This document shows positions 1 through 64,000 of a stretch of DNA of 64,000 nucleotides, in pieces. The translations under genes and the position numbers were made by a program. The stretch is from Warburgia ugandensis (taxonomy: Eukaryota; Streptophyta; Magnoliopsida; Canellales; Canellaceae): contig CP141133.1 of the NCBI GenBank assembly GCA_035236585.1, positions 46,145,729 through 46,209,728 on the forward strand, given 5' to 3'. Below the pieces are notes generated by a model. That model was not told where the DNA came from. It saw nothing but the letters and a program-made list of their open reading frames with translations, and searched no databases. Each line of letters starts with the position of its first letter. Position 1 is the stretch's first letter.

Positions 1-780
1 TCTGCCTCTTTGGAAGAAAGACAATTAATTTTCTCACTCCTTTGAATTTTTGTCCTTTTCAAAATTTTTTTACTAAGTCTACTCATTTTGAAAATGGGTA
101 GTGGTTCTTTATTTTATTAGTTAATTTTCTGGTAAGGTGATTGGGGTTAAGAAAGAAGGGCTTTAATAATAGGCTCGAAGGGCTAACTAGTGGCATGCAA
201 TATACTGGGAAGGCTTTATATCTCTGGGCTGAACAAGGATGGCCTATATCATTTCCTAAGTTTCCTAAAGCCTATCAGATTCAATAAATTTTCGTGAAAG
301 AAAGCTATACTACTATTATTCTTGATAGTTAACCAAAACAAGGATAATAGGATCACAATAAATTATGTAAACTGAAGAAATTGTGAAATTACTTTTAACT
401 CTCTGAAAGACGATAATCTCTAAGCTCACTAGGCTGTAGGTCTCCATTGATTTTCCTCAAGTTCTTTAAGTGACACCTCTCAATTAGTCTTGACTATGTG
501 CTATGTGTAAATGGTTTTTGAGAATTAACTTTCATAAAATGCTTCAACTTATGAATAGTATGTAAAAATAGTCATATACACTTCCATTAAGAGGTGAAAA
601 TAGTAAAATTACAAAGTTCTAAAGATCTATTTCTCATCATAGCAAGGGAACTCTTCCAAAAACATTTCTTTTTCTTTATTTGTAAAAACCTCAAGAAAAC
701 CCAAAATCACTATATGCATCTACATCCCCAACCTGAAGGAACATTATTACCAATGTTTGAAAAGATAAGACATCTATATG
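1..780. other. AT-rich stretch without a recognisable gene
   Basis: I see no convincing coding region here. The 67-codon open frame at 594-797 on the plus strand resembles nothing I know and has low-complexity composition. Because 781-1289 is minus-strand Tat-type retrotransposon sequence, this block is probably the downstream part of the same element or of an older insertion, but no RT motif can be read in it. Unassigned. Confidence 0.4.
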
Positions 781-1289
781 ATAATTCAGTGATGTAGGCG
801 CTAAAATCCAGAGTTGCCTCCCAGTAAGCACTAAGTTTAATGTCTTCAGCCAGACATTATCAGTTGAATTTACAATGTATAAGACAGGCCTCTAGTGGGT
901 CAAAGATGGATAATGGTGGATGAATGTCATTAATTAAACTCTCGATCAAATTGATATCACAAGAATTGTCAAGGTCTAAATGTTGTTGATTAGCGTTAAA
1001 GACATTTAGCTTAACTTTCATGTTGCCGAATGACAATTTCATTACACCATTCCTATAGTTAATAATGGTGTTGACATCGCCAAGAATGGATGTTTAAGTA
1101 TGACTGGAATCTAACTGTCAGGATTAGATATAGGTTGGTTGTCCAATACAATGAAATCAACTGGTAATGGAATTGGTCCACTTGTATCAAGACATCTTCA
1201 ACCAAACCTCACGGTATCTTGACAGATCTATCCACTAACTGCAGCATGGTAGTGGTTGGTTTTAACTCAACGAGTCTTAATTGCTCATA
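781..1289 (-). pseudogene. Tat-like gag-pol remnant, end of protease and downstream linker
   Basis: Read on the minus strand, the part next to 1290 encodes a VYEQLRLVELKP segment followed by LQLVDRSVKIP, the stretch just after the active site of Tat/Athila-branch proteases. Further on, around 1042-980, comes a KLSFGNM segment typical of the end of the protease domain in Tat elements. A stop falls directly after the RSVKIP segment and the frame shifts afterwards, so the gene is dead. The missing first half of the same protease lies at 23150-23440, on the other side of the inserted Tekay element; joining the two flanks at the target-site duplication keeps the reading frame. Confidence 0.75.
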
Positions 1290-1294
1290 GACAG
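1290..1294. repeat. Target-site duplication of element T1, left copy
   Basis: GACAG directly before the LTR start. The right copy at 23145-23149 reads GATAG, one difference. On the minus strand these fit the Ser-Val-Tyr codons of the interrupted Tat protease, which supports this 5-bp assignment over the alternative ATAGA seen one base away. Confidence 0.7.
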
Positions 1295-1863
1295 TAACCC
1301 CAATTTTTGTAATTGATTGAGAAAATCAATTAAGTTTGAGTTTCAGAAATTTTGGGCTAGAATATTAGGGTTATTTAGAATGTACTTCTTATAGAAGTAT
1401 AATCAAGGGATAAGACATGTATAATTGAAATTGAACTCAACAAACCCTTCAAAATGACTGTAAGCACGATAAATTCTGAATTCAGATGAAAAATCCTTAA
1501 TTTTCTTTATTTTATGGACAAAAGGGTAAAATAGTAATTTTAGCCATAATCGAGATTTGAGGCATCAAATTTTAAATGTTCTGAGAAATACGAACCCAAT
1601 GCCACTAAGTACGCTCAATTCCGAGATCATGGGAATAAACCCTAATTTTTATACATAAAGGGCAAAATGGTCTTTTTACACTATGTGGGGCCTACAAGGG
1701 ACCTAAAAAGGAATCCAATTACCAGCCCACGTGAAATCATGATTTGAACCACTACTATCTAGTAGTAGAGAAAAAGATGGTGGTGGAGAATCCAATGCTA
1801 AATAAATAATAAAAAGAATAAACCATAATCATTACACATAATCATGAAAAACACCCAAAATGC

Positions 1864-1873
1864 CTATAAATAC
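1864..1873 (+). promoter_or_regulatory. TATA box of T1 5' LTR
   Basis: CCTATAAATACACC, about 570 bases into the LTR. It is kept in the other copies at 18846-18856, 50202-50212 and 58810-58820 and degraded in D near 35467-35474 on the minus strand. Conservation across copies and the typical TATAAATA sequence make it the likely LTR promoter; the transcription start is inferred, not seen. Confidence 0.65.
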
Positions 1874-2559
1874 ACCCCCAAAAATCTTCTAAAAATGTTC
1901 ATAAAATTCTCACAAAATTATCTTGACTTCCCTTGCAAAACTAGGCATAGATACATTCCCAAAATCCCAAAACTCCCAAAAGATCCCTTTCTTTCATTTT
2001 TTCTCTCCTCTCTCTATATTGGAACAAGAGACCTAAATTCAATTAGGCACTCTGTTCCAGATCAAATATCTAAGATGGAACTATACAGAATTTCCTACCA
2101 TACCTTAGCTACAAAATGCCCAAAGAAATTTCAAGATCCAACGGCTCAAACAACAAAAATCCCAAGACAAGTGGATCTTGGGCTGTCTTATCATCAAACT
2201 GGTATATAACCGATGTTTTTCTTCCATCAGGTAGGTGGAAACTCTTTTCACGCTTGTTTAATATTAATTTATGTAATTTTATTTTTTCTAAAATTATGCT
2301 TAGGATAAAAATAATAAAATTCAAGAAAGGGTATGAACCCTTCACATCAAGATGATGGAGGGCTCAGATGTAAAATCTGAGCTGACCAATCGATACAGAA
2401 GACTCCAAAACTCCTATATTAGAAATTTCAAGAAATTTCATAGCCGTTAAGGTCCTCAATTGAAGAGAGATTAATTGGATGGTCCAAACGGACTGCCCAA
2501 TCTCCAAATTGGATTGGGTTTCCAAAACATTTTGCGAAATGAGGCATGGAAATGTGCCA

Positions 2560-2720
2560 TGTAGTGGCGTTTCTGCCTGCGCGGGGCACGTGCGACGTCA
2601 TTCCAATAGGACGACTGCGCGTAAGAGACAGTCCTGGGCAGAAGTGTCCATCTTGCGTCCCGGTGATGGGCGCCTGGCGACCATTCCGTCCACCCAAACG
2701 TTTCGTCTAAACGATCTGGG
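2560..2720. other. CpG-rich block inside the LTR
   Basis: A short GC- and CpG-rich block in an otherwise AT-rich LTR, containing a CACGTGCGACGTCATTCC segment with ACGT cores. Corresponding blocks occur at 19550-19690, 34640-34800 (D, opposite strand), 50920-51080 and 59470-59740. Open frames crossing it are composition effects, since they are not shared between copies. Confidence 0.6.
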
Positions 2721-3829
2721 TCGTCCAATCCAAAGGGCCCAGATCATATCTAGACCCTATGAATGGACTGTGAACTTTTGAACTCAATTCAGGAGTCATA
2801 TGAACTCCAAATTGAGATAAAAAAGAAGCTATGGAAATCTTACAACCTCTAGTTTCTTATGAAATGATAAAATGGAGAAAATATCTTATGAAACTTTCTG
2901 TATTTAGGAAATAAGTTTCCAATTTTTAAGATCTGAGGTGATTACATCTTAGTAATCTATTTTAATAATGAAATACTATTGAAATAAAATGATATTTGTG
3001 GTTTATTTGGACATATCTGAGATATATTAAGGGATCTACACGTTATGGTAGAAAAATCCTAACAATACAAAGGGTCCCACTTGATCAATGAGATCAGTGT
3101 GATCAGATCCTTGGGATGGATTGAATGAATGTTAATATGATGAAATCTAGGGAGTTCATGGATTGAATATGATAAAAACAAAGCAATATGATCTTTGGAC
3201 CTTAATGAAGAAAAACCCCTAAATGTAATTAAAACCCTTGATTAAAAGGAAACGATCTAAGATCTAATGGTTGGACCATAAGTAAAGGTTTTCAAAAATA
3301 TTAATGTAATTAGTTTTATTTTCTATTAATTGATATTACAATTTTAAATGTGATTTATGTTATAAAGCATGCTAGTGCAACTTTTAGACTTTAGCATGAT
3401 ATGTGATTAGATTGTTATAATAGGTTGCTAGATTTAATTATCTTAGGGGCATGTTAGTGTAATTTTATGCAAGTGTAACTTAGGACCAAGTTAGTATGAT
3501 TTCATGTCATTGCAACTTAGGACCATGCTAGGATTTCATGTAAGATTATACTATAGTATGAGATTGTACCTTAGATCCATGTTAGTTTAAATTGAGTTAT
3601 TAAGGTATACTAGTTGCAAATCACGCTAGTGTAATTTTAAGTACCTTGTACCATTATCATTAAGTTGTTCAATTATGTAGTTTTATGCTTTGAATTTATA
3701 ATTCATTTGTGGTTAAATTTCATTAGTAGATCTACTTGTCATGAGATAAGGAGCATAAAACACCAAAAATAGAATCTAATGAGAAAGTAGAGTTTCATGA
3801 CACAAATAAGAGTGGATTATTTTGGACTT

Positions 3830-4240
3830 AATTAGTAACGGCTATAGTTAGTAGGACAATATAAGGATTATCAAATCCTTGGCCCAAGCTAGGAGAATAA
3901 TAAACCCCATGAATGACATTGTAAATGTTCATGGACTTAATTAAAATCAATTAAAAAGAGTACTTAGGGTCAACATGCTTATAGGAACCTTATGAAAGGT
4001 TGAGCTAAGGTCATCCTAGTAAATGTTAAACATAGTGGTTAAGGGGGGTTGTCTAATAGAACCTCACTCTTCCCCTACCTTTCGTTGACGTTTGTGAGGT
4101 CTAAACACCTCCTTACATGAGGATTGAAGTAACCACTTTGTATTCACCCATTCAGCTAGTAAGCCTTAGCTAATTAGAAATAAGAGGAGAATTTTATACC
4201 TTGGCTAAAATAAGTTACCTTTAACCAGTAAAACATTAAC
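3830..4240 (+). other. LTR module also present in Tat leaders (T1 5' LTR copy)
   Basis: This part of the LTR includes a CTTGGCCCAAGCTAGGAG segment and a GAGGTCTAAACACCTCCTTA segment in fixed order and spacing. The reverse complement of this order is recognisable in the Tat-type leaders at 25040-25450 and 43470-43880; since those elements are on the minus strand, the orientation relative to transcription is the same. Other copies lie at about 20820-21190, 33150-33550, 40800-41220, 52200-52570 and 60840-61200. Confidence 0.65.
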
Positions 4241-4568
4241 TGGTTGAATAATAATAGTAATACATAAAAGGTTAGTAAATCATCTAACCCTAATAAAAAC
4301 TATAAGTAAGATAAGGATGATCAAACAAGATCTATTAGATCTTGAATGATCAAGAACAATAAGAATAAGAATATTGTATTGTATTTAGTATGCATGTTTA
4401 TTAGTATGCATGTTATAGATCAAATCTAGTTCATTAGATTAGATAATCCAAACCCTTGATCAAAGATAATTCAAGGAAGAAAACCAAGATCATCCTCCTT
4501 AGGGATGATCCAATAACTGAACTTAGATCAAAGAAGAACTAGATGATAAAGATCTAGGACCTTGATCT

Positions 4569-4573
4569 TTATC
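4569..4573. repeat. Target-site duplication of element L2, left copy
   Basis: TTATC before the L2 5' LTR, identical to TTATC at 12093-12097 after its 3' LTR. The uninterrupted 3' LTR of T1 keeps one counterpart of this site near 21565-21575 (CTTTATGAACAAGTG), confirming insertion into an existing LTR. Confidence 0.9.
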
Positions 4574-6252
4574 TATAATGCTCGAGCAATTTACGCTATT
4601 TTTAACAAAAATGAATTGGACATTCTATAGGAAATGAAAAGTTCCCTTTTTGGAGATAAGGGTATTTTGGTCATTTCAGTATTCACCCTGACTATACTCA
4701 GAAATTTGGTCCTGAGAATAGTACCCTTAGGTTTTTCTCAAAAAAAGGAATCCAACAAGACCAAAATCACCCAAAACAGAGTTAAAATGAGCAAGATATG
4801 GCCCTTTAAAGTTCAAGGGCAAAAGTGTAAATTAATTCAAAAACGGATTTGGCCTGAGAAAAACAGGGACCCGTTTTGATACGGGCACCCCTCTTCTTCA
4901 ACCTCCTAGAGGGTTCTAGAACGGTGGTGTGCAGGGGAGAAACCACCGCCATTCTAGAGGTTTCTCCACCACCATTCCATGGCAGTAAGAAACCCCTCCA
5001 GAACCCTCTTCAAGCTCTATAAATAGAGCTCTTGGGCGCCTCCAATGGCAGCCCAAAAGCCTGGGAAAAACCCATCATGGAGAAGCAGACAAGAGGAGAA
5101 AACATGGAGAAAAACCTAGCCACGAACTAGGTATGCCCAAAACCCCTCCAAACCCATCTCCCCCTTAGTCTTAGGATGAGTTCCCCTAAGTTTTTGCATG
5201 AAACACCATGCAAAATGGGTCTCTAGGGAGCCACAAAGGACCCAGGGATGGTGCCTAGGCATACTAGTTCGACAGGGTCGAACCAGGCGTGTCCATGGAT
5301 GCGCCCGCAAATGAGAAAACGGGCAGAAGGCCCGGTGCGTCTATGGACGTGCCCTATGGGCCTTTCATGTATTTTGAATACTAAAATGCCCATAACTTGA
5401 GTTCTAGGATTTCGATTGAGGCACCGTGATAGGCGTTGTATCTGTATCAATGACGCGGATACATACAAACCATAAACTACCTAATCAAGGCCCTATCTAA
5501 GGTGGGCATGACCCTTAAACTATGATAGTCGTGCGGGGCCACTAAACCTTTGTAAACCTGACGATACCAAGGCCTAGTTAGGACCTTAGGAGACCCATAG
5601 GCATGGGAATGAACCCTTAATGCCTAAGTAGTGAGATCAACCATTCTAAAACCTATAGAAATAGGCCAAGCTAACCTTGTTCCCTAAACTATGAGTAGGA
5701 GCGTACAAGGACAAGGGGGCTAGCGTGACCAAACCAGGTAGGTGCTCTATCGCCACTAGACTTTTAAAAAGAACCAATGATTGTTTTTAGATGCATGTTT
5801 TATGTATAAGTTATATGACTTGTTTAGCATGACTTAATTTTATAAATGAATTCAGCATGCATATGAAAAAAACATTATGCATAGATATGTTTTGCAAATG
5901 ATTTCATATATTTCCAAGATATGTGCTACATGCATAGATTGCATGATAAGTGTAGCCTTGGCTAATGAGGGCGGGCCAAAGAGAGCTGGCAGGCTTCTAG
6001 GTAGTCAGGCTTCTAGGCTGTGAGCTATGACTGGATAGACCTGGGAAAAGATTTATGATTTCTGGAATTTTCAAAAACTACTTTGGTTGTTGTGAAAGCA
6101 AATGACACTTGGGGTTTTCAAAATGAGTTTAAAACAAAAGATTTTCCGCTGCATTGCATGGTTTTTATAAATGGTTTTCAAATAGGGATGCATCCCGCCT
6201 TAGGAATTAGATCTTGCATTTAAAAATGCATGGGAAAACCCGGGTCGTCACA
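4574..6252 (+). repeat. 5' LTR of L2
   Basis: Begins TATAATGCTCGAGCAATTTACGC (canonical TG changed to TA; the 3' copy begins TGTAATGCTTGAG) and ends GGGTCGTCACA. At 1,679 bases it is about 590 shorter than the 3' LTR. Most of the difference is a block present at about 11202-11856 and missing here after position 6018. It also holds short blocks absent from the 3' copy, for example near 4962-4990 and in 5130-5210. Confidence 0.9.
5018..5025 (+). promoter_or_regulatory. TATA box of L2 5' LTR
   Basis: CTCTATAAATAGAGCTC, a TATAAATA inside a short palindrome (GAGCTC arms), repeated at 10244-10251 in the 3' LTR. Likely LTR core promoter. Confidence 0.65.
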
Positions 6253-6254
6253 GT

Positions 6255-6266
6255 TGGTATTAGAGC
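6255..6266 (+). promoter_or_regulatory. Primer-binding site of L2
   Basis: TGGTATTAGAGC two bases after the LTR end. It matches the initiator-methionine tRNA 3' end complement used by most plant LTR elements (TGGTATCAGAGC) with one C-to-T change. Confidence 0.85.
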
Positions 6267-9200
6267 CCAAGTTTTATCCTTTCATAGTCAGTCCAACATG
6301 TGCAAGGGTCATAGACAATAGAGAAAATCAAGAAGAAGTAGTATAAATTTCAGTAGTAGATCTATTTGAAGATTACAATATTAATGCTCAAGGCATTTCA
6401 CCATAAACAAATAGGTGAAAAAGGAGATGGGTCTGGCAAATACTTAGATATTGGATGGCTTAAATCTTATCAATAAGGATTGTTATGCAGTGGTGCAAAC
6501 AGGGAAACTCATATATAAATTAGATTATGATGAGAATGATGAATGAAGATGTTAGTGAACTTGTTAGTAGATAGTTCTGACCTGTAATAGATCAATCTCA
6601 CCAAAGATGAGAACATCGAAGAACCTAGATAGCTATCTTACCATCATAAAGAATATCAGAATACAAATATGATAAGGGATGTAAAAGACGGACTTTGAGA
6701 AGATTTTGATGATAATCTAATAGGAATGAGCATACAAGATGATACTAGGAGATAACTGTGACTCGTGCTAGATCACAAAGGTATGGATCCTGAAGGACTT
6801 AGCTCAATTTTGGATACCTTAATTGGAGTCTTATGAAGAGTGAAGTGCTATCGAATAATAACTACCTGAGTATTATGGAGCAAATCAGAAGATGTGTACA
6901 AGTGACATATTATGTGATTAAGAGAAACATAACACGAATATGATAGGGAAATTAATTTGATCGACTTATCAAAAGATTTTGATGATAATGCTAGGGATGA
7001 TAATAGATTGATCCTAACATGAACTTGTAAGAGAAGTATAGCATAACCAAAACGACAATGCCATTATTAAGACATTGTATGAATTTTATTGAGGCTATAG
7101 GCAATTAAGCATTTCGATGATATTAGAAAACTTCAACATTTCCTGGAAGTATTAAGTTTCTCTTGACTACCGCATAGATCAAATATATGCAACCACTCAA
7201 ATGAAAGCATTGATCTAGGTAGACAAAAATGAGGATTTTGAAGAAAAGAGAGAAAGAGATAGAGATGTAACTATAAGTATTAGATGAATATTGAATATTC
7301 AAAAGAAGAAGATCATGACTTTACAGAGATACATACAATTCTTTCATCTTGAATCCTATAAGAAGGTAGACCAAACAAATGAATAATACTAGTTGAGTTG
7401 GTGATCTTATTGTAAAAGAGTATAATAGAGATAAAGCAGATGGGATTTAAGACTTTGAGTAAAGTATCAAATTTAAGGACATTATGCTGCCGAAAATTTT
7501 CAAAGTAGAATGGTGACTAACTACAAATTAAATTCTACAAGTAGTTTGATGGCTATATTTACTATTCCATTAACATATAAGAAACACTAGTGGTTGTAGT
7601 CCAGAAAAAGGAAAAATTGGTGATATCCTACTTTGCCACTACATGAGTGCATAAAGTTTTATTGAAAAAGAAAATAAGACAGGACAGTGACTAGTCCATT
7701 TGTTTTTTCGCAACTGGGGTGTGATCAAGGATCGAATTGAGGTCTTGCTATCATAGATTCAGAAGAGCAAATATCTTAAGACCATTATTTAGTCATTACC
7801 TTTAGAGTACTGTTGACTAAATAAAGGTATCCCACCCTATTTAATCAAATATGTTCGTAGTCGAAGTTATATACTCAGAGGGATATTATAAGTATTTGGA
7901 CATGATTTTTACCTAAAAGCAGTACTTGTTAGACTAAGTCATTTGAGGATATGAGGTTAGTTGATTAGGCCACATCATGGAGGAGCTACAAGTACAATGA
8001 ATACAGTAACAACTGAGACAGAAGCAAAAATAAGGAGCGATCTCCACCAATGAGACAGATTTTTCCAAACCTAAATAGATACCATGACAAACCATAGAAA
8101 TCACTGTGGGTCTAAAAGATGCTGCTGACTTGGATTGAAAAGAAAGGCAGATGAGCATTGATCGCTTTAGAGAGACCATTGAGCTTATAACCTATACATC
8201 TGGACAGAGATCAACAGGTAATCGAATAAATTCTCTTTCTATATGTCTACGAAAATGTTCCATGCTTACCTGAGTGTTTTTCAAATTTGATGATTTAACA
8301 GCTTCAGCATAACTTGATGTAGTAGCTATTGAACGAGAACTGCTATTATAAGCTAAGTATGAGGAAGCACTTGAAAGATAAATTTGAGGAATTAAGAAAA
8401 CCACTACTTATGATGATGATACCCCCTGACAATTAAGACTAAATGGTTGACGATAAAGCATTAATAAAAAGATTAAACAACATATTGATATAGGGAATGG
8501 AAGGAGAAAAGTTGTGGTGGCCAGCACATTATAAGGAGAGATTTGATGTTACGTTGCCTTTAGACAAAAAGTTAGTTGTTATGTGCATATACCAAGTACA
8601 AAAAATCAATTGAAAGGAATTTCCTAAGGACTAACCCTACTGGATTGAGTATAGAACTTTTGGACTGAAAGATTACGAAGAAAACCATCAAGCAAAGAAT
8701 GGATAAAGAAAATAATGACAAAGGATTCAACCATGACCTAGTAAGGGTAGTCGGTTATGAATAAGAGACTTAATTAATGTGAATAGTGGGATAGGCCTCT
8801 GGATGAGAACATTTGACCATGATGATGAATTAACCATAAAACATTTGACATGAGTTTGCATAAACTCTTCAAGGAGAGAGCATTTTATGGCTTAAACATC
8901 TATGAAACTTGATGTACAGTTCGGATATCTTAATCGTAATATGAGATAGTATTAGTAATGGAGGATGCTACTTGAATTAATTTATTTTGAATATGATATG
9001 GGTGGAGGACCCATGTTATAGTAGAAAAGCGACAGACAGTTGAAATTCGAAGTTAATCAAGGGTTTGGCTGTAGGGCACATGATACCATATTAGCTATTG
9101 AAGTATCTTGGGGATAAATATAAAAGATAAGAAGCAAAGTTAGACACAATAGAAAGAATTTAACCTTTTTTGTTGGACTCTTACTAATGACATACAACCA

Positions 9201-9810
9201 ACCATTAAAAGGAGATATGGATGATGAAGAGATCACTAGATGGAAGACAAGAGGAAAAAGGGATTATCCTATGCTATTCAAAATGAAATAGGAGGAATAA
9301 GATCATATGATCTCAAAGACATATGAAGTAATTTATATACGAGTAGGAGAGTATGATCATCTAAGGAGACTATCCTATACATGATCGGAAGAATATAAGC
9401 ATCTAAGGATGGGTAGCAATACAAATACAAATAGAAACTAGTAATGATAAACTGGCACGCATGGGACTATGTATCAGAGTACGCAGAGAAAGCGGTCCAT
9501 ATATACTTAAAGAAAACGGATGAGATATATTGACACGATATATATGTGTAAGGCCTTGTGGAAGGAATTATAACAAGGATAAATTGAGAATGTGCTTAGA
9601 ATTGGGTACAAGATAGTATGATTAGCATTTTAAGGACAACATTACTCCAAGTATTAACTCAATTAGAGTATTGGATAACGAAATAATGGATTCATTAACA
9701 ACAGAAGTATGGGAATTTTCTTAGTTCGAGGGAGTCCTAAATATGTCTTATTAAGAAGACAGCTAACTTGAAGAAGAGGAGTTGTGGAATTTCGAGGACA
9801 AAATTCTTTT
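6267..9810 (+). other. Noncoding interior of L2
   Basis: About 3.5 kb, purine-rich on the plus strand, with no readable retrotransposon protein domain. Open frames are at most about 80 codons and none looks like a known family. A GATTTTGATGATAAT motif recurs at about 6700 and 6970. The sequence may be a long-decayed gag-pol or a captured or replaced segment; I cannot tell which without a search. Confidence 0.6.
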
Positions 9811-9823
9811 AAGGGGATAATAA
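9811..9823 (+). other. Polypurine tract of L2
   Basis: AAGGGGATAATAA immediately before the 3' LTR, preceded by a TTTCGAGGACAAAATTC segment. The purine run is the expected plus-strand primer for reverse transcription. Confidence 0.7.
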
Positions 9824-12092
9824 TGTAATGCTTGAGTAATTTATGCTATTTTTAACAAAAATGAATTGGACATTCTATAGGAAATGAAAAGTTCCCTTTT
9901 GGAGATAAGGGTATTTTGGTCATTTCACCGTTCACCCTAACTAGACCCAGAAATTTGGTCCTGAGAATAGTACCCTTAAGTGCGTCTCAAAAAAACGAAT
10001 CCAACAAGACAAAAATCACCCAAAACGGAGTTAAAATGAGAAAGATATGGCCCTTTGAAGTTCAAGGGCAAAAGTGTAAATTAATTCAAAAACGGATTTG
10101 GCCTGAGAGAAACAGGGACCCGTTTTGATACGGGCACCCCTCTTCTTCAACCTCTTAGAGGGTTCTAGAATGGTGGTGTGCAGGGGAGAAACCACCGCCA
10201 TTTCATGGCAGTCAGAAACCCCTTCAAAACCCTCTTCAAGCTCTATAAATAGAGGTCTTGGGCGCCTCCAATGGCAGCCCAAAAGCCTGAGAAAAACCCA
10301 TCATGGAGAAGCAGACAAGAGAAGAAAACATGGAGAAAAACCCTGCCACGAACCAGGTATGCCCAAAACCATGCAAAACAGGACTCTAGGGAGCCACAAA
10401 GGACCCAGGGACAGTACTTGGGCGTACTGGTTGAACAAGATCGAACTAGGCGCATCCGTGGACATGCCCTGTGGGCCTTCCATGTATTCTGAATACTAAA
10501 ATGCCCATAACTTGAGTTCTAGGACTCCGATTGAGGAGCCACAAAAGGTGTTGTGTCTGTATCGACGACAAAGACACACCCAAACCATAAAATACCTAAT
10601 CAAGGCCCTATCTAAGGTAAGCATGACCCTTAAACTATGATAGTGGCGCGGGGCCACTAAACCTTTGTAAAAGTGACGATACCAAGGCCCAGTTAGGACC
10701 TTAGGAGACCCATAGGCATGGGAATGAACCCTTAATGCCTAAGTAGTGAGATCAACCATTCTAAAACCCATAGAAATAGGCCAAGCTAACCTTGTTCCCC
10801 TAAACTATGAGTAGGAGCGTACGAGGACAAGGGGGCTAGCGTGACCAAACCAGGTAGGTGCTCTATCGCTACTAGACTTTTTAAAGAACCATGATGTTTT
10901 GATGTAGGTGCTCTATCGCTACTAGACTTTTAAAAAGAGCCCATGATTGTTTTGAGAATGCATGTTTTAAGTATAAGTTATATGACTTGTTTAGCATGAC
11001 TTAATTTTATAAATGAATTCAGCATGCATATGACAAATACATTATGCATAGATATGTTTTGCAAATGATTGCATATATTGCCAAGATATGTGCTACATGC
11101 ATAGATTGCATGATAAGTGTAGCCTTGGCTGATGAGGGCGAGCCAGAGAGAGCTGACAAGCTTCTAGGCTAGTAGGCTTCTAGGTTGTCAGGCTTCTAGG
11201 CAGGGTTATGACTTTGAATGTGATACTAGCATGAGCAGATTTTATGCATTACGTGCATGTTTTGCAACCGATTGCATAAATTGCATGATTTATGACGAAT
11301 ATGTGTCATATGCCCCATGGAGGCTATGACCGAGTGTCCCCAGGTACCCGGGGACCACACTGCGAGGAGGTCGTGGGCATAGTGGGCCCTATGTTTTGAG
11401 GATTTACTTGCATTGCATATGGCATGACATGAGGTTGGTCGACCATACCATATATCCATGAGTTGGATTCAGTTGAGCATCTTATGCATATCATTATGTT
11501 TATGATATATATGATACTTTTGACTTGGATTATGCGATTCTTTAAGTCGTCAGTATTCCAATTTGAAAATGGTTTTTAATATCGATATTGAACATGAGTG
11601 TTCAAACATGCACATGTTTTAAAGAGCATATGATTTTAAACATAGCATGCATTGTAAAACTAGTAATGATAGACTCCTACTGAGTATAGTGTATACTCAC
11701 CCAATCCTTAACATTTTTCAGGACAGCTCCATTCACGAGTAGAAGACGCCTCAAGAAATGTTAGTGCTATGAGCAAGAAAAATCAAAAGGAGACAATTAT
11801 ACATGTAAGTAAACACTCTACCATTTGGACATGTATTTGTATTTATTTATAGTTGGGCTGTGAGCTGTGACTGGATAGACCTGGGAAAACATTTATGATT
11901 TCTGAAATTTTCAAAAACTACTTTGGTTGTTGTGAAAGCAAATGACACTCGGGGTTTTCAAAATGAGTTTAAAACAAAAGATTTTGCGCGGCATTGCATG
12001 GTTTTTATAAATGGTTTTCAAATAGGGATGCATCCCGCCTTATGAATTAGATCTTGCATTTAAAAATGCATGGGAAAACCCGGGTCGTCACA
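9824..12092 (+). repeat. 3' LTR of L2
   Basis: Begins TGTAATGCTTGAGTAATTT and ends GGGTCGTCACA, 2,269 bases. It carries a local duplication of about 51 bases (GTAGGTGCTCTATCGCTACTAG at 10853 and again near 10904), and three close copies of AGGCTTCTAGG at 11157-11200. A promoter-distal section (about 11202-11856) has no counterpart in the 5' LTR. Confidence 0.9.
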
Positions 12093-12097
12093 TTATC
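12093..12097. repeat. Target-site duplication of L2, right copy
   Basis: TTATC directly after the CA end of the 3' LTR; identical to 4569-4573. Confidence 0.9.
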
Positions 12098-13230
12098 AAC
12101 AAGTGTAGATTGTTGATCAAAGGATCTATGAAAGATCAAGATCAAGGAGATGGACACACAAAGACTTAGAGATAGAAAATACTTAGATATGAATGATTTA
12201 AAGATCATTCTAAACATCAGATCTAGTGATCAATAGGATTGTTCATAATTTATATATATTGATAGTGTGTATGGATGTACAGATTACATACATTAGTTAT
12301 GATCATGGAAGATCTGAGAAAAGGGATCACTACTTGAAGGTAGGAGGATTTGATGAATGCATTTACATGGGATGTACATGATTGAACCCGTGACCTTATG
12401 TTGACAAGAGTAATGTTAATACTTGTATTAAATCCCCTGAAACCCTTATGATCCAACCAAACACATATAAAATGGTTAACGACTAGACTCTAAGTGAATA
12501 GGGAACTAGAAGATATTTCAGCCCTAAGTAAACAGAAAGATTGTCTGATATGTATGAAATCTATTTTACATGCAAGCTTGGAGGCTTGTGATTTTGTTTT
12601 AATAGGCATAAGCCTAGGGGATGCTATGTTAGAGGAGTTATGATGGTTTGGCCACCCGCTTCTTTAATTTGATGAATTGATGATACCTTACCCTGGGAGA
12701 GGCTAAAAGTAGGGTGGGGCAATTACGGGAAGGCCACCACTGTGAAAGTCCTGTCTCCCCATATGGGCAGTGACATAATATTTTCCACCGTGGTATCAGT
12801 GGTGAACATGGCAGTTAGCCGAGCGCCCTAGTACGTATAAGACTGTAGCATGGTAGCCCTTTGATTATTTTGCACTATAATGCATATGAGAGTAGGCATA
12901 GTGAAATGCATTATGTTTTAGCATAATGAAATGCTAGGTAATTGTATATTACCAATATTTCCCAAGAAGGGAAATTCCCAGTGTAGGATTAGCTGAAATA
13001 CTAAATTCTCATAATGGAGAGAATTGACAGCTTAGTTGAGAATGATATTTGACTACTTTCATAAATTTAACTGATTTGCCCATGTATAGTATGTATGTAT
13101 ATGGATGTACATATATTATAAAGTAAAGAGTAAAGACATGAATATGTTTAGGGATAATGGGATTATAAAGTATTAGAAATATATTGTCAATTATTATGCT
13201 TCTTGAATCTCCTACCTAGCATTGCTTGCT

Positions 13231-13266
13231 GAGATATTGTAAATGTTGCAATGTTTACAATATCTT
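13231..13266 (+). repeat. LTR hairpin, T1 5' copy
   Basis: AGATATTGTAAA and TTTACAATATCT are perfect inverted repeats around a short loop, about 420 bases before the LTR end. Equivalent hairpins occur in every LTR of the family: 22693-22730, 31404-31441, 39053-39090, 54034-54062 and 62687-62715. Stem bases differ between copies yet stay paired in most. Confidence 0.8.
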
Positions 13267-13683
13267 AGATACAGGGAAAGAGAGTTAGGAGCTCAAGACG
13301 ATAGAAGACTTGAAGAGAAAAATCTTCAAGGTATACCCCTTGAAGACATGTATTTTGCTTTGTTTGAGAGTATTGTATTGTAATGAGAGTTTCATTGTAT
13401 GGTGAGCTTTGAGTTTTGGATTATGTAATTTGGACAATTATTGTAATGGATTTGGCTATACTGTGAACCACTAGATGGATTTTGGAATTTAGTAAAAGTA
13501 TGTTCCTTCAATGGAATTTTATCTTATACAAAATTCTACTTATGTTATATATGAAGTGATGACTTGGGTTTTACAAACAAGTTCTAAAGAAAAGAATTTT
13601 TGCTGCTTTATTTTGCTAAATTTTTTTACTCTTAAGGGCCCTGCCTTTCAAAAATATATTACAAAAACCCAGGTTGTCACAGT

Positions 13684-13695
13684 TGGTATCAGAGT
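13684..13695 (+). promoter_or_regulatory. Primer-binding site of T1
   Basis: TGGTATCAGAGT two bases after the LTR end, complementary to the 3' end of initiator-methionine tRNA except for the last base. It sets the 5' LTR boundary at 13681. Confidence 0.9.
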
Positions 13696-13812
13696 CATTC
13701 ATCCAGTCACAGTACAGTACAAATATGTCCAAAAGAGAGATTATAATCCAAGTCTAGATTAAGATAGAAGTAGTTGTATAGAGGATTGATAGAAATTTTG
13801 GTTTATGAGCAG

Positions 13813-14990
13813 ATGCCACTAAAGAGAGTCATAAGGCAGGCAGCTCAAAATACTCTAGAAGACACTATGGAGAGAATAACCGTGAACAATGTCAAAGAGA
13901 TGGTGATAAGGGTGTTGGGGAACCTCCTTCCTCACCTACAACAAACCCAAGGTTCATCACCTCCCGTAGTAATACCAAGTACATAGTTTCAAGCTCAGCC
14001 TAAAGTGAGACATAATACACCAACACCAACACCAGCTACTCCCACACTTGTACAAGGGCAATCTTTTGTTGTACCAAGTAAAGAAGTTAGAAAATCTCCA
14101 CTAGCACCAGAAAAAGTTGACAAAATGATGGAGAGATTTCAAAAGATGACTACAGTGTATAATGGCAAGGGTGAAACTGAGAAGGCTAAGGAATGGATAT
14201 ATGAAGTAGAAAGGACTTTTAGTGCCCTACGTACTCCTCCAGAGTTGAAGGTGAAATGTGCCACCTACTTATTAAAACAAGAAGGTGCATTTTGGTGGAG
14301 ATTAGCTAACAACACCTTCTTCTCAAATTCTAAAGATACTACATGGGAGGAATTTAAGGAAGTATGTAACCATAAATATTTCCCTTCCCATGTACAAGAA
14401 AGAAAGTTGATAGAGTTTTTGGACCTAAGACAAGGGAATGTGTTGGTCGTGGAGTATGATAACAAGTTCACACAATTAAGGAGATTTGCGATTCATGTGT
14501 GTAACACTAAAACACACACCGTGAATTGATTCATTCAAGGGCTGCAACTAGGGCTGAAAATAAAGGTACTGGGTACTAAACCCAATACCTTGGCAGAATG
14601 TGTGGAAATGGCTCCCAAGTTTGAAGAAGAATACAAAAAGAGTCAAACTGCCAAGTTTAGTCGAGGAGGAAACAATAACCCAAAGGCCTTCCAAAAGAAT
14701 AAAAGACCTTGTAACAATTTTAAGCCCCAAAGAAATCACAAGAACAATGCACCAAGACAAAATAAACAACCATGTCCAAGATGTAGAAAATTTCACCACG
14801 GCAATATCTACCCTAGACCTATACAACAACAACCACAACGGTTTCCAATCAAGTTCCATAATTGTGGGGAGTATGGACATGTCGCCACCTATTATACCAA
14901 ACCATTGGCAGTCGAGGAGGCAAAACTAGAAATTGCCCCTCGACACCAAGGAAGGGTCTTCGCCATCACTGACGGCCAAGCTGGACCATC
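13813..14990 (+). pseudogene. gag: T1 gag (capsid and zinc knuckle), broken
   Basis: The ATG at 13813 is chosen because D and F begin their homologous reading frame at the same Met-Pro-(Leu/Pro)-Lys-Arg position. The frame runs through a proline/threonine-rich linker, then a retrotransposon gag domain (about 14130-14620) with EWIYEVERTFSALRTP and an AFWWRLANNTF segment. A knuckle-like region follows (CPRCRKFHHGN, then HNCGEYGHVATYY) in which several cysteines are replaced. In-frame stops sit at 13984 (TAG; F has CAG at the same codon) and 14527 (TGA). Structural protein of the virus-like particle in this family; not functional here. Confidence 0.88.
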
Positions 14991-15482
14991 CAATGCGGTG
15001 ATTGAAGGTACACTACTTGTAGCAGACAACTATGCCAAAGTACTGTTTGATTCTGGATCTATGCATTCCTTTATATCTCGCAAATTTACATCTAGTATAC
15101 AACTGTCAATGAAAAACTTAGGATTTAATCTAGATGTAACAACTCCAGGTGCAAAATAGTTAAGTTACAAGAATACTTACATAATTTACCTCTAGAAGTA
15201 TTGGGCAAAAGAATGGACATAGACCTCATTTTATTGAACATAGTGGATTTTGACATCATACTGGGTATGGACTGTCACAAGAAGAAAATCACATTTAGTA
15301 TAATGGGTGAGGAAGTATTAGTACTGTATGGGAAACACAATGACTTAAACAAATCCATTATCTCAGCTATGAAGGCAATCAAACATATGTCCAAAGGGTG
15401 GCAGGCATTTCTAGCAACAGTGATTTTCTTAGATGTTGAACAGCCCAGGATAACAAAAATTGAAGTAGCCAGGGAATTTTGA
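14991..15482 (+). pseudogene. T1 protease, broken
   Basis: An aspartic protease active site is readable as VLFDSGSMHSFIS (about 15031-15075), followed by the second conserved part DFDIILGMD (about 15246-15275). Between them, at about 15150, a stop (15157) and a frame change separate the halves. The TGA at 15480 ends the second half just before RT. In the family this enzyme cuts the Gag-Pol polyprotein; here it cannot be made whole. Confidence 0.85.
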
Positions 15483-16440
15483 GATGTTTTTCCTAAAGAG
15501 CTACCGGTATTACCCCCACACAGAGAAATTGAGTTTACCATTGAAGTAATTCCTAGTACAACTCAAATTTCTAAAGGACCTTATAGGATGGCCCCAGTAG
15601 AGTTGAAAGAGTTGAAAGGTCAATTGCAGGAATTGTTAAACAAAGGGTTTGTTAGACCAAGTAGTTCAACATGGGGAGTACCAGTAATATTTGTGAAGAA
15701 GAAGGATGTGTCTATGAGATTATGCATTGATTATAAAATGTTGAACAGTGTCACAGTGAAAAATAGGTATCCCTTATCCCACATTGATGATCTCTTTAAT
15801 CAACTCCAATCTACTAAGGTCTTTTCCAAAATTGACTTTAGATTAGGATATCATTAATTGCGTATTAAGGATGAAGACATACCCAAGTCAGCATTCAGAA
15901 CTCGATATGGGCATTACGAGTTTCTGGTCATGTCTTTCGGGCTGACCAATGCACTAGCAGTGTTTATGGATTCGATGAATAGAATCTTCAAGGAATTTTT
16001 GGATAAATTTGTGATTATATTTATTGCCGATATACTGATTTACTCTACCAGTATCAAAGAACATCAAAAATACTTATGAATTGTAGTAAATACCCTCAAA
16101 ACACATAAACTATTTTGTAAATTTAGTAAGTGTGAATTCTAGTTAGACAATGTCAATTCTTGGGTCATGTAATTTCCAAGAATGGAGTAGAAGTGGACCC
16201 CACCAACATTGAAGCAGTAATTAATTGGGAGAAACCTAAAACAATAACAAAAATACGTAGTTTTCTTAGACTAGCAGGATACTACCATAGATTCATTCAA
16301 GGATTTTCTCGTATAGCTCTTCCTTTGACTTCCTTGATAAGAAAGGGGATACAATTCACTTGGACAGAAGAATGTGAAGATAGTTTTCAAGAGCTCAAGA
16401 GGAGGTTAACTACATCACCAGTATTGACTTGGCCATCCGG
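15483..16440 (+). pseudogene. T1 reverse transcriptase, broken, catalytic Asp lost
   Basis: RT fingers and palm motifs are clear: [10 protein letters not shown] (about 15717), a KIDFRLGYH segment, and [11 protein letters not shown] (about 15920). The catalytic box, normally with two adjacent Asp, reads FIADILIYS at about 16017-16043, so the first Asp has become Ala. Stops are at 15855 (TAA) and 16077 (TGA), a TAG follows near 16140, and a one-base loss near 16152 shifts the frame. The thumb part continues at 16160-16440 with FLRLAGYYHRFI. Confidence 0.92.
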
Positions 16441-16797
16441 AAGTGGAGGATATGAAATATACTGTGATGCTTGAGGCAAAGGGTTAGAGGGTGTGTTGAT
16501 GCAAAATGGGAATATCATTGCTTATGGATCTAGACAATTGAAGAAACATGAAATAAATTACCCAGTACATGACCTACAATTGGTAGCTATAGTTTTTGCA
16601 TTGAAAATTTGGAGACATTATTTGTATGGAAAAAATTCAATGTATTCATAAATTATAAAAGTCTTAAATACATCTTCACTCAAGCTGATTTGAACATGAG
16701 ACAAAGAAGATGGATAGAGTATATTAAAGACTACAATTTTGCCATCCAATACCATCTTGGAAAAGCAAATGTAGTAGCTAATGCATTAAGTAGATAG
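16441..16797 (+). pseudogene. T1 RNase H, broken
   Basis: The region begins at the EIYCDA segment (first catalytic Asp) and includes [13 protein letters not shown] with the conserved Glu. The usual Asp before the HKSL motif is missing (NYKSLKYIF), and the last Asp is replaced by Asn (VVANALSR). There is a TGA at 16472, a frame change in the A-run near 16627, and a TAG at 16795. It normally removes the RNA strand during reverse transcription. Confidence 0.88.
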
Positions 16798-17812
16798 CCA
16801 AGAGCTTTACTCACAAACATCACAATAAAATTAGCTTTTGTAGAAAGAGTCCTTAATGCCCAAGAAGAAGATACAACAACTCAGTAATTGTGTAAAAAGA
16901 AAGGATTTATTATGCTTACAGATGGGGGTGTACGTTTTCAAAAGAGATTGGTGGTTCCTTTAAATACATACTTGAGAAAGGAACTGATACAAGAAGCCCA
17001 TCAGTCAAAATTTTCTACACACCCTGGGGGTGCAAAGATGTATCAGGATTTAAAAAGAAACTTTTAATGGGAAGGCATGAAAAGAGAAATAGGAGAATTT
17101 GTGGCTAAATATCTAAATTGTCAACAAGTAAAGCTTAACACCGAAGACCAGTTGGAATGTTACAAACATTGGAACTTCTAGAATGGAAATGGGACAATAT
17201 CACTATGGATTTTGTAGCAGGATTGCCAAGGACCCGAGCACGCCATGACATGATTTGGGTGGTTGTGGATATTCTAACAAAGTCATCACATTTCCTTGCA
17301 ATTAGTTAGAACTAATTAATTGACAGTCAAGCTAAGTTATACATCAAAGAAATAGTAAGTCTTCATGGGATTCCACTATCCATTATCTCTGATAGGGATG
17401 GAAGATTTACTTCAAGATGTTGAAAGAGTGTACAACAAGCCTTGGGAACCTCACTTAAATTCAGTACAGCATTTCACCCCCCAACAGATGGTCAATCATA
17501 AAGGACTATTCAAACCTTAGAAGATATGTTGAGAGCATGTGCATTAGATTGGAAAGGGAGTTGGGATGAACATCTTTCGTTAGTAGAATTTACATGTAAC
17601 AATAGTTTTCAAGCAAGTATTGGTATGGCACCATATTAAGCATTGTATGGACAGCCATGTCGATCACCAACTTGTTGGAGTGAAGTTGGAGAAAGAAAGC
17701 TGATAAAGTCAGAACTAGTGGAACAATGTATAGACAAGGTTAGATTGATACAGAAGAGGTTGTTAACAGCATACATAGACAAAAGAGTTACATAGATAAA
17801 AGATGTAGAAAC
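16798..17812 (+). pseudogene. T1 integrase, zinc-binding and core domains, broken
   Basis: An HHCC-type N-terminal region is visible (EAHQSKFSTHPGGAKMYQDL, then KYLNCQQVK with the first Cys changed to Tyr). The core has the first catalytic Asp (WEWDNITMDFVAG), the second ([11 protein letters not shown]), and then DGQS followed by a stop at 17499-17501 exactly where the catalytic Glu codon belongs. Several further stops and shifts lie at 16885-17790. The enzyme would insert the DNA copy into chromatin. Confidence 0.87.
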
Positions 17813-18205
17813 ATGGAATTTGATGTGGGGGAGCACGTATTTCTAAAAGTATCACCTGTCAAAGGAGTAATGAGGTTTGGAAGCAAAGGAAAACTTAGTC
17901 ACAGATTCATTGGTCCATTTGAAATCCTAGAAAGAGTTGGTTCAGTGGCCTACAAATTAGCCTTACCACCCCAACTTTCAGAAATACATAGTGTCTTTCA
18001 CATGTCTATGCTAAGGAAATACCTCCAAGATGACACACATGTACTTCAAAGGATGCAAGAAGAGCTAAAGCTAGACCTAACCTTCGAAGAGAAGGCAATA
18101 CGAATTTTGGATTGCAAGGAACAGAAGTTAAGGACCAAAAGCATTCCGTTAGTCAAAGTCCTGTGGCAACATCACTCTATTGAGGAAGCCATGTGGGAAA
18201 CATAA
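17813..18205 (+). pseudogene. T1 integrase C-terminus with chromodomain-like tail
   Basis: An uninterrupted 130-codon frame. First part: the GPY/F region of chromovirus integrases (HRFIGPFEILERVG, SVFHMSMLRKYL). Last part: IPLVKVLWQHHSIEEAMWE, the chromodomain-like tail of Tekay/Del elements, which in the family directs integration to chromatin. It is the best-preserved piece of T1 and supports the lineage call. Translation would need the broken upstream frame. Confidence 0.9.
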
Positions 18206-18280
18206 GTAGAAATGAGGAAGACACACCCTATTCTGTTTGATTAAGTATTGTATTACAAATTTCGAATATAAAATTATTGT

Positions 18281-18293
18281 AAGGGGAGAAGAT
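18281..18293 (+). other. Polypurine tract of T1
   Basis: AAGGGGAGAAGAT directly before the 3' LTR start TGTAATAACCCC. F has the corresponding ACGGGGGGAAGAT at 58222-58234. Confidence 0.8.
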
Positions 18294-21200
18294 TGTAATA
18301 ACCCCAATTTTTGTAATTGATTGAGAAAATCAATTAAGTTTGAGTTTCAAAAATTTTGGGCTAGAATATTAGGGTTATTTAGAATGTACTTCTTATAGAA
18401 GTATAATCAAGGGATAAGACATGTATAATTGAAATTGAACTCAACAAACCCTTCAGAATGACTGTAAGCACGATAAATTCTGAATTCGGATGAAAAATCC
18501 TTAATTTTCTTTATTTTATGGACAAAAGGGTAAAATAGTAATTTTATCCATAATTGAGATTTGAGGCATCAAATTTTAAATGTGCTGAGAAATACGAACC
18601 CAATGCCACTAAGTACGCTCAATTCCGAGATCATGGGAATAAACCCTAATTTTTATACATAAAGGGCAAAATGGTCTTTTTACACTATGTAAAAGGAATC
18701 CAATGACCAGCCCAAGTGAAATCATGAGTCAAACCACTACCAACTGGTAGTGGAGAAAAAGGTGGTGGTGGAGAATCCAATGTTAATGAAATAATAAAAA
18801 GAATAAACCATAATCATTACACATAATCATGAAAACACCCAAAATGCCTATAAATACACCCCCAAAAATCCTCTAAAAATGTCCATAAAATTCTGACAAA
18901 ATTATCTTGACTTCCCTTGCAAAACTAGGCATAGATCCATTGCCAAAATTCCCTAAAGATCCCTTTCTTTCAGTTTTTCTCTCCTCTCTCTAGATTGGAA
19001 CAAGAGACCTAAATTCAATTAGGCACTTTGTTCCAGATCAAATATCCCAGATCGCACTGTATAAAATTTTCCACCATACCTTAGCTACAAAACGCCTAAA
19101 GAAATTTCAAGATCCAATGGCTCAAACAATAAAAATCCCAAGACAAGTGGATCTTGGACTATCTTATCATCAAACTGGTATTCTCTTAATTTGGACTATA
19201 TAACCGACATTTTTTTTCAATCAGGTAGGTGGAAACTCTTTTCACACTTGTTTCATATTAATTTATGTAATTTTATTTTTCCTGAAATTATGTTTAGGAT
19301 AAAAATAATAAAATTCAAGAAAGGGTATGAACCCTTCACATCAGGATGATGGAGGGCTCGGATGTAAAATCTAAGCCGACCAATTGATCGAGAAGACTCC
19401 AAAACCCCTATATTAGAAATTTTAAGAAATTTCATACTAGTTAAGGCCCTCAATTGAAGAGAGATTGATTGGATGGTGCAAACGGATGGTCCCAACCTCC
19501 AGATTGGATCGGGTTCCCAAAACATTTTGCGAAATGTAGCATGGAAATGCGCAATGTAGCGGTGGTTTTGCACGTGCGACGTCATTCCAACGGGACAACC
19601 ATGCATAAGCAACGGTCCTAGGTGGAAGCATCCCTCTTGCATCCAGGTGATGGGCGCACAGCGACCATTCCATCCACCCGAATGTTCCATCCAAACGATC
19701 TAGGTCGTCCATTCCAATGGGCCTAGATCATATCTAGACCATAAGAATAGACTGTGAACTTCCGAACACAATTCAGGAGTCATATGAACTCCAAATTGAG
19801 ATCGAAAAGAAGCTATGGAAATCTTACAACCTCTAGTTTCTTATGAAAGGATAAAATGAAGAAATATCTTACGAAACTTTCTGTATTTAGGAAATAAGTT
19901 TCCAATTTCTAAGATCTTCAAGATCTGAGCTAATCAGATCTTGGTAATCTGTTTTAATAATGAAATACTATTGAAATAAAGTGATGTCTATGGTTTATTT
20001 AGACATATCTAAGATATATTAAGGGATCTACCTGCTATGGAAGAAAAACCCTAAAAATACAAAGGGACCCACTTGATCAATGAGGTCAAGTGTGATTAGT
20101 TCGTTGGGATGGATTGAATGAATGTTAATATGATGAAATCTAGGGAGATCGTAGATTGAATATGACAAAAACAAAGCAGTATGATCTTTGATCTTAATGA
20201 AGAAAAACCCCTAAATGTAATTAAAACCCATGATTAAAAGGAAAAGATATAAGATCTAATGGTTGGATCATAAGTAAAGGTTTCTAAAAATATTAATGTA
20301 ATTAGTTTCATTTTCTATTAATTGATAATACAATTTTAAATGTGATTTATGTTATAAAGCATGCTAGTGCAACTTTTAGACTTTAGCATGATATGTGATT
20401 AGATTGTTATAATAGGTTGCTAGATTTAATTATCTTAGGGGAATGTTAGTGTGATTTTATGCAAGTGTAACTTAGGACCAAGTTAGTATGATTTCATGTC
20501 ATTGCAACTTAGGACCATGCTAGGATTTCATGTAAGATTATACTATAGTATGAGATTGTACCTTAGGTCCATGTTAGTTTAAATTGAGTTATTAAGGTAT
20601 ACTAGTTGCAAATCATGCTAGTGTAATTTTAAGTACCTTGTATCATTATCATTAAATTGTTCAATTATGTAGTTTTATGCTTTGAATTTATAATTCATTT
20701 ATTTAAATTTCATTAGTAGATCTACTTGTTGTGAGATATGGAGCATAAAATACCAAAAATGGAATCTAATGAGAAAGTAGAGTTTCATGACACAAATAAG
20801 AGTGGATTATTTTGGACTTAATTAGTAAGGGCTATAGTTAGTAGGACAATATAAGGATTATCAAATCCTTGGCCCAAACTAGGAGAATAATAAACCCCAT
20901 GAATGATAGTATAAATGTTCATGGACTTAATTAGAATCAATTAGAAAGAGTACTTAGGGTCAACATGCTTATAGGAACCTTATGAATGGCTGAGCTAAGG
21001 TCACTCTAGTGAATGTTGAACATAATGGTTAAGGAGGGTTGTCTAATAGAGCCTCGCTCTTCCCCTATATTTCGTTGACGTTTGTGAGGTCTAAACACCT
21101 CCTTACATGAGGATTGAAATAACCACTTTGTATTCACACATTCAGTTATTAAGCCTTAGCCAATCGAAAATAAGAGGAGCAGTCTAGCCTTAGGCTAAAA

Positions 21201-23144
21201 TAAGTTACCTTCAACCAGTAAAACATTAATTGGTTGAATAATAATAGTAATAGCATAAAAGGTTAGTAAATTATATAACCCAAATAAAAACTACAAGTAA
21301 GATATGGATGATCAAACAAGATCCATTAGATCTTGAATGATCAAGAATAATAATAATAAGAATATTGTATTGTATTGTATTTAGTATGCACGTTTATTAG
21401 TATGCATGTTATAGATCAAATCTAGTTCATTAGATTAGATAATCCAAACCCTTGATCAAAGATGATTCAAGGAAGAAAACCAATATCATCCTCTTTAAGG
21501 ATGATCCAATAACTAAACTTAGATAAAACAAGAAGTAGATGATAAAAGATCTAGGACCTTGATCTTTATGAACAAGTGTTGATTGTCGATCAAAGGATCT
21601 ATGAAAGATCAAGATCAAGGAGATGGACACACAAAGACTTAGAGATAGAAAATTCTTAAATATGAATGATTTAAAGATCATTCTAAATATTAGATCTATT
21701 GATCAATAGGATTGTTCATAATTTATATATATTGACAGTATGTATGGATGTACAGATTACATACATCAATTAAGATCATGGAAGATCTGAGAAAAGGGAT
21801 CACTTGTTGAAGGTAGGAGGATTTGATGAATGCATTTACATGGGATGTACATGACCTTATGTTGACAAGAGTAATGTTAATACTTGTATTAAATCCCCTG
21901 AAACCCTTATGATCCAACCAAACACATATAAAATGGTTAAGGACTAGACTCTAAGTGAATAAGGAACTAGAAGATATTTCAGCCCTAAGTAAACAGACAG
22001 ATTGTCTGATATGTATGAAATATTTTTTACATGCAAGCTTGGAGGCTTATGATTTTGTCTTAATAGACATAAACCTAGGGGATGCTATGTTAGAAGAGTT
22101 ATGAGGGTTTGGCCACTTGCTTCTTGAAATTTGATGATTTGATGATACCTTGCCCTATGAGAGGCTAAAAGTTGGGTGGGGCAATTATGGGAAGGCTACC
22201 ACTGTGAAAGTCCTGTCTCCCCATATGGGTAGTGACATAATATTTTCCAATGTGGTATTAGTGGTGAATAGGGTTGTTATCCGAGTGCACTAGTACGGAT
22301 CAGACTGTAACATGGTAGCCCTTTGATTATTTTGCACTATAATGCATATGAGAGTAGGCATAGTGAAATGCATTATGTTTTAGCATAATAAAATGCTAGG
22401 TAATTGTATATTACCAATATTTCCCAAGAAGGGAAATTCCTAGTGTAGGCTTAGCTAAAATAGTGAATTCTCATAATGGAGAGAATTGATCCACTTAGTG
22501 GGGAATAATATTTAACCACTTTCATAAATTTAACTGATTTACCCATGTATAGTATATATGTATATGGATGTACATATATTACAAAATAAAGAGTAGAGAC
22601 ATGAATATGTTTACGGATAACGGGATTATGAAGTATTAGAACTATATTGTCAATTATTATGCTTCTTGAATCTCCTACCATGCATTGCTTGCTGAGATAT
22701 TGTAAATGTTGCAATGTTTACAATATCTCAAATATAGGGAAGGAGAGTTAGGATCTCAATATGATAGAAGTATGAAGAGAATAATCTTCAAGGTATACCC
22801 CTTGAAGACATGTATTTTTCTTTTTTTTAGAGTATTGTATTGTAATGAGAGTTTCATTGTATGGTGAGCTTTGAGTTTTGCATTATGTAATTTGGGCAAC
22901 TATTGTAATGGATTTGGATGTACTGTGAACCACTAGATGGATTCTGAAATTTCATAAAAGTGTATTACTTCAATGGAATTTTATCTTATACAAAATTCTA
23001 CTTATGTTATTTATGAAGTGATGACTTGGGTTTTACAAAACAAGTTCTAAAGAAAAGAATTTTTGCTGCTTTGTTTTGTTAAAAAAAATTTCTATTAAGG
23101 GCCTTGCCTTTCAAAAATATATTACAAAATCCCAAGTCGTCACA
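18294..23144 (+). repeat. 3' LTR of T1
   Basis: TGTAATAACCCC at the start and AGTCGTCACA at the end, 4,851 bases, uninterrupted. It matches the 5' LTR along its full length with scattered substitutions and small indels. TATA box at 18846-18856, CpG-rich block near 19550-19690, Tat-shared module near 20820-21190, and a 14-bp perfect-stem hairpin at 22693-22730. Confidence 0.94.
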
Positions 23145-23149
23145 GATAG
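23145..23149. repeat. Target-site duplication of T1, right copy
   Basis: GATAG after the LTR end; left copy GACAG at 1290-1294. Confidence 0.7.
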
Positions 23150-23440
23150 AGTATGGCAACAAGTAAACACTCTCTCCTAAGTTAAGTAATGCCCTATCTA
23201 TGACATTATTTTCGATAACACAAGAAATGGTAGGACACCCTAAGTCTCTAAGTTTTGGTGGGGTCTTATGTTGAATCAAAGAGCTTACTTGCTCAATGAG
23301 GAAAGCTTTCTTTTGTACATTTAGCTTTCTTTTTCTTTGGCAGAGCACTTTTAAGAACTTGGCATAGGCAGGGATGTCTTTTATTGCATTGAGTAATGAA
23401 ATATTGATTTGGACATGTTTAAATGTGTCCATTAACTAGT
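23150..23440 (-). pseudogene. Tat-like protease, first half
   Basis: The minus strand encodes KFLKVLCQRKRKLN, then PTISCVIENNVIDRALLNLG and SVYLLPYS. This is the region leading into, and including, the Tat/Athila-type protease active site; the usual DLGAS box is altered to NLGES, so the catalytic Asp is gone. The frame runs straight into the T1 LTR; the rest of the domain is at 781-1289. Confidence 0.85.
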
Positions 23441-23639
23441 TGAAGTTTGTTCCCTTTCTAGTGTTGTTTAGTAACTGAGAAAAAGGGGCTTTAGGCGTAT
23501 AGGGTGCATCCATTATAGGTTCTACAAGGTTTTCTATCTTTTCTATTTCTCCTATGTTTTAGTTTCCTCTTTCTCCTTTGTAGTTTCCTAAGCCTACCTT
23601 ACTTTGTTATCGATTTGATGACTACTCCTAGGGGTGGTT

Positions 23640-24900
23640 TGTATGGCATGCTCATGAGGGTTCTAATTTTGAGAGCTTAAGCCCTATCTCAAATTAGCCC
23701 TTCTGTTTAGGGATGGGATGATTAGGGAACTAACCCTTTCTTCTATTATGTAGGTCAGCTGACAATTGGCTTACATGCATATCCAACATGACTATGGCTT
23801 GAGATTTGACATTGGCTAAATGTCTACTCTCATTTTGCAACTAGTGTAAGGCCTTTTTAGTGTCATAATTGTCTTTTAAAAGTTTTTCATGCATGCTGCA
23901 GATGTTTTCCTCTAAAGATGTTTTCTTTTGTTACTGAGGTTGTTGGAAGCTAGGTGGTTGCTGGGGAATTGCAGTTTTATGAGGGACATTTTGGGTAGGG
24001 GGTTCATATATAGCCCCCCATGGTAGTTATTCCTTGACTAGGAAAAATTGGGATACCTAGCAAATTTAGGTTTGTAGGTCTCAAAATACGGGTTGTTGCT
24101 AGGTTGTCAATATGTGTTCAATGCATTAGCTTGGTCTACAAGATATTCAGGGTATAATTTATTGGATAGATAGGTTGAAGTTATATGGGCTGGACTAGAA
24201 CAAGTGGTGCCTTTTGTGGAGGTTTATAGGATAAAGTAGCAGCCATGAAAGATTGAAACATAGTTTCAAGTTTGTCCATTCTTCCACTTAAAGGCTCAAG
24301 TTTGTTCAATTTTTCAACTATAGAGTCAAGCTTATAGGATAGATTTCCATGCATTCTTATCTCATATAGACACCCCTTTCTTTGGAGGCTAGTTAGTTCT
24401 CTCTCTCCTATTTAAATAATTCCATTACTAGGAATTATATACCAATGTCTAAAAGAACTCCCAAGCCTCTCTCTCATGCTTTAGCATGAGGGCCCCTCTA
24501 CTTTTGCATCTACCATTTATCTGTTTTGAGGCATTAATGTCTCATAGAAGTATTGAACTTGCTGTCATTTCTCAAATCCATGATGAGGGCTTCTGAATTA
24601 GTTCATTCCATCGTTCCCAACACTCGTAATACTATTCATCATAGCTTTGTTGGAAATTGATAATTTCACGCTAAAGGGCATTAGTTTTGTGAAAAGGGAA
24701 GAATTTGTTCAAAAACTTCTTAGACAATTGATCCCATGTATTTATGGAACGTACCTCCAAGAAATTAAGCCATGACTTGGCTTTGTAGAGGCATGTAGAA
24801 ATATCTTATTGCCTTGTGCTTGACTTCTGCTCATGGGTCAGCCATGGGGATATGAACTTGGTTTCTTTCTCCTTATCTTAGGTTGCATTGAATCTCTACG
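23640..24900 (-). pseudogene. gag: Tat-like gag, broken (element A)
   Basis: Minus-strand fragments of Tat-type gag: KFFPFHKTNAL followed by REIINFQQSYDE (about 24710-24640), then a WERWNELIQ segment and a region leading to the polar interdomain. Stops interrupt every frame. The same order of fragments is found at 41968-43330, so both belong to one family. Gag would form the particle shell. Confidence 0.8.
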
Positions 24901-26034
24901 TTGAAAGTTGTTAGCTCTGATTTCTGAGATCGACGCTAAATGTCTTAATCTAAATGGTGACTCTAACTCTACATGATGCATAATCAAATCCTAGTAAGCA
25001 CTAATCGAGTAGTATCTAGATTATCTTTGTTTAGTGCATAGGTGGTAGTTTCTTAGACCTAGATCTAGACAACTCCTTCTATCTAGATTTGACTACTACT
25101 TTCCAGTGAGGTTCCATTCAAAAGATGTTAATATAATCCTTTTGTTAGGAGACATTTAGACCTCAACTAGTGTTAATGAAAGGTGTAGGAAAATCACATG
25201 GATTTTAAGACACTCACTATAACCACAATGCTTAGAAGCCACTAGAGTGACAATAGATTGCATCCTTCTAAAAGGGTCATATGAGCTCGATACCCTAACT
25301 CTCTTTTTACTTGATTCTAAACTAATATTCAAGGGTTGGGATTGTGGCATACAAAGATGTTTAATGATTCCTAGGTGGGCCAAGAAACTGGTGATAAAAT
25401 CCAATCCTTATCTTATAAGGGCTCCTATGGGGCCCTTACTATCATTAATTCCATACCACCATAAAGTTGTAAATATGCAATGCAATAAAAAAGAAAACTA
25501 ATGCAACCTATATGCTATCAAACAAAGGTTAGATAGGTACTCTAATGCAACAATTATCAATGAATGATCCTAATCTATATGAATTACATTAACATCCAAA
25601 TGCGAATTATACTAAATTCAAATTATCCTAAAAATTAAAATTTGAGTGAGAGATACTTACAGTGAGGGGTTTGATGATGATCAAGTGTGGGCTACTATAT
25701 GCAACACTTGCCTCATATTATTACAACCCAGTTAAAATTAAATAATAAGAAAATTGCAATTTACAATGGGCCTCACTACAAGTTTCACACAATCCTAATC
25801 TAGGAAAGCAATAAAACCTAATCTAAGATAATGGAGCTGTGCACCACAGGATCACCAATTCTCCTTTTCCAATTTCTGTTGCACTAAAATCAAAGAAATA
25901 TGGTCAATATGAGGAAAATAGCAGCAAATACAAAAAGTATGCTAAAATTATGCAAAAACCCTATTCTAATGCACCATAAACCTAGACTAGAGGAAAATAA
26001 TTAAAATTATGAAACACTACACAAATTGTTGCAA
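24901..26034 (-). other. Leader of Tat element A, with shared module
   Basis: Untranslated region between primer-binding site and gag on the minus strand. It aligns by eye with the leader at 43331-44371, for example around 25190-25260 and 43600-43680. The section 25040-25450 also aligns with the LTR of the Tekay family (see 33150-33550): TTAGGAGACATTTAGACCTC against GTAAGGAGGTGTTTAGACCT, and CCTAGGTGGGCCAAG against CCTAGTATGGGCCAAG. Confidence 0.65.
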
Positions 26035-26062
26035 CTCCTTGACAACAAATCCAAAATATTAT
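26035..26062 (-). promoter_or_regulatory. Degraded primer-binding site of Tat element A
   Basis: The minus strand reads TTTTGGATTTGTTGTCAAGG, a degraded form of the TTTGGCGCCGTTGCCGGGG leader start typical of the Tat/Athila branch. It marks the inner end of the LTR at about 26063. Confidence 0.65.
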
Positions 26063-27856
26063 TGATGTTTTAATTAAAACTTGCCAATGCACGAATCATT
26101 TGCAATATAGTAGACTAGAGAGGTCGATTCCACAAGGAGTGAACTATTGTGATGTTAGTGGTTCCTACTTTAAACTATCTAACCTAGCAAAAATTCAAAT
26201 GATTTTTAACCTAAATTAAGAATGAAAATGAAAACATGAAATTAGAAACTACGAAAAATAAAAAAACATGCTAAATGGGAAACTTTCTTAATAGAGAATT
26301 AAAAGTAAGGGAAACTTACTAAAACTTCTACTAAGCAATTGGAATTGAAAATTTAACTAATTAACAATAAAAAAATAAAGAAACTACAAAGAATTAGAAA
26401 GATTCAAATCAAGAAACTAAACTTTAAAAGACTACTTAAAAAAAACTTTCCTAATTTAGAACTTCCTATACTAAAACTTACCAAAAATACAACTTTCTAA
26501 AATTCAAAAAAGAAACTTTCTAAACCTAAAAAAATATAGAAATAACTAATTTAACTACTATAACACAAGATCCAACAAATAAATTAAGCAAAGTTCAAAG
26601 AAGAATGGGACTTAGAACCATGCACATGGTTTTTGGACTATGAGCAAGATTTTTGAGCCCTAAAGATGGTAAAATTGAATGTACCTACAGTTAGTTACTA
26701 TGCAAACTAACTATGTGATCTAATAAATAACATTAAAATTTAAATGGTTATTTAAGGATTTAGGAAAATAAGATGTTTTGATGGCTGGAATCAAAGCACA
26801 AATTTAAGGAAAAACTACTTTCTAGATTTCGATATTTAAATATAGTCAATAAATCTTGCAATAGAAATCTATTAAAACCACAAATTTTATGCAAGAAAAC
26901 ATCCTAGATCCAAAGTAAATTGATGAAAGAAACATTTCATAATAAGAATTCCCAAAGAACTATTTTGAATCCTATCCAATTTACATCAAAATTATGCGCA
27001 TAAAACTATCCACAAAATATGAAAATTATGCACTTTTCTAAAGCCTGGAATCCTATCTAAACATAAAAAAAATTCCAATCTAATTTTAAAATACAAAGTG
27101 CAATTAGATGCAAAGAAAAACCAGAAAGGAATTTAAGAGAAACAAAGGCTATGTGGGTGAACTGACTATGGGAAAAACACCTAAACTAAAGGGGGAAAAT
27201 AGTGAATTTTAAGTGAAAAAATCAAGGACTTAAGCTGGCTCATTTCTTGGTTATCACTACCAGAGAATAACTAACTTGAATCTTGATTGAATAACAAAGA
27301 AAAACTGATTGAATGGTGTGAAGAAGAAAAAGATTAAGGGCTGGAAAATAACATGAATTCTAAAGAGCAAAACAATGAAAACATAAAGCAATAGAACTAA
27401 AGTAAAACAACTAGGTTATTAACCTAAATTGGAGGGAAAATAAGAGAGAGAATAATAAGAATACCAAAGGAAGAAAACACCAACAATATTCCAAAGTACA
27501 GCAGCAAATAACACTAGGGAAAAGCTTGATTTCAAGGTGTGTCGCCCACCTCTACTTGGAAAAATCATATGGACTATGGGGCTATATATAGATGAGCAAT
27601 TTCCTAACTTAGGAATTTGTGAAAACATGAGGAAATAGGCCATAGGGGAGGTATTGAATGAGGAAGGTTAAGTGGAAGATGAATTTGCAAGATGATGTCA
27701 TAAACATGACATAAGTGAGAGATAAGAAGCATGGGATGGCTAGTTTCTAATTTTGAAAAGGATGTAGGTGTCTTTTTTTCTAGAAGGAAAGTGGGGTGAC
27801 ATGGGAAAAATTGATTGGCTAAGTGATTTTCTAGAAAGTGAAGATTGGTTGGACAT
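26063..27856 (-). repeat. LTR shared between two Tat interiors (A and B)
   Basis: On the minus strand this segment follows the integrase end of element B (27880 onward) and precedes the primer-binding site and gag of element A. It therefore serves as 3' LTR of one copy and 5' LTR of the next. Inner boundary near 26063 from the primer-binding site; outer boundary tentatively 27856 at a TGTCCAACC start on the minus strand. The segment at 44400-46440 is a diverged member of the same LTR family. No clear polypurine tract is visible next to the outer end. Confidence 0.6.
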
Positions 27857-27879
27857 GATATAGTGGTTCCTCGAGTAAT

Positions 27880-28900
27880 GTTTGTTTCACTTCAGGGTTT
27901 ACCAACTCTAAGTAGGGTTTCAATCGTTGCCTATTAGCTTTGAAGATCTCTCCATCCTTTTCTATCTCAACAACCCCATGAGGATATACAACATGTACTA
28001 CATAGGGACCAGCCCATCAAGATTGAAATTTTCCAGGGAATAGGTGCAATCTAAAAATATACAAAAGACCTTCTGTCCAAGGGTAAAGGACTTTCATAGT
28101 ATGTGTCTATCAGGATTGCTCTACATGTGGTCTTTGTATTGTTTTGCTAACTCATATGCATCTTTCCCAAGTTCATCCAACTCATTTAGTTGGAGCTTCC
28201 CGTTGGTTCCAATAGTATATGGTTTAAAATTGAGCTTTTTAATGGCCTAATATGCTTTATGCTCAAATTCTACTAGGAGGTAGGCATTTTCATAGACCAA
28301 TGGGCAAGGTAACATGCCTATAGGGGTCTTATATGCAATACAGTAGGCCCATAAACAGTCACTAAGTCTTAAAGACCAGTCTTTCCTATTTGGATTGATT
28401 GCCTATTCTAAAATTCACTTTATCTTACTATTTGGCACTTCTACTTGGCCACTCATCTAAGGGTGATCAGCGGTAGCTATCTTATGGGTAATACCATATT
28501 TCCTCATTAGATTCATAAAGACCCTATTGCAAAGATGTTTACCCCCATCACTAACTATGGCCCTTGGAGTACCAAAGTGTGCAAATTTATTTTCTTTGAG
28601 AAACTTGACCACCACCTTATAGTCATTAGTCTTGCATGGTATAGCTTTCATCCACTTGGAGATGTAGTCCATATAACCAAAAGAGTGAGGAAAAGGTCTT
28701 GTAAAATCAATGTCCCAAACACCAAAAGGCTCAATGATAAGAATGGGGTTTTAAGGGCATCATATTACATTTTCATATTTTCCCTAACTGTTGACATCCA
28801 ACACATGTTATGCAGTAAGCATGAGAGTCCTTGAAAATGGAGGACCAATAAAAATGACACTATAAAATCTTTGCAGATATCTTTTAGAACTAAAATGGCC
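27880..28900 (-). pseudogene. Tat-like integrase, broken (element B)
   Basis: Minus strand: a core domain is legible at 28457-28672 with MDYISKWMKAIP, then RAIVSDGGKHLCNR containing the second catalytic Asp, then RKYGITHKIATADHP. The first core motif (about 28690-28730) reads DIDFTRPFPHSFG. Toward 27880 comes the C-terminal part, with [23 protein letters not shown] and an RLKPYLELV tail. Stops separate the parts, so it is inactive. Confidence 0.87.
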
Positions 28901-29099
28901 ACCACATGCCTTGTCATGACCAAAGGAAATAATTTTATGATGTTCACTATTCAGTATGCATCTCCCAATGACTTGATCAGGATAGTACTTGAATAAGTAT
29001 GAATCTCCTATTTTGTTTAGACCAATGACTGGGCATTTGAATTGTGATAAGATAATTAATTATATCCCTGTACCAAGGCAGTTAGGAAATGTAGAACAA

Positions 29100-29480
29100 T
29101 TGTTCATTAGGAAAAGTTTCTATTATGGGTGCATTCAAACTAGTAGACTCCACAACAAATTTAGATAAGTGGTCTACTATAACATTTTTAGAACCTTTCT
29201 TATCCTAAATTTCTAAATCAAACTCCTATACAATAGTATCCACCGGATCAACCTAGGTTTAGCATCCTTCTTATAGAGAAGGTATTTTAATGTTGCATGG
29301 TCTGAATAAACAATCACCTTAGATCCTAACAAGTAAGATCTAAACTTATCCAGTACAAAAACAAATGCCAACAAGTCTTTTTCTATAGTGGAATAATTGA
29401 GTTGGGAATTATTGAGTGTCTTGCTAGCATGGTATATCACATGGGGAAGTTTATCACTACGCTATCCCAAAATATCCTCA
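29100..29480 (-). pseudogene. Tat-like RNase H fragment (element B)
   Basis: 75 codons open at 29213-29440 on the minus strand: [20 protein letters not shown] carries the conserved Glu, and [14 protein letters not shown] carries the SDH motif with a catalytic Asp. The end of the domain and the link to integrase are shifted or stopped. Confidence 0.85.
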
Positions 29481-30424
29481 ATCGTGTAGTCTAAGGCATC
29501 ACTCATTATTTCAAATGGTACACTCCAATTTGGCAGTCAAATTATAAGCGCATAAGTGAGTTCATCCTTTAGGCCCTCAAATTCTTTCATACAATTTTTG
29601 TCAAAGTCAAAAGTTACCTCCTTCATGAGTAGATTACACAGGGGCTTTGTAATTTTACTAAAGTCCTTGATAAATCATCTATAGAAACCTTCATGGCCTA
29701 AAAATGGGCAAATTTCCTACATTGCCCATAGAAGAGGAAGGTTAGAAATCCACTTTGGCTTTATCTACTTCTATGCCATTATGTGATATGATGTCGCCTA
29801 AAACAATGCCATTTTGTACATAAAATGACATTTCTCTTAGTTTAAGACTAAATTGTTTTCCTTGCACCTAGAAACAACAAGTTTTAAGTGGTGTAGGAAT
29901 TCATCAAATAAAGAACCAAAAGCTAAGAAATGGTCCATAAACATTTCTAAGAACCTATCCATCATATCAAAAAATTTGCTCAACATACACCTTTGAAAAG
30001 TAGCTGCACATTACAAAGTCAAAAAGGCATTTGAGGGTAAGTGAAGGTTCCATAAGGTCAAATGAAGATAGTCTTCTCCTAGTCCTTAGGTACTACAGGA
30101 TTTGGTTATAACCAAAGTATCAATCAAGAAAGTAGTAATAACTATGACCAAGTAAGCCTTCGGGCATTTCGTCTATGAAGGGAAGAGGAAAGTGGCCTTT
30201 CCTCATGAACGAGTCCAATTTTTGGCAATCTATATAAACTTTCCACCCAGTGGTCATGCTAGTGGGAACTAACTCATTATCCTCATTTTAGATTACTGTG
30301 ACTCCAAACTTCTTGGGGACAGCCTGAATTAGGCTAACCCATGTGTTGTCAAATATAGGGTAGATAATTTTAATATTTAGAAGTTTAAGCACTTCATCTC
30401 TCACTAACTCTAGGTTAACACTAG
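29481..30424 (-). pseudogene. Tat-like reverse transcriptase, broken, catalytic Asp lost (element B)
   Basis: The minus strand encodes EVLKLLNIKIIYPIFDNTWV and VPKKFGVTVI at the N-terminus (30290-30420), then a GHFPLPFIDEM-like segment around 30180 and MPF with LCN near 30030. The catalytic box at about 29930-29945 reads MDHF instead of MDDF, so the second Asp is lost. Many stops and shifts follow. Confidence 0.83.
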
Positions 30425-30463
30425 CCCATAAATCAAGTAAGGCCTTATCAATGATATGGTTTC
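30425..30463 (-). pseudogene. Protease active-site stub fused to RT by deletion (element B)
   Basis: The minus-strand frame reads IIDKALLDLWASVNL and passes without a gap into ELVRDEVLKLL. The first part is the Tat protease active-site region, the second the start of RT. The rest of protease and the linker, several hundred residues in intact family members, are missing, which implies an internal deletion joining the two in frame. Confidence 0.75.
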
Positions 30464-30969
30464 CTATCATCATCATCATCAAGACCTTATCCTAATTAGG
30501 GGTCAGCCATAAGAAACTTGCTCCTCCATTCTCCTCTATTAAGTACCATGGCTTCATTTAGTCCCAAAGTTTCTAAATATTTCCTCGCCACTTTTATCCA
30601 CATTCTTTTGGGCCTTCCCCTTGCCCTCTTAGAACCTTCTACTTACAGTGCCTCTCTCCTTCTAATTGGTGCCTTTTTCGGTCTTGATTGGACATGTCCA
30701 AACCAACTAAGTCTAATATCCCACATCTTGTTACCTATTAGTGCTACCACTAAGTTTCCTTTAATGTTTTCATTTCTAATTCTATCCTTTCATATCTTAC
30801 CACTCATGCATCTTAACATCCTTATTTTTGCTATGCTCATCCAATGAACATGATGTTCATTAACTGCCCAACACTCTTATTAATAGGGCACGCCTAGCCT
30901 TATAACGATCCTATAGAATTTTCATTTTAGTTTGAGTGGCACCCTCTAATCACACAAAACTCCAAATGC
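30464..30969 (-). mobile_element. L1-type LINE, 3' fragment
   Basis: Minus strand: the C-terminal end of a plant LINE reverse transcriptase ORF is legible, with IAKIRMLRCMSGKIWKDRIR, a DIRLSWFGHVQSRP segment, GSKRARGRPKRMWIKVARK and a final FLMADP before the stop near 30505. A short 3' end (CCCTAATTAGGATAAGGTC) and a TTGATGATGATGATG tail at about 30465-30487 follow, as in plant LINEs with simple-repeat tails. The upstream side is cut by the D insertion at 30970-30974. The plus-strand open frame 30518-30847 is the shadow of this gene. Confidence 0.85.
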
Positions 30970-31403
30970 ATATTTGTGATGACCTGGGTTTTTGTAACAT
31001 ATTTTGTAATACATTTTTCAAAGGCAAGGCACCCTTGGTAGTAAAAAAATTTGCAAAACCAAAGTAGCAAAAATTATTTTCTTTAGAACTTGTTTTGTAA
31101 AACCCAAGTCATCACTTCATACATAACATAAGTAGAATTTTGTACAAGATAAAATTCCATTGAAGGAATATATTATTATTAAATTTCAAAATCCATCTAG
31201 TAGTCCACACTACAACCTGGATATTAGTACAATACTTGTACAAATTATATAATCCAAATTTCAAATCTCATCATACATTAAAAACTATTAATACAATAGA
31301 ATGCTCTCAAATAAAAAATACATGTCTTCAAGGGATATACCCTGATTGATTTTTCTTCCAAATCTTCTAAAGTCTTGAGCTCCTAATTCTCCTTCTCTGT
31401 ATC

Positions 31404-31441
31404 TAAGATATTGTAAACATTTAAATATTTACAATATCTTA
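31404..31441 (-). repeat. LTR hairpin, D 3' copy
   Basis: TAAGATATTGTAAA pairs perfectly with TTTACAATATCTTA. The outer pairs are A:T where T1's 3' LTR has G:C (TGAGAT / ATCTCA), a paired change. Confidence 0.8.
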
Positions 31442-33149
31442 GCAAGCTATGCTTCGTAGAGGATTCAAGAAGCATAATAATTTGACAGTCTAATCCTAAT
31501 ACTTCATAATCCCATTATTCATACTCATGGATCAATCTCTTTACTATGTCATATATGTACATCCTTACGCATACATACTGTATATATCGTATAGATATAT
31601 ATACGATCAAAATCATGAAAAATAGTTAATATGTCAAACATCAATAGTCACACTCAAACACACTGAGTTGATCAATCATCCAGCCTCTGCTGGGAAAATA
31701 CTCCCTTATTTGGGCAGTATCAGCATCTCATTATGCCATGCATCATAATGCAAAATACTCAAATGACTACTATGCTATAGTCTGATCCGTACCAGCGCGC
31801 TTGGATAACTGCTTTCTTACTCCATAGATACCAAGTGTGGAAAATCATCTATGTCATGTCTATATGGGGAGACATACTGTACAGTGGTGGCCTTCCCATA
31901 ATTGCCCCACGCAACATTTTTCCTCTCTTTGGGCATGGTATCATCATATATATCCCATTTCGGAGAGTGAGTGTCCAAACCCTCATAACCCGCCTAGCAT
32001 AAAATCCGCAGGCATATGCCTATTTAAAACCAAACCACAAGCCTCCATGCTTGTATATAAAGTAATATTTTTACTTATCAGACATCTTGTCTGTTTATCT
32101 CATCATCCTCATATTTTAGTATTATGATACCGAGGATAGGATTTCAATTCAAACTCAGGGATCATCATCTACAATGAATGATGCCCATGTTCATATAAGT
32201 TTAGGGATCACCATTCTATATGAATGATTTCCATGTATTGATTTTATACCTACCAAATAATTTGTCTATTTATCTAGGGTTGGAATACCTTCTAGTTCCC
32301 TATTCACTTAGGGTTTTCCTCAATTCTAACTTAACCATTTCATATGTGTTTTGGTTGGGGCATTAGGGTTTTTAATGGATTTAATACAAGTATTTACATT
32401 ATACTTGACAACATTTCCAGACATAAGATCATGTATTCAACATGTATTTCTCATGTAGTTGCATTTGTAAAATCATCCTACATTTAAGTAGTGCTTCATC
32501 TCTTCAAATCTTCCACGATCCTAATTGATGTATGAAATCTGTAAATCCATACATACTATCAATATTTATACAATTTGAATAATCCTATATTTTTTATCAT
32601 ATCTATATTCTTTGTATAATCTTGTTCTTGGATATAAAGGATCTAGATCTTGTGTTCAATCATGATCTATCTGCTTCAGATAGTATTGATCAATAGATCT
32701 GAGGGTTAGAATGATCTTCTAATCTTTTAGATCTAAGTATTTTCTATTCTAAGTCATTGTATACTCTTTTCTTTGATCTTGATCTTCCATAGATCCTTTG
32801 ATCAATAATTTCTACTTGTTGATAGAGATAAAGAGCTTAGATCTTCTATCATGTAGTTCTTCTTTGATTTAAGTTCAATTGTTTGATCATCCCTAAGGAG
32901 GATTATCCTGGTTCTCTTCCTTGAATCATATTTGATCAAGGGTTTGGATTGCTATCTAGATTTGCCTACAACATACATACATAGATACATAATAAAATAC
33001 GACATTAGGATTCTTATTGTTCTTGATCATTTAAGATCCTATGGATCTTGTTTGATCATCCTTATCTTACTCATAATTTTTATTAGGGTTAGATAATTTA
33101 CTAACCTTTTAGGATCTTATTATTATTATTCAACCAGTTAATGTTTTAT

Positions 33150-33550
33150 TGGTTGAAGGTAACTTATGTCATCCTATGTCTAGACTGCTCCTCTTATTTC
33201 CAATTGGCTAAGGCTTACTAGCTGAATGGTGGAACACAAAGTGGCTACTTCAATCCTCATGTAAGGAGGTGTTTAGACCTAACAAATGTTAACGAAAGGT
33301 AGGGGAAGAGCGAGGCTCTATTAGAGAATCCCCTTAACCACCATATTCAGCATTCACTAAAGTGACCTTAGCTCAACCTTTTATAAGGTTGCTTAAGCAT
33401 TTTAACCCTAAGTACTCTTTCCAATTGATTTTAATTAAATCCATGAATATTTAAAATGTCATTCACGGGGTTTATCATTCTCCTAGTATGGGCCAAGTAT
33501 TTGATAATCCTTATATTGTCCTACTAACTATAGCCTTTACTGATATTAAA
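33150..33550 (-). other. Module shared with Tat leaders (D 3' LTR copy)
   Basis: Easiest place to see the match on the plus strand: TAGACTGCTCCTCTTATTTC, GTAAGGAGGTGTTTAGACCT, AACGAAAGG, CATTCACTAAAGTGACC and CCTAGTATGGGCCAAG occur in the same order as their counterparts in the Tat leaders at 25040-25450 and 43470-43880. Confidence 0.7.
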
Positions 33551-36008
33551 TCAAAGTCATTCACTCATCTTAATTGTTCATGAATCTCTATATTCCATTA
33601 GTTTACATTTTTGGTGATTTATGCTCATTATATCTTAACAACTACTTAACAATTTAATTTACTAATAAAATTTGACAACAATTAAATCATAAACACTCAA
33701 GCATAAATCCAATATAATTTTAACAACCATTTATACTAACATGCTTCCTGTTAATGTAACTTAACCTAGTGGAATAAAACTATACTTAAACTAGCATGAT
33801 CCTATATTATGAAATACATGAAATTTTACCACTAATCTAATGGAATCATGCTAAAATCTCATATTTAAACTATTATGGCCCTAAGATAATTAAATCTACC
33901 AACCTAATAACAAACTAATAACATTTAGATCATACCATGCTAAAATTTAAGAATTACCTTATCATGCTTCCTAATTTACAACATAAATCATGTTTACAAT
34001 TCTATTATCAAATAAAAGACAATTAAACTAATTAGATTATGATTATTGGAAACTTTTACTTATGATCCAACCATTAGATCTTTTCCTTTAGATTAAGCAT
34101 TTTAATTACCTTTAGGGCTTTTACTCCATTAAGATCCAAAGATCATATCCACTTATTTTTGTCACATTTAATCCATGATCTTACTGGATTTCATCATAAT
34201 CCCATTCATACAACCCATCCAAAGGGTTTGATCATGCTTGATCTCATTGATCAAGTGGGCCCTTTGTATTTGTAGGGTTTTTTTAGCATAAAGGGTAGAT
34301 TCCTCATTTTATGTTAGATTTGTCAAAATAAATCATGGATATTACTTGATTTCAACATTATATCATCATTGCATTAGATCCTAAGATCTGATCATCTCAG
34401 ATCTTGAAGATCATGAAAATTAGAAACTTAATTTCTAAAAACAGAAAGTTTCTTGAAGCTTTTTATCAATTTTATGACTTCATAAGAAAATAGAGATTAC
34501 AAACTCTCCATAGCTTCTTTTTTATATTAATTTGGAGTTTAGATGACTCCACAATTGAAGACTGAAGTTCATAGTAGTTCCGAAGGTCCAGATTTGAATT
34601 GGGCCCATTGGAACGAACGAGTCTAATTAATTGGGCAAAGTGGGTCCAGTTGGGTGGAACGACCGCTACGCTCCTATCACCCAGGACGCACGAAGTAACG
34701 CACTCCCCAGGACTGGCACTGTCACGTGGTCATTTCGTCAGGACAGCATTGCACGTGGAGATGCTCCTATAGGGCACGTTTCCATGCGGCATCCTGGGGA
34801 CCCAATCATATTAGGAAGATCGGACATTTCATTTTGGGCTGTCCAATCAATTGCTCTTCAAAGAAAGGTTCAAAACTTAATTAAATTTTATGAAAATTCT
34901 ACCTTAGGGGTTTTGGACCCTTCTAGATCGATTGGAAGGCTCAGATTTTTCATCTATGTTCTCCATCATCCAGAATTGAAGGGTTCTTATCCTTACTTGA
35001 TTTTTATTATTTTTAACCTAAAACTAATTTTAGAAAAATAAAAATTATATAAACTAACATGAAATAAGTGTGAAAAGTGTTTCCACCTACTTGATTGGAG
35101 AAAAATGTAAGTTTTGCAACCTAATTTAAAAAAAATGTCCACTTGATGATAAGATCACCCAATAACAACTTGTTTTGTGATTTTCCATTGATTGCACCAT
35201 TGGATCTTGAAATTTCTTTTGGGATTTTGTAGGTAAGGCAGTCTAGGACAATATGAATGGTGGGATCGTGAGATTTGATTTGGAATAGGGTGCCTAATTG
35301 AATTTAGGTCTCTTGTTCCAATTTAGAGAGAGGAGAAAGAAAGTGAAAGAAGAGAGGTTTTTAGGAGTTTCGAAAATTTGGGAACGAATCTAGATCTGGT
35401 TTTGCAAGGGAAGAAAGATAATTTTGTGGTAAATTTATGAGCATTTTTGGAAGATTCTTGGGGGTGTATATATAGATGTTTTTGAATTTTTTATAATTAC
35501 TTGTAATAATTATGTTTTAATTCTTTTGAATATTAAATTAACATTGGATCCTCCACTACCACCTCCTTCGCCACCATCAGCTAGTAGTAGTTTGACCACT
35601 CATTACATGTTTTCTTGCCATTGGATTCATTTGTGGGCCCCACGAAGGTGTGAAAGGACCATTTTTCCGAACTCGAAATTGAGTGTACTTAGTGGTGTTG
35701 GAATTATATTTCTCAGTACATTCTAAATATTGACGTCCTAGATCTCGTTTATGGGTAAAATTACCATTTTACCCTTTTATTCATAAAAATGGAGAAAATT
35801 AGTGATTTTTCATTTTAACTCAGAATTGAACGTACTTAGTGTCATTTCGATTGTTTTTTGAGTAAATTCATAATTTCTAAGTTTTAAATAATTTTTTAAT
35901 CTTTATAAAAAGAAAATTTCCTAAAACTTAATATTCTAGCCCAAAAATTTTTAAAATTCAAACTAAATTAATTTTCTCAATCAATTTACAAAAATTGGGG
36001 TTATTACA

Positions 36009-36445
36009 TTCTTCCTCATAATAATTTCGTCCTCAAAATTCATATTTTTACTTACTTATGAGTTTTCATTAACTCATTCATAAGTTTTCTCATGTGGCCT
36101 TGCCACTTAAGGAAACCTCCATTTCCTTTCATTCATAGTTCATGCTACCTTCTCTTTCAAAGGCAAAATCACTTTTTTGGGTCATACACACACATCTCAC
36201 TAATAATGCTAATGCATTAATCACTTAAGCTAATTCTTTGGTAAACTTTCTAAAAGGATTAATAACTCTCAATTGAGTTATCCCTTTTGTCCAAAATTCT
36301 CTATTTCTAATATCTATTTCCTCAGAGATTTACATTTTATTTTTCCTATATAGGTTGAAGTTATTTCATCTATTTTAAATCTCAAACCTTCCAATGATAG
36401 ATTTATGCAAATTCATAGTAAAGAAAAATTATTGTTCCTATATCC
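36009..36445 (-). other. 3' noncoding interior of D, F-type
   Basis: No coding motif. The minus strand matches the last 270 bases of F's interior, including an ATAACTCAATTGAGAGTTATTAA block and TTAAGTGGCAAGGC, and ends TTTTGAGGACGAAATTATTATG next to the LTR. It does not match the pol end of T1. Confidence 0.7.
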
Positions 36446-37690
36446 TCAATCAAATAATACTTTTACATCTCTATAAGGCATAAACAAAGTACTTTTAATC
36501 TTTCCTTTGGACGATTGACCTTCAGTAATAGCAAAATACCCTCCCTTGCTGTCGAGGGACATTTTTTGGTTTGTCATCCTTGATTGCCAAAGGTTTGTTA
36601 CAATGATCAACCATATGTCCCAACTCTCCACACTTATAACATTTCACTGGGGGTCTTTGTTGTTGTCGCCATTAATTGTAACATGGCCTTCCAGGATGAA
36701 ATCTTTTGCATCTAAAACATGATTTTTGATTCTGTCCAAATGCAGGATTTCCTTGATTTCTTTGTGGCCTAAAATTGTTCATGCATCCTTTGTTTTTCTT
36801 AAAAGGTTACGGATTGAAGTCTCCCACTTATCCTCTTTTCTCAGTTTGGTTTTTCTTAAACTCCTCTTCAAATTTTGAGGCCATTTCCACACATTTTGCC
36901 AAGGTTGTGGGTTTAGTACAAAGTACCTTTACTATCAACCCTGACTGTAGCCCTTCTATGAATCTATTCACTATGTGTGTTTCAATGTTACACACATGAG
37001 TCACAAATCTCCTTAACTACGTAAATTTGTTATCGTACTCTACTACTGACATGTTTCCTTGTCTAAGTTCCAAAAACTCTATCAGCTTTCTTGCTCGTAC
37101 ATGAGAAGGAAAATATTTGTGGTTGAAGAGTTCCTTAAATTCCTACCATGTAGTATTTTTAGAATTTGAGAAGAAGGTATTGCTAGTTGATCTCCACCAA
37201 ATTGCAGCTTCTTGCTTTAATAGATAGGAGGCAAGTTTAACCTTTGACTTTAAAGGAGTACGTAGTGCACTGAAAGTCCTTTCTAGTTCATATATCCATT
37301 CCTCAACCTTTTCAGCTTCTCCTTTGCCATTATACCCTGTAGCCATCCTTTGAAGCCTTTCCATCATTTTTTCAACCTTTTCTCGGCAAATAGAGGATTT
37401 CTAACTTCTTCACTTGGTACAAGGGAAGATTAACCCTGTACTAGTGTGGGAGTATTTGGTGTTGGTGTTGGTGTATTGTGTCTCATTTCAGGCTGAGCTT
37501 AAGCCTAAGTACTTGGTACCTCTACTGGAGGTAATGAACTTTGGGGCTATTGAATGTGAGGATGAAGGTTCCTCAATACTCTTATTACCATCTCTTCCAC
37601 ATTATCCATTGTAACTCTCTCCATATTATCTTTTGGTGTATTTTGAGGTGTATGCCTTATGAGTCTTTTTGGCAACATCTACTCATAAAC
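36446..37690 (-). pseudogene. gag: Gag with protease stub, T1-type (element D)
   Basis: The minus strand has the gag domain at 37143-37367 (EWIYELERTFSALRTP and AIWWRSTSNTF, nearly the same as T1), then a knuckle region near 36600-36660 and a KVLFD at 36446-36460 where the protease active site would begin. The sequence then changes to noncoding. Stops and shifts lie near 37140, 36840 and 36670. Gag may once have been made without pol. Confidence 0.83.
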
Positions 37691-38609
37691 CAAAATTCCT
37701 ATCAATATTCCATACAACTATTTCTATCATATAAGTAGAATCAATGTTCCTAAATTCATCATATTAATATCCCTATTCATTCATAGGTCTTCACTTTCTT
37801 TTATATCATCAATGCAAATTATAGTCCATAATTATTTCCATATTTCAATTCTATCATATAGTTGAATCAATATTCCTCTAAATTTTAACTCCTTATTTAT
37901 CTTTATTAAAATTCTTTTCATTCACCAATTTTGAAAATATTTACCTATCTCCTTAAGTTCTTCTCAAGTAAGATCATCTCTATTTTGATGATTAAATCTT
38001 TAGCTAATTGTCATAGTACTACATCTATGTAGTAATTGTAACTCTTACATTTATATTTATTATTTATTATTATAAATTTAGAATTTTGTAATAATTCTAA
38101 GGTTTTATCTTTACTATCTATTTCACCTTTCCTATAAGGGTTGGATTTTATCCTTCTTCATACTTTCCATCATATTTTTCTAATTTATCATCTCTTTCTC
38201 TTAATCTCCATTACTTCACCTAATAATAGTAATATTAATGTATTTTATTTCTACAAGTATCTTTACTTAAGATTTCAGGTTATACCTGAATATCATACAA
38301 TACATCTTCCTCTAGTGTAATATATTCCTTTCTTGTTTCTATAACTTAATATTCCCTATATTGATATCATTAACTTACTAAGTAGTACTCCTAGTTATTT
38401 TACTAAGTATTATCTACTTATGGTCCACTAGTACTTCATGAGTTAATTACATTAACTCCTTACCTAATGAGTTAATCAGATAACTCTTCATATACTCATT
38501 ATCATCAAATACTATCTTATTTCCTATTCACTCACTATTTCTCATCCTCTAATTGGATTGTCATCTTCATATTGGACATAAGGGTACTATACTGTGACAG
38601 GATGAATGG
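37691..38609 (-). other. Long leader of D, F-type
   Basis: About 0.9 kb between primer-binding site and gag with no coding motif; T1 has only about 120 bases there. On the minus strand it aligns with F 54790-55670: AGTGAGTGAATAGGAAATAAG, TAACTCATTAGGTAAGGAG, CAATTAGCTAAAG, ATCATCAAAATAGAGATGATC and TTAAGGAGATAGG recur in the same order. Confidence 0.72.
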
Positions 38610-38620
38610 CTCTGATACCA
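38610..38620 (-). promoter_or_regulatory. Primer-binding site of D
   Basis: The plus strand CTCTGATACCA is the reverse complement of TGGTATCAGAG, the initiator-methionine tRNA complement, two bases from the LTR end at 38623. Confidence 0.88.
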
Positions 38621-38622
38621 AC

Positions 38623-41600
38623 TGTGATGACCCAGGTTTTTGTAACACATTTTGTAATACATTTTTCAAAGGCAAGGGCACCCTTAATAGTAAAAAATTT
38701 TTGCAGAAAAAAGAAATGGGAATTCTTTTCTTTACAACTTGTTTTGTAAAACCCAAGTCATCACTTCATACATAACATAAGTAGAATTTTGTACAAGATA
38801 AAATTCCATTGAAGGAATATACTTTTATTAAATTCTAAAATCCATCCAGTGGTTTCACACTACAGCCCAGGTATCAGTACAATACTTCTCCAAATTACAT
38901 AATCGAAATTTCAAACCTCACCATACATTAAAAACTCTCAATATAATATAATGCTCTCAAATAAAAATATATGTCTTCAAGGGATATACCGTGATTGATT
39001 TTTCTTCCAAATCTTCTTAAGTCTTGAGCTCCTAATTCTCCTTCTCTGTATTTGAGATATTGTAAACATTCAAACATTTACAATATTTCAACAAGCTATG
39101 CTTGGTAGGAGATTCAAGAAGCATAATAATTTAACAGTATAATCCTAATACTTCATAATCTCATTATTCATACTCATGGATCAATCTCTTTACTTTGTCA
39201 TACATGTACATCTCTACACATACATACTGTATATGTCGTATAGATATATATACAGTCAAAACTGTGAAAAATTGTTAATATCTCAAACATCAATAGTCAT
39301 ACTCAAACACATTGAGTTGATCAATCATCCAAACTCTGTTGGGAAAATGCTCCCTTATTTGGGGAGTATCAGCATCTCATTATGCCATGCATCATAATGC
39401 AAAATACTGAAAGGACTACTATGTTGTAGTCTAATCCGTACCAATGCACTCAGATAACTACTTTCATACTGCATGGATACCAAGTGTGGAAAATCATCTA
39501 TGCCATATCTATATGGGGAGATAGATTGTCACAGTGGCAGCCTTCCCATAATTGTCCCACCCAACATTTTACCTCTCTTTGCGCACGGTATCATCATATA
39601 TATCACATTTCGGAGAGTGGGTGGGCAAAACCTCATAACACTCCTAGTATAGCATACTCAGGCATATGGCTGTTTAAAACAAAACCACAAGCCTCCATGC
39701 TTATATATAAAGTAATTTTTTTACTTATCAGATGTCTTGTTTGTTTATATCATCATCCTTGTACTTTAATATTCTTATACTGAGGATAGGATTTCACTTG
39801 AAACTTAGGGATCGTCATTTACAATGAATGATGACCACGTTCATATAAGTTTAGGGATCACCATTCTATATGAATAATTTCCATGTATTATTTTTATACC
39901 TATCAAACAATTTTCCTGTTTATCTAGGGCTAGAATACCTTCTAGTTCCCTATTCACTTATGGTTTTTCTCAATTCTAACTTAACCATTCCATATGTGTT
40001 TTGGTTGGATCATATGGGTTTTCAATGGATTTAATACAAGTATTTATATTATACTTGTCAACATTTCCAGACATTAGATCATGTATTGAACATGTATTTC
40101 TCATGTAGATGCATTCATAAAATCCCCTTACCTTCAAGTGGTGATTCATCTCTTCAAATATTTCATGATCCTTATTAACATATGAAATCTATAAATCCAT
40201 ACATACTGTCAATATTTATACAATCTGAATAATCATATACTTTTTTATCCTATCTATATTCTTTGTCTAATCTTGTCCTTTGATATAAAGGATCTAGATC
40301 TTGTGTCCTATCATGATCTATCTTCCTCAAATAGTACAAATCAATAGATCTAACTGTTAGAATGATCTTCTAATCTTTCAGATCTAAGTATTTTCCATTC
40401 TAAGTCTTTGTGTATTCCTTTCTTTGATCTTGATCTTTTATAGATCCTTTGATCAATAATTTATACTTGTTAATAGAGATCAAAAGCTTAGATCTTCTAT
40501 CATCTAGTTATTCTTTGATCTAAGTTCGGTTGTTTGATCATCCCTAAGGAGGATGATCTTAGTTCTCTTACTTGAATCATATTTGGTTAAGGGTTTGGAT
40601 TCTCTATCTACATTTGTCTACAACATACATACATAGATACATAATAAAATACGACATCAGGATTCTTATTGTTCTTGATCATTCAAAATCCTATGGATCT
40701 TGTTTGATCATCCTTATCTTACTTACAATTTTTATTAGGGTTAGATAATTTACCAACCTTTTATGCTTTTATTATTATTATTCAACTAGTTAATGTTTTA
40801 CTAGTTGAAGATAACTTATTTCATCCTAAGTCTAGACTGCTCCTCTTATTTCCAATTGGCTAAGGCTTACTAGCTGAATGGGTGAACACAAAGTGGTTAC
40901 TTCAATCCTCATGTAAGGAGGCGTTTAGACCTCACAAAAGCCAACAAAAGGCAGAGGAAGAGCGAGGCTCTATTAGAGAACCCCCTTAACCACCATGTTC
41001 ACATTCACTAAAGTGACCTTAGCTTAACTTTTCATAAGGTTCCTATTAGCATTTTAACCCTAAGTACTCTTTCTAATTGATTTTAATTAAATCCATGAAC
41101 ATTTAAAATATCATTCATGGGGTTTATTATTCTCCTAATATGGGGTTTATTATTCTCTTAATTTGGGCTAAGGATTTGATAATCCTTATATTGTCCTGCT
41201 AACTATAGCCCTTACTAATATTAAGTCAAAGTCATTCACTCATCTTAATTATCTATGAATCTATATATTCCATTTGTTTACATTTTTGGTGATTTATGCT
41301 CATTATATCTTAACAACTACTTAACAATTGAATTTACTAATGAAATTTGACAACAATTAAATCATAAACATTAAAGCATAAATCTAATATAAGTTTCATA
41401 ACCATTTATACTAACATGCTTCCTATGAATGTAACTTAACCTAATGGAATAAAACTAACTTAAACTAGCATGATCCTATGTTATGAAATAAATGAAAATT
41501 TTACTACTAATCTAATGGAATCATGCTAAAATCTCATATTTAAACTAACATAGCCCTAAGATAATTAAATTTAACAACCTAATAACAAACTAATAACATT

Positions 41601-41967
41601 TAGAGCATAGCACGCTAAAATTTAAGAATTACCCTATCATGCTTCCTAATTTATAACATAAATCACATTTACAATTCTATTATCAAATAAAAGACAATTA
41701 AACTAACTAGATTAAGATTATTAGAAACTTTTACTTATGATCCAACCATTAGATGTTATATCCTCTTCTTTTGATCAAGGGTTTTACTTACCTTTAGGGC
41801 TTTTAGTCCATTAAGATCTAAAGATCATATCCACTTGTTTTTGTCACATTTAATCGGAACAGACGGCTATGATCAATCGGGCAGAGTAGGTTCAGTTGGG
41901 TGGAATGATCACCATGCTCCCATCACTGGGACGTTCGCGGTAAGGCTCATGTGATCATTGCGTACAT
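38623..41967 (-). repeat. 5' LTR of D, truncated
   Basis: Begins (plus strand) TGTGATGACCCAGG and follows the 3' LTR of D. A stretch corresponding to about 34170-34600 is missing near 41855, and the match ends after the CpG-rich block at about 41967, where Tat gag sequence starts. About 1.2 kb of the LTR, including the promoter, is therefore gone. Hairpin at 39053-39090, one mismatch. Confidence 0.85.
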
Positions 41968-43330
41968 GAACTGAACCTTATTTCAAATTGTTCCCTAGGG
42001 TTTGGAATTGGCTAACTAGGAAATTATTCCTTTCCTCTATCATTCATTGTAGTAGACAACTGGCTAATTTGCATTTCTAATTTGGCAATAGCTTAGGAAT
42101 TTACATTTGATTTCTGTCTACTCTCATTCTAAATATTGTGTAAGGCCTTATTAGTCTCCTCATGTTTCTAAGGAGCAACTCTATATTGTCCTCAACTGAT
42201 GGTTTCTTTGGTTGTTGAGGAAGTTGAAAACTAGGTGGCTACAAGGGAACTAAAGCTCTAGGAAAGTTTTGTGTAGGGGGTTAATAGATAGACTTCCTTG
42301 GTAATTGTTCTTTGACCTTGACAAGTTAGGATGCCTAGCACATCCTAGACTATATGGGTCTCAAAGTAAGGGTTATTGCTAGAACAAATATTCTAGGTTA
42401 GAACAAACCTCTTGTGGAGGTTTAGTGGATGGTTGGATAGCCATGAAGGCTTAAAACATATTGCCAAGCTTGTCCACTCATAAGGAGTCAAACTTATACA
42501 TTCTATTAATCATAGAGTTAAGCTTATGGGATATATCTAAGGTGACTCTTATATCATACAAGCCTCCTTTCTTTTGAGGATGGGTATTTCTTTCTTTCCT
42601 ATTGGAATAGTGCCATTGCTATGAATAATCTGCTAAAGTTTGAAAATATTCCAATGCCTCTATCTCATTTTACAAAGTGAGGGGCCCCCACTAGCTGCAT
42701 CCATCACTAGCCTATCTCAGGCATACATGCCTCACAGAAGTACTAAACTTGCTACCATTTCTCGAAACCATGGTGGGGATACTTTTGCCGCAATTAGTTC
42801 CACCTTTCCCAACATTCATGACATTGTTCATCATCTCTTTGTTAAAAATTGATAATTTCCTTACGAAGGGAGTTAGTCTTATGGACAGGGAAGAATTTAT
42901 TCAAAGCTTTTTAGACAACTAGTCCCATGTGTAATGGAATTGACCTCTAAAGAATTCAGCCATGACTTGGAGTTATCTTTTAATGAGATGGGAAACAATC
43001 TAAGTCTAACAAAATCATCAAAAATATTTTAAAATTTGAATGAAAAACAAATATCAAGGAATTCCATGATATGTAAGTATGGATTCTCTCTCTCACGACC
43101 ATAGAATGTCGAGAGTAATTGTATGACTCCAGGTAAGTTCAAAGTGGTTTGCATTGGTGGGTGGTAAGGTGATGCATGATGGAGTATTTAATAGGAGTGA
43201 AGTAAAGAAATCTATTTTGGCCTTATGCTCAATAATAGCTTGTGGATCTGCCATGGGCTTAGGAATTTGATTTCTTACCCCTTGCCTATGGGTACATTCA
43301 ATCTCAGGGTCTAATGGTACTAACACAATG
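41968..43330 (-). pseudogene. gag: Tat-like gag, broken (element C)
   Basis: Minus strand: KFFPVHKTNSLRKEIINF and a WERWN segment (42910-42780) followed by YPHHGFEKW parallel the gag of A. The start side (43326-43093) reads MLVPLDPEIECTHRQG and then MADPQAIIEHKAKID, which resembles the N-terminal part of Tat gag. The protease expected next is missing: the sequence stops at the truncated LTR of D. Confidence 0.78.
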
Positions 43331-44371
43331 TTCTAAGATCGACGACCTTCCTTGCACTATAATAAAAACCAATCTAAATGATGCAACCTAAATATAAATG
43401 TGACTCCTAACTCTATATGATGCATAATCAATCCTAATAGTTCACTAATGAGCTTGTATTGATAATCTTCATTAATCTGTAGGGTGGTAGATTTTAGACT
43501 TAGATCTAGATAGCTCCTTCTTTCCTATTAGGTTCTATTCTAAAGTGGTTAATACAATTCTTAAGTAAGGAGGCATTTAGACCTTAACAACCATCAACAA
43601 AAGGTGTGAAAAAATCACTTGGATTTTGGATACCCACTATAACCATGATACTTAGAAGCCAGTGTAATGACAATAGATCTCATCTTTCAAAAAGGGTCCT
43701 ACAAGCTTGATACCTTGAGTCTTTTGCTACTTGATTTTAAATTAAGCTTTAAGGGCTATGATCGCTAACATAGAAGGAATTGATTTGATTACCTAGGTGG
43801 CCTAAGGATCTGGTGATAAAATCCTATCCTTATTTTTGAAGGGTTCCTATGTGGTCCTTACTATTAATGTGTTCCATACACCATGAAGCAGTAAACATGT
43901 AATGCAAATATAAGAAAAGGAAACTAATGCCTACCGATATGCCATCTACCAAAATAAACTTAATTAAATGGGTGCAATTGAATCCAACAACCCAAAATAA
44001 AATGCAACAAGTATAATGAATGACCCTAATCTATATGAATTACACTATCAACCAATATGCAAACTACACTAAGAAAATAAAAGGGAGTGAGAGAATATTA
44101 AAGTGCCTTGTACTATTACAATCCATTTAAAATTAAATAAATAATTTCAAATTACAATGGGGTCTCACTACAAGTTCACTCAAAAACCTAATTTAAGAAA
44201 GTAATGAAATCCCAATTAAGTTGATGAAACGTTGGCCCACAACGAAAGATGCTCAATTTGTCAGAAATTAGTAAAATATGCATGAATGATGCAAAAATCC
44301 TAATCTAATGCAACCTACAACTATAGCTAAAGATAAACAATCTAAATAATGATCCAACCACAAATTTGTTG
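43331..44371 (-). other. Leader of Tat element C, with shared module
   Basis: Homologous to 24901-26034. The section 43470-43880 contains the module shared with the Tekay LTRs: AAGTAAGGAGGCATTTAGACC, AACAAAAGGTGTG, GAAGCCAGTGTAATGAC and ACCTAGGTGGCCTAAGGATC appear in the same order as in D 33150-33550. No coding motif. Confidence 0.65.
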
Positions 44372-44397
44372 TGATTCCCTGGAAAAGGTGCCAAAAA
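44372..44397 (-). promoter_or_regulatory. Primer-binding site of Tat element C
   Basis: The minus strand reads TTTTTTGGCACCTTTTCCAG, a degraded form of the TTTGGCGCCGTTGCCGGGG start of Tat/Athila leaders and better preserved than the site of A. Confidence 0.72.
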
Positions 44398-44399
44398 AT

Positions 44400-46440
44400 T
44401 AGTGTAACTTTAAAATTACTTTCAAGCACATGAATCAATGTAGTATTGCAAGATAGACAAGTAAATCCCATGAGGAATCTCATAAAATCTTCAATTGATT
44501 AGATCTTATTAAGTTTCTTATCTTAGCCAAAGAAAGTAGGTTTTGACTAAACTAGGAATTTAAACATGGAATGGAAAACATGCCCTAAATTAGAAACTAA
44601 AACTAAAGTAAACTTTCTAAAAATAAAGATATTCAATGATGTCAAAAACTTTTCTTACTAACAAGTATTCAATAAAAGAAACTAATGCAAAACTAGCATG
44701 AATAAATTGAACAACTTAACTAAAGAAACTTACTAAAAAGGAAACTTTCTAAAAATAGAACTTTCTAAAATTCTAAAATGAATCTTTCTAAAACTATATC
44801 AATATGTAAATAACTAATTATTAATTATTAAATAGAAATTAATAAACTAAACTAAACAATATCTAAAGATGAATTACCCAGGTATCATGCACATGATCCA
44901 AGGGATGGTGCACATGGTTCATGGGATGTAATTTACTCAAAATTCAACAAGCAAAAGCTAACTAACATGCATTCTACTCAAAGAATTTAAAAAGCTAAAT
45001 GGGTTCTCAAGGAATCAAGAAAATATGATGCATAAGCTACTAGAAACTAACCATGAAGGTTGAATGGAAAATTCCAAATTGCAAGCACTTAAGAAATTCA
45101 AATCAAACCAAGCCTAGAAATCAACTTAACTAGCTCTTTTTATGCAAGATAATAATTAAGGTCAAAAGTACTTAGATATTTGAATAAATCATGAACAATG
45201 AACTTCAAATAGCTTTATTGATTGAATGGGAAAATACATTAGAAATAGTGCACATGATACCTAGATGTAAATATGAAAATGGTGCACTTTTCCTAAGCTT
45301 AAAACTTTATTAAAATCCAAGATAAAAAGCCTTCAAATGTTCTCAAAATAAAGTTAGATAATATTTAAGTAAGACCAAAGAGATAATTAAGAGAATGGAT
45401 GGTTAGAATCATGGAAACAAACTAGGGAAAAAATGCCTAAATTTAAATCTCTCTCTCTAAGAAAAAGAATGCAAATTTCAAGGAGGGAAACCAAGGATTC
45501 AAGCTCTTTATTCTCATGGTTGTCACCATCATAGAAGAAATAATGTGAATCTTTGATGAATAAGTAAGAAAACTAAGAAGATGGAGCAAAGATTCAAGGG
45601 AAAACAAGGAAGATCTGTGTCAAGAATTAAAGAAGCAAAACAAGAACAACTCAGCAATGAAAACAAGGATTGAAAGCAAAGTATTAACTTGGATTTGAAA
45701 TGCAAAAACCAAGAGAAAATACATAATAATAATAAAAATGAAGAGCATCCCAAAAGAAAGTCCAAGTCCAAAGATCCAAAGATCTCCAAGCTAGAGTGTT
45801 ACTTTCAAGGTTTTCTTACAAAACCTCTAATTGGAAAAAAAATGTAGAATTCATGGAGATTTATAGATGGCTGGGTTTCCAATTGAATGAAGCTTGTTCT
45901 AGGAAAGGAAAGCAGATCTAGATTGAGGGTTTCAATTAGAAATATTAGGTGCAAAGTAAGGTGGAGGAATGAGGTAAGCAAGATGACATCATGTTAAGGC
46001 AAGGTGGCTATGATGTATTTAAAAGGCAGGGAGGCATCACCTATTTAGGAAGGTGGCATGGAGCTCCTTCCCTTCTAAATACATGGTTTAACTATTGGAA
46101 AAAAAAAAAAAAAAAGGAAATGGAAAGGAAAAAATATAGGAAATATGGGAAAGCATTTAGGGTTTTGAGGTGTTTTGGGTGTAAACTAGATTTGGGAGTC
46201 TCCCAATTAGGAAACCACCTAAGATGACAGCCAAGCAAGGGGGAGGTGTCACATTTTAGGAAGGTGTCTCCCTCTCTTAAGAAAATATTGTCAAACCCTA
46301 GATTGGGGTGGGAAAAAGGATGGAACGTGGAAATGGAAGGTTTTTCCCTCTTGATTGGTGCACCAATGCATTATCATCTTACTAATTACAATTTTCCCTC
46401 AAAACATTCCAATTATCCTTTGAAAATCATGTTTTTAACC
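44400..46440 (-). repeat. 5' LTR of Tat element C (outer end uncertain)
   Basis: Lies just upstream of the primer-binding site on the minus strand. Resembles 26063-27856 in composition and in blocks such as GAATCTTTGATGAATAAG against GAATCTTGATTGAATAAC, but is strongly diverged. It contains a run of 17 A at 46099-46115. The outer boundary could be anywhere between about 46240 and 46550. Confidence 0.55.
46099..46115. repeat. Poly(A) run
   Basis: 17 consecutive A within the Tat LTR. It may be simple slippage; no LINE or SINE body is recognisable next to it. Confidence 0.7.
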
Positions 46441-46550
46441 TAGGATAATTGCTTAAATTAATCCTCCAATCACTTGACTCCATGCGGTATGTCTTCCATG
46501 TGGTTTGATGGCTTACTTTGATGGGTCATTCCTTGTTGGCTTTAGTAGCT

Positions 46551-46868
46551 TGTTAGAGTTTATGTGGTCCTCAACATTCTATTTCAAAAAATCTAACTTA
46601 ACCTTTGTGTGGAAACTATAGCAATTGCTCATGGCAGTTATCCTTGATGGGAGGATAATTTCCATTAACCATATTAAGTATTTATAAATAAGGGGGTCCT
46701 TGATTCGTCCAGATAACCAACTTTGTTATATATCATCGGATACTACACAGAATCAGAAGATCTCCCTACTTCAAATCTACTATTAATGGCTGGAAGTAAG
46801 TTCCTAATTGTTTAACTATTGCTTTTGCTTACTATGATTACTATAAACATATGGTAGAAAGGTTTACA
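46551..46868 (+). repeat. 5' LTR of the copia element
   Basis: TGTTAGAGTTTATG to AAGGTTTACA, about 318 bases, a usual size for copia LTRs. The end is set by the primer-binding site. The start is the nearest TGTTAG upstream and could be off by a few bases, because the 3' LTR is not in the window. Confidence 0.65.
46683..46690 (+). promoter_or_regulatory. TATA box of the copia LTR
   Basis: TATTTATAAATAAG, about 130 bases into the LTR; likely core promoter. Confidence 0.6.
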
Positions 46869-46870
46869 TG

Positions 46871-46883
46871 TGGTATTAGAGCA
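46871..46883 (+). promoter_or_regulatory. Primer-binding site of the copia element
   Basis: TGGTATTAGAGCA, complement of the initiator-methionine tRNA 3' end with one change, two bases after the LTR. Confidence 0.85.
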
Positions 46884-48739
46884 TACAATTCCTCTGCCTA
46901 GCAATTTTATAGTTTGTGTTGGATAAAATTATTAGAATCATCTATCTAGAAAGTAAATATAGATAGATTAAGATACAATCTTACCATGTCTTCATAGTAA
47001 TGGCAGGTTTTCGATCACTGTTACTGTTAACAGGATGTACTAGGAGAAAAATGCATGCATTTGTACATATGTATATCATCTATGTAGTGGAACAAATGTT
47101 AGGAAAGGTTAATGGGGAGGTTATTATTGCTTAAACTAGATCTCAGACATTTAGGCCCTGTCTAGAAAATGATTTCTTCTCTGTACTAAATCCATGTTCT
47201 TCCCTTCTAATCTTCGTCTACTCAGAAACCCTCTTCCTAATTTCTAATCAGCACAGTAAACTAGATGTCATTTTTCCCTCCTGACAAAACATGGTCGAAA
47301 AAACTAATAAAAGCCCAACCCCATAAGGGAAGGATGCCTAGTCCCTTAAAATCTTAAGCAAGCATGCAAGATCTAGCCAGAGCATGATGAAAACATGGCT
47401 AGACTGGTTGCACCGTCTCTCCCTTTTTTCCTTTATATGATTGGCAACCAACCTGGCGTACAACAAGAGCAAGATGTAAATAGATCCGAGATTGGGTTTT
47501 CTTCTCCAACATCGCAGACCTGGCGTACTTGCCTAAATAGGGGTTGTTGCAGATTCAGAATGACTATTAGATGAGTTGCCGCACCCCTTCCCTTTCACCT
47601 ATTATCTTTGACCGATCAGTGCAACCTACCTAAATGGCTGGTCACATTATCTCCAGTGAGGCTTGATCATAAACACCAAAACCCTTACACGCTTGAGCTC
47701 CCCTGTTTCTTCCCATAGGGGCTCCAAACCATCACGATTGCACGATCTTTTGAACTTGGTACACCCCATTCTCTCTGTCTATGTCAAGTTGTTATTTCTT
47801 CAACAGAAAAATTTCCTTGCTATCCTAGCTTGCCAAGTTTCATCGATAAGGGTTTTGGTCAATGACTGGATTAATGAGGAAAGAGAGAGGGTTTAAAGGT
47901 AAGGTTAAGGAAAGAAGGGGATGCTAATTGGACTTTTCATATATGGGTGGATAGAAGGAGATTAGAGTTATAGTGATGAAAGATATATATATATATATAT
48001 ATATATAGGCATATATATTAATATAAAAAAGAGAGGGGAAAAATAAAGGACCTTGTGGCAAGATGATACTTATAAAGTTTCTTAAACATTTAAATATATG
48101 AACAATTGGCCCAATTTTCTTGGATTATTCATATGAAAAATTAAAATTTTGAATCAATTGAATTTTTTAATTAAATTTTTTTTTCTCTGAATTAGTCAAT
48201 AATTAAATGTTCAATTTTAAGACATTGTTAGCATCATAAGTTATTTAGTTTTTAATTTATGGTTTCTTGATGTCATGTGATCATATATATTTAATATTTA
48301 AGGAATCTCCACAGCTTCCTTAAATATGATAATACATATATTAATTATTTGATTAAAATTGTTGATGTCATTATGTTTTTAAATGACACTAAATTCTAAT
48401 TAAACATATTGATATAGTAGTTTTACCCCATAAAAAATTATTATATTATTATGAGTGATTAGGATGAAATAATAAAATTAATTTTTTATTTCTTAATTAT
48501 CTCACTGGCATTATAAAATATTTATAATTTACTACTTTCATCATAAATGTAAATGAATCAATTTTGTATTAAAATCATTTTTCGCAAGTAGATTTTAATG
48601 ACATGGCGATTCATATTTATTTAATTTGTCTTGCTTTGGTAAGCTTATCATTATGATTGATGGTTTATGCCTCATAATTGTTAGTAGGCATGTTTATTTA
48701 TTTATATATAGTTATTTAATCTTTAATATTATTTGATGA
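46884..48739 (+). other. Long leader or inserted sequence between copia primer site and gag
   Basis: About 1.86 kb, far longer than the usual short leader of copia elements. The first 1.1 kb has more balanced composition; from 47940 it is strongly AT-rich. No recognisable domain. The 77-codon open frame at 47663-47896 is not similar to anything I know. It may contain an older insertion, but I see no clear terminal repeats. Confidence 0.5.
47983..48007. repeat. (AT)n microsatellite
   Basis: Twelve AT units in a row, followed by further AT-rich sequence. A second AT run of about 20 bases is at 57336-57356 in F. Confidence 0.9.
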
Positions 48740-49598
48740 AAAATCTGGAGTTCCCTCTTTGAGTGGTGACAACTATAAAGTTTGAAAGGAGAAAATTCTT
48801 CTTCATTTAGGGTGCATGGATCTTAACTATGTTTTCGAAATGAAGAGCCTCTTGAAATTATAGAAACTAGGACCAATGTCGAGATCACTTTGTATGAACA
48901 TTGGGAGTGATTTAATCACTTAAGTATGATGTTCAGTAAATCTCGAATTAGTACTAGCATCATGGATCGATACTTAAGTGTAGAAATGTCAAAGATTTCA
49001 TGAAAGTTATTGATGAAAAATTTGAGTCATTTGATAAAGCATTAACTAGCACCTTGATGAAAAAGTTGTCATCTATGAAACTCATTAGTACTAAAGGAGT
49101 GTATGAGCACATTATGAGAATGAGGGACATAGGTGCTTAGCAGAAGTCATTACTGATTAAGATTTCAAAGTCCTTTTTAGTGCACTTTGTTTTGAACTCT
49201 CTCCCTTCTCAATATAGACCGTTCAAAATTTCATATAGCACACATAAAGAAAAATGTTCAATTAATGAACTTTTGACCATGTGTGTTCTAGAAGAAGGAT
49301 TAGCTCAAGATATCGGTGAAAGTGCACATATGGATAACCATAAAAGGAAATGAGGCAAGCTTATAAAGGAAAAGGAAAAGGCAAGGTTGTAGCCCATGCT
49401 GATAAAAAGGAGGCTACCAGGTGTTTCTTTTGTAAAAAGAAGGGACACATAAGGAAAGATTGCCCTAGAAGGAAGGCTTGGCTAGAGAAGAAAGGTAATC
49501 TCAAATCTTTTATATGTTATGAATCTAATATGGTTGATGTTTTACATACTACATGGTGAATTGATTCTAGTTGCACAATCCATATTTATAACACCATG
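48740..49598 (+). pseudogene. gag: Copia gag with zinc knuckle, broken
   Basis: Starts with a LSGDNYKV segment followed by a stop in place of the usual Trp, then KILLHLGCMDLNYV; the UBN2-like gag body follows across several stops and shifts. The best-preserved piece is 49350-49559: a lysine-rich stretch, then the CCHC knuckle CFFCKKKGHIRKDC at about 49419-49460, then AWLEKKG and CYESNMVDV. After a stop comes IDSSCTIH, the start of the protease active site. F is inserted a few codons later. Confidence 0.85.
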
Positions 49599-49603
49599 TA
49601 GGG
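49599..49603. repeat. Target-site duplication of F, left copy
   Basis: TAGGG before the LTR; the right copy at 63122-63126 is TAGGA, one difference. Counting one copy only, the copia reading frame continues from Thr-Met through Gly-Phe-Leu as in other copia elements. Confidence 0.8.
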
Positions 49604-52600
49604 TGTAATAACCCCAATTTTTGTAATTGATTGAGAAAATCAATAAAGTTTGAGTTTTAGATATTTCAGGCTGAAATATTAGGGTTATTTAGAATATACT
49701 TTTTATAAAAGTACAATCAAATAATAAGACATGTAAATTTGAAATTAAACTTAGCAAACCCTTCAAAATGACTGTAAGTATGACAAATTCTGAATTCGGA
49801 TGAAAAATCCTTAAGTTTCTTCATTTCTTGGACAAAAGGGTAAAATAGTAATTTTACCCAAAAATCAAAATATGAGACATCAAAATTTAGAATGTACTGA
49901 GAAATATGAATCCAACGCCACTAAGTACACTCAAATCCGAGATCATGGGAATAAAACCCAAAATTTTATACATAAATGGCAAAACAGTCTTTTTACACCA
50001 TGTGGGGCCCACATGGGGGCCCACAAGGGACCCAAAAATGGATCTTATGAGCACCCCACATGAACTCATGGGTCAACAAACACCAGCTGGTCTTGGGGAA
50101 GAAAAATGGAGCAAGGGGAAGAAAAAATAGAGCATGGGAGACTTTCATGCCATTTAATAATAAAAAATTAAATATTATAATCATGAAAGAAGACCAAAAT
50201 GCCTATAAATACAACCCCAAAAATCCTCCAAAAAATCTCACAAAATCCCCACGAAATTTTTTTCACTCTCCCTGAAAAATTAGACCTAGATCCCTCCCCA
50301 AAAACCCAAAATTTCCAAGAGATATCTCTCTTTTCAATTTCTTTTCTTCTTAGATTGGAACAAGAGACCTAAAATCAATTAGGCACTCTATTCGAGATAT
50401 ACTATCATCAAATCCACTGTCCAAAACTTCCCAACATATCTTCGCTATAAAACCCCCAAATCAATTTCAAGATCCAACAGTTCAAACAACGATAATTTGC
50501 AAGCAAGGTGGATCTTGGGCCATATCTTCGTCAAAGGTATTTCTTTTAAATTGGACACATAAACAACATTTTTTATCCAATCAGGTAGGTGGGAATACTT
50601 TATATAGATGTTTACTACTAGTTTATGTAATTTTTAGTTTACTATAATTTATTTTGGTAATAAAAAGGTAAAAATAAAGTAAACACCAGAACCTTTAATT
50701 CAAGATTATAGATTGCTCATATGAAAATTCTGACTACACCAATCGATCTAGAAGGGTCCAAAACCCCTAGGGTAGAAGTTTCACAATGATCGGAGACGTT
50801 TTGGGCCCTCAATTGAGAGAGGATTGATTGGAGGGTCCAAAATGGACTGTCTGATCTCCAAATCTAATAGCGCCCAAGATACATGTGTGACTTAGCATTG
50901 GAAATGGTGCATGCAAAAATGTTCCGCGCATGCTGAGCATGGGACGTCATCCCAAGTGAGACAACGGCATGTCCATCAAACCGACGAGCGGACGCGCCCG
51001 ACGAGCGTCTCGCTCGTCCAGTTCGCGTTAGTGGAAGTCCCAGACAAGCGCTTCCATCACGCCACTGTGGTGAATGCGCCCGATGAGGGAGAGTGTTCCA
51101 CTCAGCTTGGTTTTTCACTTGAAAGATCTGGGCCATCCGTTCCTTGGGCCCATATCAAATCTAAGCCCTAGAAAGGACTGTGAACTTCTAAATCAAATTC
51201 CGGAGCCATCTGAACTCCAAATTAAGATCGGAAAGAAGCTATGGAACGCTTGAAACCTATATTTTCTGATGAAATGATAAAATGGACATAATATTCAGTA
51301 AAACATTCTGTATTAAAGAAACAAGTTTCCAAATACCTAGATCTTCAAGATCTAAGATGATTAGATCTTGAAAATATGTTTTACTAATGATATACTATTG
51401 AAATAAAGTCATATCTATGGTTTATTTGGACATATCTAAAATATATTAAGGGATCTACCCATTATGGTAGAAAAACCCTAAAAATACAAAGGGACCTACT
51501 CGATCAATGAGATCAAGTGTGATCAGATCCTTGGGATGGATAAAATGAATGTTGATATAATGAAATCCAAGAAATCATGGATGGATTATGACAAAAATGG
51601 ATCAATATGATCTTTGGACCTTAATAAAGAGAATCCCCTAAATATAACCAATACCCTTAATCAAAGGAAAAGATCTAATATCTAATGGTTGGATCATAAG
51701 TAAAGGTTTCTAAAAATGTTAATGTAATTAGTTTCATTTTATATAATAGCATTTTAAATATGATTATGTTATAAAGCATGCTAGTATAACATTTAGACTT
51801 TAGCATGATATGTGATTTCATTGTTATCATAAGGTGCTAGATTTAATTATCATAGGGGGCATTTTAGTATGATTTCATGCCATTCTAACTTAAGACCATG
51901 CTAGAATTTCATATAAGTTTATACTATAGTATGAGATTATACCTTAAATCCATGTTAGTTTAAATTGAGTTATTAAGGTATATTAGTTGGAAATCATGTT
52001 AGAGTAATTTTAAGTACCTTGCCTCATTATCATTAAGTGTTAAATTATGTAGTTTTATGCCTTGAATTTATAATTCATTTATGCTTAAATGTTATTAGTA
52101 GATCTACTTGTTATGAGATAAAAAGCATAAAACATCAAAAATGTAATCTAATGCAAAAGTAGAGTTTCATGACACAAATAAGAATGGAGTACTTTAGACT
52201 TAATTAGTAAGGGCTATAGTTAGCAGGACAATATAAGGATTATAAAATCCTTGGCCCAAACTAGGAAAAGAATAATGAACCCCATGAATGACATTATAAA
52301 TACTCATGAACTTAATTAAAATCCCTTAGAAAGAGTAGCTAGGGTAAAAATGCTTATAGGAACCTTATGAAAGGTTGAGCTATGGTCATTATAGTGAATG
52401 ATGAACATAGTGGTTAAGGGGGTTATCTAATAGAGCCGCGCTCTTCCCCTACCTTCTGTTGACGTTTGTGAGGTCTAAACGCCTCCTTACATGAGGATTG
52501 AAGTAACCACTTTGTGTTCACCCATTCAGCTAGTATGCCTTAGCCAATTGAAAATAAGAGGAGCAGTCTAGATTTAGGCTTGAATAAGTTACCTTCAACT

Positions 52601-54468
52601 AGCACATTGACTGGTTGAATAATAATAATAAGAGCATAAAAGGTTAGTAAATTTTCTAACCCTAATAAAAATAGAATTAAGATAAGGATGATCAAACAAG
52701 ATCCATTAGATCTTGGATGATCAAGAACAATAAGAAATAGAATATTATATTGTACTTAGTATGCATGTTTATTAGTATGCTTGTTATAGTTCATTAGATT
52801 AGATAATCCAAACCCTTGATCAAAGATGATTCAAGGAAGAAAACCACGATCATCCTCCTTAGGGATGATCCAATAACTAAACTTAGATCAAAGAAGAACT
52901 AGATGATAGAAGATCTAGGACCCTGATCTTTATCAACATGTGTAGATTGTAAATCAATGGATCTATGAAAGATCAAGATCAAGGAGATGGACACACAAAG
53001 ACTTAGAGATAGAAAAGTACTTAGATATGAATGATCTAAAGATCATTCTAAACATTAGATCTAGTGATCAATAGGATTGTTCAAAATTTATATATTGACA
53101 ATATGTATGGATGTACAGATTACATACATCAGTTAGGACAATGGAAGATTGGGGAAAAGAGATCAATCCTTAAAGGTAGGAGGATTTGATGAATGCATTT
53201 ACTTGAGATATACATGATTGTACTCATGATCTTATGTTGACAAGAGTAATGTTAATACTTGTATTAAATCTCTTAAAAACCTTATGATCCAACCAAACAC
53301 ATATAAGATGGTTAATGACTAAAACTATAAGTGAATAGGGAACTAGAAAATATTTCAGCTCTAAGTAAACAGACATATGGTTTGATAAATATGAAATCTA
53401 TTTTACATACAAGCTTGGAGGCTTGTGAGTTTGCTTTAATAGGCATAAGCCTAGGGAGATGCTATTGCTAGAGGAGTTATGAGAGTTTGGCCACCCGCTC
53501 CTTGAAATTCGATGATATGATGATACCTTGACCAAAGAGAGGCTAAAAGTCGGGTGGTGGCAATTATGGGAAGGCCACCACTGTGAAAATCTTGCCACCC
53601 CATATGGGCAGTGACATAATATTTTCCACCATGGTATCAGTGGTGAACAGTGCAGTTATTCGAGCACGCTAGTACGGATTAGACTGCAGCATGGCAACCT
53701 TTTGATTATTTTGCACTATGATGCACATGGGAATAGGCATAGTGAAATGCCTTATGTTTTAGCATAATGAAATGCTAGGTAATTGTATATTACCAATATT
53801 TCCTAAGAAGGAAAATTCCTAGTGTAAGATTAGCTGTAATACTAAATTCTCAAAATGAATATAATTGATCAGCTTAGTTGGGAATGATATTTGATTACTT
53901 TCACAAATTTAACTGGTTTGCCCATGAAGGTTATGTATGTATATAGATATACATAATTTACAAAGTAAAGAGTATGTTTAGGGATAATGGGATTATGAAG
54001 TATTGGAATTACATTGTCAATTATTATGCTTGCTGAGATATTGTAAATGTTGCAATATCTCAGATACAGGAAAGGAGAGTTAAGAGCTGAAGACGATAGA
54101 AGACTTGAAGAGAATAATCTTCAAGGTATACCCTTGAAGAAATGTATTTTTCTTTGTTGAGAGTTTTATTGTATGGTGAGCTTGAGTTTTGGATTATGTA
54201 ATTTTGACAAGTATTGTAATAGATTTGGCTGTACTGTGAACCACTGGATGGATCCTGGAGTTTAATAAAAGTATATTCCTTCAATGGAATTTTATTTTGT
54301 ACACAAATTGTACTTATGTTATGTATGAAGTGGTGACTTGGGTTTTCAAAACAAGTTCTAAAGAAAGGAATTTCTGCTGCTTTGTTTTGCGAAAAAAATT
54401 TACACTCTTAAGGGCCCTGCCTTTCAAAATACATTACAAAACGTGTTACAAAAACCCTGGTCGTCGCA
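49604..54468 (+). repeat. 5' LTR of F
   Basis: TGTAATAACCCC to GGTCGTCGCA, 4,865 bases. TATA box at 50202-50212, CpG-rich block 50920-51080, Tat-shared module 52200-52570, hairpin 54034-54062. The section between the hairpin and the upstream TTATTATGCTT lacks about 30 bases present in the 3' LTR near 62660-62686. Confidence 0.93.
54034..54062 (+). repeat. LTR hairpin, short form, F 5' copy
   Basis: TGAGATATTG pairs perfectly with CAATATCTCA around a 9-base loop. Relative to T1 a few bases are deleted from one arm and the loop, yet a perfect stem remains. The same short form is at 62687-62715. Confidence 0.8.
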
Positions 54469-54470
54469 AT

Positions 54471-54482
54471 TGGTAGCAAAGC
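54471..54482 (+). promoter_or_regulatory. Degraded primer-binding site of F
   Basis: TGGTAGCAAAGC, differing from TGGTATCAGAGC at two positions. The changes probably came after insertion. Confidence 0.8.
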
Positions 54483-54592
54483 GATTCATCTAGTCACAGT
54501 ACAGTACAAATATATCCAAAAGAGAGATTATAATCCAAGTCTAGATTAAGATAGAAGTAGTTGTATAGAGGATTAATAGAAATTATGAACAG

Positions 54593-54788
54593 ATGCCGCC
54601 AAAGAGAGTCACAAGATAGGCAACTCAAAATACTCTAGTAGACAATATGGAAAGAGTAACAACGAGCAATGTGGAAGAGATGATGACAAGGGTGTTGAAG
54701 AACCTTCTTCCTCACCTACAACAAACCCAAGGTTTGTCACCTCTGTAGAAATACCAAGTACGCAGGCTCAAGTTCAACCTGAAGTGAG
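54593..54788 (+). pseudogene. Gag N-terminal stub of F
   Basis: From ATG at 54593: MPPKRVTR, a stop, ATQNTL, then NVEEMMTRVLKNLLPHLQQT, matching T1 13813-13960. The homology ends at CCTGAAGTGAG (about 54788), where noncoding sequence begins. At the codon where T1 has a TAG stop (13984), F has CAG, so the stop in T1 is a later C-to-T change. Confidence 0.8.
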
Positions 54789-56063
54789 TGAATAAGAGAT
54801 AAGTTATTAGTTGATGAGAAGGAGTTATGTGATAAACTCATTAGTTAAGAGATAAGTAGAAAAGGAGTTAACTCATTAGTGAAGGATAAGTCTTGAAAGA
54901 GTAGCCTCATTTGTTGAAGAGGATGTAAAGAGTTGACTCATTAGTGAGGAAAGAGTTAAACTCATTAGTTGAGGAATATGGAAAGAGTAGACTCATTTGC
55001 GAAGAAAGAGTAACTCATTAGTGAAGGATGAGTATAGAAAGAGTTAAACTCATTAGTTGAGAATGAGTATAGAAAGAGTTAGCGTAATGAAGGAATAGTA
55101 TAGTATAAGTAGTTATTACTTAGTGAAAGGACTAGAAATACTACTTAGCAAATAAGAATTCCAATAGAGGGAATAATAAGATATAGAAATCCATAGGGAA
55201 AACATTACAATAGATGTAAGGTATGATGTTCAGGTCTAACCTAAAGTCCTGATTAAACATACAAAGTACGTTAATACTAGTATGTATATAACCATTATTA
55301 AGTGAAGTATGAATATAACCATTACTAAGTGAAGAAATGGAGATAAAGAGAAAAAAGTGATAAATTGGAAAATAAGATGAAAAAAAATTCCAACCTTATA
55401 GAAAAGGTGAAATGGAGATTTACGAGAAATAGGTGTTAAAGATGAAAACATTAGAAGTATTGTAAAATTCAAAGTTAACATTAAATATATAAAGAAATAT
55501 AAATGTAGGAATTAAAATTGCTACATGTATAGTATTATGGCAATTAGTTAAATGAAATTAATCATCAAAATAGAGAGGATCTGGCTTGAAAGAAATTTAA
55601 GGAGATAGGTGAGAAGGTTCAAAATTTGTAAATGAGAATAGTTTGAAATAAATATGAGTAAGGAGTTAAGCAAGTATTTTTCTCCAAAATTAGTAGGCAA
55701 AGGATTTAGTGGAGAAATGATAAAATTTTAGAACATGAAGAGATGATCTTTGATATTAGAATAAAATGAAAAGGAAAAAGAGAGTTAGATATGTTAAAGG
55801 GACAAAAATATGATCCCAAACATATTAAGAAAGACAATTAAACCATGAGAATATATGGTTAACAAAGAAATTATAGCTCTATATATGGTACAACAATTAT
55901 GAAATCACCAAGTTAGAAATTATAAAGGTATGACAAATCATTGTGGAAATTAGCACTAGAGGATTTTCAAGGATTAAAGAATTATTGATATAATAACTTT
56001 GGTGCTATTGAAAATAATTTTGGGGCTATCATAAAGAGAAGTACCTTTGGTATAGATGGTAAA

Positions 56064-56187
56064 ATGGTCATGGAACATGAAAACAAAGAGAAATATTGAT
56101 TAGGAAAATATAGTCATTGATTATCATGGTCATGGAACATGAAAACAAAGAGAAATATTGATTATGAAAATATAGTCATTGATTATC
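56064..56187 (+). repeat. Tandem duplication, 62 bases x 2
   Basis: ATGGTCATGGAACATGAAAA starts copy 1 at 56064 and copy 2 at 56126; the copies differ at about one position (TTAGG against TTATG). Confidence 0.9.
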
Positions 56188-57791
56188 ATGAAGAGGAGTA
56201 CATCTTATTGATCAAGGCAAATGAAGAGCTAAATATGAATAGAGATATTACTTCCAATTACATGATGGAGTTGGTGATATTGAAAGATTTAAGAAATATA
56301 GTAAGGGGAAATATGTTTTTGGAGGAAAGGTTAAATAAAACATGAGAAATGAAAACAAATATTGGTTGTTAAATTTAAGTTTAAAGATGATTGTGAATGA
56401 GTTATGAATCCAAATTGTTGGAGAAATAAGTGGTTAGAAATTTTAAGATAGTTTGAAGATTTTCAATCTTACATGAGATTGAATGAGAAAATATCTATAA
56501 TAGTTGAGGAAAAGAACATCAAATTATATGAATGAGTTGAAAGGACAACTTTTTAAGGATATGGAGTGATTATAGCAATTTACATTATGAGAGTAACAAA
56601 TTTATTTTAGGAAAAGAAAGAGGAGGAATCAATATAAGGATGCATAAATGATGTTGAAGAAATTAAGTATCCTTTTTCTCTATAAGGATGAGCATTTTCA
56701 AATTTATTATTAATTGGGAATTAGAAATGCAACATCAAAGTATAAAATCAAAAACAAATTTTAAAGTTCTATGAGTTAGATAATAGATGTTCATGAATTT
56801 GAGGAGAATGAAATATATTGAATGAAGTGGTAATGATATATGGAAATAGATTTCAAGAAATCAAGAGCATTCAGGAGATATATGTTAGACACTTACAAAA
56901 CTTGTCTTGTAAGTGTACATGTGATTAAAGAAAGCAAAGTTTAGGTTATATAAATTTTAAGGATAGCATGAAATTTGACCCAACAAAGGTGGAATATGAG
57001 ATCAAAATATGAAATGACAATGACAATTAGAGATATATTTCTCTTATTGATTTTATAACATAAGGACATTCTTTTAGTGAAGTTTTGCCATTGGTTACAT
57101 AAATCCTAAATGAGTTGATAATAGATTGTTGAGAATTAAAGAATAGTTGATAAATTATGGTGTTTGTAAAGACTTGAGAAGGGATGATTACAAAGTCAAT
57201 ATGGACTCTTTTAATTGGAATTATCAAGAATATCGCAAATAAAGCGTTAGTATGATATGATAAAGGCTATGAGGTACACTTGAAAGAAGCATGAGGAAAT
57301 GCAAAATCTAGAAATTTTGAAGCCTATGACATATAAATATATATATATATATATATGAGAGGAAAGGAGATAAATATGATCATAGATTGTGAGAATGTTC
57401 TGAATATTGTTCTAAATATGAGAAAGAAATAACAAAAGAGGATCATGAATATATATGCAGAGTTAAATGACACTATCTTGGAAGGAAAAATGTAGAAAGT
57501 CAAGTATTATGAATAAAATGGCACTCAAAGAGTGTTACAAAAATAATGGATGAGAATGAGGAAAGATTCATTACAAGGAAACTATTATTCAAGGACAGAA
57601 TTTGACAAGAAGTTGTCAATAGAAGGAAATAGTAAAGAAGTATGAACTGTAGAGAAAAAATAAAGTATACACTTCCAAATAATGGAAGAATAAGAAAAGA
57701 GAAAATTACTTCCAAAGATTGGAAGGTTGTTACAAACAACAATAGTTGAAGTTGAATCTAATCAATATGTACTATAGGAAGTCTAAAGACT

Positions 57792-57869
57792 ATACATAGT
57801 AGGAAAGCTATGTCCAAACTTTATATGTTGATACATAGTAGGAAAGCTATGTCAAAACTTTATATGTTG
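57792..57869 (+). repeat. Tandem duplication, 39 bases x 2
   Basis: ATACATAGTAGGAAAGCTAT starts at 57792 and again at 57831; the copies differ by one base (GTCCAAAC against GTCAAAAC). Confidence 0.9.
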
Positions 57870-58219
57870 AAAAGAATGAGGATGAGCAATAGAAGGTATA
57901 ATGGAAAATTGTGAAGTATAGAAAGATTGGTGAAAATTACCAGTCAAGTGAAATGGAAGGTTTTCGAAATGAAAGTGATAACTCAATAAGAGTTATTAAC
58001 ACTTTTTGGGAAATTCTAGCAAGAACTAGCTTTAGTATATAGTGCATTAGTAAGGTTAGTCATGGATGAGCATTTTAACCTTTGAGAAGAAGGCAGTATA
58101 GGAAAGGAACGAAAAGAAATGGGATTTCCATAAGTGGCAAGGCAATATGTGTAAGGCTATGAAAGAATTGTGAAAACTCCTAAGTGAGTTGTATTACAAA
58201 TTTCGAGGACAAAATTATT

Positions 58220-58234
58220 GTACGGGGGGAAGAT
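58220..58234 (+). other. Polypurine tract of F
   Basis: GTACGGGGGGAAGAT-like purine run before TGTAATAACCCC, preceded by TTTCGAGGACAAAATTATTG as in T1 and D. Confidence 0.8.
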
Positions 58235-61200
58235 TGTAATAACCCCAATTTTTGTAATTGATTGAGAAAATCAATAAAGTTTGAGTTTTAGATATTTCAG
58301 GCTGAAATATTAGGGTTATTTAGAATATACTTTTTATAAAAGTATAATCAAATAATAAGACATGTAAATTTGAAATTAAACTTAGCAAACCCTTCAAAAT
58401 GACTGTAAGCATGACAAATTCTGAATTCGGATGAAAAATCCTTAAGTTTCTTCATTTCTTGGACAAAAGGGTAAAGTAGTAATTTTACCCAAAAATAAAA
58501 TATGAGACATCAAAATTTATAATGTACTGAGAAATACTAATCCAACGCCACTAAGTACACTCAAATCCGAGATCATGGGAATAAAACCCAAAATTTTATA
58601 CATAAATGGCAAAACTGTCTTTTTACACCATGTGGGGCCCACATGGGGTCCACAAGGGACCCAAAAATGAATCTTATGAGCAGCCCACGTGAAGTCATGG
58701 GTCAAAAAACACCAGCTGGTCTTGGGGAAGAAAAATGGGGCATGGGAAACTTTCATCCCATTTAATAATAAAAAATTAAATATTATAATAATGAAAGAAG
58801 ACCAAAATGCCTATAAATACAACCCCAAAAATTCGTCAAAAATGCTCATAAAATCCCCAAAAAATTTTCTTCACTCTCCCTAAAAAATGAAACCTAGATC
58901 CCTCCCCAAAAACCCAAAATTTCCAAGAGATATCTCTCTTTTCAATTTCTTTTCTTTTTAGATTGGAACAAGAGACCTAAAATCAATTAGACACTCTGTT
59001 CGAGATATAATATCATCAAATCCACTGTCCAAAACTTCCCAACATATCTTTGCTATAAAACCCCCAAATCATTTTCAAGATCCAACAGTTCAAACAACGA
59101 TAATTTGCAAGAAAAGTGGATCTTCGGCCATATCTTCATCAAAGGTATTTCTTTTAAATTGGACACATAAACAACATTTTTTATCCAATCAGGTAGGTGG
59201 GAATACTTTATATAGATGTTTACTACTAGTTTATGTAATTTTTAGTTTACTGTAATTTATTTTGGTAATAAAAAGGTAAAAATAAAGTAAACACCAGAAC
59301 CTTTAATTCAGGATTATAGAGTGCTCATATGAAAATTCTGACTACACCAATCGATCTAGAAGGGTCCAAAACCCTTAGGGTAGAAGTTTCACAATGATCG
59401 GAGAAGGTTTGGGCCCTCAATTGAGAGAGGATTGATTGGATAGTCAAGAATGGACAGTCCAATCTCCGGATCTAACAACGCCCAAGACACATGTGTGATG
59501 CAGCGTTGGAAACGGCGCACGCGGAAATGTTCCACACATGTTGTGCATGGGCATTGTCCCAAGCGAGACGACGGCGTGTCCGTCAAACCGACGAGTAGAC
59601 GCGTCCGACCAGCGTCCCGTTTATGGACGCACGGATGACGAGCGTCTTGATCGTCCCATTTGCATTGGTGGAAGTCCCAGACAGGCGCTTCCATCACGCC
59701 TCTATGGCGGATGTGCCCGATGAGTGGGAGTGTTCCGCCTAGGTTGGTTTTTCGCCCAAAAGATCTGGGCCGTCCATTCCTTAGGCCCAGATCAAATCTA
59801 AGCCCTAGAAAGGACTATGAACTTCTAGATCAAATTTCGGAGCCATCTGAACTCCAAATTAAGATCGAAAAGAAGCTATGGAAAGCTTGAAACCTATATT
59901 TTCTGATGACATGATAAAATGGACATAATATTCAATAAAAGATTTTGTATTAAAGAAACAAGTTGCCAAATACCTAAATCTTCAAGATCTCAGATGATCA
60001 GATCTTGAAAATATGTTTTACTAATGATGTACTATTGAAATAAAGCGATATCTATGGTTTATTTGGACATATCTGAGATATATTAAGGTATCTACCCATC
60101 ATGGTAGAAAAACCCTAAAAATACAAAGGGACCCACGTGATCAATGAGATCAAGTGTGATTAGATCCTTGGGATGGATAAAATGAATGTTGGTATAATGA
60201 AATCCAAGAAGTCATGGATGGATTATGACAAAAATGGATCAATATGATCTTTGGACCTTAATAAAGAAAATCCCCTAAATATAACCAATACCCTTAATCA
60301 AAGGAAAAGATCTAAGATCTAATGGTTGGATCATAAGTAAAGGTTTCTAAAAATATTAATGTAATTAGTTTCATTTTATATAATAGCATTTTAAATATGA
60401 TTATGTTATAAAGCATGCTAGTATAACATTTAGACTTTAGCATGATATGTGATTTCATTGTTATCATAAGGTGCTAGATTTAATTATCTTAGGGGGCACT
60501 TTAGTAAGATTTCATGCCATTCTAACTTAAGACCATGCTAGAATTTCATATAAGTTTATACTATAGTATGAGATTATACCTTAAATCCATGTTAGTTTAA
60601 ATTGAGTTATTAAGGTATATTAGTTGGAAATCATGTTAGAGTAATTTTAAGTACCTTGCCTCATTATCATTAAGTGTTAAATTATGTAGTTTTATGCTTT
60701 GAATTTATAATTCATTTATGCTTAAATGTTATTAGTAGATCTACTTGTTATGAGATAAAGAGCATAAAATATCAAAAATGTAATCTAATGAGAAAGTAGA
60801 GTTTCATGACACAAATAAGAATGGAGTACTTTGGACTTAATGAGTAAGGGCTATAGTAAGTAGGACAATATAAGGATTATCAAATCCTTAGCCCAAACTA
60901 GGAGAAGGATAATCATGAATGACATTATAAATATTCATGGACTTAATTAAAATCTATTAGAAAGAGTACTTAGGGTAAACATGCTTATAGGAACCTTATA
61001 AAAGGTTGAGCTATGGTCATTCTAGTGAATGATGAACATAGTGGTTAAGGAGGTTATCTAATAGAGCCTCGCTCTTCCCCTACCTTCTGTTGACATTTGT
61101 GAGGTCTAAACGCCTCCTTACATAAGGATTGAAGTAACCACTTTGTGTTCACCCATTCAGCTAGTAAGCCTTAGCCAATTAGAAATAAGAGGAGCAATCT

Positions 61201-63121
61201 AGATTTATGCTTGAATAAGTTACCTTCAACCAGCACATTAATTGGTTGAATAATAATAATAAGAACATAAAAGGTTAGTAAATTACCTAACCCTAATAAA
61301 AACAGTAAGTAAGATAAGGATGATCGAACAAGATTCATTAGATCTTGGATGATCAAGAACAATAAGAAATAGAATATTATATTGTACTTAGTATGCTTGT
61401 TATAGTTCATTAGATTAGATAATCCAAACCCTTGATCAAAGATGATTCAAGGAAGAAAACCACGATCATCCTCCTTAGGGATGATCCAATAACTAAACTT
61501 AGATCAAAGAAGAACTAGATGATAGAAGATCTAGGACCCTGATCTTTATCAACATGTGTAGATTGTAAATCAATGGATCTATGAAAGATCAAGATCAAGG
61601 AGATGGACACACAAAGACTTAGAGATAGAAAAGTACTTAGATATGAATGATTTAAAGATCATTCTAAACATTAGATCTAGTGATCAATATGATTGGTCAA
61701 AATTTATATATTGACAATATGTATGGATGTATAGATTACATACATCAGTTAGGATCATAGAAGATTGGGGAAAAGAGATCAATCCTTAAAGGTAGGAGGA
61801 TTTGATGAATGCATTTACATGAGATATACATGATTGTACTCATGATCATATGTTGACAAGAGTAATGTTAATACTTGTATTAAATCTCTTGAAAACCTTA
61901 TGATCCAACCAAACACATATAAGATGGTTAAGGACTAAAACTATAAGTGAATAGGGAACTAGAAAGTATTTCAGCCCTAAGTAAATAGACATATGGTCTG
62001 ATATATATGAAATCTATTTTACATACAAGCTTGGAGGCTTGTGAATTTGTTTTAATAGGCATAAGCCTAGGGAGATGCTATTGCTAGAGGAGTTATGAGG
62101 GTTTGGCCACCTGCTCCTTGAAATTTGATGATATGATGATACCTTGACCAAAGAGAGGCTAAAAGTCAGGTGGTGGCAATAATGAGAAGGCCACCATTGT
62201 GAAAGTCTTGCACCCCATACGGGCAGTGACATAATATTTACCTCGTGGTATCAGTGGTGAACAGGGCAGTTATTCGAGGACGCTAGTACATATCAAACTG
62301 TAGCATGGCAACCTTTTGATTATTTTGCACTATGATGCACATGGGAATAGGCATAGTGAAATGCCTTATGTTTTAGCATAATGAAATGTTAGGTAATTGT
62401 ATATTACCAATATTTTCCACCAATATTTCCTAAGAAGGGAAATTCCCAGTGTAAGATTAGTTGTAATACTAAATTCTCAAAATGAAGAGAATTGATCAGC
62501 TTAGTTGGGAATGATATTTGATTACTTTCACAAATTTAACTGGTTTACCCATGAAGGGTATGTATGTATATAGATATACATAATTTACAAAGTAAAGAGT
62601 TTGTTTAGGGATAATAGGATTATGAAGTATTGGAATTACATTGTCAATTATTATGCTTCTTGAATCCCCTACCAAGCATTGCTTGTTGAGATATTGTAAA
62701 TGTTGCAATATCTCAGATATAGGGAAGGAGAGTTAGGAGCTGAAGACGATAGAAGACTTGAAGAGAATAATTTTCAAGGTATATCCTTAAAGAAATGTAT
62801 ATTTCTTTGTTGAGAGTTTTATTGTTTGGTGAGCTTGAGTTTTAGATTATGTAATTTGGACAAGTATTGTAATAGATTTGGTTGTACACTAAACCACTGG
62901 ATGGATCCTAGAGTTTAATAAAAGTATATTCCTTCAATGGAATTTTATTTTGTACACAAATTGTACTTATGTTATGTATGAATTGGTGACTTGGGTTTTC
63001 AAAACAAGTTCTAAAGAAAAGAATTTCCGCTGCTTTGTTTTGTGAAAAAATTTTACACTCTTAAGGGCCCTGCCTTTCAAAATACATTACAAAATGTGTT
63101 ACAAAAACCCTGGTGATCACA
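58235..63121 (+). repeat. 3' LTR of F
   Basis: TGTAATAACCCC to GGTGATCACA, 4,887 bases. TATA box 58810-58820; the CpG-rich block 59470-59740 is richer here than in any other copy; Tat-shared module 60840-61200; hairpin 62687-62715. Confidence 0.94.
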
Positions 63122-63126
63122 TAGGA
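63122..63126. repeat. Target-site duplication of F, right copy
   Basis: TAGGA after the LTR end; left copy TAGGG at 49599-49603. Confidence 0.8.
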
Positions 63127-64000
63127 TTTTCTATACCAAAGGAGATTGATGGAAAGTGAATAGAACACCTATTCAAGAAATCGAATGCATTCACTTGTTA
63201 AACATGTGGGGACTTGTAGAGTAGTTTTACAAACTAGTTTTATCCTTGATTTAGATTAAGCCTTTTATATTCCTTGCTTTTCTCGAAATTTAATTTCTAT
63301 ATTTAAACTTATACCACTTGGATTTTCATTTTATTACCATGAATCTTATTTCAATTTATATAAAAATTCAGTGGTTGTCGAAAATAGTTTAATGGATGAT
63401 GGTTTATTCAAAATTCATTTAAATAATGATGTCTCCAATGAAGTAATGCTTATGCATGGTAATGCTGGTATTAAGAGTAATGCCATGAATGAGAAATCCT
63501 CCATGTTGTGAGACCAGAGATTAGAACATATCTCCATTGATAAAATCTAAAGGTTAGTAAATGATGCAGTTCTTGAGACTCGTAATTTTACAGATTTTGA
63601 TTTATATGTGGACTGCATTAAAGGAAAGTTGACCAACAAGTTTAAAAGTGTGCTGAGGAGTTTTGACGTATTAGAGATCATACATATTGACATTTGGTGT
63701 CCTAACATGAGCTTAGATGGTCAAAAATATTTCATTACCTTTATAGATGACTACTCATGAATTATGTATCTCTACTTGCTTCATAATAAAAGTGAAGAAT
63801 TGGATGTTTTTAAAATATATAAAGTACAGATAGAGAAACAATGTGGAAAGCAAATTAAATCGTAAAATCTAACAGAGGTGGTGAATATTATAGTAGGTAC
63901 ACAAGGACTGGACACGGACACGGTCCATTTGATAAGTTTCTTCAAGAGTAATGTATTGCAGCTCAAAACACCATGCTTGGCTCACCAGATTAAACTGGTG
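63127..64000 (+). pseudogene. Copia protease end to integrase core, broken
   Basis: Continues the copia polyprotein: a GFLYTK segment right after the F insertion, then an integrase zinc-binding region (RLEHISIDK-like near 63516-63545), a DIWCPNMSLDGQKYFITFIDD-type core start near 63690-63750, then the VYKAQIEKQ-like and RGGEYYSRY segments to 63900. The last 100 bases hold HGPFDKF-type and NTMLGSPD-type fragments in shifted frames. Stops and frameshifts are frequent. RT should follow outside the window. Confidence 0.83.

Follow-up and report, generated by a model that had tools for sequence, protein, structure and literature searches.

We identified a noncoding module of ~390 nt in six of six Tekay-like LTR copies and two of two Athila/Tat-type leaders within a 64-kb stretch of the Warburgia ugandensis genome (hereafter, the window). 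The module is a real, old block of noncoding sequence common to two distant Ty3/gypsy lineages. Noncoding parts of LTR retrotransposons are usually regarded as lineage-specific and fast-changing. A block that is conserved among Tekay-like elements and recurs in a distant lineage's leader is likely to be a functional element, acting as RNA or as DNA. The best reading of these observations, to which we assign about an even chance of being right, is an ancient transfer of a cis-acting leader element between the lineages, after which the element was kept for its role in cis.

Eight copies of the module in two lineages

An earlier note on this DNA had named seven stretches as related by eye. The module is present in all seven, and we add an eighth copy that was absent from that list (40825–41216, minus strand). 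The Tekay-like copies lie in the 5′ LTR (T1, 3834–4204, plus strand) and 3′ LTR (T2, 20824–21194, plus strand; 20813–21209 as a profile match) of a first element, in the 5′ LTR (T3, 52206–52578, plus strand) and 3′ LTR (T4, 60843–61209, plus strand) of a second element at 49604–63121, and in the 3′ LTR (D3, 33173–33541, minus strand) and truncated 5′ LTR (D5, the added copy) of a third, element D. The remaining two copies lie in the pre-gag leaders of two Athila/Tat-type elements (A, 25044–25453, and B, 43495–43862, both minus strand). The module has the same sense orientation in both lineages, as had been claimed, with the strands now corrected to minus for D, A and B and plus for T1–T4.

The two leaders were aligned locally, in the sense orientation, with the five Tekay-like stretches listed in the earlier note (the sixth copy was left out), and each alignment was controlled with 200 dinucleotide shuffles and the opposite strand. 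Scores were 562–653 in all ten leader–Tekay comparisons. Shuffles gave means of 290–323 and maxima of 359–390, and the opposite strand scored at the shuffle level (276–336). The cross-lineage alignments exceed the shuffles by 11–16 SD in the ten comparisons, and the similarity first seen by eye is real. A BLAST comparison of the window with itself returned all 12 LTR–leader pairs (six LTR copies by two leaders) at E ≤ 1e-6, with 56–70% identity over 207–701 nt and 80–116 bits; identity was 62–64% in 8 of the 12.

A profile built from the eight copies recovers its eight source places at E 1e-110 or better, by construction, and detects no further place below E 0.05 in the 64-kb window. The 20-letter motif AGGTCTAAAYRYCTCCTWAC, derived from the copies, matches exactly in all eight; with up to three mismatches allowed it has no other site in the window, and 0.09 sites are expected by chance. 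Chance or low-complexity similarity is exceedingly unlikely and is rejected on the z values of 11–16, the shuffle-level scores of the opposite strand and the motif count, with nothing found in its favor.

Tekay-like host elements

The 3′ LTR of element 1 (18294–23144, plus strand, 4851 nt) has TG..CA ends and contains T2. Its 5′ LTR, a repeat of this sequence, is in two parts (1293–4578 and 12091–13681, plus strand) and is followed by the PBS TTGGTATCAGAGTC (13683–13696, plus strand), which we take to be tRNA-iMet-like. Pieces of gag, protease, RT, RNase H and the IN C-terminus extend on the plus strand from 13987 to 18202, with Pfam matches, in order, to Retrotrans_gag, RVP_2, RVT_1 (under the curated cut-off), RT_RNaseH_2 and SH3_Tf2-1. 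Element 1 thus has the Ty3/gypsy order gag-PR-RT-RH-IN, with IN judged from its C-terminal side (SH3_Tf2-1). SH3_Tf2-1 is the sole match to the piece at 17744–18202, the end of which presumably resembles a chromodomain. The placement of these elements in the Tekay clade is putative and follows the earlier note. One Tekay gag/protease piece, used as a protein query, returned no match at E ≤ 0.001.

An insertion of ~7.4 kb (4578–12023) splits the 5′ LTR of element 1 and carries direct repeats that are 80% alike (4540–6024 and 9792–11191); the module profile finds no copy inside it. A possible target duplication of element 1 (CATAG/GATAG) occurs at 1284–1300 and 23145–23149, with the start of the 5′ LTR too diverged for sure placing.

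The second Tekay-like element (49604–63121, plus strand) has LTRs at 49604–54468 and 58235–63121, flanked by TAGGG and TAGGA. A Ty1/copia gag piece (48958–49556, plus strand), with a weak Retrotran_gag_2 match and a zinc knuckle, ends near the insertion point at 49604. Element D, on the minus strand, has a 3′ LTR at 36008–30975 and a truncated 5′ LTR at ~41950–38623 with a PBS at its inner end. Its stretch 37741–36335 is 74% identical to the gag/protease region of element 1, and its piece 37146–37400 is not scored as gag by Pfam. In Tekay-like elements the module is therefore inside the LTR and upstream of the PBS, at LTR profile positions 2511–2906 (20813–21209 in T2).

Athila/Tat-type host elements

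Both Athila/Tat-type copies are on the minus strand. The LTR of copy A spans 26065–27790, with A–B homology from ~27787 and a PBS-like site at 26057; LTR ends of this type are approximate because the window holds no LTR pair of these elements. We searched with a 22-letter query that we take to be the Athila/Tat-type PBS. The PBS of copy B (44376–44397, minus strand) has 4 mismatches of 22 and is the best site in the window, the next best having 8. The degenerate PBS of copy A (26036–26057, minus strand) has 8 mismatches of 22, a level reached by six sites in the window of which 26057 is one, and it aligns with the PBS of B. A–B identity rises at the PBS, from 51–67% in the LTR to 67–80% in the leader (150-site windows).

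The leader of these elements is ~1.2 kb long. Downstream of it are gag fragments with matches to Retrotrans_gag, at 24674–24805 (minus strand, E 2.4e-6) for A and at 42900–43028 (minus strand, E 0.053, below the curated cut-off) for B, and an aligned ATG at 24845 and 43254 is, judged by eye, the likely gag start. The module lies 535–604 nt downstream of the PBS and 199–241 nt upstream of this likely gag start. The positions of LTR ends, PBS and gag thus bear out the earlier description of the module as LTR in one lineage and pre-gag leader in the other.

The hosts of A and B are Ty3/gypsy elements with a PBS, a long leader and gag. On the upstream side of this LTR in A, Pfam recognizes rve and RT_RNaseH. 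The group name Athila/Tat follows the earlier note and our own presumption. An additional RNase H (aRH) domain is described as setting Tat apart (PMC6317226). The pol at 30490–27834 (minus strand), which is decayed and perhaps part of a different element from the one with leader A, leaves almost no room for aRH: 156 nt from RH to the next IN piece, 3 nt between protease and RT, and ~44 nt from the end of IN to the LTR. This pol has good Pfam matches for RH and the IN core alone; its protease, RT and IN-end pieces have no Pfam match and were named by eye. The host elements called Tat may be Athila.

Extent and identity of the shared sequence

Two Athila/Tat-side stretches, of 7.8 and 7.6 kb, were searched with a profile of the whole 4.85-kb LTR built from four copies. 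Just two matches were found at E ≤ 1, covering model positions 2511–2906 in A (E 9.7e-27) and 2522–2895 in B (E 3.5e-22). The edges of homology agree between A and B within 11 model positions at both ends. BLAST gave an extra weak match between A and D (26127–26557 with 33592–34034, 56%, 54 bits), within the LTR of A, for which the whole-LTR profile gives no support. A simulation of the clustering of matches into blocks was uninformative, as identity matched in no more than 14 and 2 of the simulated sets.

A coding function is rejected: stops occur in the six frames of all eight copies, most indels are not in threes, and the longest open stretch is 83 codons, in one frame of A. The earlier note had raised an unrelated small insertion, such as a SINE, in both lineages as another source of the match. 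No SINE or terminal-inverted-repeat signature was found in the eight copies. A B box, strict or loose, occurs in none of them, and no tail was seen; a strict A-box pattern occurs in five of the eight (not in A, B or D3). For terminal complementarity, the mark of a MITE or other element with terminal inverted repeats, each copy was equaled by 19 or more of 300 shuffles. Rfam gave no match at the gathering score in the window, and the sub-threshold matches in the two module stretches tested were meaningless. Exact-pattern searches of IMG/VR (two patterns) and of a bacterial and archaeal genome set (one pattern) returned 0 matches, as expected for a module that sits in plant repeats.

These results bear on the possibility that a SINE, a MITE, a gene fragment or some other third element or host sequence entered a Tekay-like LTR and an Athila/Tat-type leader in separate insertions and was fixed in both. 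A single, well-delimited block whose ends nearly coincide in the two Athila/Tat-type copies would suit such an origin. We nevertheless consider it unlikely, as none of the eight copies has a B box, no tail or terminal inverted repeats were found, no Rfam family matches at the gathering score, and the 64 kb contain no further copy of the module.

Conservation and divergence

The module belongs to the best-conserved stretch of the Tekay-like LTR (T2 versus D3). By maximum likelihood, the segment of low divergence between the T and D subfamilies spans 20820–21355 (plus strand), with its start at 20818–20830 and its end at 21317–21357. The edges of the module in T2 are at 20813–20824 and 21198–21209; its left edge agrees with that of the low-divergence segment, the right edge of which lies 108–159 nt past the module. 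Fixed differences between T and D affect 19 of 391 module sites (4.9%) versus 118 of 550 sites upstream (20100–20811, 21.5%; Fisher p 7e-14), and downstream they affect 13 of 162 sites over the 170 nt that follow and 26 of 172 sites farther on. The low-divergence block is wider than the module, because 156 of 1569 shifted windows were as low, the lowest from 20904. Among 350-site windows, 9 of 215 (T2–D3), 11 of 212 (T3–D3) and 59 of 217 (T2–T3) reached the identity of the module.

LTR pairs within one element differ by 0.079 in the module versus 0.048 outside (bootstrap interval of the difference 0.016–0.047), so mutation in the module is not slower once an element is dead, and the module is not a cold spot. 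In these pairs it looks as if it mutates faster once silent. The excess of T–D divergence over within-element decay is 0.039 (0.018–0.064) inside the module and 0.168 (0.135–0.202) outside. The low T–D divergence points to selection or repeated exchange, rather than to a mutation cold spot.

Selection acting while the family was active would predict the Tekay-like pattern, and exchange among subfamilies is the alternative. Under the latter, the stretch would have been repeatedly exchanged among families, with the low divergence owed to exchange and not to selection. The sharp left edge of the low-divergence segment is consistent with exchange, although a functional unit would give a hard edge too. 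The LTRs also look mosaic: the LTR that bears T2 (18294–23144) and the LTR at 49604–54468, which bears T3, are 53–78% alike over about 18746–19970 and 80–93% alike thereafter, so that their divergence is strong in one part and slight in the other. No donor is seen in the window, however, and we regard repeated exchange as a credible account with the chances against it.

Copies A and B are 75% identical across the module, 64% identical across the remaining aligned LTR, leader and gag start, and 77–80% identical in the leader immediately before the module; 23 of 171 A–B windows reach the identity of the module. The conservation contrast is weaker in Athila/Tat-type elements than in Tekay-like ones, and the module is no better kept than the adjoining upstream leader.

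Position in the RNA

The Tekay-like LTR has a conserved TATA box 1963 nt upstream of the module. TATA[AT]A[AT] occurs at this LTR column in four of four aligned LTRs (18849–18855 in T2, plus strand; context CCTATAAATACACCCCCAAAAA). The exact sequence CTATAAATAC is also present in T1, T3 and T4 and is absent from D3. On the Athila/Tat side, the TATA box of the LTR of A (27583–27590, minus strand) aligns with that of B at 45865. The distance from TATA box to module is 1963 nt in T2, 2137 nt in A and 1999 nt in B.

The module thus lies on the sense strand ~2.0–2.1 kb past a TATA box in both lineages and, if the conserved TATA boxes mark start sites, is probably in the 5′ leader of the RNA. The earlier proposal that it occupies the 5′ part of the genomic RNA in both lineages accordingly stands as probable, on the TATA boxes and the sense strand. 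A second conserved TATA box occurs in the Tekay-like LTR at position ~3430, and a start there would leave the module upstream. The module begins with AGTAAGG (at 20824 and in other copies), and the splice-donor-like GTAAG is kept in six of the eight copies.

RNA folding and the nature of the element

The earlier note had offered a structured RNA function as one explanation of the shared sequence, with covariance folding as a check. RNAalifold gave the eight copies a consensus energy of −42.1 kcal/mol versus −21.9 (SD 3.9) for column shuffles, none of 100 of which was as low. The antisense strand likewise beats its column shuffles (0 of 100). As a control, 28 overlapping slices of the LTR were folded with 15 shuffles each, and sense z values ranged from +0.3 to −8.8. 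The module slice (−6.9) came fourth, so the column-shuffle z does not single out the module, three of the 28 slices being lower.

Changes on both sides affect 14 of 77 consensus pairs in alignment A1, versus 6.6 in shuffles and 1–5 in slid versions, for a structure that came from the same sequences. The covariation term of RNAalifold is about zero (0.02), and additional pair types show no surplus, with 387 of 500 shuffles as high. Held-out tests, in which the structure of the six Tekay-like copies was placed on A and B, kept 70 of 105 and 59 of 90 pairs, with permutation p values for A and B of 0.028 and 0.018 on the sense strand and 0.046 and 0.067 on the antisense strand. Paired sites are not better kept than unpaired ones (58–59% versus 63% identical). 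The Tekay-only fold (106 pairs) and the Athila/Tat-only fold (80 pairs) have 3 pairs in common. Folded singly, T3 and D3 have z values of −1.8 and −1.9, and A (−0.02) and B (+0.94) fold like shuffles.

A conserved RNA fold of the module is weakly supported by these analyses, and a structured RNA element is possible. The sense strand, the probable 5′ place in the RNA and the conservation in Tekay-like elements agree with the structured-RNA proposal; the fold itself is weak, and controls fold as well. Of the covariance check, the excess of both-side changes speaks for the proposal, and the negligible covariation term and the ordinary number of pair types speak against it.

Just downstream of the module, in a part conserved in Tekay-like elements only (21206–21375), three short hairpins occur in succession, as judged by eye. 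In the third, T1 and D3 differ by a two-sided change from T-A to C-G, also seen by eye.

The module might instead act as DNA, as an enhancer, an internal promoter or a chromatin target used by both elements. The unremarkable single-copy folds of the Athila/Tat-type leaders and the failure of paired sites to be better kept than unpaired ones would fit such a role, as would a TATA-like ATATAAGG and a CCAAT box within the Tekay-like module copies. In the alignment, however, the TATA-like ATATAAGG is not kept in A and B, and the shared sense orientation and the place ~2 kb past a conserved TATA box suit an RNA element better. A DNA role therefore seems to us rather unlikely.

Origin of the shared module

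Relative to the module, the PBS is downstream in Tekay-like elements and upstream in Athila/Tat-type ones. Across lineages, the module (56–70%, 80–116 bits) is closer as DNA than the RT/RNase H stretch found by BLAST (53%, 72 bits). The greater closeness of the module and the changed side of the PBS favor transfer over vertical descent. Under vertical descent, the module would have served as a leader element in a shared ancestor of chromoviruses and Athila/Tat elements and survived in both, and the LTR of the Tekay line would have grown past it. The similar TATA distance in both lineages and the strong conservation in Tekay-like elements would fit this history. It would, though, require that the module stayed more alike (62–64% in 8 of 12 pairs) than RT/RNase H and that the PBS crossed the module, and we consider it very unlikely.

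The earlier note had suggested that template switching between co-packaged RNAs moved a leader. Transfer between the lineages is supported indirectly, by the opposite sides of the PBS, the same two ends of homology in A and B, and the confinement of whole-LTR profile matches to a single block. The route is less constrained, as template switching, nested insertion and a third source would leave indistinguishable traces at this age. In the transfer reading, a cassette of ~390 nt would have crossed between the two lineages, one a Tekay-like chromovirus and the other an Athila/Tat-type element, at a time before today's subfamilies separated. The simplest route would be strand transfer between two RNAs packaged in the same particle. 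The cassette would have ended up in what is probably the R-U5 part of the LTR in one lineage and in the leader between PBS and gag in the other. Judging from the TATA boxes, both lineages would read it on the sense strand ~2 kb past the promoter, in the 5′ leader of the genomic RNA, and it would have been kept because it acts there in cis. Its likeliest role would be that of a genomic-RNA signal that serves packaging or dimerization, or that regulates splicing or translation ahead of gag.

A precedent comes from template-switch chimeras among plant LTR retrotransposons, where exchange is ascribed to RNAs packaged together and to reverse transcriptase jumping between them (Sabot and Schulman, 2007; PMC1950507). 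Those chimeras resemble the present case in the exchange of sequence between elements. The complexes described there are flanked by target duplications, contain an additional inner LTR and are modeled as joins of close relatives (PMC1950507), whereas here one short, old, noncoding block links a chromovirus-like and an Athila/Tat-type element.

Packaging provides a second precedent. BARE2 is reported to use the Gag of BARE1, with dimerization and packaging signals kept (PMC3735527). There, cis-acting RNA signals preserved in different element types allow an RNA into the particle of another element, a situation that the module would resemble if it is such a signal. BARE1 and BARE2 are subfamilies of one family (PMC3735527), in contrast to the distant lineages and weakly supported fold of the present case. 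Both precedents, for template-switch chimeras (PMC1950507) and for kept packaging signals (PMC3735527), concern closer relatives.

Two other systems are comparable. The conserved motifs of Sireviruses show, as does the module, that noncoding parts of plant retrotransposons can be conserved beyond their surroundings (PMC2829016). They are described as repeated motifs and junctions within one Ty1/copia genus (PMC2829016), unlike the single ~390-nt block in two Ty3/gypsy lineages. Cassandra carries 5S-derived sequence in its LTR (PMC10853983) and is alike in having a conserved foreign cassette inside the LTR; in the present case, by contrast, no Rfam family matches the window at the gathering score. 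Among the literature matches listed, titles and abstract openings mention no noncoding block common to chromoviruses and Athila/Tat elements.

A mobile cis-acting RNA cassette could let the RNAs of one lineage be handled by the particles of the other, a prospect that we regard as doubtful. If the module were such a packaging or dimerization cassette, distant retrotransposon lineages in one plant genome would share or steal replication machinery. With a defined target of ~390 nt, packaging or leader roles in plant Ty3/gypsy elements can be put to the test. The shared module also means that unrelated lineages can be merged when repeats are annotated by noncoding similarity.

The Athila/Tat-type side of the window has a composite layout of its own. 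The stretch 27834–23150 (minus strand) contains, in one orientation, an IN end (by eye), an LTR, a PBS, a leader, gag and then a protease-like stretch. This last stretch has no Pfam match and is, we presume, akin to Athila protease. Two Athila/Tat-type elements appear to share one LTR here, as in complex elements.
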